Origin: Marchantia polymorpha subsp. ruderalis
Taxonomy: Eukaryota > Streptophyta > Marchantiopsida > Marchantiales > Marchantiaceae
NCBI GenBank assembly: GCA_037833965.1
Contig: AP031353.1
Coordinates: 28,770,501 to 28,834,500, forward strand
DNA: 64,000 nucleotides
Direction of reading: 5' to 3'
Shown: positions 1 to 64,000 of the stretch, one piece after another
Position numbering within the stretch: the first letter of the stretch is position 1
Layout of the letters: every line of letters starts with the position of its first letter
Translations under genes and position numbers: made by a program
Notes under the pieces: generated by a model
Told to the model about the DNA's origin: nothing
Seen by the model: the letters and a program-made list of their open reading frames with translations, nothing else
Database searches by the model: none

Positions 1-3000
1 TGGTAAAATAATCAAAAATTTATTGTATAATCGGTTTAGTCTCTTATGAATAATGTTTTGAAATTTATTTAAATAAAACATGAACAGATTATTTTGTATT
101 ACTGAATTTTTCATGAGACAATACAAAAATTCAGATTTAAAAAATAATTTAGTAGAGACACAACAAAGAAAACTAATCATCCGTTTGATCTTGGTTTTCG
201 AGGGCAAAGCATATAAGATTATTTGTTACAAGTAAGAAGATATTTTAAAAAATGATTCGGAGAGATTAGTGAAAAGTTGAATACTTAACTAATATACAAG
301 TTTTATCTCAAGCAATTCTTACTTATAATGAAAGTTCAAATATGAATAGTTCATGCTTTTAATTGTTAATGTATTATTACAAAGAACAATTAAAAAACAT
401 CATTTAAAAAACTATCAAATTTTTAAAGCTGAAACTTGTTTTTGAAAATGAGTATCATCATTTAAATATCTAAAACTTTTTTGTAATTGTTTCTTATTCA
501 TAATTAATTATCATCAAATTAACAATCATGTTTTGAATGCATAGTATGAACCTTATATCTCATAAATCATAAACCCTGGATGTTAAAACCCTAAACTTTT
601 GTTGAAACGAAAGTTTATGTCATTGTTGGTATGTTTTCAACATAATGATCAACTAGATGGAACATACAAGATTGTATTTCATGTGATTCCACAAACTGAA
701 AAGTTTTTTGCATAAAATTAAGTAGTTTCTGGATTTTTGCAGCTTGAAAAAAAATTTAGTTTGTCATTTCGCATGCAAGCAAGTAAGGAACACTGAGAGT
801 TGACATTTTTTTTCTAATCTACAATTACCTGCAATATAAAAGAAAATTTTTGTATTAAATTCAGATTCATTTGGATATTGTGAGAAACATCATGATGAAA
901 TAATAAGCTGTTATTTCTACTAGACATATTGATGCAAACATATATATTTTTTCAACAACCAGGTTTTCATAAATTGTTTTTTAAGTGCATCCTATTTTTG
1001 AATTTTTTTATATAAATATAATATTAAATTCTAATTTTCAGAATTAAATTATGAATTTCATATTTGATATATGGTTTAAAAAATGTGTAATTTTTTTTAA
1101 AACTTAATTTTGAATCTTTAAGCTTGATGAAAAAAGATAGATTTTAGCAATTTTATTGATTTGAATAATAATTATTTATCTTATTGAATTTTTTTAGAAG
1201 AGTATATCAAGAGTAATAAATTGATTTCAAATAGTGTTTTGAAAAATAATTTCTCTTTTTAAAAGATATTATATAAATTATGTAAACTATTTTAGCTGAT
1301 CTGATAAAAATATATAGATTTTTCTTTATTAGAATGATATACATTCTCTTAAAATTCTTTTGAAAGCACCAAGATGTTTAACGAGGTTACCGACGAGATA
1401 TTTTTTGGCGTGAGATACTTTGTTTTTTTGGTGGTTTATCCATTTTAGTAGAATTTTAAATAATAATAAGGTCCAAACATTTTCATGAAATCTTTTTTAA
1501 ATTATGAAATTTATACTGTGAAATTTTTTTTAGTAATTAATATTGGTAATAACATATTACAAGAAAATAAGAGAAAATTTTAAATCTTTGGTGAATACTA
1601 ATAATTACTAGTTGGACAAAACATAATCAAGCTCATTATGCTTTTATGCTAAGTCGTAGTGGTATTATTTACGAAATCCGAAGGGCTCAGGAATTCGAGT
1701 ATACTCAATTCAAAAATCATATTTGGTATACGTCTTGCTCTTGAAATTTTTTTGATTTTTTTTTGGATCTTGTGATCTCAAAAAATACTTTCATCATTTG
1801 CAATCTAAGTATTTATCCGAAAGTTCAAGTATATAATAAATTGAAAATTAGAAAAAAATATTAAGTACAATAAAAGTAACATTTCATTTTTTTAATGATA
1901 TTCAATTGACTTTTTTTGTATTTTATGATACATTTTGAAATTCTCGTTATGAAAAATTTGCAATTGTAATATCGTTTTTAAAGGATAATTTGCATGTTAA
2001 ATAACTGTTTCAGATATCTTTTATAATTAAACTTCAATATCATGAGAATAAAGTATGATGATGATTTAAAATTTAGCTTCAGAAAAATGTCCTATATTAT
2101 TTTGATAAACGAGTGAAATATCATACTAGAATGTTTTTTGATTTTTAAGGAGGTGTTGTTGCTAATTTGCATATGCAACTACTTTCCTTTTGAAATATTT
2201 TATCTTGATATTCTAGTTTTTTTTTATGCACAGTATATCTGTGCATGAATGTGTTACATGATGATAATATCATAATAATCACAAAACATGAAAGAACAAT
2301 GTTTTTTGACGATTTGATTGTCCAGATTTGCATAGGTGTGGGATATTTATTTTGTAAATATTGTATACAATTTTTAACTAATATTATGCATAGTAATAGT
2401 GATTTTAACACTACTTATGAATCAATTTTTGAATAAATTTTATTGCTTTAATTATGGTAAGGTAAACTAGGACATTCACACTTATAATTCAAATGATAAA
2501 TACATTGGGGTGATACAAACAAACTTTTGGACAATATGACTTTATAGGTAAACTCGATAAAACTAAAACATGTTTTTGATGGACATTGTGTTATGGATCT
2601 TTTGAAATGTGTTTTCTATTTTGAACAACACTCAAAGACATTAATAAATAATGTATACATTTTATTACGTCTGGTTGTCTGCAGTAATCAATGGGTTATA
2701 TGTGATTATTATAATGGATTTAGACACAAACCAATAGAAACGTAATTTAGAAGTGATACATTAACTTTTAAATAGCAAAAGTGAGAATTCACTAAAAATT
2801 TCAGGTTTTTCAATCTTAGTATAACTTGATCACGCTTGTACAGCTTTTTTTAATCACTTTCTTGAGATGTGGCTCAATTTGGGAGGTCACATGAATTATA
2901 TGGAAATGCGATGGATATTTTTTAGTATGGAGGCTACTGATCACTCTTCACAAGCTAACTGTGAACAGGGATGACATTTAAGACGTATAGTGAAGGATCC

Positions 3001-6000
3001 ACACCACCTTTGGCCAAAAAGACACTATTTTTGGCAACAATCTTGATGAGCGATGACTTTTTAGTTCCCTAGACTGGCGATTCTGGCAGTGGAAAGTAAA
3101 GACTTAAATATCCACATAGGTGTAAAGTTTGCAAATTGTTTCATCCCTGTGCGGATTGCTGAAGTCTTCCTGTTTTACTTGGTCTCCTCTGACTAATATA
3201 ATAATATAAATACATAGCATATAATAAAGAAAGAAAGAAAATGTCAACCACACCCATCCTACTTTCACCAAATGTCAATCGTCACAGTCACAGGATGCAC
3301 TTCACGATACGAGTACTCTTATCAGAGATTTTCCGGCAATACAAATTACTAGCTGGAACAGTCAGATTTAGAGGGAGAAGCTGTTAGCGATTGCTGTCTT
3401 TCACTATGCCCCTCAGAGAAAGGATCTATACTTCGACACCAGTAGAGATCCTCAGACACGACGTCATTCTGCTCCGAAGATGAGTCTCCGTCAAATTCGA
3501 TCCCAGGGGACAATAGAATATTGTAAGTATGACGATATGATCAGTTGACTTTTTAGTGCATTGGATCAGGTACTCTCCGTAGCAAGGTCGTGGACTTATT
3601 GAGATAATTGGAAACGAGGTAAACAGTCGACAGACAACTGCAAGAATTGCAACATTATCGATGAAGTACCGCCTCGCTGCAGTCTCCATTCCATCTTCGC
3701 ACCTAAATTAGAACGCGGTGCGGTGACGATGGTGAGCAACGGGTTTATGAAATTTTTGTCATCAAGAAATTCGTCTGGATGCAGTTCGCCTGGTTATTGT
3801 TGGCCAATGTGAGGCACATAGCAATCTGCTGTATTCCCTGGTGCTTACTTTGATGAGTGGCAAACTTGATCGTTAACGGTAAATGGGGGTGTCCCATACT
3901 GTAATGGAAGGCAAATTATTAGCTCTAGCTAGTGTTGAGCTTGGAGGTCACACGTGAATACGCCGACATTGATGGCAAGAAAGATTGTCCCCTTACTGTA
4001 GTTCGTCCACGTGCTTAGTGGTCCATTGGATCCAGTCTACATCATTTCCAGGCAGTCTGAACGCAATAAAGTATTTCGCTGTGGCTGAACGCTGCAAATG
4101 TTGGCTGGTAATCAGCACTGTATATTCACCGTCGTATAAGCGTCACCGGTAATCAAGTAGGTGCGTTTTGTATGACTGATATCTCATGACCAGTCCCGGG
4201 CATACAGAGTTGATGATTATCACTTTGCGTTCATGCACAAGCGAAGTAGTGACACATTCCTAAGAGCTCTCACTGCATGAAATTCACATGAATTTCCCTA
4301 AACTTTAAGTACTGTATGAAAAAGTAAGGAAGTACACCCTAACATGTACACTGGATGAAACCGATTGAGTAACTTAGGCTAGACACAAAAGAATCAAAAT
4401 GTGAATATGTAATTCATCTGAACTATGTACGTGGGCTAGACTAATATATTTTGTAATGTAATTTAAATATATACTATTACGGTTAACGTTGTGAAATGGT
4501 AGATTAGTATGCTTGCATCACGTAGCGTTGGACATGAACAGGAGATTATACAAGGAAATTACATTGCTGAGCATGGCCTTCGGACCACGCACTCAGCTTC
4601 AGATTTTGGGGCAAGATATTCGATTTATTTAGATAAGGTACTGGCATCGTAGAACGAGCAAACGTGTGTAGGTGGATCTAGTTCTGGGGACAGCAAAAAC
4701 ATACGTACCTGGCATTGACTTCCATGTCTCAAACCTATTCATAGCTTCTTCTGCACTCTATAACCCATTGATGCTCTGATTTAAACCTTGCTACGCATGG
4801 TCATAAGATCCTAGCAAAATGACATACACGTATTTATGCTGCATGTCAATGGGGCATCCACTGGACTAATTTATTTTTTAAAATGTTGAAAAATTTCTTA
4901 TGAATTCATTCTTTATGAAGGGCATCAAAACAGTGTGATGATTGAATAAGTTTCCAAGGCAGCTTCATTGCTGCAATATAGAATTATTAATTATATTAAA
5001 ATTAGAATTAGCTTTACAAAACTCTCAAGTTTGAACAATATGTAACATAAATAATAGAAGTGATATGGTAATGACTCATATATGGGATAATCATAAATGG
5101 AAGGAACTCTATTTCATAAAAGGTAACTCTCCTACCATTTATAATTGTCGTGATAATCTATTCTTTGATAATTTATTTGAGCCAGACTAGGAATTTGGCG
5201 AGGTTTTGTCAGGGAGACTAAGGTCTTGATAGCGCTATGGATAGAGCGTAAAGTAGCTAAGCACTGACTTACAATGATCCCACATTTTTGAAACCTCCAT
5301 TTTGCTCATTAATTTGCTAGTTGTCACCACACAGAATATCCTTTGGATACTTTTCTGCTCATAGTATCTTGCCGACAGGCATATGGCAGGCTTAAGAGCT
5401 CGCCTTGCTCGTTAAACTGCTTGTAGCATGAATGTCTACAAACTTTCAGAATTTCAGATTGTCTTTGGAATCTGCAGGCATAAATATTTCAAGTTCTTAT
5501 AAAGTTGAGTTTCATATCCCATGAAGAGTTAATAATGGGTGTAGATTCCTAGCTTTTCTATAATTACGTGTTATGGCGACATATAACGATTAACAAGTAA
5601 TATTTTAGATAAAATTAGTTGGATAGGAAATGTTCGATTATAATCCCACAAGACATACGTATCACAGCTTACTCGTTAGATTGAGTTTTCTTGGTTCCAT
5701 ATAGTGTCTTAAGATTAAAATAATCACGGCATACTAATAATTTCCTATGCAAGTTAAAAAAAGAGTTCACAATGACTTTGTAATTAGGTAATTGTATAAA
5801 AGCTGCCAAGTGGACATAAAAAATGACAATAGTCTTGAAATATATAAGGAAGAAACCAGAGGTTAGATCTTAATATTATCATCCAAAAAAAATGGGTCAA
5901 TACAGTACTACCCTAGTAATGACACATATATATATAATACGTCATAAATGGGTCTTAACTCGTCAAATTACACATTTTAAAGGAGAAAAAATACCTCTGA

Positions 6001-7450
6001 CGTCATCAAACGCCATATTCCTTAGCAAATACCATATTTTTACATAATATTTATTATCGGATATTTCACACGGACTGACAATTGGATTGGACTAAGGGTA
6101 TTGTTTTTTTTTCAGTGTACATGTGAAAGATTCTGACATGTTTGGGACTCAATAAGTAATAGCACAATGGTTTGGACACATGGGGTATCATACTCCTTTC
6201 CTCATTTTATCTCCAACTTAATTCACCAACTTTTTGTCACCTTAATTCCATCCATTTATACATATAAAACAAGTTCGTATAATCCTACGAAGAGCAGAAA
6301 TGTCAGGACTTTCCTGATGCTCATATCATTCATAAGCCTTTTGCTCTACATGGCCAGTAATATAAGAAGTGTAACAGTATTATGGAAATAGTTTTCAACC
6401 AGCAATTGATGCTTCTCGGTTTCGCCTGCGTCATTGCCCCATGCGCAAATATTATGTTTAATTAGAATGCCATGGCATGTCACCCGTTTGGTTTCATCAT
6501 AGGCTAGTTGATGGGGTTTTCATACTTTTTGTTACTTTATTCCGCACGCTTGTCATTTCACCGAACATTAACCTCCCACTTAAGTACCCACCCGTTTACT
6601 GCAAAAATTTAATACAAAAATGGGTATCAAGATTTATTTAGTTCGAAATGCAAGTTTGGAAGATTTTGAAACCAATTTTTGGTTGATGTTTTCTCATCTG
6701 GCGTTATGAGATGTATTTCGATAGTATTACAAAATAAGTAGCCAGTATGAATCATTTGATATAAGTTTTAGATAATATAAGTCAATAAACATTCAGAGTT
6801 GATCTAAAGCTTTCAGTAATACACAACAGAATCTGTGAACTTCAGCTCCCTCTTTGATAAGCAGCACCTTTTGCAACCCTCATGGCTTTGTGATTGTTTT
6901 AACCAAATTTGATAAACTTAATACAATACTTTTTGCTTTAGCAATTGCGGAATAGGGAAATTGGCCCTAATCATGTCAAAGCATTTCTTCCAACTCAATA
7001 AAATAACCAACCAGATTCAAAAATATTCTCTTTGGGTTCACATATTTAGTCAGATCTTTTTAGGATTTGCTATCTTTTGTCTCTCACAATTTTTTCATGT
7101 GTTTCACTAACTTTGTACTCTCAAACTTGAGTACTTTTATTGGAAACATTGGTGTTATTCAACTGATATCACATTTGAAGGTCATTGGTTAGTTTGGTTT
7201 TCTTTACAATTGATTCATGTAATTAACAATTGTTATAATAAATCTGAAAACATGATTAGGTAAATTTTGTATAATTATTGTTATAAATTTAAACTGAAAA
7301 AAAAATCTAAAAGCTATATATGGATCTTTCATAAGTTTATTCATTATTGTGGGTAAGTTTATCCTATGCCTTGTTTGAAGAGATTAGAACCTCGATGACT
7401 ATTCACTCACAAGAAATATAGCCGAAATGAAATTTAATTCAGTTTAGCTT
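1..7450. other. AT-rich non-coding DNA
   Basis: Long AT-rich stretch with many homopolymer A and T runs and stops in all frames. The longest open frames are under about 90 codons, overlap on opposite strands and show no recognisable motif. Base composition is more balanced between about 2950 and 4850, where old decayed gene or transposon sequence could lie, but I see no domain, terminal repeat or RNA gene there. I see nothing else to annotate. Confidence 0.6.
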
Positions 7451-7758
7451 TTCGATGCGCCTAAGTACTCGAGATCAAGTGGAAGATTATTGTACTCGCT
7501 ACAGGTCAAAACGACATCAACCTACAAAAGTTGAAATTGAATTTCTATGTTCACGTCAGCAGTTATACTCACAATTGGTCACATTTCTTCCAGTGTCTTG
7601 CCTGCTGGTAGTAACAAAGAAGATTAGTGGAGCAATAGATCGAATCTTTTCGGCAATGATGGATGATATGCTACGTGGCTTCAATCTCCCCACCGTCAAA
7701 TACGATCCATCCGTTGTCCTCATCCACTAGAACATCGAATCTGATCTGACTCGTCCTG

Positions 7759-7781
7759 CTGCGACAGTATCCCTGTCGCAG
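7759..7781. repeat. Perfect 9-bp hairpin upstream of the LRR gene
   Basis: The arms ctgcgacag and ctgtcgcag pair perfectly around a 5-base loop (tatcc), about 200 bp before the ATG of the LRR receptor-like gene. It falls where a promoter or 5' leader would be. No function can be assigned. Confidence 0.5.
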
Positions 7782-7977
7782 TATCGGTGAGACATATTTC
7801 TGTCAGAGTTGGAGATTCCCTTCCGACTTCGTTGAATCGTCTTCCAAGCGATCTGCATCATCGGTGACCTTGGAAAATGCGACGATGTTCATCGCTGCTC
7901 GCCAAAAAGTCCTGCATTTCCTTCATGGTGGTGAATTTAGATCTTGATCTCGAGTGAGCAGTTAGGGAGATTACACA

Positions 7978-10369
7978 ATGGGCCGGCACAGATGGGCAGG
8001 ACCAGCGCAAGGTTGCGGAAGGACTTTCATCCTTTGCTTTTCTATTATGCTTTGCATTTTATCAAATGGGGGCGAAATTGAGGCATGCACTAAGGCCGAA
8101 GCTGATGCACTCCTTCAATTTAAAGCCAGAATTATAAATAGTTCAAGTTCGTACCTTGCTAACTGGATTGAAGGATCTGATTGCTGTGTTTGGAGAGGAG
8201 TAGAATGTGGCGTCGGAAATATATCCGTCACTAGGCTGAGCCTGGGAGGTGCAGAGTTGCAAGGTCCTGTAATTGACTCCATTACATCACCTCTCCTTTC
8301 ACAGTTCTGTGCTCTACACAAGCTTCAATTTTTGGATGCTAGCAGTAATCAGCTCGGCGGGACTCTTCCAGAATGCTTTGGAAATCTCACGGATTTGGCA
8401 TACCTCACCCTGTACGGAGCGGGGTTGACAGGGATGATACCTTCGTCGATCGGTAACCTCTCTCTCCTGACTTTCTTAGATCTTTCTGGCAATCAGCTCG
8501 TTGGAAGCATTCCTGATTCACTCGGCTACCTGGCACAACTGACACATCTTCATCTTTACGACAACAAGCTGGGAGGCGTGATACCAGCATCCTTGGGCCA
8601 ACTTCCTGTCTTGGAAGAGTTCATGCTTCAGAGAAACAGGCTCACAGGGAGTATTCCGTCATCGCTCGGAAATATCTCTGCAGCTCGCGGATATATATTC
8701 GACTTTCTTCTGAACTCGAATGATCTTTCGGGATCCATACCGGCGTCTATTGGTAATCTATCGGTGGCTTCATTCTCCTTGGCAGACAACAACCTCACAG
8801 GCCCTATACCATCGTCGTTCCAGACTCTCACGGGTTATGTATTTGGATTCTTCCTGGAAGAGAATTCGCTCACTGGTAGTATTCCTCAGTTTCTTATTGA
8901 AAATTCCGCAACCATGGTAGAATTTTCAGCAGCCAGCAACCTTTTCAATGGTAGGATTCCTGATTTTTCAGGCAACAATTCGGGTCTCATTAGCTTTAAT
9001 CTCCTACAATAATCTGAGAGGTCCTATTCCAACATTGCCTTCTGTAGGAAGCTTGGACCTTTCTGAAAATGCACTGACGGGGACTTTTCCTTCAGATATG
9101 TTCCAGAACTTCACGGATTTGCAGCACATCAACCTCCGATCAAATAAACTCATTGGAATGATTTCCGGTTCCTACGAGCCCCAAAGCCTTGAGATTCTGA
9201 TTCTGACGTCCAATCGTTTCTCGGGAGATATATCTACGTCGTTTGGTAACCTGACGGGCCTGAAGTACGTAGACCTCTCTAAAAACAGCTTCTCTGGCCA
9301 TGTGCCCTCATTTCACAACAGCCTGACGTTGGAGAATATGAAGCTGGGAGGAAATTCTTTCGATGGGGCGATTCCAGCCAGTTTTAGCTCGTTTCGCAGC
9401 CTTCAATCGCTGCATGCGAGTCAGAACAGGCTGACAGATACGCTTCCGTCGTTGAGGAACTGCCCGAATCTGACAGTTGTGGACGTATCGTGGAATCAGC
9501 TCAGCGGACCAGTCCCTTCGTGGCTAGAAGGCTTGAGGGGAAGTTTGAGGGTGCTCATGTTGGGGTCAAATCGATTCGCGGGTCCATTCCCGGCGTGGTT
9601 AGGATCTCTCCTCAACCTCCAGGTGTTGGATATTTCCAACAACATGATTTCAGGCACACTTCCTGCGGATCTGAATCGACTAGAGGGCTACAGGAAGGAC
9701 GCGGTGAATGACTCATTTCACCAGCAGGATCAAGTTTTGTTCGAAGATCAGATTGTCGTGATCATCAAAGGCTACGAGGTTTCTTACAGTTACATTCTTT
9801 CCTCCGTCACTTCCTTCGATGTGTCACACAACGAGTTAACTGGAACCATACCGTCCGAGCTCGGAGATCTCACTGGCCTCAGATACTTCAACCTTACGTC
9901 CAACAAGCTCTCGGGTGCCATCCCCTCCAGCCTTGGAGCCATCGTCCTCTTAGAATCCCTCGATCTTTCCTCAAACGACTTAACTGGGTCCATACCCAGC
10001 GAGCTGACGTCACTCAAGTTCTTGTCATTTGTCAATGTCTCATCCAATCAGCTTTCTGGCCAGATTCCTCAAGGTTTCCAGTTTTCCACCTTCTCTAATT
10101 CTTCCTATCTGCAAAACTCTGGTTTGTGTGGCTACCCTCTTGAGCAATGTCTTCCCCAGGTACCCAAACCCACTTTTCCAGATTCAGGACGTCAGGATAG
10201 CATTGACAATTGGATTAGTTTACTCGGTTTGTTGGTGGGTTTTATGATGGGATTTCTAATTACATGGGTCTTCATTATTCGCTTTCTAATAGTTAGAGGC
10301 TTTTTCCTTCGTTTCAAGCGCCAAGGCCAGCCGACGCCGACAAGTTACGGAGCTTACAATTTCCCTTAG
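7978..10369 (+). CDS. LRR receptor-like protein (RLP), one internal frame break
   Basis: A plasma-membrane receptor-like protein without a kinase, of the plant RLP class that binds ligands through extracellular leucine-rich repeats. Read from the ATG at 7978, it has a hydrophobic signal segment (residues about 15-29), an N-cap with the paired-cysteine motif DCCVWRGVECG (residues 68-78) and a long series of LxxLxLxxNxLxGxIP repeats. A non-LRR island follows (about 9680-9780, containing EGYRKDAVNDSFHQQDQ), then further LRRs, a juxtamembrane cysteine pair (GLCGYPLEQC), one membrane helix near 10200-10290 and a short basic tail ending at 10369, with the stop codon after it. The frame changes near 9004. 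The LRR spacing there (LISFNL..YNNLRG) fits best if two bases are missing, so this is a recent pseudogene, a variant allele or an assembly error. No intron is needed. An AATAAA lies about 65 bp downstream. The family call is firm; the ligand is unknown. Confidence 0.9.
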
Positions 10370-10434
10370 CCTTCAAGAAAAGTTTTGAGATATAAACAAG
10401 AATGTACATTGAGTATGTATGATTATTATATACA

Positions 10435-10440
10435 AATAAA
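10435..10440 (+). promoter_or_regulatory. Candidate polyadenylation signal of the RLP gene
   Basis: AATAAA about 65 bp after the RLP stop codon, inside a run of overlapping aataaa-like words in AT-rich 3' DNA. This is a reasonable place for 3' end formation, but AT-rich context makes chance matches common. Confidence 0.4.
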
Positions 10441-12889
10441 ATAAAATAATTTTGATTTTAGTTCAAATTGAATGTACTTCATAGGGTAAATCCGCCCACT
10501 CTATTATCAAGATTTCTATAAACATCATGAAGATTCATATTTACGCCTTAATTTTATTTAAATTTTTTCCAGATAAATTTTTTAATGCGTGATTTGTGCG
10601 CTCAATTGATGTTCTGTGATGTCTAGAAATTTCTCTCAGTTTCATACTACAAGCGATGAACCAAAGAGATGACAAAGAGACCCAGAGCTGCTTATTGTGA
10701 CAACACGTGCAAGTTGTCTAAATTTTTTTCTTCATAAATCATTTTCAAGTAAGAAATCATAAAAAATAAGAACAAATTGAGAAAAAATAAGAAGTTAAAT
10801 ACAACAATTAGATTCAAGATTCTTTTGGATAAATAATGAAGTTTCCTTTATAAATCATGCCAACCACTCGGCTTTAATTTGGAGTTCCAGCATCGTGCAT
10901 ATTTTCTTTTTTTATTGACAATTAGTCTAAATCAACCGAGTTTATACGGTTTGTCAATTTCAGCTTTGGCCTAATTTTCTTGGCCCCTCGACTTTTAAAG
11001 AAACTTCGTGGGGGGAATTTTTAAATATCTTCGTCCCCTGGACTCCTTCGTTATTCAGTATCATGCTTTTGGACACTAGTGGTGACCTTCTCACCTCGCC
11101 CTTCGAACTTACGCTCAACATGCTCTTTGCTTTGTGCTTCAAAAGCTGTTTATGCCTCACGTGTCTAAGGCGACTGCTGTAATTGGTTTTTTGTGTGCCA
11201 CCTGTTCCATCATCTAAAACTACTTGCTCTAGTATGGGATAATATGTTCATCGGAGCTTACATGTTGACAAGCATGGAAGAAATCTTAGATATCCATGTC
11301 CCAAATTATCCCCTGATAGCTCGATCATTGCCAGCAAAAATCTCTCTTAGAACGATTTTAATTTATAAGCTCACTGACCGCTCGATCTTGTACATAAATA
11401 CTTGAATAGTTTGTGGAAGTGAAACTAGCTGATTGAACAAAAACACCACCGAGAGTGTGAAATTGTCACGAAGTAAGTCCATCTTGAACTTGTTCCAGCT
11501 TTTCAAATCATCAGACTGTCTGCACATGCATGGCCAATAAGCACATATGTGGATAAATGATTCAAAATCTTCGTATTTGTATTAGAAAGAATTTGGATGT
11601 GAGCTCCTTCGAACTAAGATCCCATGAGAAACTTGAGCACATCAGCTTCTGCGGCTTCTTGTTCACATTCCTACAGCAAGGCACACCTCCTAAGATGATG
11701 CCGTGTTATCAGATCGACGAACTTTCTCTAAAAGCTTGACAAACAGGGCCACTGATACTATTTTCCACAAATCTCCATTCTGCCACTGTAAGAAGTACAC
11801 AAGGGATGTAATGCAGAAAGATGGATACTCTATTGCTGCCAACAAGCTGCTAATGAAATCACAACGTTCCATCACCCTTCTCTCACAAGTGATCTGATAT
11901 GCAAATCTATCCAGCGCCGGATATTGTTATGTAGTTGTCGAATCACGGTAGTTTTAATTGTAAGATGAATGTTGCTGCATACTAGTGAAATTCATACTCG
12001 CTCCGAATTCTAGGGGAGAAGTGGAGCGTAAAGTGTCAAACATTGAAGACGTCATGCATCATTTGCTAGACAAAGTGGAAACTTAAGAAATTAAGAGTCT
12101 CGAAACTGAGATAGTTTCTACTGTAGTGTGCTGAAGCGTATCCTGTTTCGCTTAGACGAGCGAAATTCTTACCATCTGGACGAAGAGGAGTTTTGTACAT
12201 ACACTCACCGGGAATCGCTGACGATGGATCAGCAGTCTTGATTCAGGTCATCTACTATTGAATCGAGACGTGATGATAATAATGCTCGCATCTGCTAGTC
12301 CAGAAATGAAGGGCCATCGATAAATTTGTTAATGTGTCGTCCGAGTTTTTGGTTTCGTATGTCTCTTCCGTGCAAAAGGAAAAAAAGTACAATTTTGAAC
12401 ACTGCACGGTCCCACGACATGCAGTGTTCAAGATGTTCTGGCGTCGGCTTTCCTCACCTGGCCTTCGTCACACTCCTTGTGCACTCTTCGAGCGGCAGGC
12501 TCTTGACGAATAAGCCGTGGAAACCTCGTGGGTCTAAAGACTGGACTGTGATTGAAGAGACACGGTAGCGTTGCGGAGTACAAGTAATTCTTCGAGTCAC
12601 TTTTTAGATACGTGACTGCAGCTATCTAGCTTTGGCATGCTCAGTCTGTAATCTATTCTGAATTTACTCAGAACTGGGTGGTCGAAACCAATTTAATTGC
12701 TCTTCCTTCAACTGCAGTCAGGATTAATTTTATTGCAGCTTGATTGTCTGCTGTGAATTCTAAGAGCAAGAGAGTTCATTCCGAAGAGATTGATGTCCGG
12801 GCTGCAGTGGTAAAAATCTATAAGTTATTTGCAGTGGTAAAAGTCTATAAGTTATTACATGTGCTAAAGCTAAAATCAGGTACGTAAAA
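10441..12889. other. Intergenic DNA, no supported gene
   Basis: Begins AT-rich, then becomes mixed composition. Open frames are 60-80 codons and overlap on both strands without recognisable motifs. A 28-bp sequence (gtggtaaaa..ctataagttatt) is repeated twice in tandem at about 12806-12859. Nothing else stands out. Confidence 0.5.
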
Positions 12890-13090
12890 GTTTTCCATAG
12901 TACACATTTTGAGACACTCTGCTCCCTTATCCTCGGAAATTCCTTCGAATCGGCGTGTCTGGCATGGTGGTGCAGATTTGCAGAAACGGCAGCAGACCTT
13001 ATGTCTGGTGACAAGATTGATGATGTGATGAGATTTGAGCTGGTGAATAGTCTGTCATTTAAGCACCACGAACTCAGCATGTTTTATGTG
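12890..13090 (+). repeat. Duplicated gene-like fragment, copy 1
   Basis: About 190 bp that recurs in inverted orientation at 15740-15935. The shared core reads through gtgcagatttgcagaaacgg and a stretch translating as IDDVMRFELVN here and IDDMVRFEQVN in the other copy. Both copies retain a similar reading frame, so the ancestor may have been coding, but I recognise no domain. It is probably a relic of a duplicated exon or an old transposon fragment. Confidence 0.5.
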
Positions 13091-14279
13091 TCTTCACGTT
13101 CATTCATTTCGTCTTTGCAAATTGAACAAAAGCATTCGGTCCACCATGGACTCCCATACAGTCAAAACACAAAAATGTGGTTAAGGTTCGAACAAGGTTT
13201 GTAGCTTCCACTATAGCACTTCGAGGCTTTAAGTCCCAAGCCTCTCGCCTATACTCAGAAGAAACTGCCCACTCCAGAACATTGTAGGAAGTGAATCATC
13301 ACCACTTATTGTTCACCACTTACTGCTTGATCTGTTTGTAGACAAGGGCCCGGAGCTGAGAATGTGGATATTGGAAAACATACACGTCTAACGACAGGTT
13401 CGGGTCCATTTAGCGATCCCAAAAGTCGCATTGAAAGTCCTTTAGCTTCTCTATCAAGATATAGAGGACGGAGCAGCACAAAATATTATTCATTCACTTG
13501 TTCCACCTGCCTTGGCGAAACTTGCCAAAGATGCTGGAACTCTGCAAAATGATAAGTATATACTTTGAAATCGTTCAAAAAGTGGACCAACCCGACAAAT
13601 ACTAGATCTTTTCATACCCTGTCTTATGTGGCTCAGATAAAATTAGTATTGTTAACATGAAGCTTATGTTGTGAACTTTTGTGCTGGCAATTGCACCGGG
13701 AGCCGATTGGAGCAGGGAAGAAATGTGCAACAGAATCCTCTTACTCTCGGATTTCTTCAAAAAAGTGCATAAATTCTCATAGTAGATGGCTTGATCATAT
13801 GAAATATGATCTGATGCTAAGCTGTCTGCCCAATGTCCATTTTGCCTTCCGTTTTCAGGCAATGGTAAATCTAGACGACATCTCAGACATAAGCACCTAA
13901 CATGATAAGGAGGAACAAATCCACTGTTTTGGTGACTTGACTTTGTGGATTATTAGGCTATTACAGAGGGTTCACGGAACACGCTGGAGGTATACACTTC
14001 CACATCTGAATCCCTGAAACGATCAGATAACTGCGCGATCGAGATACAATCTTGTTATTGAGAAAATCACAAACATTCCAATATTTCAGTTGCTGTCGCA
14101 CATGTATATTTGTGAGTATCCAATGACGAGAAGGATAATCAGCATCAAATCTATTCATGAACAATGTCATAAAAAATTACTTCATAGATTGACATCTGAA
14201 TTTACGATCATTCCTTATCAGTAACATTTCTCTCATTTTAATCCCATTCACATTATCAATAAGTACTTATCGAGGGGAC

Positions 14280-15062
14280 TTGGATACCGACTTGGCAAGA
14301 CAGATGTCATTTTCAGATTTGTAATTTACAGACTCAAGCGTGTGAACAGAAGTTTTTTAGTTTCAAATACTGGTGGGTGAAACCCACGGAATAGATCAGA
14401 AATGTTGTCAACCAATCGGACAGGAAACCAGTAAGACTGTACTCAAAACCAAGTGATAGTGAAATTTTCTCTGAACAGAAAATTTATTCAAGATAATTGT
14501 TGCTATCTCATTGCTTTGTCTTTACAATCCAGTTCTCTTACTTACAGGCGGAGGAAGTCAGATTTAAAGCTTGCATCATTGTAAAGAAAACAGCTCAAGA
14601 TTAATCTCAAACCAGTGAATGAAAATTTGAGCTGAAATACACGGTTCGAGTAAGATCGCATAGTTATGCTACAATTCTGGACAATCAAATAGCAGATTAG
14701 AATATGAATTTTGAACTGTAATGAAGCTGGTCCATGGAGTTTATATGAGAAGTAACATGTGCCCGAATGCTGACTTATTAGTCCAGATGACGACTAGTTT
14801 GATCTCAAGTTAGGTGCAATAACTAGGTGTATATTTAGGAATAACTTCTGAGAAGAGTTCTTTGATGTGCATTTGAGGAACGTTTTTTCTTAGAATGTCT
14901 CTAACTCTACCGAATCAGGTTATGCTTATTCATGCGGAAAGCGATGAATTAAATCAATGACTTAGCTTCCTAGCTTCGTCTAGTTCATCTGTAATTTTGT
15001 TTGCTTCGAATATGGACTCTTGCAGCATTAGTCTTGAACTTGCCTTCTATAGAATTATATAA
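14280..15062 (+). repeat. Direct segmental duplication, copy 1
   Basis: Matches 18415-19205 in the same orientation over almost its whole length with scattered substitutions and small indels. Shared landmarks include cagatttgtaatttaca, actggtgggtgaaacc, gttgtcaaccaatcggacag and ttctatagaattatat at the end. The second copy lies directly downstream of the glycosyltransferase remnant, so copy 1 may mark where another glycosyltransferase copy once stood (inference). Not coding. Confidence 0.75.
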
Positions 15063-16190
15063 CTCCCTTCACACTTACAAGCTACAATCAGTAGGTACCA
15101 CAGTTTTAGTGAGTGTTCTAGCCTTCCAGCTTAAAGGATAAAAAACCCTTGACGATAGATGTAGAATCGTTACACAAAAACTAAAAAGGAAAAGCGAAAT
15201 GGACATTGGGAAGAGAGCTTGGCATCCTATCATAATTTACGATAATGAAAAATAAGCTACATTTTTCGACGACAATCGGGAGTCAACCTAACTCTACTCT
15301 AAACCGACATTTCTTCCGTGCTCCAATTCGGCTGCAGTTGCAATTCCGAGCCTCGCCTGAACAATACCTCCTTTAACCTGCAGTGGCTTTCGAGTCTACC
15401 GGGAAGGGTTTCAGGAAAGTGCAATAATCCCGACCCTGTCATGAAAGGTGTATGTTTCCCATTATCCACTTTCTCAGATCCGTGCCCATGTCTACGATAA
15501 AATCAATGTCGATGAATTGCTGCAAAAAGTGATGATGGGTGATTGCCTGCAACTTACTAAAGTGGACAGTGGTTAAGAAGAGATTTACTCCAAGTGCTAT
15601 AGTGGAAACTCAAAACCTGTCTCGAATCTTCATCACATTTTTGTGTTTTGACTTTTTGAGAGTACATGGCGTACCAGATGATTCTGTTAAATTGGCAAAG
15701 CTAAAATGAATGAACCTGAATACAGATAAAGCATGCTGAACTCATGGTGCTAAGATGACGGAGTATTCACCTGTTCAAACCTCACCATATCATCAATATT
15801 GCCACCAGAAACAGGTCTGCTGCCGTTTCTGCAAATCTGCACCATCTTGCTAGGCAAGCCCATTCCAAGGAATTGCCGAGCTTGAGTGAGCAAAATGTGT
15901 ACTAAGGAATAATTTCCCGTACCCGATCTCAGCGTGGGCATATGTAAAAAATTATGGACCTCTACTTCTGCAGCCTAGAGATCAATGCTTTTAATAATCT
16001 CCCTTGCCCATAGAATTTACAACAACAACCATGTTGCAACTAAATCGCACATTCTATCACAGTTTTTTAAAAAATAGATAATTTGTTATGATTGTTTAAC
16101 AAATTGTAAATCACTCGCTTACTCTTACACTCCCTCCGTCTACCGCCTGGCTAGGTTGCAACACAACACAAGGCGATGACAACCGGTCCC
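15063..16190. other. Intergenic DNA with an inverted copy of the 12.9-kb fragment
   Basis: Bases 15740-15935 are the reverse-complement relative of 12890-13090. The rest holds only short open frames without recognisable motifs. A G-box hexamer (cacgtg) lies just beyond, at 16193-16198, about 600 bp before the glycosyltransferase start. That is suggestive of an old promoter but no more. Confidence 0.4.
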
Positions 16191-16795
16191 GACACGTGTA
16201 TCACAACGGGCCGAACGAGAGAAGGTGCGCGCTCGATCGACGCGACGGTGACACACGAATTCCGTCACAACGATGACCGTACGCCGTCAACCCTGAGGTA
16301 GACTGTCCGGGTGGGTCTGGGCTGCAGTTTCATCAGCAAGATCTCGTGCTCGCTTTTATCTCCGTCTGCACCTCCTGGACGGCTACAGAAGCTCCAACGA
16401 GTCGAGCATGTCAGCAAACCTGTGAGAGTGAACTTGCTTCTTCTAAAATTCCGACTCCTCAGCAAACTTACGAAGACAAACAATCCAACGAAATCAACAG
16501 AGAGACAGATTCGTGGAACAATTTCGAATACTTGGATACAGTCGACTCAAAACACCAGTTTCACGAAATAGATCCTGATGATGAGCTCTGCGTTCGAGCA
16601 AATTTTTTTTCCTGCAGTTCTCAGCTCGGCTCGGTACATTATAGAAGTATGAGCTGGTTGAGAATGCGATTGTCGAAATCCGGTGCAGGAGACATCGCCT
16701 CTGTTTCAGATCGGAACCGAAATTCATCTTTTGAATCCAACCCCACAAGGTGAAATTTTGTAAAGAGGTACGTGAATGGATAGCAATTGAAAGTA

Positions 16796-18330
16796 ATGGA
16801 GGGAGGAATTGTGGATGCGGGCAATTCGCCCGCAAATGAAGAACAGATCCAGATCCAGGAGAGCTCTTTGTGTGCGCACGTACTAGCTATCCCTTTGAGT
16901 ATAAACTCGGCTTCGCATGTCACCTCGGCCGTGTTGCTGTCAGCCAAGCTCGCCAAGCAAGACATCACTGTCACAATCTTCACGGACCGATACATGCTGC
17001 CACACATACACTCGCTTCATTCGCCCGAAGCGCTGCAAAGTCTCCGGTTGGCCATTATGGACCACGATGAGTCGGAACGTGAGTTGCATGAAGACTGGAG
17101 CAGACCATTTAAGTACTCGTACGCCGTGATGTGAGCTGCAGAACCTTACTATAGAACCTTAATTCTAGAGCTAATATGTGCACCAAGGCCTGACTTCACG
17201 GAAGGGCTGTATTTATTAGATAAAATACCGATGCTGGGCTTGCTCCGGTGTTTCGGTGAATCATGATAACTCCATGAATCGCACGGACATAGCGCTGGCG
17301 ATGTTTCATTCAAATTTCAGATATTGACAGGCAGAACCTTACTTCCAAAATATGGCCTCTGCCCGATCCTCAGGAGCTGCCAGCCTACCCACATGCGTCA
17401 TAGCATACATGTTCTGTCTTTGGGCTCAGGTACATATGACGATCTACACTCTTCCCCAGGCGTGTTTTCCTTCTCACCGTATTTCGCCAGACGTAGAGAT
17501 TGCTCAGATTTGTCGTCTGCACGGATTTCTCTGATTTCTAGGCCGAAACAGTTTTGGGAAAGGCTTCTCTATTGTAGAAGTTTCTGTGTTTGTGACAGAC
17601 CTTCTTTTGCTAGTGCTCAGATTCTATTCGATGGCATCTCGACAAAATACTCATCAAAATTTGGAAGAAAGAGAGAATCCGCACTTGTGTATGAGAGAAT
17701 TTCGTTTCGATGGTCAGGTTTAACAGAGAGGGAGAATTGGGCTAGTGATCATACCATCTCAATAGAAAACATATCAAAATTGGGAAGAAAATGAGAATCC
17801 ACACTTGCGTATGAGAGAATTTAGATACAATAGTCAGGTTTAACACAGTGAAGGAGAATTGGGCTAGTGATCATACCATCTCAATACACTACACATCAAA
17901 ATTGGGAAAATAATAGAATATCTGACACGAGAGGAATGTTCATTCTACAGAAACTTTCACAGGAACAGAGTCTACCATGTTACGCGTATTTCCCTAGTGG
18001 TCCAAATTTCGCTCGTCTTCTTCAAGCGTTTCCGGCTCTCATTTCGGAAGGAAGGTTGAGAGTGGGAGAGAATGGCAAATTCATCGAAAGCAAACAGACT
18101 ATCACCGTCCCTGGTGTTGCAACTCTTTTGGACATAGAGTTGCCAAATTCCACCAAAATAAACCCTGTCTCAGTGACAGCGAAAGCGGGACTGGATTTGT
18201 CGAATGTAAACGGCGTGATCATCAACACCTTTTACGAATTGGAAAGTCATGCCATTGAAGCCTTCTTGCAGGCTTGCGATCCTACGTTGCATGTATGTCG
18301 TCTGCCTCTGATCCCTCGAGCTTTTATCTA
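16796..18330 (+). pseudogene. UDP-glycosyltransferase (family 1) remnant
   Basis: Two blocks resemble plant UGTs, which move a sugar from a UDP-sugar to small acceptors in the cytosol. Block 1 (16796-17134) begins at an ATG and contains the N-terminal Rossmann signature HVLAIPLSINSASHVTSAV followed by LLSAKLAKQDITVTIFT. Block 2 (about 17945-18300) has LPCYAYFPSG, EGRLRVGENGKF, VTVPG-like and GVIINTFYELESHAIEAFL, typical of the segment before the interdomain linker. The 60-100 residues expected between the blocks are not visible. The whole C-terminal domain with the PSPG sugar-donor box is absent; duplicated non-coding DNA follows instead. A candidate splice acceptor (ttctacag) precedes block 2, so an intron is possible. 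Without the donor-binding domain it cannot be an ordinary active enzyme. Confidence 0.75.
17655..17905 (+). repeat. Tandem repeat, unit about 118 bp, about two copies
   Basis: A unit running from the atcaaaattggga-like word through gagaatcc, atgagagaattt, gtcaggtttaac and gagaattgggctagtgatca occurs twice in a row, with the start of a third copy. It lies in the gap between the two blocks of the glycosyltransferase remnant and helps explain why that locus is disrupted. Confidence 0.7.
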
Positions 18331-18414
18331 GAGTAGCGACAACGAAATTTGTGCTCTCACGGGTTTGTACTACTTTGTTTACTTGGAAAATCAAATTCGA
18401 GGAACTGACGCAGA

Positions 18415-19205
18415 CCGACTTGACAAGACAGACGTAATTTGCAGATTTGTAATTTACATGCTCAAACGTCCAAACAGAACTTTTCTACTTTCAGATACTG
18501 GTGGGTGAAACCGGCGGAACAGAATAAAATCGTTGTCAACCAATCGGACAGAAACCAGTAAGACTACTAAAGAATAATTGATAGTTAAATTTCTTCTGAA
18601 ACAGAAAATTGTGGTCATTAAAGCTATGACTACCAAGACAATTGATGCTACCTTACTGCTGCATCTTTACAATCTAGTTCTGATACTTACAGCAGGATGA
18701 AGTCAGATCTAAAACTTGCATTATGATCAAGCAAACAGCTCAGATTAATCTAAAACCAGTGGATGAAAGTTTGAACCAGAAGTTGAAAATACAGGTTTGA
18801 GCTGAAATACACGATTCAAGTAAGACTGCATTGTTGTGCCACAGTTCTGGACAATAGCAGACTAGAATATGGCTTCTGAACTGTAATGAAGCTGGTCCGT
18901 GGATTATATATGAAAAGTAAGAGGTGCCCGAATGCTGAGATGAAGCCCAGTGTGATCTCAAGTTAGGTGCAATAACTAGAATCTGACGTATATATTAAGG
19001 AAGAACTTCTGAGAAGCGTTATCAGCATCCTTTGATGTGCATTTGAGGTACTTAGCGTTGAGTTTTCTATTAGAGTTGCCCTAACTCTATCGAATAAGTT
19101 TTAGCTTATGTTTCTAGGTTCGATAAGTTCACCTATGATTCTGCATGCTTGGAATCTGAACAGTTACAGCATTCGTCTTGAACTTGGTTTCTATAGAATT
19201 ATATG
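18415..19205 (+). repeat. Direct segmental duplication, copy 2
   Basis: Partner of 14280-15062 in the same orientation, about 4.1 kb away. It starts just after the glycosyltransferase remnant and ends in ttctatagaattatat. Several kilobases of unrelated DNA separate the copies, so this is an old dispersed or partly deleted duplication rather than a fresh tandem one. Confidence 0.75.
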
Positions 19206-21961
19206 GATTTGATTCTATATAATTGACAGACACGCCAGATCTGCAGAGCCTGTTAGGAACCTCGTGCGTCCGTACCTCAATCACTCAGCTGTCCTCCTCG
19301 TTCATCACATCAGCTTCTATCTGAGCTAAGCACGAACCATTCCACCGAACTGGGAGAGGGAGAGCTCATCTTTTGGTTGGTCTTGCTGTTGGACACATGT
19401 TGCGGATTAGATCAGGATTTGCATACCCCGCTAGCTCTTCTAGTCCGCTGTGACTCTTGTGGCCACCGCTTCAATCCTGCACAGATTTGAACTGTTCCCA
19501 GCAGATTTCAGACACAATAGTTGCCTTCCGCCCATCGGAGGCTCTAAGACCCGAAAGCCTCACTGTGTGCTGGGACTGCATCAGATCCATCACGATTAAA
19601 ACCGACGGCAGCCTACGTTAGTCGTCAACTAGCAGTCGTCAACTAGCAACAGGCATCAATCATATTCTACAAACTTGTGACCTCAATTCGAAACAGCGAA
19701 CGAGTGAGTCAACTGCAAAGAGGGCGAAGTGAGCCTGAACTTCAGCAGACGACCGGTGCGAGGCGAGGTCGTGGCTCGATGGCGGACCAGACTCCAAATC
19801 TCGAGCATGGCGAATGTCGCTTGCTTTCGAGCCGCGACGATGCTACGACAGAAGTACGTAGTCTGCCTTTCGATCTGAGTGTCGTCGCTCCAGAGGCTCT
19901 CACTCTCTCTCTTTTCAAGGACTGAGTAAAATACATGATTTATCATTTTGATGTTTGTATGACAATCACGGCTACAGGTTAATAAGAGCAAATAGTTGTG
20001 TCAGCTCTATAGGGTGAGTTGCGATAATTTGGCTTCAAGATCTATGTTAGTCCGTATACTTAATCGTGTTCGATATGCAGAAGAGTAAAGATATATCTGT
20101 TATATTGATTTGTTGATTGAGTAATTTAATCGATCTAAAGGTAAATATGCTGAATCCATTTGTGAATAATATAAGAGAATTTTTATAAAAAAAAGTTTGG
20201 ATATGGTGAGTACATAGATTTGAATATAATTTTTTCTACAAATGATCTACATCTAACTATTGTTACAGCCGGACAATTAGGGAAAAATATAGCTTAGATT
20301 ATTTCGAGTACCCAGGTTCGCTAATTGTCCTAATTTCATCTAAATTTTCTATCCCTTTTTTATTAAAATCATAAAAAAATAATTTGTAAAAGTCTTGGCA
20401 AGTTGTATTATTGAAAAATGATAAAAAAAATAAATTGGATCTGATTTACATTCTATCAGAATTGAGTGTAACTTTTTACTTTATTCATTTGTGCACATTA
20501 TGATTCGATACAATGTTTAGGTCAGTTCAAAACTACAGATTAATACTAAATTAGGTTTGTTACACGTAAGTTCAAAACAAAGTTATTCATTACCAAATAT
20601 TGTTTAGGAAAAGATCAGTAACTGATGGCATGATATAGGATGTAAATTTTGTGAGAAGAAAATTACATGGAAAAGACAAACAACATAAAAACAAGTAGAT
20701 AATCTAGGTAAGTTTATGTTCATGCCACAAATAGATTTCTCGACTCAAAATCATAAATTTTGTCATCTAAAGATTTCATCCACATAATACTTGATAGTTT
20801 AACTTAACATGGTTGAAATTGTTATTGAAAATATCAATTGTCAGTAAGATTTAAAATACATAGAATAAACTCAAACGAGAAACACAAATTATACAGTTGA
20901 CCAAAAAAAACTTCATCCACTTAAATGAAGTGTCGTGATAGTGGTTTGGACTAGTTGGACAAGTCCAACCCTAAACCTACGCGCATGGTCATGACAGAAG
21001 ATACTCACAAATGATCTCAATGTACATTTCTCAAAATATGAATATATCACAAAATACTTAAGTTAAGTCACTTAAATTGCGACAAATAACATACAAAAGC
21101 AATTAGAATTAATTAGGATCTAAACTATTTCCTTACACTTAAAAAAAAATAAATGTTAATTTCATTAAATAATTTTAACCATTGATGTGCTGATGTAGAG
21201 CTTATCTTTTGATAAAAATATTGTATGGTTTTAAACATTAAATAAAGTTCAAGAGACATATGATCCATTTGAGTGAATATGTAAATATAAATGTTATCTT
21301 TAATGGGATATTTTTTTTCAATTATATATTTTTTTAATATATGCACATATTCCACTCTCAAAAAATATAAATTTTCTATCTTCGAATTCAATAATATATC
21401 CGCATTGTTGTACATAAACTTTTTTATTCGTCATTAAATTTAAAACTGATTTACTTATAATAAAAATGGAATTTGTTTTTAAAAAAATCAAATAAAGGGT
21501 TGACATTTTTAAGATAGAAAAATACAAAATTTCACATTGGATAATACATGATTAGATAATTTGTGTAACAATACAAATATTTATATTTATTCGATGAAAA
21601 TTAAAGAATTTTATTACAATTTATGTCTATATGTGCTACATTTTATTCATATTTATATTTAAATATTAAATGAAGCTAATTTTTTCTTCTACAAAAAATA
21701 TTTAAATTTATAGAAAATGTTAATATTACAAAATCCTTAGAATAATAGAATAATCTTGGTGGAATTAAGTCATTTGCATATGGATAGTCCAACCAGGGTT
21801 ACTGATGAAACAAACTCGTTTAAGAAAGAAGAGAACTGAATTTGATATTTCTGTTGATTATGACAGAAAACTCTTGTGCAATCTGTAATAAAAAATATGA
21901 AGAAAAAAAGCGAAATTAGCTGAAATAGCTCATACAACTAAAAGAAAGATAAAAGTAAGCA
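19206..21961. other. Intergenic DNA, mostly AT-rich
   Basis: 19206-19960 is of mixed composition and has an 82-codon open frame (19677-19925, MTSIRNSERVSQ...) overlapped by antisense frames; I do not recognise it and doubt it is a gene. From 20000 to 21960 the sequence is very AT-rich with no gene-like content, terminal repeats or RNA gene that I can see. Confidence 0.5.
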
Positions 21962-24953
21962 CGAAAAGCTTTCTGCTATCGATTTCCCACTGCCATCACA
22001 TGATAGGAGTCTCTAGCCCTCGTTTCATGTTCCCATAACATTAGACAAGAGTCACATATGTAGATGTGACAATATGTCATAGTATATAATGGTTAAATTC
22101 GTAGCTTTAGGTTAAAAAGAGAAGCTTGGAACAATTGTCGCCATGAAACACTAAAGCCGTATGTATAGATCTCTTCAGCCTCAAAACCAAGACCACATGG
22201 TAGACTGAAGTTCGGCGCTCGTTGCTACATTGGATCATTTTTAATTCATACATGAAAATATTGCAGATATTTAATTCAATAAGAGAAGTTGTTAAAACTT
22301 AGAGACTCTGTGATGCACTTCAGAGTAACTACAAACTGAGCTTGGTCGGCAAGGATTACTGGATACAGGATCGTTTACTTGTACCCTGCAGGTGCATGAG
22401 TCACCGAGAACTGTTTCCATATTCTTGCGACAAAGTGCACAATAAAGCCATTATAACATAAGATGCCTAATCTTGTTTTGAGAATTATACAACAAAGTGA
22501 TTCAAACCTGAATAAATGTTCAATATATATGCCAAAATCTCAAATGGAAAACTCAGCAATTCACTTGCAATATATTGGCCACAGCCAGTTGTGTCCAATT
22601 AATTGCAAATGAGTGTTCACAGCCAATTGTGGGTCCAATGTGTGACGAGAGTATCTGTCATGTAAAAAATTTGCCGTGGAAACTTTCAAGGATTTTTGAA
22701 AGTATTAGCCGAAACTTGTTGCAGTAAAATTCTGACATCCCTTAACAAATCAGATATCTTCGTCTAATTTTTTCGGCTTGCGGCAGTGTTGTCAGATCAG
22801 AGTTATTTATCGACTTTCTCTCTCAGCTCTTTATTTGCTAATACTGTAAAAGTCTATATTTATATAATGTTCTGGGCTTCTTATGTTGTGTATATATATT
22901 CCTAAGGATTATTTGTACTGTGTGAACATAGAGAGTATATTTAATTATTTGATTACAAGAATCTATCTTGTGATCTTGAGAATGAACGTCTTAATGTAAA
23001 GAACTCTTTTTGAACACTTTTAAGGAACTGAAATTTTCAAGGAATCTACAACCGATTCATGAATTATAGGATATTCAAATGGATCCAAAAATTCTTGTTC
23101 GTGTTAAGTATTTCAGAGATCCGCTGCTATTGCACATAAATAAACAAACTTACTCTACTTGTAAATCCTGATGTGGCATTTGAGATTTCGTCTTGTCATA
23201 TTGCTCATCAATCTAATTTTATTTTCTACCCAGTGATAAGTTTACACTTTTATTATGTTTGACAACTTTTGGTTCGAGTATTGTGATGATCTGAACCTAT
23301 TGATTTGGAAATCAATAGGGAAGAAATTAGATTTTATTTGCGCTCGGAGTCGTCCTGTTCGAGAATTATTTTCTTATCTCTAGTCCGGGCCGAGGAACAC
23401 AGGTTCATCTCTAATCCCGGTGGGGAGTTAGTGTAACAAAAAGAATCCAAGACGAATACATTGTAAGGATATCAACTGCTTTTTCCCCATATACTTCAAA
23501 ATATGTAAAATCATGCACGTAAATTTTGATGAATGTTCATCAGAGGTAATATTCTTTAAGAACATGTTGAACAAAATTTTGCTAACCTATACTGAAAGTT
23601 TTCATATCTTTAGCAGCGAGTGGAAAACTCAACACATTATATTATTCTTATTGGTATGCAGACTTTATTCAATTTTTTGCCTCCTATTGAAATATACAAT
23701 TTGGATTTGTTTAGTTACATCAGGTAAAATATTTTACAATATAGTTCTATGACGACTATCGCACAATATAGTGTTACTTGTTTGCTTTGATGTTGATGAG
23801 GCTTGGTGGGAATTTCCCCTCAAATTTGCTAAACGACTTAGCCCTCCTTCTTAGTTTAATCATCTCGTTTTCGCAATGGTCGAGATTCTTCCAGAAGGAG
23901 TGCAGTACTGCCAGAGTTTCATCCCATAATCGGTACAGGAACAGACAGACGTGGCAAATACAGTAAATTAGAATTTCCTACATTTCCACTCAGAAGATTG
24001 AGAAGAAGTCAAACTCTGACAGTCGTTATCCTCTTCCTCCTCGGCATCCGCTTCTGGACGAGACCAATTATTAAAGTAACTGGCTTTGACTATGACCGAT
24101 TCCGAAACTCTGGAAGCCTGCCACCAGGAGGAGCCCCGTGGACGGTAGGTACATCAAAGTCAAGCACTCATCATCTCGAAACCAGCCCGTTAATAACGAA
24201 GGAACGCACCTTCAATATAAGAAACCAAGAGGGTAGAATTGGGCGATAAGATGAGTGATGGAGAGTGGGAGGCGGGCTGGAGTGAAGAAAGTCAACAAGA
24301 ACTAGATGTGGTGAGAGATTCTCCGGAAGTTGCTACTTCGTTCAATCTACTTTTTCAGCCAAAGAAGAATTCACTATTTGTTGTATACTGGCGTGAAAAA
24401 ACGACCTTACTCGCCTTGCAGTCCCATAGATCAGACTTGTGAGCACAAAACTGTGCTCACATGTCTTTTTACCCTTATGAGAGTTAAAAGTTTGGATTTA
24501 AGCTCTTGCAAAATTATGCTTGGGGTTTTCTGAAAGTTTCTGCAAGATTGGGAGTTGGTGTGATGGTTAGGGGGCAAGAGGTGCGGAAGGAGGCCTTCGG
24601 GGCAAGGTCTTCGGCGAAGTGCCTTCGGGGAAGTACCTTCGGGAAAAGGCCTTTGGCGAAGGAGTGAAACTCTCGTAACGTTTTCAATGTGTGACGCCTT
24701 GACTCAATTAGAGTCTTGTTGGAAAGAGCTCGCGACGCTCGTTCCAACAAGACCAAGAACTCTTGAAACGGATGAGGCATCACCGAGTTAAGAGCGGCGG
24801 AAGTTTCTGATATGGAGGGTCTTCGGCGGGTTGAACGTAGGCGGCCTACGCGTAGGCGGCCTGCGAGTAGGCGGCCTGCGTGTAGGACGCGGACGCCTGC
24901 GCGTAGGCGGCCTGCGCATAGGCAAACGCCTTTGGCGGAAGGGTAAAATCGTG

Positions 24954-26033
24954 ATAACGTTTTCAATTCTTAACGGTTTGCGTTAGTTAGGGTTTCGTTG
25001 GAAAGAGCTCAACACGCTCGTTCTAACGAGCCCAAGAATGCTTGGAACAGATGAGGACTTAGGGAGTTATGACTATCGGAAGATACGTAAGCGTTCGCCT
25101 TCGGCGAAAGGAGTTCGCCTTCGGCGGGAATTCCGCCTACGCGGAAGGGAGATCAACTTTTGTCCTATGCGCGGACGGACGCCTTCGGCGGTTGCAGGCT
25201 TTCGGCGAAGCAGTAAAACCAACATAACGTTTTCAATTCTTAACGGTTTGCGTTGGTTAGGGTCTCGTTGGAAAGAGCTGGACACGCTCGTTCTAACGAG
25301 CCCAAGAATGCTTGGAACGGATGAGGACTTAGGGAGTTATGACTATCGGAAGATACGTAAGCGTTCGCCTTCGGCGAAAGGAGTTCGCTTCCGGCGGGAA
25401 TTCCGCCTACGCGGAAGGGAGATCAACTTTTGTCCTATGCGCGGACGGACGCCTTCAGCGGTTGCAGGCCTTCGGCGAAGCAGTAAAACCAACATAACGT
25501 TTTCAATTCTTAACGGTTTGCGTTGGTTAGGGTCTCGTTGGAAAGAGCTGGACACGCTCGTTCTAACGAGCCCAAGACCGCTTGGAACGGATGAGGACTT
25601 AGGGAGTTATGACTATCGGAAGATACGTAAGCGTTCGCCTTCGGCGAAAGGAGTTCGCTTCCGGCGGGAATTCCGCCTACGCGGAAGGGAGATCAACTTT
25701 TGTCCTATGCGCGGACGGACGCCTTCGGCGGTTGCAGGCCTTCGGCGAAGCAGTAAAACCAACATAACGTTTTCAATTCTTAACGGTTTGCGTTGGTTAG
25801 GGTCTCGTTGGAAAGAGCTGGACACGCTCGTTCTAACGAGCCCAAGACCGCTTGGAACGGATGAGGACTTAGGGAGTTATGACTATCGGAAAATACGTAG
25901 ACGTTCGCCTTCGGCGGAAGGAGTTCGCCTCCGGCGGGAATTCCGCCTACGCGGAAGGGAGTTCAACTTTTGTCCTATGCACGGACGGACGCCTTCGGCG
26001 GTTGCAGGCCTTTGGCGGAAGAGTAAAACCGTC
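24954..26033 (+). repeat. 270-bp tandem array, about four units
   Basis: Units start near 24954, 25224, 25494 and 25764, each opening with an aacgttttcaattcttaa-like word and carrying gttggaaagagct, ttctaacgagcccaag, gagttatgactatcgg and a string of cgccttcggcg hairpins. A degenerate further unit continues to about 26160. The middle units are nearly identical, so the array is recent. As 270 is a multiple of three, any stop-free frame stays open across units, producing long open frames on both strands that are not evidence of a gene. Confidence 0.85.
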
Positions 26034-26572
26034 ATAAATTTCTCAATTCTTATCGGTTTGACTTAGTTAGGGACTCGTTGGAAAGAGCAGAACACGCTTG
26101 TTCCAACGAGCGCAAGAACGTTTCAAACGAAGGAGGGATCCGTGAGTTATGAGCGTCGGGGTGACTGTTATAGATAGGCAAAGGTGCGGAAGAGTGTCTT
26201 CGGCGGTGCGCGGAAGACGATTTCGGACGGCGGATGTTGACTTGGTCATAAATTAAGACTGTACAGGTGTGGCAGCGGCGGGGCATGAAGTTGCACATGG
26301 GAGCCAGGCCGTTGCCCATCATCGCGGGAACGGCATTCACGCGGACTGTGGGTGACTCGGCCCTTGAACGTTGGAGAGGAATTTTCGGCCTGGGGATAGA
26401 GATCGTGTGGTGTGCCATTGTGTGGAGACGCTGGTGAGATCGGTAGGAGGTTAGAGTGTGAACGTGAGTGATTTTCGTAGGGAAGTGGTGAAGATTAGGA
26501 GGGGAGTGTAGAGAGTTCGAAGGAGAAGGAAGCAACCTCTCGTGGGTGGAGAGTTGTATTGTAGAGAGAAAT

Positions 26573-26735
26573 TAGATTGGGATCTGAGATTGAAGTGTAA
26601 TCTGTGAGTGGGATCCGAGATTGAAGTGAAATCCGTGAGTGGGATCTGAGATTGAAGTGAAATCCGTGAGTGGGATCTGAGATTGAAGTGAAATCTGTGA
26701 GTGGGATCTGAGATTGAAGTGTAATCTGTGAGTGG
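26573..26735 (+). repeat. 31-bp tandem repeat, about five copies
   Basis: The unit starts gtgagtgggatctgagattg and recurs every 31 bp from about 26573 (first copy partial) to 26735, with one or two changes per copy. Looser gatctgagattgaa-like words continue to about 26900. It lies inside the 2.9-kb insert. Confidence 0.85.
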
Positions 26736-26989
26736 AAGCTGAGATCAGAGTGGAAGACCTGAGAATGGGAGCTGTGAGTGAAGCGAAATCTGAGATTGAA
26801 ATCTGACAGTCGGGATCTGAATTTGAAACTGAAAAGGGAGAGTTGAATCTGAGAGAGGAATCTGGTGGAGTCTGAAGGTGGAAGCTGAGAAATCGACACT
26901 GAAATCTGAGTAGGAATTGGGAGTGGAACTCGGAGCTAGGATAGACCACAGAGGCTGTGGTATTGAGAAAGTCACCCAGAGTTGGGTTA

Positions 26990-27215
26990 GATCTTTATGT
27001 AACAAAGAGCTTGTCTGCTGCTCTTGTGGAGAGAGCAGACATCAAGTTATTATTTTCAGTTCTGGATAATTTGTCTGTGAAAGAGCAAGTGTTTATGATC
27101 TCATTGTCTTGAATACACTTTGACCTCATGGTTGAGATCAGAGAAGTTAGATTATGGGAGCTCGAACCCCCACCTGGACTACAAACGCTGAAGGGTGGGG
27201 AGTTTAGGCTCACAA
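26990..27215 (-). repeat. Dispersed repeat, minus copy (possible tRNA-derived SINE)
   Basis: About 220 bp that is the reverse complement of 37375-37590 at high similarity, from cttcagcgtttgta through to acataaagatct. On the minus strand a T-arm-like stretch (gggggttcgagctccc) resembles a pol III B box. About 55 bases upstream a TGGCnnA word could be an A box, in both copies. That layout would suit a tRNA-derived SINE head, but no 3' tail is clear. It may instead be part of a larger element. Confidence 0.5.
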
Positions 27216-29201
27216 GACTATAAGCTTTGCCATGTAAACTAATCATGAGTTTTTGCTACTCTCCGATTTGCTTCTATCTCAAGGTCTCAGCTTGATTTTC
27301 CAGTAATCTTTGCGGCCCTACAAGTGGTGTTATGTAACTTGATCTCTCACTATACTTGATCTCTCACTATACCAGCTGGTGAATTGGAAAAGTCTTGTGC
27401 TATTGATTTCCCACTATCATCACATGATAGAAGTATCTAGACCTAGTTTAATCATCCTATAACATAAGACAAGAGTCACATTCGTAGATGGGACAATATG
27501 TCATGGTATATAATGGTCAAATTCCTAACTTTAGGTCAAAAAAAGGCGCTTGGAACAATTGTCGCTATGAAACACTAAAGCCTTATGTATAGATCTCTTC
27601 AGCCTCAAAACCACATGGTAGACTGAAGTTCAAAACTTGTTGATACTTTGGATCCTTTCTAATCCATGGATGAAAATATTGCAGATATTTAATTTCATAA
27701 GATGAATTTTGGAAACTCACAATTCCACAAACTGTAACTACAAACTGAGCTTGGTCGACAAGGATGATTGGATACAGTATCTTTGACTTGAACCCTGCAG
27801 GTGCATGAGTCACCTAGTACTGTTTCCATATTCTTGCAACAAAGTCAGTCAAACCTGCATAAATGTCTAACCTATACACCCAAAAAATCTCAAATGGAAT
27901 AACTCACTTGCAATAGATTGGTCACAGCCAGTTTTGTCCAATCGATTGAAAATGAGTGGTCACAGCCAGTTGTGAGTGAAGGTCCAATGTGTGACGAGAG
28001 TATCTGCCATGTGAAAAATATCCCGTGGAAGCTTTCAAGGATTTTTGAAGGCCGAAACTTGGGGCAGTAAAATTCTGACATCCCTTAACAAATCTGATGT
28101 GGGTCGGCTTGCTGCAGTGTTGTCAGCTCAGAGTTATTTATCTACTTTCTCTCTCTCAGTTATTCATTTTCCAATAATATAAAAGTCTATATTTATTATA
28201 TTGTTTTGGGTTTCTTACGTTGTGTATATATATTGCTGTAATAACCCACTAAAGGCTAAAACTGCAATATAGTGGTAGAAAGGTCGAACCCACAGGGACA
28301 GAGGAACACACAGGGTACAAAGTGTCACGTTTAACAGACTATTGAGGAGTTTGAATTCTCAGGCGACTGTCACTCCCGGAAATACTGCAAGTGTCCACTC
28401 GGAGCGCACTCGGAGGTCGCACAGTGCAGCGTAACACACACACACACACCTGAAACTACAGAAACACAACCCAGAGATCCGTTAGGACCTCTACTTCAAG
28501 ATTTGAGGGGGAAGATCCCTCAAGAGTACACTCAGCGAAGCTGCGGGTAGTGACTCCCAACTCCGGCTTTTACAACACTTCCACTAGCTTGCTGCTAGCG
28601 TAGGAAACCCGGTTTGGACTGCCTACTTCGGATCGAAGTCACTCATACGCGGTGAACAACACTCTCAACTCACAAAACACGTAGAGAACACAGGTCCGCA
28701 CTGAAGGACTCACTGAGAAACTATCCAGTAACACAATAACAGTCTATTGAAGAGTTTGAATTCTTAGGCACTTGTCATTCCCAGAAATACTACAGGGGTT
28801 ACCCTGAAGGCATCTGCTGCAGCGTAACCTGAATTTACAACCAAGGCTTACACGAAGTAGCAAAACTTCACTTTGGCATTAAGGGGAAAAATCCCGAAGG
28901 AGTACAATCAGAAACAAACACTCGAAGGTGTAGGGGCGAAACTATTCAAGTATCTAACCATTCACTGGCTCTGAGCATCGGCAGTCACCCGCAGGTGCAG
29001 ATCCGAACTACTCAAGTCTCTAACCAATGTACTAGCTCTGCACATTCGGCCGAAGGCCTTCAGCTACAAAATGCGGAACGCCAAGTTGTAGCTCCTCGTG
29101 CGTGGTGACAGAACTAAGGGCACGAACACGCAGAGAAAATGAGTTCCTGATCTGTACTTCTGAAATTGGGAAAGAACCCAAGGCAAAACGCCTTGAACTA
29201 T

Positions 29202-29207
29202 TTTATA
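29202..29207 (-). promoter_or_regulatory. LTR TATA box (minus strand)
   Basis: TATAAA on the minus strand within ggtataaaatagttcaaggc, about 970 bp from the LTR's 3' end, at the same relative place as in the other LTRs of the window. It marks the probable U3/R boundary. Confidence 0.6.
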
Positions 29208-29310
29208 CCTTCTAAGTCCTAACTAACACTACACTGCACTACGCCATGGTGCGAGCCGCAACAGATCCTACACCTGAGGAGTCGGCGGCTGCCTTCCCCT
29301 CTAACTTACA

Positions 29311-29337
29311 ACCTAAATCTAACCCTAACCCTAAATC
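29311..29337 (-). repeat. Plant telomere-like short repeat inside an LTR
   Basis: On the minus strand this reads as variants of the TTTAGGG repeat (tttagggttagggttaga). The same stretch occurs at 51612-51642 in the related solo LTR, so it belongs to the LTR rather than marking a chromosome end. Confidence 0.7.
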
Positions 29338-32300
29338 TGAATCCTAAGCCTACTGTACAGAGCCGCCAGCGCCTTTCCATCCAAGATCTGAGGCTGAAAA
29401 TTTGCAAGCATGCGTGGCCGGCCGAGATCAACGGCCCCACAAAATTTCAGATCCATCCAACCGTCCATCGCAAAGATATGGGCCCCGCAAGATCTCTGAA
29501 CCTAGGCCAAAATTCCTTCTCCAAAATCCGAGGACTGTGGGTCCCACGCGTCCTACACGCAAGCCGCCTACTCGCAGGCCGCCTTGGGCCGAAGGCCCCT
29601 CTAACTGTTAACGCCGAAGGCCTCACGCCTAACCATGACAGCCGCTTTCGACGCTCATAACTCATTGATGACTGATCCGTTTCAAGAGATCTTGGTCTCG
29701 TTGGAACCAACTCGTCGAGTTCTTTCCAACGAGACCCGAATCAAGTCAAACCGCTAAAAAATTGAAAAAGATATGCCGGTTTTACTGCTTCGCCGAAGGC
29801 CTGCAACCGCCGAAGGCGTCCGTCCGCGCATCGGACAAAAGTTGATCTCCCTTCCGCGTAGGCGGAATTCCCGTCGGAGGCGAACTCCTTCCGCTGAAGG
29901 CGAACGTCTACGTATCTTCCGATAGTCATAACTCCCTAAGTCCTCATCCGTTCCAAGCGTTCTTGGGCTCGTTGGAACGAGCGTGTCGAGCTCTTTCGAA
30001 CGAGACCCTAAATAACGCAAACCGTTACGAATTGAAAACGTTATCACGGTTTTTCCCTTCCGCCAAAGGCGTTTGCCTGTGCACAGGCCGACTACGCGCA
30101 AGCCGCCTACTCGCAGGCGTCTGCGTCCGTCCGCGTCCGTACAAGTTCTAACCCCGAAGGCGCATTTCTAGGGCCGAAGGCGGATTTCCCGCCGACGCCG
30201 AAGCGCCTGTGCACAGGCGAACGCCTGTGCGTAGGCGAACTTCGCGCCTACGTCGAAACCCTATTTCGCCTGTGCGCAGGCGGATTTCCTTCGTCCGCGC
30301 ATAGGACAAAACTTTCTTCGCATGTGCGTAGGCGGAAAGCTGAGTATCTTGCGACCTTCATAACTCCCGGAGCCCTCCTCCGTTCGTGACATTCTTGGGT
30401 TCGTTAGAATCAGCGCGTCGAGCTCTTTCAAACGAGACCCTAACCAAGTCGAGGCGTTGCGAATTGAGAAAGTTATGAGGGATTCACTCTTCCGCCGAAT
30501 GCACTCTCCCGCATCGCCGAAGGCGTTGACCCGAAGGCGCATCTTCCGGCGGTTCTTCCGCCGAAGGCGTACCGCCAAAGTCGCGCCACCGCCGAAGGCC
30601 CCCCAGCAGTAACTTCCGACACTCATAACTCAGTGACCTCTCATCCGTTTCACAAGTTTTTGGGCTCGTTAGAACCAGCGCGTCGAGTTCTTTCCAACAA
30701 GACCCAAAACAACTCAAGGCGTTACGAATTGAAAAAGTTATGAGTGATCTACCGCCGAAGTTGCTCGAAGCGGATACTGCAGCATGAACCGCCCGTTGCG
30801 TCCCAAGCGTCCCACTGTGGCCTAAGCCCAAGACCCCTTGACTGTCCTCGATCCTCTTTTTACTCTGGTTTCGCGTACCGATTACTATGTGCAGCTGCTG
30901 CCGCGGTACTTACTATTCAAAAATGTTTTAGTTCTGACAAAAAACAAAAAGTGGGTTTTCACAATTGCTAAGGATTCTTTGTATGGTTTGAATCATGTAA
31001 AGTATATTGATATATATAATTATTTCATTGATATAATCTATCTTGTGATCTTTAGAATCAACGTGTTGATACAAAAAAATCATTTTTTAAAAACACTTTT
31101 TATCATCTGAAATTTTTAGGGAATTCACAACCTATATATGCATTATAGGATATTCAAATGGATCAAAGAATTCTTGATTCGTGCTAAATATCTCAGAGAT
31201 GCGCTGCTATTGCACATAAACAGACTTACTCTACTTGTAATACTGATGTGGCATTTGAGATTTCTCTTGTCATATTGCTCATCAATCTAATTTTTCTTTT
31301 TACCCAGTAATAAGTTTACATTTTTATTATGCTTGACAAACTTGGGTTCGAGTATCGTGATAATCTGTAATTATACCATTGAATTGATTTGTGACCGTAG
31401 ATGTGACATAGATTTGAACTTTTTTTTAAGAGATTCAAATCTATATATACATTTTAAAATTGATCAACAAAACAAAAAATTTGAAAGTTTTGAGCTATAA
31501 AGACATTATATGCAATCGTATAATATCCTTATGTATCATTGCATACAAAGCATGTTGAGTAAAAGCGAGCTTATGAATAGTTGATCAACTTTTTACAAAG
31601 TGCATTTGCTTTTTTTTATATATATATATATGAGAAGATAGCTAAATTTTTCCTATTGATTTGACAATCATTGGACAAATAAATTATATTTGATTTGCGC
31701 TCGTAGTCGTACTGTTAGAGAACAATTTTCATGTCTGAGGCCATGCGCGTAGTCCGGGCCCGAGGGACACAGGTTCATCTCTAACCCCGATGGGGGGTTA
31801 GTGTAACGAAAATAATGCAAGACGAATACACTGTAAGGATATCAACTGCTTTTTCCCCATAAACTTCAAGATATGTAAAATCATGGACATAAATTTTGAT
31901 GAATGTTTATGAGAGGTAATATTCTTTAAGAACATGTTGTACAAAATTTTGCTAACCTATACTGAAAGTTTTCATATCTTTAGCAGCGAGTGGAAAACTC
32001 ATCACATTACATTATTTTTAAGGGTATGCAGACTTTATTTATTTTTTGCATTCCGTTGAATTATACAATTTGGATTTGTTTAGTTACATCAGGTAAAATA
32101 TTTTACAATATGGTGCTATGAAGACTAGCCCGTGTTACTTATTTGCTTTGATGCCGATGAGTCTTGATGGGACCTTCCCCTCAAATTTGCTAAACAACGT
32201 AGCCCTCCTTCTTAGTTTAATCATCTCATTTTCGCAATGGTCGAGATTCTTCAAGAAGGAGTGCAGTGCTGCCAGAGCTTTCATCCCATAATCAGTACAG

Positions 32301-32765
32301 GAACAGACAGACGTGGCAAATACAGTAAATTAGAATCATGTACATTTCCACTCAGAAGATTGAGAAGAAGTCAAACTCTGACAGTCGTTATTCTCTTCCT
32401 CCTCGACATCCGCTTCTGGACGAGACCAATTAATAAAGTAACTGGCTTTGACTATGACCGACTCCGAGACTCTAGAAGCCACTAGGAGGAGCCCCGTGGA
32501 CGGTAGGTACATCAAAGTCAAGCCCTCATCATCTCGAAACCAACGCGTCCAATAACAAGCGAGCGCACCTTCAGTATCATACAGCAAGAGGGTAGAATTG
32601 GGCGATAAGCTGAGTGATGGAGAGTGGAAGGCGGGCTGGAGTGAAGGAAGTCAACAAGAACTAGACGTGGTAAGAAATTCTCCGGAAGTTGCTACTCTCC
32701 GATTTGCTTCCGTTGTAAGGTCTCTGCTTGATTTGCCAGTAATCTTTGCGGTCCTACAAGATGAA

Positions 32766-34500
32766 AACCCACCGCAACGAGGAAAGGGGGGCTCAGGGAA
32801 TATTCATAATTACTTTAAAGCTTATAGTTAAAGATCAAATTTCAGCCGGTGAAGAAATTCTTTATTGCCTCAGAATTGCATCAATCGTTAGGAAATAGGA
32901 ATGTAAGATCCGAAAGTAACGCGCTTTTGCGGAATCTGCTTGATCTCAGTTAGACGTTATATTCTCCGTCTTACAGACTTGGCATCTAGAATTTTCCAGT
33001 TATTACTCTTATCCCTTCAGCAGCCGACAGAAAGCTCAGGGGATCTGAGCACACATGCCGGTCTACAAAAGAAAAGACGGACGATTTGCTTTTTAATAAG
33101 CTGACTGTTGAAGTGGGCTCCACTCCCATTGAGATGGCCACGATGAACAATATGGACCGCTTTTCTGGAATTTCGTTGAAAATGGTGTACCAGTAAGTGC
33201 TCCAGTCCTTGAGGTGAAGAATCTCGTGCCTGGTGACGTACTAGAGCGCGTTGAAATTTAAAAAGTACTCAAAAGGAAATCCTCATTGATTACGTGTCTT
33301 GATCCTCGCCGCCGACTCGCCCAACCAGGAAGGAATGGGCAAGGAAGCCCATCGGGTGCATGTGAGATTGTGAAGCCTCGAACAGTTTGCCCTGGGCTCT
33401 CGTAGTCTTGTTCTGCTCATTGACAGTCGACAGTTTTAGAGAAGTGACGCGAAGGAATGGGCCTCCAGCCTTGCCTTTCATAGCAGCACAACCACTTCCA
33501 TGTGAGGGTGAGCTCGAGCCCGATCGGAGTTACTATATATCAAAGATTTGAGTTTCCGTGTAAGTTTGTCTTATTCTTTAGACTTTGAACGAGATTTTCA
33601 TCTGAATCATGAGTTGTTGTTATCTTTCCACAACGCAGAGTACTTCACATCTGAGTTATCTGCACTTCCATGGTTTCCATGAAATTCTGTGTACTCAACT
33701 CATAATTTTTGCAACGAACTCTTTTGTATTTCAGATTCACCTGCAGAGTTGTAATCTTATACACTCAATTCTGTCACCAGCGCACATCGAACACATCTCT
33801 CCTCTCTCTGTTTGAGTTCGAATTTGCAAAAGGTTTGCTTTACTATGAAGTCCCCTTTTCACAAGCTCTACGATTTACTTTGGAACCATAATCCTCGTTC
33901 TCTTCATTCATTTTGATTCACATCGCTTGTTGTGACTTGCTTTGAGTTCAAGCATTTTGATTCACATTGCTTGTAGTGCCTTCAAGCAACCTCCTGCTTT
34001 CACTTTTCACAATCTTCTAGCGTTAGTGGTGATTGACTTGATCCGATTCTGTGCAGAGGATAGAGTCAAAAATCCACCCTATGCGGCCCCAAATTTACCC
34101 AGTTCACCGACCTGGGCTACTCAAGTGCTCTCCGAAATGTATGAGATAGTCGCCCATCACACGGTTCTATAATCTGACTTTCTTCAGAGCTTCTTCAAAC
34201 CCAGAAGGTCTATTTAACGCACATTCCCTCTCCTTCGAGCGCCTATTATACGGTCCTTGGAAGATGGCCTGATAGACTCGTCAAAGTGAAACTTGCCAAG
34301 TGGTAACCATTTAGTAATCTTTGTGTTGTTCATCATGCAGACTGCAAGAAGACGCATGCCCAGCACGTGCATGCACACAAGTTGTGAAACTGCGACGGGA
34401 ATTTCTGTTTCCTTCTGGTGAGCAGGTCTTGTGGATAGAGGAAGGGCCTCCTGTAGTCCCCGTTACATTTCGCTCGCGCATGTAAAGCAGCAAACGATTC
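32766..34500. other. Intergenic DNA upstream of the LRR gene
   Basis: No supported gene. On the minus strand at 33290-33530 a frame reading SHGSGCAAMKGKAGGPFL and on to LVGRVGGEDQDT looks compositionally coding and could be an exon of an unrecognised gene, but I cannot name it. 33560-34500 holds short frames only and probably includes the promoter and leader of the gene at 34526. Confidence 0.35.
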
Positions 34501-34525
34501 TTCCTCTTTGAGAGTGGAGGAGAGA

Positions 34526-37075
34526 ATGGAAAGTGCAAGTGTGTCCATCCTAATAGACGTTGCTGAACTTGCGACAGAGGGAATGGACTCCGCAGACGAG
34601 GAGCCGGAGCTTCGTTCCGCTGTTCAGGACCTTATACAACGTCTGGAGAGAATAGAGTTTCGTTCCGCTGGTCTGGAGAGACCCGAGAGATTGGAGGAGA
34701 TGGTTGCACGTTGGTACTCCTCTGTGAGAGTGGAGGAGAGAGTGGAAAGTGCAGGTGCGTCCATCGTAAGAGACGTTGCTGAACTTGCGACAGGGGGAAT
34801 GGACTCCGCACACGAGGAACCGGAGGGAAGCTCCCGTTACTGGTCTGCAGGTTCCTCGTTAAGGGGAATGGACTCCGCACACGAGGAACCGGAGGGAAGC
34901 TGCCGTTACTGGTCTGCAGGTTCCTCGTTTAGGGGAATGGACTCCGCACACGAGGAACAGGAGGGAAGCTCCCGTTACTGGTCTGCAGGTTCCTCGTCAG
35001 GGGGAATGGACTCCGCACACGAGGAACCGGAGGGAAGCTCCCGTTACTCCGCTGTCCAGGACATTATAGGTTGTCTGGAAGGAAAAGGCAAGCCTATAAC
35101 GGAGCTTCCCTGCTTAAGCCGGCAAGAATTTCGAGACTTTTTCCCGGACCGTGCATCGATCTCGACGATCAGTGGGTGGCGAAGCAAAGTGCGCCGTGAA
35201 GTGCTGGAGTCAATCGGCAGCTGCAACACGTTTCATTATCTGGACGTAAATGATATTTTTGGTGGAGATATATCGAGGTTGGAGGCTAAGGAATGGAAGG
35301 TACTTCTGAGAGGGTTTAGCTGTAGCACCGTCCTACGAGCGATAAGAGTTGAAGGATTGAGATGGAAATCAATTGCGGAAGTGGAGAGCTTGGAAAGCTT
35401 GTGTTTACAGCTGGGAGGAATTCTGAGAACCTCTAGCGTTACAGATTTGACAATTGGCAATTGCAGATTGAGTGCCAGATGTTTCTTGAATCTCGCATCA
35501 GGACTGGGAGGAAATGACGAGTCTAAACTCAAGACTTTAGAACTACATAATGCATGGAAGGACTCGGACGCGGTGAAGCCTATTGCTGACATGATCAACA
35601 GTGCTACTCGATTAGAAACTTTGGAAATAGGGGGCTCACCGGATGATCGCATGTACGACATGGATGAGGAGGCCGCTAGAATCCTGTCGCGGGCTTTAAT
35701 CCAGAGCTCGTCTCTGAAAAAATTGGTTCTAAGGGAGGTGGAGGGCGAAACATCGGCTTTCTTGCTGAAGGCATTGCATGGAGATGGCAGCAATCGAAGT
35801 ATTCAATGTCTTCATCTAATTTCTGTGTCTGGACTCGGAGACTCTTTACGAGAACTTCTGACATCCAACCCATACTTGAAGGAAGTGACGTTGGCCGCCA
35901 TCCACATGCGTCCCGAGGAATGGAGGCGACTGGGCCAAGCCATACGCGAGAATGCTACAGCCAGATCTATTCGCGTGTTCCAGAAGATGCATCACAAAGA
36001 TCACTTGAAGGGAGTAGAAGAGCTTGCGTGTGCTGCTAGCTCCGATGTCATGTACCCCAAAGTGGAGCTGATAATCACAGTAGACCATTACGATGCATTG
36101 GTGTCAGCACTCATCTTTGTGGGTAAGGTATTGCGCGGGAATATCACATCTCTAGAATCTTTGATTCTATTTTTAAATTGTTCTTGCCCTCCAGGCAGCA
36201 ACCCAAATGGAATGGGAAGTATACTACCAATGGATGAAAATCTTCGAGACACTACAGTGCTGAAGAGACTGAGATTATTTGTTCAAGAGAAAGAAACTTT
36301 GAAGGTAGTATGGAAGTGCCTGCTTGAGTGCTTGCGAGATAACACAAGTGTCACTCAATTGGATTTGTCTGACTCCGAACTCGACGACGAGGCGTTCGGA
36401 GACCTGATGGGGTTACTTCAAGTGAACTTGACTCTCAAGGAAATCAATTTCTCACGAACCTCATGGGAGACGGACGGAAAGGCAGCGCAGGTTCAAGAGG
36501 CCCTCGAGCAGAACCAGAAACGGGCTCAATTACTTCAGCAGGCAAGACCTCCCCGTATAACTTATGTTACAAACAATGTTGGTACTTTTTATAAGATGAG
36601 TGCAGGTTTGCATTCCGGGAGAATGGTTCGCTTACACATGATGTGTGAATCACTGACTGGGTTTCACCGTGTCAAAGATCAAAAAGGTTTGAAGATATGC
36701 TTGGAGAATAACTTGGAGAATAACTCATGGATTCTGAAAGCTGTTGAATTCTCATACAAAGTCATGTACTATGCTGCAAAGCATAGTACAAGCAAAGTGA
36801 TTCCGGATTGGGCAGATTTAATATATGATATTGTTATACTAGATGGTCTTAGCGATCTTAATCGTAGGGCAGATCTAAAAGGTGGGGACAGTAGGGAGCT
36901 AAGCGAAGTAAGGTTGAGGATTGAACAAACTCTTGAGCCTCATCTTAAAGATAGGTATTCATTTTTGTTCAAGTTGTATAAGGTGAAATATGTGGGACTA
37001 GAATTAGGTGGCCATGCATGGGTGTGCAAGAAGTGCATGTGTGAAGGTCTTAGATCTGGCATTTTGACATGTTAG
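34526..37075 (+). CDS. Large LRR protein related to bryophyte LRR-ROCO-type proteins
   Basis: An 849-aa intronless open frame; I chose the first ATG (34526), since the open frame further upstream lacks one. Residues about 91-182 are four 23-residue repeats (GMDSAHEEPEGSSRYWSAGS plus three residues) encoded by 69-bp tandem repeats. A conserved-looking segment follows (TELPCLSRQEFRDFF, then FHYLDVNDIFGGDISRL). LRRs of the longer ribonuclease-inhibitor-like type follow from about residue 300 to 640 (VTDLTIGNCRLSARCF, TQLDLSDSELDDEAFGDLM). The end (about 696-849) contains MVRLHMMCESLTGFHRVKDQ and GGHAWVCKKCMCEGLRSG. From memory, this arrangement and C-terminal block match LRR-ROCO-like proteins of mosses and liverworts, where a P-loop GTPase follows the EQNQKRA segment. 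Here no P-loop is visible and the C-terminal block follows almost directly. Function unknown; probably intracellular. Confidence 0.8.
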   Translation: MESASVSILIDVAELATEGMDSADEEPELRSAVQDLIQRLERIEFRSAGLERPERLEEMVARWYSSVRVEERVESAGASIVRDVAELATGGMDSAHEEPEGSSRYWSAGSSLRGMDSAHEEPEGSCRYWSAGSSFRGMDSAHEEQEGSSRYWSAGSSSGGMDSAHEEPEGSSRYSAVQDIIGCLEGKGKPITELPCLSRQEFRDFFPDRASISTISGWRSKVRREVLESIGSCNTFHYLDVNDIFGGDISRLEAKEWKVLLRGFSCSTVLRAIRVEGLRWKSIAEVESLESLCLQLGGILRTSSVTDLTIGNCRLSARCFLNLASGLGGNDESKLKTLELHNAWKDSDAVKPIADMINSATRLETLEIGGSPDDRMYDMDEEAARILSRALIQSSSLKKLVLREVEGETSAFLLKALHGDGSNRSIQCLHLISVSGLGDSLRELLTSNPYLKEVTLAAIHMRPEEWRRLGQAIRENATARSIRVFQKMHHKDHLKGVEELACAASSDVMYPKVELIITVDHYDALVSALIFVGKVLRGNITSLESLILFLNCSCPPGSNPNGMGSILPMDENLRDTTVLKRLRLFVQEKETLKVVWKCLLECLRDNTSVTQLDLSDSELDDEAFGDLMGLLQVNLTLKEINFSRTSWETDGKAAQVQEALEQNQKRAQLLQQARPPRITYVTNNVGTFYKMSAGLHSGRMVRLHMMCESLTGFHRVKDQKGLKICLENNLENNSWILKAVEFSYKVMYYAAKHSTSKVIPDWADLIYDIVILDGLSDLNRRADLKGGDSRELSEVRLRIEQTLEPHLKDRYSFLFKLYKVKYVGLELGGHAWVCKKCMCEGLRSGILTC
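34799..35074 (+). repeat. 69-bp coding tandem repeat, four copies
   Basis: In-frame units start at the ATGs at 34799, 34868, 34937 and 35006, each encoding MDSAHEE(P/Q)EGS and onward. The fourth unit diverges after SSRY. Very low divergence points to recent expansion and likely copy-number variation between individuals. Confidence 0.9.
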
Positions 37076-37374
37076 GAATTTGAAGATGTTAGAATGTCAA
37101 TATGCAATTGACAAGCATATGTTTAGATCCTCATGCAATATGAACCTCTGATGATCAGGATGCAAATGTTGTAACTCCTCTTTTGTTTCATATATGTTTA
37201 TAACCTGGTTTTGTCACTTTTCTCTCTCCCTAAACTCTGTTTTTTCTTCAATGACTCACATATATAAAAAGGTGAATTTTGGGAAGTAGGAGTCTGCACT
37301 CAAGATGGATTGACTTTTGCGCTTCTTAGAAACAAAAGGAAGAAAATACTTAATGGCTAACTGTGAGCCGAAAC

Positions 37375-37590
37375 TCCCCACCCTTCAGCGTTTGTAATCC
37401 AGGTGGGGGTTCAAGCTCCCATAATCCAACTTCTGTGATCTCAAGCCATGTGCTCAAAGTGTATTGAAGACAATGAAATTATAAATACTCGCTTTTCCAC
37501 AGACAAATTGTCCAGAACTGACACTAACAACTTGCTGTTTGCTATTTTCACAAGAGTAGCAGACAAGCTCATCGTAACATAAAGATCTAT
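37375..37590 (+). repeat. Dispersed repeat, plus copy (possible tRNA-derived SINE)
   Basis: Inverted partner of 26990-27215, running from about gagccgaaactcccc to aacataaagatct. The large retroelement begins at 37593, just past its end, so the target site lies at the edge of this repeat. T-arm-like gggggttcaagctccc is present. Confidence 0.5.
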
Positions 37591-38988
37591 CCTGTGATAC
37601 CCCACTTTTGGTATTTTTGCGGAATTTAAAACATTTTTGGAAAACTGTACCACGGCAGCAGTGTAAATAGCCATCGGTGCACCAAATAGAGTGAAACTGG
37701 ATGATCTCGTAGAATCTCGTAGAATCCAAGAGTTGGGCGCAACGTCTGGGACAGACGCCGCCCTAAACGACGGGCTCTGAAGGAGTACCCCTTCGACGCA
37801 AGGCGCATAATCCGCCTTCGGCACTAGGGGAATCCCGCAGAATCTAAGCAATTCTCAAACTCCTTGACTTGGTTAGGGTTTTTTTGGAAAGAGCTTGACG
37901 CGCTGGTTCTAACGAGCCCAAGAACGCCCGAAACGGATCAGGACTCAGAAAGTTCTGACGGTCGAAAGATACGAAGGCCTTCGCCTACGCATAGGCGAGG
38001 GAAGTTCGCCTGCGCATAGGCGAAATAGGGTTTGACGTCGGCGGGAAGTCCGCCTTCGGCCCTAGGAATCCGCCTTCGGGGTTGGAACTTGTACGGCGCC
38101 TTCGGCGCCAGCGCATCACGGTTGGGTGAGGACCCAACGGAGTAGCAAAATCCGTACGGACCGTACGGACTCTACGGAAGGAACGGACGAGTGCGCCTTC
38201 GGCCGGTCGGGGTTCCGGAGACAAGAGCGCCGACGGAGAGGCGAGAGAGATGGACGGAGTCCGTTGACCGCGGTCAACGCCTTCGGCACAGCCGCCTTCG
38301 GCGCTGCGCCTACGGCGAGGGACCTGCGCGGACGAACGTCCTGTGTGCGGACGGAATTCGCCTACGCATAGGCGAGCGCCTACGCACAGGCGGATGAAGT
38401 TCGACGCCGGCGGAAACTCCGCCGGGGATTCTGCCTACGCAGAAGGAAGTTCAACTTTTGTCCTATGCGCGGACGAACGCCTTCGGCAGAGCGGAACTAG
38501 CCAAGTTGAAGTACGGATGAGTGTAGCGCGTCGGCGAGAAATCCGCCTTCGGCGCTGCGCGACCATGGCCGCGGCGTGATACGCTGGCGGAGTTCAAATT
38601 ACCAATTCGAGCGTGTGAGTGAAGTCGGCGTCGGCGGAGCGTGAAGCCGCGCGTGAGAGAGAAGGCCGTTATACCTCGGAGCCGGCGCGGCCATCAAGTG
38701 ATTCGACTTTCACGACCGAGAGCCGACCATGACCTCCTGCGAGCGGACAAAGGACGCCCCATTCTTGAATTTGCGATTTCAATTTCTGGTGCGAGCTGCG
38801 CGCGTCCACCTTCTAGCTGAGAGACGTTCTAGACATCACCGCGCGGAGATTTACTCGGTAGCTGGGAGAGAATTGAGTGCGCGCCATTTGGAATTGAGAG
38901 AGATTAGAGTTTGCAGAGGAAACAGAATCGCGAGCAAGAGGCTCGGGCATAGCAAAGAGAGAGTTGCGCAAACCAATTCAAGAACGCA

Positions 38989-41588
38989 ATGTCGATATCG
39001 GTGAGCCTGCGGATGGTGCCATTCAAGCTCCCGCAGAATGGGTTGCGTGCTTTTGAGGACCGGCTGATTGCAAGGAAACTCGAATTCCTGATGTGGGGAT
39101 GGAATTACGTGTGCGCAGATATGGTGCGCGAATGGCCGGACGAGGAACGACAACCTACGCGCGGATTCCGTCCGCACGTAGATAGATGGACTGTCCGCGA
39201 TTGGGGACATGCATTGGGGAGGTGCGCAGGTGATGACGGGTACCTCCTGTTCGACAGTGAAAGCGTCAAGGTAACGAAGGCGGACGAGGGCTCCTTCGTG
39301 GAGTTGTTCAAGCGGGAGTGGTTTTCCAAGAACGGGTACAGGACCCGCGACTACAAAGATCGTTTCCGCAGGACCGTAGCGATGGCGCTGCTGCAATTGT
39401 TGCAGCCGCACCGCACTACGTACATCACGTTGTGGCAGGTGTCCTTCGTAGAGCTCACGTTGGCTGGAGCTCCAGTTCACTGGTCGCGTATCCTGCATAG
39501 GGTGATGCGACAACATGCGTTTGAGGAGCGGGGAGGAACTCTCAATCACCTCTCCCCCTTCTTGATAAATTTTTATCGGTCGATGAATTGTTTAACCGCG
39601 GCCGAGCGTGCTCGATTTCCGCCATTGTCAGTCGACCATCCCGGGAGGTATGTGCGGGATAACGAGGTAGACACCGACACGGAGGATTCACCGACTTCCA
39701 CTCCACCGGGTCAATAGGATGCGGGGAGAGACGCATCCGCAGCGCGAGTACCGCGGAAGCGAAGATGGAGAGAGGAACCGGAGAAAGAGCAACATCAAGA
39801 ATCAGCTGCTCTCACCCGGAAGCGGCCACTACACGAGGTCTGCAGCCGGCCGAAGCAGAAGGCACGCAGGCTTTTGTTACCGGCCAGCAGCGCGGAAACG
39901 GCGACGATCGCCACAGAAAAGGGAAGTCCGTCCCTGGAGAAGGATGGGACTACGCGGACGGCCGAAGGGGCAGTAGACCACCCTACGCCTTCGGCGGAGG
40001 AGAGACGATTTTCGGGTCAGGAGTTACCACGTGCGGCGCGGATGAGTGTGCCGCCTACGCATAGGCGACTCCCTGTGGATAGGCGACCTCTTGCGGACGT
40101 GGATTTGTGCCTACGCATAGGCAGAGAAAGTTCGCCTACGCATAGGCAGGACTCACCCCCGGTGCAACGCAGGAAGAAGAAGTAGCCGGCGGAAGATCCG
40201 CCTTCGGCTCAAGGGCCTTCGGGACAAGGCACTCCGGCGGAAAGATCGCCGGGATATGCGCCTTCGGCGCCAGGGCCTTCGAGCCAGCAAGTTACGACCA
40301 GAGAGCCGGCGGAAGCCGCGCCTTCGGCGGGAAAACCGTCGGAAGATGCGCCTTCGGCGGAAGGGCCTTTGGGCCAAGGGACATCGGGCGGGCTGCCTTC
40401 GGCACTGCGCCCTTGGCGGAAGAAGCGCCGAGATTTGCGCCTACGCGTAGGACGGACGCATCCCTGGCGTAGGACCTAAGGGTGGAGCAGGACCAATCGG
40501 TGAAGCGGATTGAATGTCCGCAGGGTGAAATTCGTGCGTGCGATGCACAATTTCACTCCGCGCAGGTACATTCCGCACGATTGACTTCGGCGGAAGACGC
40601 CAACGGCGAAGAAGTTACAGTCGCGGCACGACAGGCGGACGATGGGGATGTGGCACGGCCGCATTCACCCACCGCCTTGGACATTTTAGCAGGGAGCAGC
40701 GAGGCTGTAGGAGCGCCAGCGGCGGCAGAACACGCAGACATCTCGCAGCCCCACCCAGGCCAGTCGCCGACGCATTCAATGGCGACCGAAATCCTCAATT
40801 TGGAGGATGACGAAGAAGGAGGATCCACGGAATCAGTGTCGGGATCGGGATCCACCGAGGAGGAGGAGGAGGAGGAATTGGTAGGTGCGCTGGCGGCGGC
40901 GCTCTGTGAGCAGGTAGTACCTTTGCTAAGGTACTTGGATCGCAAGATGGACAAGTACGCGGACCCTCGCCAGCCTGGGTCCTACGTTGAGTTAGTGCGC
41001 AGGCGAACTCGCACTAAAATCCACACCAGCAAGTTGCTAGCCCGTGTGGACCAGGAACTTAAGGCTCTACGGGAGAAGCATGAATGCTTGTGGAGTCAGT
41101 ACACCCTCAATAAGAAGGTGTACAAACACTTCGACAGGGTCAAGGATGAGAGGCTAGAAGAGTTCGCCAAGGAGAAGGTGAAGCTTACAAAGGCGCTGGA
41201 TTCTGAGCAGGCTAAGAATCGAATTTGGTCAGAAGAGCTCGTGCGACAGACGCGGTTGTTAGAGCAGTGTCAGCTCGCACGGCAAGCGGATGAAGAATTA
41301 ATTGGCAAACTGCAATCCGAGTGCAGAGAATTGAGAGCACAGCGTGCGGAGGCCGAATTGCAGTTGGTTGTGGTTGAAGACGATCGCCGACGGGAGGCAG
41401 ATCGCACGAAGAAAGAGATGGCGAGGCGAGTCACCCATTGTCTCAGGGGCTACGCCCACTGGGAAGTGGCAGCGCAGGAGAAAGTCACACTGCGTGATTT
41501 AGAGCTTCATGCAGCCGGGTTGTTGACAGGTGACAGTCGGAGTCGGCGGCGAGTAGCGAAGAAGCTGGATTCTTTTCTGTCGAAGTCG
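38989..41588 (+). pseudogene. LTR-borne ORF, host-element version (broken)
   Basis: Sense-strand coding relic inside U3 of the 5' LTR. It corresponds block by block to the open 851-codon frame at 58872-61427. The N-terminal block contains LPQNGLRAFEDRL, LEFLMWGWNYVCADMVREW and GGTLNHLSPFLINFYRSM. The C-terminal block contains ALDILAGS, MATEILNLEDDEEGG, a coiled coil and GYAHWEVAAQEKVTLRDLEL. The last piece lies beyond the nested solo LTR, at about 46460-46575. It is broken in several places and split by the insertion. Amino-acid similarity to the other family is about half by eye, concentrated in the N- and C-terminal blocks. Confidence 0.75.
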
Positions 41589-42946
41589 TGTAGTAACACG
41601 TTTTTTGTTTTTTTTGCAGAATTTAAACAATTTTAGAAAACAAGTACTGAAGCAGTGTCTGTAGTTAGAAAAGGGTACGTTAAATAGAGTGGATTGAGGA
41701 GATCGTCACGAGGTCACGAAGAATCGCGAAGTCGGATGTACCAGCGCCAAATGTCTTTGGCGCCTTCGGCAAAAGCTCCTTTTCTAAGGTGTCTCTACTC
41801 ACGCGCTCCCAGCGTTTAAGGAAGCTACGCTGCCGGCGCAGACACCTCCGGAGGAGATTTTGCTAAAGACGTCAGAAGAACGGCACGGACCTCTGAAGGC
41901 TTCCGACCATGAGTGCGCCTTCGGCGATGCGCCGCTAGCGCGGAAAAGGAAACCTTCATAACAATCGGAATACACGGTAGTTCCAATTGATTGAAGTTGC
42001 ATTGGAAAGAGCTCGAAACGCTCGTCCTAACGAGCCCAAGAGCGTCGGAGATGGATCAGGGACGAAGAAGTTATGAGCATTGAAAAACTCGTAGCCGGAC
42101 ATGCGCCGTTCGCGCTAGGGTTCACAGTCGGAAAGGACTCCCGTACGCCTTCGGCGATGCGCCTGAATCGCGCGCTCATGGGAAGAAATCAACTCAGAGT
42201 CGGAAGCGCCTTTGGCGGCTGCGCAACGGAAGAAAAGCGCCGGCCGGATGTACGCCTCCGACGTGGCGCTGATAGGCGGATGCGCTGGCATGATTTGCGC
42301 CGGCGGGATATGCGCCGTTAGCAATGGACGAGGCAGAACGGACAAAACAAGCGGTACGAATACGCGCCGGCGTAATTCGCGCCGACTGGATGTGCGCCTC
42401 CAGCAAGGCGCCGACGGATGAGGAACACGCTAGCGGCGACACGCCTCCGGTGATGGTCGGGTTAGGAAAAGACAACATAGCCGACGTATACACTGCGGCG
42501 AACTCGAGTCCGGAAGACGGTGGCGGCGGGAGAATTCAACATTCACGCATGCGAATGCGCGCAGTGCGGAGACGTGAATTCGAGCATGCAAGGGCGAACC
42601 GTTAGGCCGTATAGCCGGCTGCGTAAATTGTAACCAGTAAGAACGTTGGACGATCTTGAATTCGGAGAAGAAAAGACTGCTCTCCAGTCTCATTCTTTCA
42701 TTCTTGATTTTGCGATTTCCAGCTTCCAAGAATTTGCGCAAGGGCGGAGAGACCTGCAGTGAGAGGGGAGAGTGCGGAGACGAGTTGCACAAGGATCTTG
42801 ACAGACCTTGGAGAGAATTTGCGAGTAGCGAACTTGAGCGCGAGAGAAGAGAGAGAGACAGCAGTCAGTACTTGAGCGGCCGACGCTCAGCGGCGATTGT
42901 GAGAGAGCGAGCGGAAGGGAGAACGTTTGTGTGTGCAGGAAACACA

Positions 42947-45508
42947 ATGTCGAAGGTCCCCCAGCTGCGAGTGTCTCCACTCAGGGTGCCGTAGATCGGT
43001 CTACGCGCATTCCAAGATGTGCTAATAGGGCTGAAGCTCGATTTCCTCCTGTGGGGATGGAACTGGACATGTCGGGAGATGGTGCGCGAGTATCTGTAGG
43101 AGAGACACAAGCCCTCACGCGGATTCCGTCCACATCCAGAGAGGTGGGACATTTGTGATTGGGCGCAGGTGTTGGGCAGGTGTGCCGGCGAGGAAGGGTA
43201 TCTCCTCTTCGAGGCCGATAGCGTGAAGGTGTCCCAGGAGGAAGAAATCTCCTACAATGAACTTTTCAAAGTTGCCAGGCATCCCAAGAACGGTTTCCGA
43301 ACACGGGATTACAAAGATCGATTGCGGAGAAATGTCGCGACTCCACTATTGCAGGTATTGCAGCCGACCAAGACCGCTTACATGCATGGTTGGCAGGTAG
43401 GATTTGTGGAGCTAGTGTTGTCAGGAGCTCTAGTGCATTGGGCACGGCTCCTGTGGAAGGTGACGCGCCAACATGCGCAAGAAGAGAGAGGAGGAACCCT
43501 CAATCATCTTTCGCCTTACCTGATTGTGTTTTATCGGGCAATGGGATGTTTGACAAATTCAGAGCGGACACGGTTTCCGCTGCTGACCCGGAGCTATCCA
43601 GGTAGATACTCGCGGGAGGCCGAAGTAGACACGGATCCGGACGAGGCACCTGCCAGTCCGCCTCCGGCTCCGCCCCCAGCAAGAGCAGCAGAAGAACGTC
43701 AAAGTGAGCGCGTTCCGCGAAAGCGGAAGTGGGATGAGAGACCTGAGGACAGGCAGCCGGAAGCGCCAGCTGCGCCGACTCGTAGTCGGCCAACCAACGA
43801 GCCTCACAGCCGACCAAAACAGAGGGCACGCAAAATGCCAACTAGTACTGAGGAGACCGGGCGTACTCCGGTCCGGCGGAGTATCTTGCCCACGCAGGAG
43901 GAGATAATCGCGCAGATTCTGGGGAAGTCGGCAAATACCTCTGCGCAGAAGGCACCAATGCCTTCGGAAGAAGACAGACTGACTGACAGTCGGCCGACTA
44001 CGAGTCGGGCGACTGAAGGTCGACAAACGGAAGGAAGGCCGACGGAGCGGCGCGTTGAACCGGACAGCAGGCCGGAAGCAGAAGAGAGTTTGGCTTACGA
44101 GCCAACAACCCTCAGAGGGTCGTCTTCGGCGGAAGGCACTTCTGGGAAAACGCCGCCAGCAAGCAGGCCAAGTGGAGTGAAGACGCGCAGGGTGTATCCG
44201 ACTACCAGTCGGACACCTGCTAGTCGGCCGACTGCGAGTCAGTCAACAGAGAGTCGGCCAGATTTGCCGACTGCGAGACGGACAGGGCCGGCGACCAGTG
44301 TGCGGACGCCTTTGGCAGACGCACCTCCAGCGAAGACACCTTCCGCGCAGATCGCGCCGCAAGAGCAGGCAGCAGAAGCGGGCGGTGCAAAGGTGACAAA
44401 AGTCACTGCGGCGTCGACCCCTTCGGAGACCGAAAATCGAGCCGGAACAGGGGCTCAAGCAGTGGGATCCCTCACTGCCTTGGATATTTTAGCAGGGAGT
44501 GGAGCGGCAGTCGCGGCGGAAGCTGTTGCGCGCCACAGTTCCAGGGAGTCGCCAAGGGATTCGGTGGCGACTGAAATCCTCGAAACGGAGGATGAGACGA
44601 GCTCGGAAGAGCAGGAAGCGGACTCTGTGCAGAAAACGCCAACAGGGGTGTTGTGCGAGCAGATAGTTCCACTCCTGCGATATCTGGATTGCAAGACATC
44701 CAAGTACTCGGGTACCGGAAAACCAAAGTCTTACGTGGAGACTGTCAAGCGCAGGACGAGGAGCAAGGTGGCCACTTGGGCCTCTAGGTGCCAAACATTG
44801 CAGGATAGGAACGCTACCCTCCGACAGCACCTCGCGGTCACACAGAAGCTATACCAAACCTTGCAACAGCAGAGGGAGGATGCGGCGACGAAAAACCAGG
44901 CGGATGCCGAGCTAAGACGGGCAAAGATCGAGTCTGAATTGCAGGAAGAGCGGAGACAAAACCGCATCTTAGCAGAAGAGCTTGCGCGCCAGAAGCGCGC
45001 CTTAGAAGAAAGTCAAAGTACACGCAAGGAGGATGAGGAGTTGTTGCGCAACTTGCAATCCGAGTGCGCGGATTTGAGGGCGCAGCGCGCGGATGCGGAA
45101 ATGCATCTAGCAGAGGTGGAAGGCAGCTGCCGGGCGCGAGAAGAGTTGGCGACACGGGTGACTCACTGTCTAAAAGGATACGCCCATTGGGAGGTGGCAG
45201 CTCAAGAGAAGATCACACTCAGGGAGTTCGAGCTTCGGGCGGCGGCATTGACGGAGGGTGACAGTCGGAGTCGGCGGCGAGTAGCAAGGAAATTAGAATC
45301 CTTCTTGTCGGGTGCGCGCGACACTATGGCGCACTTGGAGTCGGAAGTGACTGCAGCCCTCCGGCGTCTGGGGTTGCGCAGCCGGTCGGAAGATTGGCAA
45401 GGTAGAGATAGAGAGCGAGGCAGTCCGGCGCGCAGGAGGTGCAGCACCGGATCTGCAGAGTGCAGTAGTGTAGTTTGGTTTCGTGCAAGTGTTGCGAGTA
45501 GTAGATAG
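42947..45508 (+). pseudogene. LTR-borne ORF, solo-LTR copy (nearly whole)
   Basis: Same-length relative of 58872-61427, starting at an equivalent ATG (MSKVPQLRVSPLRVP) and ending about 30 bp before the TATA box. Most of it is open, with a couple of breaks confined to the N-terminal part. The order of parts is the same: N-terminal block, R/P/T/S-rich middle, acidic patch, LCEQIVPLLRYLD, coiled coil, GYAHWEVAAQEKITLREFEL. Confidence 0.75.
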
Positions 45509-45540
45509 AATAGCGTAGTGTTAGTTAGGACCTTTGAGGG

Positions 45541-45546
45541 TATAAA
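45541..45546 (+). promoter_or_regulatory. LTR TATA box
   Basis: TATAAA within ggtataaagtagatcaaggc, 33 bp after the LTR-borne ORF and about 0.91 kb before the LTR end. Conserved in all LTRs of the window, as is the following tttcggaagtgcagatcagg. Probable core promoter of the element. Confidence 0.65.
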
Positions 45547-46672
45547 GTAGATCAAGGCGTTTTGCCTTGGGACTCTTCCAGTTTCGGAAGTGCAGATCAG
45601 GAACTCACTTTCTTGGCGTGTTTGTGCATTTTGGTCCTGGCACCACGTAGAGAAGCTGCAGCATAGCGAAGTTACCGTATGTTGTAGTTGAAGGCCTTCG
45701 GCTGAATGTTCAGAGCTAGCACCCGGTTAGAGACTTGAGTAGTGCGGATCTGCACCTGCGGGTGATTTCTGATGCTCAGAGCCGGCTGCGAGTTAGAGAC
45801 TTGAACAGTTCCCCCTTACTCCTTCGAGTGACATATCCTGATTGTACTCCTACGGGAAGTTTCCCCTGAATGCCAAAGTGAAGTTTTATTACTTCGTGTA
45901 AGCCTTGGTTTGCAATTCAGGTTGTGTGTGTGTTACTGGATTGTGTCTCAGTTAAGTTCTCAGTCGGGCCTGTACCCCCTGCGTTTGGTGTGAGTCGAGG
46001 GTGACGAAGGGGCTTTGTTCCGAAGTGGGAAGTCCAGTCCGGGTTCCCTACGCTAGTTCCTGGCGGAAGGGCAGTAAAAGCCGGAGTGGGAGTCACTACC
46101 TGCAGAACCTCTGAGTGAACTTTTGAGACACCTTCCCCCTAAAATCTGAAGCGGAGGTCCTGACCGACCTCCGAGTTGTGCTTTTGCCAGTTTCAAGTGT
46201 GTGTGTGTGTGTGTGTTGAGTGACTACGCTGTACTGTGCATCCTCCGAGCATCCTCCGAGTCGAGCATCCTCCTCCGAGTCGAGCCTCCGAGTCGAGCAC
46301 TGCAGTATTTCTGGGAGTGACAGTCGCCTGAGAATTCAAACTCTACAAAAGTCTGTTAAACGTGACACTTTTTACTCTGTGTGTTGCCTCTGTCCCTGTG
46401 GGTTCGATCTTTTTACCACCATACTGCAGTTTTAGCCTTTGGTGGGTTCTTACAAGTCGCGGGACACCATGGCCACCCTTGAGACGGAGGTTTCCGCGGT
46501 GTTGCGGCGTTTGGGACTGCGCAGTCGAGCTTAAGACTGGCAGGGTAGGGAGTTAGTGCGCGGCAGTCCGTCGCGCAGGAGGCGGAGCACAGGTTCTGCG
46601 GAGTGTAGTGTAGCGTGGTTCCGTGCAGGCGCGTAGCGTAGTGCAGTGTAGTGTTAGTTATGACTTAGAAGG

Positions 46673-46678
46673 TATAAA
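46673..46678 (+). promoter_or_regulatory. LTR TATA box of the 5' LTR
   Basis: TATAAA in the 5' LTR, about 0.98 kb before its end and at the same relative position as in the sister LTRs. Transcription starting here would give a 5' leader of roughly 1.2 kb before gag. Confidence 0.6.
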
Positions 46679-47674
46679 GTAGTTCAAGGCGTCTTGCCTT
46701 GGGATTTTTCCAGTTTCGGAAGTACAGATCAGGAACTCATTTTCTCTGCGTGTTTGTGTCCTTAGTTCTTTCACCACGCAAGAGGAGCTACACCTTGGCG
46801 GTCCGCATTGTGTAGCTGAAGGACTTCGGCCGAATGTTCAGAGCTAGTACATTGGTTAGAGACTTGAGTAGTTCGGATCTACACCTGCGGGTGATTGCCG
46901 ATGCTTAGAGCCAGTGACGAGTTAGATACTTGAACAGTTTCCCCCTTACCCTTTCGAGTGACTGTTCCTGATTGTACTCCTTCAGGATTTTTCCCCTGAA
47001 TGCCAAAGTGAAGTTTTGCTACTTCGTGTAAGCCTTGGTTGTAAATTCAGGTTACGCTGCAGCAGGTGCCTTCAGGGTAACTCCTGTAGTATTTCTGGGA
47101 ATGACAAGTGCCTGAGAATTCAAACTCTTCAATAGACTGTTATGGTGTGTTACTGGAACGTTTCTCAGTAAGTCCTTCAGTGCGGACCTGTGTTCTCTGC
47201 GCGTTTTGTGAGTTGAGAGTGTTGTTCACCGCGTGTGAGTGACTTCGATCCGAAGTAGGAAGTCCAACCCGGGTTCCCTACGCTAGCAGAAAGCTAGTGG
47301 AAGGGTTGTGAAAGCCGGAGTTGGGAGTCACTACCCGCAGCTTCGCTGAGTACTCGCGAGAGACTTTCCCCCTGAAATCTTGAGTAGAGGTCCTAACCGA
47401 TCTCTGGGTTGTGTTTCTGTAGTTTCAGGTGTGTGTGTGTGTGTGTTGAGTGAACTACGCTGCACTGTGCGACCTCCGAGTGAGCTCCGAGTGAACACTT
47501 GCAGTATTTCTGGGAGTGACAGTCGCCTGAGAATTCAAACTCCTCAATAGTCTGTTAAATGTGACACTTTGTACCCTGTGTGTTCCTCTGTCTCTGTGGG
47601 TTCGACCTTTCTACCACTATATTGCAGTTTTAGCCTTTACTGGGTTATTAGATAAGAAGCCGACAACTTCTTTT

Positions 47675-47689
47675 TGGCGCCGCTGCCGG
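47675..47689 (+). other. Primer-binding site, Asp-tRNA-like
   Basis: tggcgccgctgccgg is nearly the complement of the plant Asp-tRNA 3' end, the primer known for Athila/Tat-type elements. It sits about 24 bases after the apparent LTR end, a longer spacing than is usual, which leaves the exact LTR boundary open. Confidence 0.65.
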
Positions 47690-47918
47690 GGACAGTGCGT
47701 CAACGCCGGGGTATACGAGCAGCAATGCTCGGTGAATGTTGACAGGAGCAAGTGGGAGCAGACTAAATGCGAGATCTGCCCGCAAGCTTCGTCGAGATTC
47801 AGAGAAAGCCGTGGAAGAGACACGGCGTTAGAATAAGAAAACACCAAAAAGAGTATCTAAGCCTAGTTCGGCCGACACCATTGGTGGAGATACCCCCAGT
47901 GACTCGGAACCGAACTTT

Positions 47919-49330
47919 GTGCTTACAGTTGTATTAGATATACCTTCCGCAGATTCCCTCCGTGACTTAGAACAGACCGCCCGAGAGTCGTCGGCAGACG
48001 CACCTATGGCGGACGGACAAGCCAATGCGCGGATGACATTCGCTCAACCCTTTACCAAGCATTCCTATCCGAAGTATAAAGGGAGCGGGGATGACGATGA
48101 CGCGGATTCCTACATCAAGCTGTTCGAATCAATGTCTATCACTAACCGCGAGATCACTGATGAGGACAGATTGCGGATTTTTCCTAGTCTGCTGTGGAAG
48201 AAGGCGCGCAGTTGGCATAATCACAAGAGCACCGACCCAAATGGGTTGCTAACGTGGGCTCAACTTAAGGAAAAGTTCCTTCGGCGTTTCCGTGAGCTTG
48301 GCTACGACAGTCGGGTGCTGACGAAGCTGAGTAACCTGCAGCGGGAAAAGAAGGAGAGCCTTCGTGACTACACAGAGAGGTTCTTAGACCTTCTCGACAG
48401 AATACCGAAAACGGGGCTAGGGTCCCTTTTCTCAGTCCAGCAAGCAGTGGATTGGTACGTGACCGGTTTAACCAGGGAGATGGAGACTTTCTGCAGACGC
48501 GGGAAGTGCGATACCATCAAAGATGTGATTGCATCGGCGGAAGCCTTTGAGACTTCCACTCTCAACCGAAGAGGGAGAGAGCGACGAGACTCGAAGGAAC
48601 GAAAGCCGAAGGAAGGACGGAGAAAGCGCAGAGGGGCTACACCGTTGTCGGAAGATCAGTCCTTGGACGGGAACTGTACCTCATCCGAAGAAGAGGAGAC
48701 CTCCTCGTCGGAGGAAGAGAAGAAGAGGAAGAAGCGCGGGGCAGCAAAGAAGAAAGGCCCAAGACGAGCAAATATGGACAGAGCGTCGGGAGACATTGCA
48801 TCGAAGGTGGAGACCCTGGTGAAGGACTTCGCCGACTTGAAAGTCCACGTGGTGGGTGGTCAGGATCGACGGAAGTCTCCAGGGAGGGTGCGAGCAAATT
48901 TGTGGTGTACTACGTGCGGAGCAGTGGGACATGCTAACACTGAGTGTCTTACCACACGTTCGTTGTACCCCGTAAACGCAATAGAGTGGGCACAACCGTA
49001 TTATGGGGAAAACCTCCAGTACTATGGCGAGGCGAGCGAAGAGGCAGCCTACACCATCCAGTCGGCCCCCGCTACTACCTCGATTCCACCAGTGCATATT
49101 CCCCGGTTCCATCCGAGAGATAGGGCTACTACGGTGCCCGTGAGGCGCATGGCACCTCCCAGGACGTATGACCCACCGCCGCCGCGAGCTTGTTTTAATT
49201 GTGGGGAAGTGGGACACTACTCACCTTAGTGTCCCCATCCAAAGAGACAAACAGGGTATGTTTCGAGCTGCAGTAACTGCAAGAAGTCTGGACATACCTC
49301 AGCGGAGTGCGATCAACCCCCAGTCAACCG
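47919..49330 (+). pseudogene. gag: gag region of the Ty3/gypsy element
   Basis: Encodes the structural protein of the virus-like particle. The capsid-like part (about 48040-48560) has the retrotransposon-gag signature (RSWHNHKS, LTWAQLKEKFLRRF, LREYTERFLDL-like). A basic, acidic-serine linker follows, then three zinc knuckles of CX2CX4HX4C type: CTTCGAVGHANTEC near 48905, CFNCGEVGHYS near 49190 and CSNCKKSGHTSAEC near 49268. Part of the broken element. Confidence 0.85.
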
Positions 49331-50966
49331 GCCCACGGTGCGATTTGTGACGACTCCTGCCAAGGAGGACGTACAGGTCAACCAGGTCGAGGCGAGTTCG
49401 GACAAGAATGACGAGGACGAGGAGTGGCCTGCAGAAGAGGTTATGTGCGGACGGGTGGAAACCCGCAGTTCGAGGCGATCGAAAGAAGAGGAACGATATA
49501 CTCGTAAGCACAGTCGAAAGGCCGATGATCGAAAAGGGAAGGGAGAAGAGAAGGCAAGTAGCAGGTCTGACTTGAGACCTGCGCGAAAGCCTTTGGCTAT
49601 ACGCGAAACACCTGCAGCGCGGACTGACACACAGGCCGAGGATGAACCAGTATGCGTGCTGAAGCGGGAGTACACCCCGGACATCAGGGACGAGGTGGCG
49701 AAACTGTTGAAAGAAGCGATCCGCACCCGAAAGGAAACAGAAGGAAGGAACATACCGACGCCCTCTGTCGCTCGGACGTCTGCACCTTTGGAACCGCGCA
49801 AGACGTCGGTGTCAAGCCGACACGCCCATTACGACTTAGTAGAAGATATCGGGAACCAGCGAGCTAACATCACGTTCAACCAGCTCCTCGACGACAACAA
49901 GACGTATCGAAAGATGTTGGTGCTTTCGCTACGCCGACCCCGGAAGCCACGTACAGCCAAACTTCCCCAGGTGTACCAAGTAACCAGTGAAGACCAAGGA
50001 CCTCCGGAGATCGATGTGGAGATAGGCAAGTGTTGTGTATGCAAGGTACCAGTAGACTCTGGATCGGAAGTCAACATAATGACTGAGGACACTGCGCGGG
50101 CTTTGGGGTTCAATGTTTTTGAACCTACGAAACGCGTGTTGAGGTTGGTAGAGCAGACACGGAGGATGTCTTTGGGTATGCTGTGCAATATCCGAACCAA
50201 CATCGGAGGTGCGGAGTTTCAATTGACCTATATCATCCTGCAGCCTCTGGTGAAGCAAGGATATGACATCTGTGGTAACCCACTTTTTGTTTTTTGTCGG
50301 AACTAAAACATTTTTCAATAGTAAGTACCGCGGCAGCAGCTGTAAATAGTAATCGGTACGCAAAACCAGAGTAAAAAGAGGATTGAGGACAGTCAAGGGG
50401 TTTTGGGCTTAGGCCACAGTGGGACGCTTGGGACGGAACGGGCGGTTCATGCTGCAGGATCCGCTTCGAGCACCTTCGGCGGTAGATCACTCATAACTTT
50501 CTCAATTCGTAACGCTTTGAGTTGCTTCGGCTCTTGTTGGAAAGAGCTCGACGCGTTGGTTCTAACGAGCCCAAGAACTTGTGAAACGGATGAGAGATCA
50601 CTGAGTTATGAGTGTCGGAAGTTACTGATGGGGGGCCTTCAGCGGTAGAGCGACTTTGGCGGTACGCCTTCGGCGGAAGAACCGCCGGAAGATGCGCCTT
50701 CGGCGGTAGACGCCTTCGGGTCAACGCCTTCGGCGATGCGGGAGAGTGCATTCGGCGGAAGAGTGAATCCCTCATAACTTTCTCAATTCGCAACTCCTCG
50801 ACTTGGTTAGGGTCTCGTTGGAAAGACCTCGACGCGTTGATTCTAACGAGCCCAAGAACGCCACGAACGGATGAGGACTCCGGGAGTTATGAAGGTCGCA
50901 AGATACTCAGCTTCTCGCCTACGAGTAGGCGAGGAAAGTTTGTCCTATGCGCGGACGAGAGAAGTC

Positions 50967-50982
50967 CGCCTACGCGTAGGCG
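50967..50982. repeat. 16-bp perfect palindrome cgcctacgcgtaggcg
   Basis: Perfectly self-complementary. It is one clear member of a family (cgcctaygcrtaggcg and cgccttcggcg variants) that recurs dozens of times in these LTRs. Confidence 0.8.
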
Positions 50983-51270
50983 CTTCGGCGTCGGCGGGAA
51001 ATCCGCCTTCGGCCCTAGAAAGGCGCCTTCGGCGCCAACGCAACAGCACGGACGGACGCGGACGCCTACGAGTAGGCAGCTTGCCACGCGGACGCGGACG
51101 CCTGCGAGTAGGCGGCTTACGACGCGGACGCGGACGCCTACGAGTGCATAGGCAAACGCCTTTGGCGGAAGAGTAAAACCGTCATAACTTTCTCAATTCT
51201 TAACGGTTTGACTTAGTTAGGGTCTTGTTGGAAAGAGCTCGACGCGCTGGTTCTAACGAGCCCAAGAACT

Positions 51271-51302
51271 AGGCGAGCATAGGCGAGCGCCTATGCTCGC
51301 CT
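51271..51302. repeat. 32-bp inverted repeat in the solo LTR
   Basis: Two perfect 15-base arms (aggcgagcataggcg and its complement) around a 2-base centre, followed by more ctatgctcgc units. It is the longest of the LTR palindromes and likely to form a cruciform or hairpin. Confidence 0.85.
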
Positions 51303-51611
51303 ATGCTCGCCTACGCATAGGCGAGACTCACCTCCGGTGCAGCGTAGGAAAGGAAAGGAGGTGGCGGAAGATCCGCCTTCGGCTCAAGGGACTTCCGTGC
51401 CACGTGGCAGAAGATTCCCGATGGCGGAAGTTGGCAGGATTATGTCAAGTGTGGGACGCAGAACGGCGGGGCCCATATCTTTGCGATGGACGGTCGTATG
51501 GATCTGAAATTTTGTGGGGCCGTTGATCTCGGCCGGCCACGCATGCTTGCAAATTTTCAGGCTCAGATCTTGGATGGAAAGGCGCTGGCGGCTCTGTACA
51601 GTAGGCTTAGG

Positions 51612-51642
51612 ATTTAGATTTAGGGTTAGGGTTAGATTTAGG
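51612..51642 (+). repeat. Plant telomere-like short repeat inside an LTR
   Basis: Variants of TTTAGGG (tttagggttagggttagatt), equivalent to 29311-29337 on the minus strand in the sister LTR. Confidence 0.7.
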
Positions 51643-51746
51643 TTGTAAGTTAGAGGGGAAGGCAGCCGCCGACTCCTCAGGTTTAGGATCTGTTGCGGCT
51701 CGCACCATGGCATAGTGCAGTGTAGTTCTAGTTAGGACTTAGAAGG

Positions 51747-51752
51747 TATAAA
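51747..51752 (+). promoter_or_regulatory. LTR TATA box
   Basis: TATAAA within aaggtataaagtagttcaag, about 0.97 kb before the solo LTR's end, at the conserved position. Confidence 0.6.
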
Positions 51753-53019
51753 GTAGTTCAAGGCGTCTTGCCTTGTGATTTTTCCCTGTTTCGGAAGTGC
51801 AGATGAGGAACTCATTTTCTCTGCGTGTTTGTGTCCTTAGTTCTGTCACCACGCAAGAGGAGCTACAACTTGGCGTTCCGCATTTTGTAGCTAAAAGCCC
51901 TTCGGCCGAATGTTCAGAGCTAGTACATTGGTTAGAGACTTGAGTAGTTCGGATCTACACCTGCGGGTGATTGCCGATGCTCAGAGCCAGTGACTAGTTA
52001 GATACTTGAATAGTTTCGCCCCTACACCTTCGAGTGTTTGTTCCTGATTGTACTCCTTCGAGATTTTTCCCCTGAATGCCAAAGTGAAGTTTTGCTACTT
52101 TGTGTAAGCCTTGGTTGTAAATTCAGTTTACGCTGCAGCAGGTGCCTTTGGGGTAACCCCTGTAGTATTTCTGGGAATGACAAGTGCCTAAGAATTCAAA
52201 CTCTTCAATAGACTGTTATGGTGTGTTACTGGAATGTTTCTCAGTGAGTCCTTCCGTGCGGACCTGTGTTCTCTGCGCGTTTTGTGAGTTGAGAGTGTTG
52301 TTCACCGCGTATGAGTGACTTCGATCCGAAGTAGGAAGTCCAAACCGGGTTTCCTACGCTAGCAGCAAGCTAGTGGAAGCGTTGTAAAAGCCGGAGTTGG
52401 GAGTCACTACCCGCAGCTTCGCTGAGTGTACTCTTGAGAGATCTTCCCCCTGAAATCTTGAGTAGAGGTCCTGACGGATCTCTGGGTTGTGTTTCTGTAG
52501 TTTCAGGTGTGTGTGTGTGTTACGCTGCACTGTGCGACCTCCGAGTGCGCTCCGAGTGGACACTTGCAGTATTTCTGGGAGTGACAGTCGCCTGAGAATT
52601 CAAACTCCTCAATAGTCTGTTAAACGTGACACTTTGTACCCTGTGTGTTCCTCTGTCCCTGTGGGTTTGACCTTTCTACCACTATATTGCAGTTTTAGCC
52701 TTTAGTGGGTTATTACAACATCCTGCTCGGGCGACCGTGGCTATATGGCGCGCAAGTACGATGTGACTGGCGTAGGCATCGCCTTAAGTTTCCCCACCCC
52801 AAATATCCGTCTAGGACTATCACCGTTCCTTGGACCAAGATCCCTCCTGGAGGGGAGACACCATCGACGAGTGCGGGTTACACTTCGGGAGCGGACAGTG
52901 ATTCGTCCATTCGGTCAGACTACTGGACCCCTGATTCCGATTATTTCATGGGGTTTGGCGCTTGCTGTTCTATAGAAGAGGATCTGGACGCTATTCAGCC
53001 GGAGGACAAAGAGCAATTA

Positions 53020-54145
53020 ACGGTGGGACTGGGAAGAAGCGAGACGAGTCACATAGAGGGTATTGTGAATCCTAGTGACTGTCACGAAGTACAACTCAGT
53101 CCTGGTAAGTGCTTGAAGGTATCAAGCACGGTGAAAGGAGAAGAGCTAAGGGAGGTACAGGCCTTCCTTGGCCACTACGTAGATGTCCTCGCTTGGAGAA
53201 TAGAGGACATGAAGGGAATACCTGCGCGGTATGGAGAACACCGAATTGATTTATTGGATGAGGCAGTTCCAATACGTCAACGCCAGTACCGGCTCAACCC
53301 CAAATACTCCTTGCTAGTTAAGGAGGAAATAGATAAGTATCTGAGCGCAGGTATTATATACCCAGTGCTCAACAGTGAATGGGTATCCCCGATTGTCATC
53401 GTACACAAGAAGTTGACGGGTAAGATAAGGGTGTGTCAGGATTTCAGAAAGTTGAACGCGGCAACGCGTAAGGATCATCATCCTCTTCCATTCACGGACG
53501 CCATTTTAGACCATGTCGCGGGACATGAGTGCTATAGTTTTCTAGACGGGTTCTCAGGTTACAATCAGGTGTCTATCCGGAAGCAGGACAAGGATAAGAC
53601 GACATTCACAACCGATTGGGGAAACTATGCGTACCACAAGATGCCCTTTGGTCTGTGCAATGCACCTGCCACCTTCAAGCGAATGATGACCAACATTTTC
53701 CAGGAGCAGTTGAGGAAGTTCTTAGAAATATTCATAGACGACTTCTGCGTCTTTGGAAAATGGTCGGAACACCTGGGGCACCTGAGACAGACCTTTGATA
53801 GATGTAGGAAGAGCAGTTTATCGCTGCACCCCGAAAAATGTTTTTTCTTCATGACCAGCGGAATCCTGTTGGGTCATCGAGTTTCGTCGAATGGCATTGC
53901 AGTAGACACTGAGAAGGTTAAGGCCATCCTCGAACTAAAGCCACCAACGAATCTGAGGGAGCTGCGCGCATTTCTTGCTCATGTGGGATACTACCGAAGA
54001 TTCATACACATGTATGCGATCTTGGCGGCCAACCTGACCAAGTTGCTAAAGAAGGACGAGCCCTATGAATGGGGTGAGAAGCAGCAGACAGCGTTCGAGG
54101 CTCTCAAAGCTAAACTTACGACCGCTCCGGTACTAAGGAGTTCAG
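53020..54145 (+). pseudogene. Reverse transcriptase domain
   Basis: Ty3/gypsy RT. In order: YRLNPKYSLLVKEEIDKYL, SEWVSPIVIVHKK, RVCQDFRKLNAATRKDHHPL, FLDGFSGYNQ, MPFGLCNAPATFKRMM, the catalytic box as FIDDF (near 53735), LHPEKCFF and GILLGHRVS, then the connection LRAFLAHVGYYRRFI. The DDFCVFG form of the box and RKLNAATRKDHHPLPF are typical of the Tat/Athila branch. Part of the broken element. Confidence 0.9.
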
Positions 54146-54149
54146 ACTA

Positions 54150-54606
54150 GGACCGACCTTTCCATGTTTACGTCGACACATCGGCATTCGCCATCGGTGT
54201 CGTCTTAAGTCAGAAGGATGACAACAAAAAGGACTACCCAATTTATTTTGCGAGCCGTCAGCTATCGCTAGCAGAAAGGAAGTACACCACGATGGAGAGA
54301 GAGGCGTTGGGAATGGTGTATTCCTGCAAGAAGTTTAGACACTACTTAATCTATTACAAGTTTGTGTTCCATGTGGATCACTACGCCTTGCAGCATCTAG
54401 TAAAGAAAGAAAATCTGTCTGGCCGGATAGCCAGATGGGTGCTGTTGCTGCAGGAGTTTACCTACACGGTACAGACCAGGAAGGGGGTGCACCACGAAAA
54501 CGCAGATTACTTATCCAGATTGTGGACCCAGCCTACAGAGGAGGAACTAGTGGATGACTTCCCGGACGAACAACTTTTTCAGTTGTCCGCTGGCCATGAG
54601 TCCTGA
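54150..54606 (+). pseudogene. RNase H domain
   Basis: Ty3-type RNase H following RT. It contains HVYVDTSAFAIGVVLSQ, YFASRQLSLAERKYTTMERE, FHVDHYALQHL and HHENADYLSRL. It removes the RNA strand during reverse transcription in living relatives. Part of the broken element. Confidence 0.88.
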
Positions 54607-54615
54607 TATGCAGAG

Positions 54616-55854
54616 TTGTACAGGTACCTGCTTACGCTTCAATGTCCCGAGGGCATGGACGTTGAGCAAAGGACTGTCTTTATACATAAGGCTGGCCGGT
54701 ATCAACTTCAACATGGAGTCTTGTTCAAGAAGATGGCGGACGAACGATTGTGCAGATGCTTGGAGGAATCGGAGGTTCCACGGGTAGTAAGCGCGATGCA
54801 CACCGAAGATGCGGGTGGTCACTATGCCACCCGGAATACGGTCACGAAGATTGTGAATGCAGGATATTGGTGGCCGACCATGTTTAAGGATGTTCTCGAC
54901 TACATTCAAAAGTGCGACAGTTGCCAAAGGACAGGGAGACCAACGCCTACAACGCGGTGGCCCCTGACTCCCATCATGCCTTTAGCACCTTTCGAGAAAT
55001 GGGGCATTGACTTCGTAGGGCCAATACAACCAATGACTAGGAACACACGAAGGCGCTACGTTCTGGTAGCGACGGATTACGCAACCAAGATGGCGGAGGC
55101 CAAGGCCACTTAGAGGGATGATGCAGCCACGGTGGCGACCTTCCTGTTCGAATCGATCATCACGCGCTACGGATGTCCTTTAGAACTAGTCAGCGACCGA
55201 GGCACTCACTTTTTGAACCAGATAATCGAAGATCTGACACGACATTTTCACATCAAGCACTGGAAGACTACACCATACAACCCCAAGGCAAATGGGTTGA
55301 CGGAGAAATCCAATGGTCTGTTGTGCAAAATCATGCTCAAGGTCACGATAAACCACGCACACGACTGGGACACGAAGTTAGGAGCCGCATTATGGGCATA
55401 CCTTATAGCCGAAAAGATTACCACCAAGCAAACACCATACTTTTTGGTGTACGGTCAACATCCGATCCTGCCAATCAAATTTGAAGTACCCACCCAACAA
55501 ACATTGGACTTAAGACGGGTGAGTGCGGAAGAGAGTCAACTCTACAGGTTGCAGGAAGTCATGGTACTAGAGGAAAGAAGACGAGAAGCCGAAGAACGCA
55601 CTAGGCGTATTCAGCTTCGCAGAAAGGAGAGGTATGATCAGAGGATCAAACCAGTGCTCCTCCAGAAAGGCGATTTGGCGTTGCTCTACGACAGTAGGCA
55701 TGCCCGATTCCCAGGCAAGCTGCACCTAAGATGGATGGGACCCTACAAAGTCATCGAAGTCTTTCCAAACGGATCCATCCAACTTGCGGACTTGATGGGA
55801 GAGTTATTAGGCACCCGAGTGAACGCGTGGCGTTTGAAGAAATACCACGTATGA
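54616..55854 (+). pseudogene. Integrase domain
   Basis: HHCC zinc-binding region (HTEDAGGHYATRNT and CDSCQRTGRP, 54800-54940), catalytic core with the DDE positions in GIDFVGP, SDRGTHF and NGLTEKSNG, and a C-terminal GPY-like block (WMGPYKVIEVFPNGSIQLAD, near 55730) ending in VNAWRLKKYHV. No chromodomain is visible after it, consistent with Tat/Athila rather than chromoviruses. Part of the broken element. Confidence 0.9.
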
Positions 55855-55879
55855 GTGTTCGCGTGGGCGCTCACAATTG

Positions 55880-55891
55880 AGGAGGGGAGCA
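55880..55891 (+). other. Polypurine tract
   Basis: aggaggggagca directly abuts the 3' LTR start (tgtggtacccc at 55892), the normal site for plus-strand priming in LTR elements. Confidence 0.85.
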
Positions 55892-58871
55892 TGTGGTACC
55901 CCACTTTTGGTATTTTTGTGGAATTTAAAACATTTTTGGAAAACTATACCACGGCAGCAGTGTAAATAGCCATCGGTGCACCAAATAGAGTGAAATTGGA
56001 TCTCGGAGAATCTCGTAGAATCCAGGAGTTGGGCGCAATGTCTAGGATAGACGCTGCCCTAAACGACGGGCTATGAAAGAGTACCCCTTTGGAGGCGTAT
56101 AATCCGCCTTCGGCGCTACGCCTTTGATGCTAGGGGAAACCCGCAGAATCTAAGCAATTCCCAAACGCCTTGACTTGGTTAGGGTTTCGTTGAAAAGAGC
56201 TTGACGCGCTGGTTCTAACGAGCCCAAGAACGCCCGGAACGCATCAGGACTCAGGGAGTTGTGACGGTCGAAAGATACGAAGGCCTTCGCCTACGCATAG
56301 GCAAGGGAAGTTCGCCTACGCATAGGCGAAATAGGGTTTGACGTCGGCGGGAAGTCCGCCTTCGGCCCTAGAAATCCGCCTTCGGGGTTGGAGTTTGTAC
56401 GGCGCCTTCGGCGCCAGCGCATCACGGTTGGGTGAGGACCCAACGGAGTAGCAAAATCCGTACGGACCGTACGGACTCTACGGAAGGAACGGACGAGTGC
56501 GCCTTCGGCCGGTCGGGGTTCCGGAGACAAGAGCGCCGACGGAGAGGCGAGAGAGATGGACATACGGGACGGAGTCCGTTGACCGCGTCAACACCTTCGG
56601 CACAGCCGCCTTCGGCGCTGCGCCTACAGCGAGGGACCTGCGCGGACGAACGTCCTATGTGCGGACGAAATTCGCCTACGCATAGGCGAGCGCCTACGCA
56701 CAGGCAGATGAAGTTCTGCGCCGGCGGAAACTCCGCCGGGGATTCCGCCTACGCAGAAGGGAGTTCGACTTTTGTCCTATGCGCGGACGAACGCCTTCGG
56801 CGGAGCGGGACTAGCCAAGTTGAAGTACGAATGAGTGTAGCGCGTCGGCGAGAAATCCGCCTTCGCTGCTGCGCGACCATGGCCGCAGCGTGATACGCTG
56901 GCGGAGTTCAAATTATCAATTCGAGCGTGTGAGTGAAGTCGGCGTCGGCGGAGCGTGAAGCCGCGCGTGAGAGAGAAGGTCGTTATACCGCGGAGCCGGC
57001 GCGGCCATCAAGTGATTCGACTTTCACGACCGAGAGCCGACCATGACCTCCTGCGAGCGGACAGAGGACGCCCCATTCTTGAATTGGCGATTTCAATTTC
57101 TGGTGCGAGCTGCGCGCGTCCACCTTCTAGCTGAGAGACGTTCTAGACATCACCGCGCGGAGAGTTACTAGGTGGTTGAGAGAGAATTGAGTGCGCGACA
57201 TTTGGAATTGAGAGAGATTAGAGTTTGCAGAGGAAACAAAATTGCGAGCAAGAGGCTCTGGCAGAGCAGAGAGAGAGTTGCGCAAACCAATTTCAAGAAT
57301 GCAATGTCGAAATCGATGACGCTGCGGATGGTGCCACTCAAGCTCCCGCAGAATGGGTCACGTGCCTTGAGGACCGGCTGATTACAAGGAAACTCGAATT
57401 CTTGCTGTGGGGATGGAATTACGTGTGCGCAGACATGGTGCGCGAATGGCTGGACGAGGAACGACAACATACGCGCGGATTGCGTCCGCACGTAGATACA
57501 TGTGGTAACACACTTTTTGTTTTTTTTGCAGAATTTAAACAATTTTAGAAAACTAGTACGAAAGCAGTGTTTGTAGCTAGAGAAGGGTACGCTAAATAGA
57601 GTGGATTGATGAGATCGTCACGAGGGCACAAAGAATCACGTAGTCGGATGTACCAACGCCAACGTCTTCGGCGCCTTCGGCAAAAGCTCCTTTTTGAGGT
57701 GTCTCTATTCACGCGCCTCTAGCGTATAAGGAAGCTACGCTTCCGGCACAGACACCTCAGGAGGAGGTTTTGCTAAAGACGTCAGGAGAAGGGCCCGGAC
57801 CTCTAAAGGCATCCGACCATGAGTGCGCCTTCGGCGAAGCGCCGCTAGCGCGAAAAGGGAAAACCTTCATAACAATCGGGATACACGGTAGATCCAGTTG
57901 GTTGAAGTTGCATTAGAAAGAGCTCGGGATGCTCGTTCTAACGAGTCCAAGAGCGTCGGAGATGGATCAGGAATGGAGAAGTTATGAGAGTCGGAAAACT
58001 CGTAGCCGGACATGCGCCGTTCGCGCTAGGGTTCACAGCCGGAAAGGATTCCCGTACGCCCTCGGCGATGCGCCTTTGGTGGAATCACGCGCTCATAGGA
58101 GGAAACCCACTAAGAGTCGGAAGCGCCTTTGGCGGCTGTTCATGGAAGGAAAGCGCCGGTCGGATGTACGCCTCCGACGTGGCGCTGACAGTCGGATGCG
58201 CTGACAGTCGGATGCGCTGGCATGAGTTGCGCTGGCGGATATGCGCCGGCAGCAACGGACGAGGCATAAAGGACAAAATAGGCGGTACGACTGCGCGCCG
58301 GCATAATTCGATCCGACTGGATGTGCGCCTCCAGCAAGGCGCCGACGGATAACGAACGCACCAGCGGCGACACGCCTCCGGAGAAGGGCGGGTTAGGAAA
58401 AGACAACAGGGCCGACGTATACCCTGCAGCGGACTCGAGTCCGGAAGGTGGTGGCGGCTGGAGAATTCAACGTTTAAGCATGCGAATGCGCGCAATGCGG
58501 AGACGTGAATTCGCGCATGCAAAGGGCGAACCGTTAAGCCGTATAGCCGGCTGCGTACGTTGCAACCAGTAAGAACGTTGGACGTTCTTGAAATCGGAGA
58601 AGAAAAGACTGCGCTCCAGTCTCATTCTCTCATTCTTGACTTTGCAATTTCCAGTTCCAAGATTACGCGCAAGGGCGGAGCGACCTGCAGTGAGAGTAGA
58701 GAGTGCGGAGACGAGTTGCACAAGGATCTTGGCGGACCTTGAAAGAATTGGGAGTAGCGATCTTGAACGAGCGCAGAGAGAGTGAGCAGTCAGTGCTTGA
58801 GTGGCCGACGCGCAGTGGCGATTGTGAGAGAGCGAGCGAAAGGGAGAACGGTTGTGTGTGCAGGCAACGCA

Positions 58872-61427
58872 ATGTCGAAGGTTCCCCAGCTGCGAGTGTC
58901 TCCACTCAGGGTGCCGCAGATCGGTCTACGCGCATTTCAAGATGTGCTGACGAGGCTGAAGCTCGATTTTCTCCTCTGGGGGTGGAATTGGACATGTCCG
59001 GAGATGGTGCGCGAGTATCTGCAAGAGAGACACAAGCCTTCTCGCGGATTTCGCCCACACCCAGAGAGATGGGAAATTTGCAATTGGGCGCAGGTGTTGG
59101 GCAGGTGTGCCGGCGAGGAAGGGGATCTCCTCTTCGAGGCCGACAGCGTGAAAGTGTCCCAGGAGGAAGAAGTCTCTTACAATGAGCTCTTCAAGGTGGC
59201 TAGACATCCCAAGAACGGTTTCCGGACACGGGATTACAAGGATCGATTGCGGAGAAATGTCGCGACGGCATTGCTGCAGATATTGCAGCCGACCAAGACC
59301 GCTTACATGCATGGTTGGCAGGTAGAGTTCGTGGAGCTAGTGTTGTCAGGAGCTCCGGTGCATTGGGCACGGCTCCTGTGGAAGGTGACGCGCCAACATG
59401 CGCAAGAAGAGAGGGGAGGAACGCTCAATCATCTATCGCCTTACTTAATCGTGTTTTACCGGGCGATGGGATGTTTGACGAATGCTGAGAAAACTCGGTT
59501 TCCGCAGCTGAGCCGGACTTATCCAGGTAGATATTCGAGGGAGGCCGAAGTAGACACGGATCCGGACGAGGAACCTGCCAGTACGCCTCCGGCTCCGGCT
59601 CCAGCCAGAGCAGCAGAAGAACGTCGAAGTGAGCGCATTCCGCGCAAGCGGAAGTGGGATGAGAGACCTGAGGACAGGCAGCCGGAAGTACCAGCTGCGC
59701 CGACTCGTGGTCGGCCCACCCCCGAGCCTCACAGTCGACCAAAACAGAGGGCACGCAGAATGCCAACTGTTACTGAGGAGACCAGGCGAACTCCGACCCG
59801 GCGGAATCTCACACAGGAAGAGATAATTGCTCAGGTCCTAGGGAAGACGGCAGAAACCTCTGCACAGAAGGCACCACGGCCTTCGGGAGGAGATGGACGG
59901 ACTGACGACCGGCCGACTGCGAGTCGGATGACTGAAGGTCGACAAGCGGAAGGAAGGCCAACTGAACGGCGCGTTGAACCGGACAGCAGGCCGGAAGCAG
60001 AAGAGAGTTTGGCTGACGAGCCAACAATCCTCAGAGGGTCGTCTTCGGCGGAAGGCACTTCTGGAAGAACGCCACCAGCAAACAGGCCAAGTGGAGTCAA
60101 GACGCGCAGGGTGTATCCGACTCCCAGTCGGACAACTGCTGGTCGGCCGACTGCGAGTCGGACAACAGAGAGTCAGCCGGATTCGCCGACTGCGAGACGG
60201 ATGGGGCCAACGACGAGTGTGCGGACGCCTTCGGCGGACGCACCTTCAGCAAGGACACCTTCCGCGCAGATTGCGCCGGAAGGACAGGCAGCAGAAGCGG
60301 GCGGATCAAGAGTGACAAAAGTCACTGCGGCGTCGACCCCTTCACAAACCGAAGATCAAGCCGGAACAGGGGCTCAAGCAGTGGGATCTCCCACTGCCCT
60401 GGATATTTTAGCAGGCAGTGGAGCAGCAGTCGCAGCGGAAGCTGCTGCGCGCCACAGTTCCAGGGAGTCGCCAAGGGATTCGGTGGCGACTGAGATCCTC
60501 GAGACTGAGGATGAGACGAGCTCGGAAGAGCAAGAAGAGGATTCGGTGCAGAAAACGCCAACAGGGGTGCTGTGCGAACAGATAGTTCCACTCCTGCGAT
60601 ATCTGGATCGCAAGACATCCAAATACGCAAGTGCCTTAAAACCGCAGTCTTATGTGGAGACAATCAGGCGAAGGACGAGGAGCAAGGTGGCAAGGTGGGC
60701 CTCTAGGTGCGGAGTATATGTGGATAGGAACACCGCCCTCCGACAACACCTGGCGGTCACCCAGAAGCTGTACCAAGCCTTGCAGCAGCAGAAGGAGGAT
60801 GCGGCGACGAAGAGTCAGGCGGAGGCCGAACTAATACGGGCAAAGATCGAGTCGGAACTGCAGGAGGAGCGGAGACAGAACAAAGTCCTAGCAGCCGAGC
60901 TTGCGCGCCAGACGCGCGCCTTAGAGGAAAGTCAAAGAGCCCGCAAGGAGGATGAGGAGTTGTTGTGCAACTTGCAAACCGAGTGCTCGGATTTGAGGGC
61001 ACAACGTGCGGAATTAGAAATGCAGCTGGCAGAGGTGGAGAGCAGCTGCAGGGCACGAGGAGAGTTGGCGGCACGGGTGACTCGTTGTCTAAACGGATAC
61101 ACCCATTGGGAGGTGGCAGCTCAAGAGAGGGTTACACTCCGGGAGTTTGAGCTTCGGGCGGCGGCCTTGACGGAAGGTGACAGTCGGAGTCGGCGGCGAG
61201 TGGCGAGAAAATTAGAAACTTTCTTGTCGGGTGCGCGCGACACTATGGCGCACTTGCAGTCGGAAGTCACTGCAGCGCTCCGACGCCTGGGGTTACGCAG
61301 CCGGTCGGAAGACTGGCAAGGTAGAGACAGTAAGCGGAGCAGTCCGGCGCGCAGGAGGCGCAGCACCGGATCTGCTGAGTGCAGTAGAGTAGTTTGGTTT
61401 CGCGCAGATGCTGCGAGTGGTAGATAG
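58872..61427 (+). CDS. LTR-borne ORF, 851 aa, function unknown (open copy)
   Basis: Open sense frame inside U3 of the solo LTR, not gag or pol. I chose the ATG at 58872 (MSKVPQLRVSPLRVPQIGL) because the sister LTRs start at the equivalent place. Residues 1-220 look globular (FLLWGWNWTCPEMVREYL, YKDRLRRNVATALLQILQPT, GGTLNHLSPYLIVFYRAM). Residues 230-530 are disordered and rich in R, P, T and S, with repeated TASR/GRPT words. An acidic patch lies near 546 (ETEDETSSEEQEED). Next come LCEQIVPLLRYLDRKTSKYA (near 566), a coiled coil at about 616-734, then GYTHWEVAAQERVTLREFEL, SRSRRRVARKLETFLSGARD and a basic tail. No zinc finger, protease or envelope features are visible. The N-terminal block faintly recalls the plant-transposon-associated domain found in Athila-like ORFs (weak). 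It belongs to a fossil solo LTR; expression is unknown. Confidence 0.7.
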   Translation: MSKVPQLRVSPLRVPQIGLRAFQDVLTRLKLDFLLWGWNWTCPEMVREYLQERHKPSRGFRPHPERWEICNWAQVLGRCAGEEGDLLFEADSVKVSQEEEVSYNELFKVARHPKNGFRTRDYKDRLRRNVATALLQILQPTKTAYMHGWQVEFVELVLSGAPVHWARLLWKVTRQHAQEERGGTLNHLSPYLIVFYRAMGCLTNAEKTRFPQLSRTYPGRYSREAEVDTDPDEEPASTPPAPAPARAAEERRSERIPRKRKWDERPEDRQPEVPAAPTRGRPTPEPHSRPKQRARRMPTVTEETRRTPTRRNLTQEEIIAQVLGKTAETSAQKAPRPSGGDGRTDDRPTASRMTEGRQAEGRPTERRVEPDSRPEAEESLADEPTILRGSSSAEGTSGRTPPANRPSGVKTRRVYPTPSRTTAGRPTASRTTESQPDSPTARRMGPTTSVRTPSADAPSARTPSAQIAPEGQAAEAGGSRVTKVTAASTPSQTEDQAGTGAQAVGSPTALDILAGSGAAVAAEAAARHSSRESPRDSVATEILETEDETSSEEQEEDSVQKTPTGVLCEQIVPLLRYLDRKTSKYASALKPQSYVETIRRRTRSKVARWASRCGVYVDRNTALRQHLAVTQKLYQALQQQKEDAATKSQAEAELIRAKIESELQEERRQNKVLAAELARQTRALEESQRARKEDEELLCNLQTECSDLRAQRAELEMQLAEVESSCRARGELAARVTRCLNGYTHWEVAAQERVTLREFELRAAALTEGDSRSRRRVARKLETFLSGARDTMAHLQSEVTAALRRLGLRSRSEDWQGRDSKRSSPARRRRSTGSAECSRVVWFRADAASGR

Positions 61428-61460
61428 GATAGCGTAGTGCTAGTTAGGATCTTTTGAGAG

Positions 61461-61466
61461 TATAAA
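61461..61466 (+). promoter_or_regulatory. LTR TATA box
   Basis: TATAAA within gagtataaagtagatcaaga, only 33 bp after the stop of the 851-codon frame and about 0.93 kb before the LTR end. It places the ORF wholly in U3. Confidence 0.65.
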
Positions 61467-62393
61467 GTAGATCAAGACGTTTTGCCTTGGGACTCTTCCA
61501 GTTTCGGAAGTGCAGATCAGGAACTCACTTTCTTGGCGTGTTTGTGCATTTTGGTCCTGGCACCACGTAGAGAAGCTGCAGCATAGCGAAGTTACCGTAT
61601 GTTGTAGTTGAAGGCCTTCGGCTGAATGTTCAGAGCTAGCACCCGGTTAGAGACTTGAGTAGTGCGGATCTGCACCTGCGGGTGATTTCTGATGCTCAGA
61701 GCCGGCTGCGAGTTAGATACTTGAACAGTTCCCCCTTACTCCTTCGAGTGACATATCCTGATTGTACTCATACGGGAAGTTTCCCCTGAATGCCAATGTG
61801 AAGTTGTATTACTTCGTGTAAACCTTGGTTTGTAATTCAGGTTGTGTGTGTGTTACTGGATCGTGTTTTCAGTAAGTTCTCAGTCGGGTCTGCACTCCCT
61901 GCGTTTTGTGTGATAGTCGAGGGTGACGTCCACGGCGTACGTAGAGGCTTCGTTCCGAAGTGAGAAGTCCAGTCCGGGTACCCCCGCTAGTTCCTGGCGG
62001 AAGGGCAGTAAAAGCCGGAGTGGGAGGCACTTCCTGCAGAACCTCTGAGTGAACTTGCGAGACACTTTCCTCCTGAAATCCGAAGCGGAGGTCCTGACCG
62101 ACCTCCGAGTTGTGCTGTTTTTGCCAGTTTCAGGTGTGTGTGTGTGTGTGTTGAGTGACCAAGCTGTACCGTGCATCCTCCGAGCATCCTCCGAGTTGAG
62201 ATCCTCCTCCGAGTCGAGCCTCCGAGTCGAGCACTGCAGTATTTCTGGGAGTGACAGTCGCCTAGAATTCAAACTCTACCAAAAGTCTGTTAAATGTGAC
62301 ACTTTTACTCTGTGTGTTGCCTCTGTCCCTGTGGGTTCGATCTTTTTACCACCATACTGCAAGTTTTAGCCTTTGGTGGGTTATTACAATACA

Positions 62394-63249
62394 CAGGTCG
62401 TCCTGTACCCGTTCTTGGAAGGCGGCTGTGCCGAAGGCGTTGACCGCGATCAACGGACTCCGTCTAGTCTGTCCATCTCTCTCGCCTCTTTGTCGGCGCT
62501 CTTGTCTCCGAAATCCCGACCGGCCGAAGGCGCACTCGTCCGTACGGTCCGTACGGATTTCGCTACTCTGTTGGGTCCTCACCTAACCGTGATGCGCTGG
62601 CGCCGAAGGCGCCGTACAAGTTCCAACCCCGAAGGCGGATTCCTAGGGCCGAAGGCGGATTTCCCGCCGAGGGCGAAGTGCCTATGCGCAGGCGAAATCC
62701 GTCCGCCTATGCGTAGGTGCAAGTCCTCCCGCCTATGCGTAGGCGGCATTCCTTCCGCGTAGGCGAAATTCTCAGCGGACTTCCCGCCGAGGTCAAACTC
62801 ATTTCGCCTATGCGTAGGCGAACTTCCTTCACCTATGCGTAGGCGAAAGTCTTTGTATCTTTCGACCGTCAAAACTCCCTGAGTCCTGATCCGTTCCAAG
62901 CGTTCTTGGGCTCGTTAGAACCAGCGCGTCAAGCTCTTTTTAACGAGACCCTAACCAAGTCAAGGCGTTTGGGAATTGCATAGATTCTGGGGGATTCCTC
63001 TAGCGCCGAAGGCGTACCGCCTAAGGCGGATTATGCGCCTTGCGCCGAAGGAGAACTCCTTCAGAGTCGATCGTTCAGGGCGGGCGCCTGTTCCGGACAT
63101 TGCGCACAACTTGATGATTCTCGATGATTCTCCGAGATCATCCAGTTTCACTCTATTTAAATGTACCGATCGCTATTTACACTACTGCTGCGGTACAGTT
63201 TTCCAAAAATGTTTTAAATTCCACATAAATACCAAAAGTGGGTTACCAC
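62394..63249 (-). repeat. Inverted LTR fragment within the 3' LTR
   Basis: Reverse complement of the first part of an LTR. It ends at 63249 with the complement of tgtggtaacccacttttgg, a precise LTR start, and contains the inverted tcgttagaaccagcgcgtc module and cgccgaaggcg hairpins. Near 62420 it jumps between two LTR positions, so it has an internal deletion. The other LTR end is absent. It probably began as a minus-strand LTR insertion later trimmed by deletion. Confidence 0.8.
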
Positions 63250-64000
63250 AGCCACGCTCAAGACAGTCACCGACAAATTCAATGGCGACCGAAATCCTCA
63301 ATTTGGAGGATAACGAAGAAGGAGGATCAACGGAATCAGCGTCGGGATCGGAATCAACTGAGGAGGAGGAGCAGTCAGTGGCAGGCACGCCGACGGCGGC
63401 GCTCTACGAGCAGGTAGTGGAGAAGTGGAGAAAAGTGGAGAAGTACGCGGACCCCTGCCAACCTGGGTCCTACGTCGAACTAGTGAGAAGACGAACCCGC
63501 ACTAAAGTCCACACCAGCAAGTTGTTGGCCCGTGTGGATCAGGAACTTAAGGATCTGCGGGAGAGGCATGATTGCCTGTGGGGCCACCTCAACCTCACTA
63601 AGAAGATGTACAAGGCTCTCGACAAGACGAAGAACGAGAAGCTGGAAGATTTTGCCAAGGCAAAGGCGAAGCTCGCAGAGGAGCTGGATTCTAAGCAGGC
63701 TCAGAATCTGAGGAGCTCGTGCGACAAACACGGTTGTTAGAGCAGTGTCAGCTCGCACGTCAGGCGGATGAAGAATTAATCCGCAGACTGCAATCCGAGT
63801 GCGGGGAGTTGAGAGCGCAGCGTGCGGAGGCCAAATTGCAGTTGGTTGTAGTTGAAGACGATTGCCGGCGGGAGGCAGATCGCACGAAGGAAGAATTGGC
63901 AAGGCGAGTCAGCCAGTGTCTCAGAGGTAACGCCCACTGGGAAGTGGCGGCGCAGGAGAAATTCACACTGCGCGAGTTAGAGCTTCGTGCGGCGGGGTTG
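63250..64000 (+). pseudogene. LTR-borne ORF, C-terminal part, in the 3' LTR (broken, cut by the window end)
   Basis: Parallels 40740-41520 of the 5' LTR: MATEILNLEDNEEGGSTES, KYADPCQPGSYVELVRRRTR, a coiled coil, and RGNAHWEVAAQEKFTLRELE at the very end. It belongs to the large element's own version of the ORF and is broken. Confidence 0.75.

What the first reader, a model, noticed from the sequence alone, without database searches (positions are those of the whole stretch)
58872..61427. An 851-codon open frame inside a retrotransposon LTR
The sequence shows a long sense-strand frame between clean LTR ends (TG..CA, 5-bp target duplication) and unrelated to gag or pol. LTRs are normally non-coding; MMTV Sag is the familiar exception among retroviruses. 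Four occurrences in this window (two in solo LTRs, two in the host element's LTRs) show it is a standing part of the family. The product has an N-terminal globular block, a long disordered middle, a coiled coil and a conserved C-terminus. I recognise no function.
Basis: partly seen in the sequence, partly recalled or inferred. Interest (0 to 1): 0.9.

Follow-up and report, generated by a model that had tools for sequence, protein, structure and literature searches.

The report
Hidden gene inside retrotransposon end repeats
In a liverwort, a family of copy-and-paste mobile elements carries a complete, apparently maintained extra gene inside its terminal repeats, which are normally non-coding, so even lone leftover repeats can keep an intact copy; what the protein does is not known.

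Summary
Window 58872-61427 is an intact 851-codon frame inside a 4,888-bp solo LTR (57501-62388; TG..CA; duplication ATACA). The genome is Marchantia polymorpha by protein hits. Three full-length Ty3/gypsy elements examined carry the frame in both 99.9-100% identical LTRs. The 30 best-scoring loci are all LTR copies: 12 solo LTRs with perfect duplications, 8 5' LTRs, 8 3' LTRs, 1 tandem-shared, 1 truncated. A diverged lineage (49-54% aligned-residue identity), including the window's host element, has it too. Between the two lineages dN/dS is 0.20-0.26. Thirty-three bp after the stop codon lies GTATAAAGTAG, identical in 9 of 10 sequences, followed by about 900 nt of non-coding DNA about 80% identical between lineages. 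The genomic promoter is therefore most likely downstream of the frame, placing the gene wholly in U3, as in MMTV sag and unlike the internal accessory ORFs described for plant elements. The product is basic, lacks a membrane segment, and combines a helical N-terminal part, a disordered middle and a long coiled coil; no informative Pfam or PDB relative was found. Best reading: a U3-encoded, probably nuclear accessory protein. Expression and function are untested.

The parts
57496..57500 (.). target-site duplication ATACA, left
57501..62388 (+). solo LTR (4,888 bp, TG..CA) of the young family, inserted in the host element's 3' LTR
58872..61427 (+). 851-codon frame (P0001), inferred to lie in U3
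61460..61470 (+). GTATAAAGTAG, TATA-like block 33 bp 3' of the stop codon, identical in 9 of 10 sequences compared; inferred promoter of the genomic RNA
61490..62388 (+). inferred R-U5 (start approximate); non-coding DNA about 80% identical between lineages
62389..62393 (.). target-site duplication ATACA, right
41589..46454 (+). second solo LTR, related subfamily, duplication AGTCG
42947..45508 (+). homologous frame in the second solo LTR (86% identical; 2 in-frame stops near the N-terminus)
37593..41588 (+). host element 5' LTR, part before the solo-LTR insertion
46460..47652 (+). host element 5' LTR, part after the insertion (TATA block and leader)
38989..41582 (+). diverged homologous frame in the host 5' LTR, interrupted by the solo LTR; 1 in-frame stop in the aligned part
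46457..46633 (+). C-terminal end of the host frame (residues 788-847, 73%)
47675..47692 (+). host PBS-like TGGCGCCGCTGCCGGGGA, 22 nt after the LTR end (identified by eye)
47736..50066 (+). host gag region (60% identical to young-family gag; 2 stops)
53014..55851 (+). host pol region RT-RH-IN (88% identical to young-family pol; 3 stops)
55874..55891 (+). host purine tract CAATTGAGGAGGGGAGCA directly before the 3' LTR
55892..57500 (+). host 3' LTR, left part, up to the solo LTR
57339..57491 (+). start of the host 3' LTR copy of the frame (residues 13-63), cut by the solo LTR
63258..64000 (+). later part of a host-type frame (residues 530-766), in a rearranged 3' LTR

Best explanation
The frame is a third gene of a recently active Ty3/gypsy retrotransposon family of Marchantia, most likely lying wholly in U3. 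Shown: the element order is LTR(gene)-PBS-gag-pol-PPT-LTR(gene), with the purine tract after pol and before the gene. Inferred: because plus-strand synthesis starts at that tract, a gene in the env-like position is copied into both LTRs; the TATA block just after its stop codon starts the genomic RNA, so that RNA carries the gene once, at its 3' end, while the copies in 5' and solo LTRs sit upstream of the genomic promoter. The protein is most likely a nuclear, dimerising coiled-coil accessory factor that acts in trans on the element's own expression, silencing or integration, made from a spliced RNA or from a promoter in the first 1.37 kb of U3. Solo LTRs remain one-gene units.
For: Three full-length elements with the frame in both LTRs and matching 5-bp duplications; the 30 best-scoring loci are all LTR copies; 49 of 53 scored copies have no stop; dN/dS 0.20-0.26 against six diverged copies, lowest in the N- and C-terminal thirds, freer in the middle; TATA block identical in 9 of 10 sequences and a leader about 80% identical between lineages directly 3' of the stop, whereas the DNA upstream of the frame aligns only in two short stretches between the young and host LTRs; basic protein with basic clusters and no hydrophobic segment; long confident helix 592-722 and helical C-terminus in the model.
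Against: No transcript, peptide or localisation data; 'nuclear' and 'in trans' are inference. The TATA-like and splice-acceptor-like sites of the young family upstream of the frame are not conserved in the host family, so its expression route is open. The downstream TATA is inferred from conservation, not mapped, and one of 10 sequences (L048) lacks it. The protein changes faster than gag and pol of the same pair (pN 0.345, 0.243, 0.064). Constraint is weaker within groups: dN/dS 0.25-0.49 among the six diverged copies, all of which are broken, and pN/pS 0.56 among young copies. No homolog of known function. One NCBI gene model (MARPO_0006s0274, P0016) joins part of the frame to gag; its geometry could not be checked.
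Confidence: 0.7

Rival explanations
1. The frame is an N-terminal or alternative exon of Gag: a transcript from the 5' LTR runs through the gene and is spliced or read into gag, making a fusion.
For: P0016 (MARPO_0006s0274, partial) joins LTR-frame sequence to a gag domain; gag starts about 84 nt after the LTR in the same orientation.
Against: In the young family a stop, the TATA block and about 1 kb of DNA without a long gag-frame extension lie between the frame and gag, which has its own ATG; the same stop-TATA-leader order is seen in the host LTR. The frame has its own conserved C-terminus. P0016 is a single partial gene model.
Confidence: 0.1
2. An Env-like protein displaced into the LTR.
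For: It lies in the env-like position, 3' of pol, in sense orientation.
Against: No hydrophobic segment of membrane-spanning strength (largest 19-residue Kyte-Doolittle mean 1.22), strongly basic, long disordered middle and coiled coil.
Confidence: 0.05
3. A dead or spurious long frame, open only because of composition or a recent expansion.
For: The middle is low-complexity and free to vary (dN/dS up to 0.42, 0.51 for the second solo LTR); pN/pS among young copies is 0.56; all six diverged copies used have 1-4 stops.
Against: Synonymous sites are near saturation between the lineages while 49-54% of aligned residues are kept, with dN/dS 0.14-0.21 in the terminal thirds; third positions change most in all seven comparisons.
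Confidence: 0.04
4. A host gene captured by the LTR long ago and amplified, with no element function.
For: No homolog in Pfam or PDB; many hits are annotated as ordinary Marchantia genes.
Against: The 30 loci checked are all LTR copies; a second lineage, the host element and its relatives L051/L052, carries it in its own LTRs, with constraint between the lineages. No single-copy host homolog was seen, but none was specifically searched for beyond these calls.
Confidence: 0.11

Closest known systems
MMTV superantigen gene (sag), encoded in the 3' LTR
   Same: A frame in the LTR coding for an accessory protein, 3' of the other genes, expressed from a spliced RNA in MMTV (passages read in PMC3840357; PMC11998498 calls it LTR-encoded). 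The exact U3 placement and its copying into every LTR are recalled.
   Different: Plant Ty3/gypsy element; no sequence relation found; Sag is a type II transmembrane glycoprotein, this is a basic coiled-coil protein without a membrane segment.
Additional or extra ORFs (aORF/eORF) of plant OTA elements: Retand Transposase_28 ORF, Ogre plant-mobile-domain ORF, Athila ORF-1, Grande gene23
   Same: Accessory genes, mostly between pol and the 3' LTR, in non-chromoviral Ty3/gypsy elements; Grande's is nuclear and some have coiled-coil or SMC-like similarity (PMC7264820, parts 1-2 of 3 of its text; PMC6317226 section 13; PMC11963269 passages).
   Different: Those are described in the internal region, often antisense; this one is sense and inside the LTR. 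Pfam lists no Transposase_28, plant mobile domain or Athila match for P0001.
[not shown]
   Same: Marchantia Ty3/gypsy elements without a second RNase H, as seen here: one RNase H region in pol.
   Different: The section read (PMC10508981, section 5) mentions no LTR frame; membership was not tested by a tree here.

Membership tests
Ty3/gypsy LTR retrotransposon | gag with CCHC, then pol in the order RT-RNase H-integrase | tested here: met
Ty3/gypsy LTR retrotransposon | near-identical TG..CA LTRs, 5-bp target duplication, PBS-like and purine-tract sequences | tested here: met
   (PBS and PPT identified by eye)
MMTV Sag-like U3 gene (topology only) | complete frame in the LTR upstream of the genomic-RNA start | tested here: inconclusive
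   frame in the LTR shown; start site inferred from the conserved TATA block, not mapped
MMTV Sag (protein family) | type II transmembrane protein | tested here: not met
   largest 19-residue hydropathy mean 1.22
Env-like plant ORFs | transmembrane segment | tested here: not met
   (hydropathy only)
Transposase_28 (PF04195), plant mobile domain (PF10536) | match to the Pfam profile | tested here: not met
   P0001 lists 4 families at E<=10, neither among them; for the 39 members 25 of 31 families were shown, neither among them. A shared fold is not excluded
Transposase_32 (PF20167), ATHILA (PF03078) | match to the Pfam profile | tested here: not met
   not listed for P0001; genome search: 0 matches for PF20167, with the 14 control genomes also silent, so uninformative; 1 match below cut-off elsewhere for PF03078. 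A shared fold is not excluded
[not shown]
Accessory ORF of plant LTR retrotransposons (as described) | location in the internal region | tested here: not met
   30 of the 30 best-scoring loci are in LTRs

The most novel reading that the evidence does not exclude
A plant retrotransposon lineage has moved its third gene into U3 by using a polypurine tract upstream of it. Every LTR, including solo LTRs whose gag-pol is long gone, is then a self-contained gene for a nuclear trans-acting factor, so the lineage's accessory function persists and accumulates in the genome independently of complete elements, and may act for or against later copies.
Probability: 0.35. Interest if true: 0.85.

Novelty: new variant of a known kind. 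Interest (0 to 1): 0.68.

Why it matters
LTRs are treated as non-coding in annotation, dating and solo-LTR studies. A selected gene wholly inside the LTR of a plant element, shared by diverged lineages, would show that the LTR-gene arrangement of MMTV can arise and be maintained outside retroviruses. It makes solo LTRs potential protein-coding genes, accounts for many 'hypothetical protein' models in the Marchantia annotation, and offers a tractable test, in a model liverwort, of what retrotransposon accessory proteins do.

Full report
What is there. The window lies in a 241-Mb, 9-contig genome, and every protein hit that bears a name is Marchantia polymorpha. The frame 58872-61427 starts with ATG and has 851 sense codons. 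It sits in a unit of 4,888 bp (57501-62388) that begins TGTGG and ends TTACA, flanked on both sides by ATACA. A second such unit, 41589-46454, is flanked by AGTCG. Both are solo LTRs that landed in the two LTRs of another, older element whose gag-pol lies between them.

It is a real LTR. Elsewhere in the genome, three full-length elements, fetched as separate pieces, have two LTRs of about 4,870 bp at 99.92, 99.98 and 100% identity, period about 10.66 kb, with matching 5-bp duplications TCCTC, GTACA and TGTGC. In the one read in detail (L011/L012), the LTR is followed after 22 nt by PBS-like TGGCGCCGCTGCCGGGGA, a gag ORF starting about 84 nt after the LTR, pol with RT, RNase H and integrase, and a purine tract GAGGAGGGGGG two bases before the 3' LTR. 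Of the 53 scored genome copies, 49 have no stop and 30 lie in pairs or triples: 15 of 16 neighbour distances are 10,654-10,670 bp and one is 15,884. These are the best-scoring copies only, so they say nothing about the rate of decay or total number. Of the 30 loci given with flanks, 12 are solo LTRs with perfect duplications (one of them the window copy), 8 are 5' LTRs (one, L033, with a different first 0.9 kb), 8 are 3' LTRs, 1 is the shared middle LTR of a tandem and 1, L016, is an LTR truncated at its 3' end; 28 of the 30 frames have no stop.

It is older than the family. The host element in the window carries a homolog in its own LTRs, and two solo LTRs related to it, L051 and L052 (75-92% DNA identity to the host LTR by piece), do too, with duplications AGCCC/AGCAC (one mismatch) and AGCTC. 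L045-L049 are further diverged copies whose LTR ends were not examined. Codon comparison of the window frame with L045-L049 and the host copy gives dN/dS 0.20-0.26 overall, 0.15-0.21 for residues 1-230, 0.21-0.42 for 231-540 and 0.14-0.21 for 541-851, with pS 0.67-0.71, near saturation; 49-54% of aligned residues are identical. The six comparisons share the branch to the young family, so they are not independent. All six copies are broken (1-4 stops in the aligned codons), which blurs constraint; among themselves they give dN/dS 0.25-0.49 over 15 pairs. The second solo LTR (86% identical) gives 0.26 overall, 0.09 N-terminal, 0.51 middle and 0.26 C-terminal. For the host-versus-young pair the LTR protein changes faster than gag and pol: pN 0.345, 0.243 and 0.064. 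Among the 30 young copies (25 distinct sequences) mean pairwise pN/pS is 0.56, a weaker signal.

It lies in U3, most likely. GTATAAAGTAG begins 33 bp after the stop codon of the window frame and is found after the frame in 9 of 10 sequences compared; L048 lacks it. From there to the LTR end, about 0.9 kb that contains no long frame, the young LTR is 80-81% identical to the host LTR, L051 and L052, although third codon positions inside the frame differ at 54-58%. Upstream of the frame, young and host LTRs align only at positions 1-118 and 413-496. The simplest reading is that TATA plus leader is the core promoter and R-U5 of the genomic RNA, so that U3 contains the whole frame. This is inferred; start sites were not available.

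How it probably works. The purine tract sits between pol and the gene. Since plus-strand DNA starts there (established knowledge of LTR elements), whatever lies 3' of it becomes U3 and is duplicated into both LTRs. An accessory gene in the usual position 3' of pol would become an LTR gene simply by use of an upstream tract. The genomic RNA then has the gene once, near its 3' end; the 5' LTR and solo LTR copies need their own promoter in the first 1.37 kb of U3. Whether the protein is made from such a promoter or from a spliced RNA, as Sag is (PMC3840357 passage), is open: candidate TATA and acceptor sites in the young family are not conserved in the host family.

The protein. A helical N-terminal part (low to moderate confidence), a disordered middle rich in Ser, Thr, Pro, Ala and Gly, one long confident helix 592-722 and a helical C-terminus; pI 9.6, basic clusters at 258, 599, 774 and 827, no membrane segment by hydropathy. 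Informative named families: none. Head, disordered linker and coiled coil recall the accessory proteins of Tat-type elements that carry Transposase_28 and coiled-coil or SMC-like matches (PMC11963269 passages; PMC7264820), one of them, Grande's, nuclear; that is a likeness in architecture, not a tested relationship. I therefore favour a nuclear accessory factor acting in trans over Env-like or Gag-extension readings; the specific action (expression, silencing, integration) is a guess.

Known or new. LTR-borne genes are known from MMTV (PMC3840357, PMC11998498 passages). The plant review and the classification paper describe accessory ORFs of the internal region and LTRs up to about 5 kb (PMC7264820 parts 1-2; PMC6317226 section 13), and the searches listed no paper on a plant LTR-located gene that I recognised from title and abstract start. 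This supports 'new variant of a known kind', with the limit that most subscription papers are not in the library. On checking, confidence was set from 0.72 to 0.70 because the codon comparisons are not independent and constraint within groups is weaker.

Noticed in passing
L042/L043/L044 (C5:9246393-9270257) and C5:31215655-31239521: Tandem LTR-internal-LTR-internal-LTR arrays with periods of exactly 10,656 and 10,657 bp; in the first, the middle LTR has both PPT and PBS and the outer flanks share the duplication GTATT.
   Followed up: partly
L019, L020, L022 (C1:2398335, 3147226, 2804704): Three loci share the flanking duplication AAAAT; two are 3' LTRs of paired elements and one is a solo LTR, as if one duplicate of the region lost the internal part by LTR recombination.
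   Followed up: partly
L030/L032 (C9:6185227-6198440): A full-length element inserted in antisense into another LTR copy of the same family; the flanks suggest the duplication GTAAC.
   Followed up: no
L011:7576-7616 and window 47653-47692: The PBS-like sequence begins 22 nt after the LTR end, farther than usual; the spacer is nearly the same in both families.
   Followed up: no
window 62418-64013 and L053: The host 3' LTR is rearranged: inverted LTR fragments follow the solo LTR and the match to the 5' LTR breaks off near 64013, so the host's right target duplication was not found.
   Followed up: partly
window 24649-26183: Six tandem copies of a unit of about 270 bp that resembles the host-type LTR about 220-400 bp from its start (69-72% to 37814-37989 and 56120-56295).
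   Followed up: no
window 7978-10369 and 34508-37075: Leucine-rich-repeat coding regions: 7978-10369 by Pfam; 34508-37075 looks LRR-like by eye only. Probably host genes.
   Followed up: no
P0016 (MARPO_0006s0274): A partial gene model joins part of the LTR frame to a gag domain with a long charged repeat; possibly a spliced transcript, possibly an annotation artefact.
   Followed up: no
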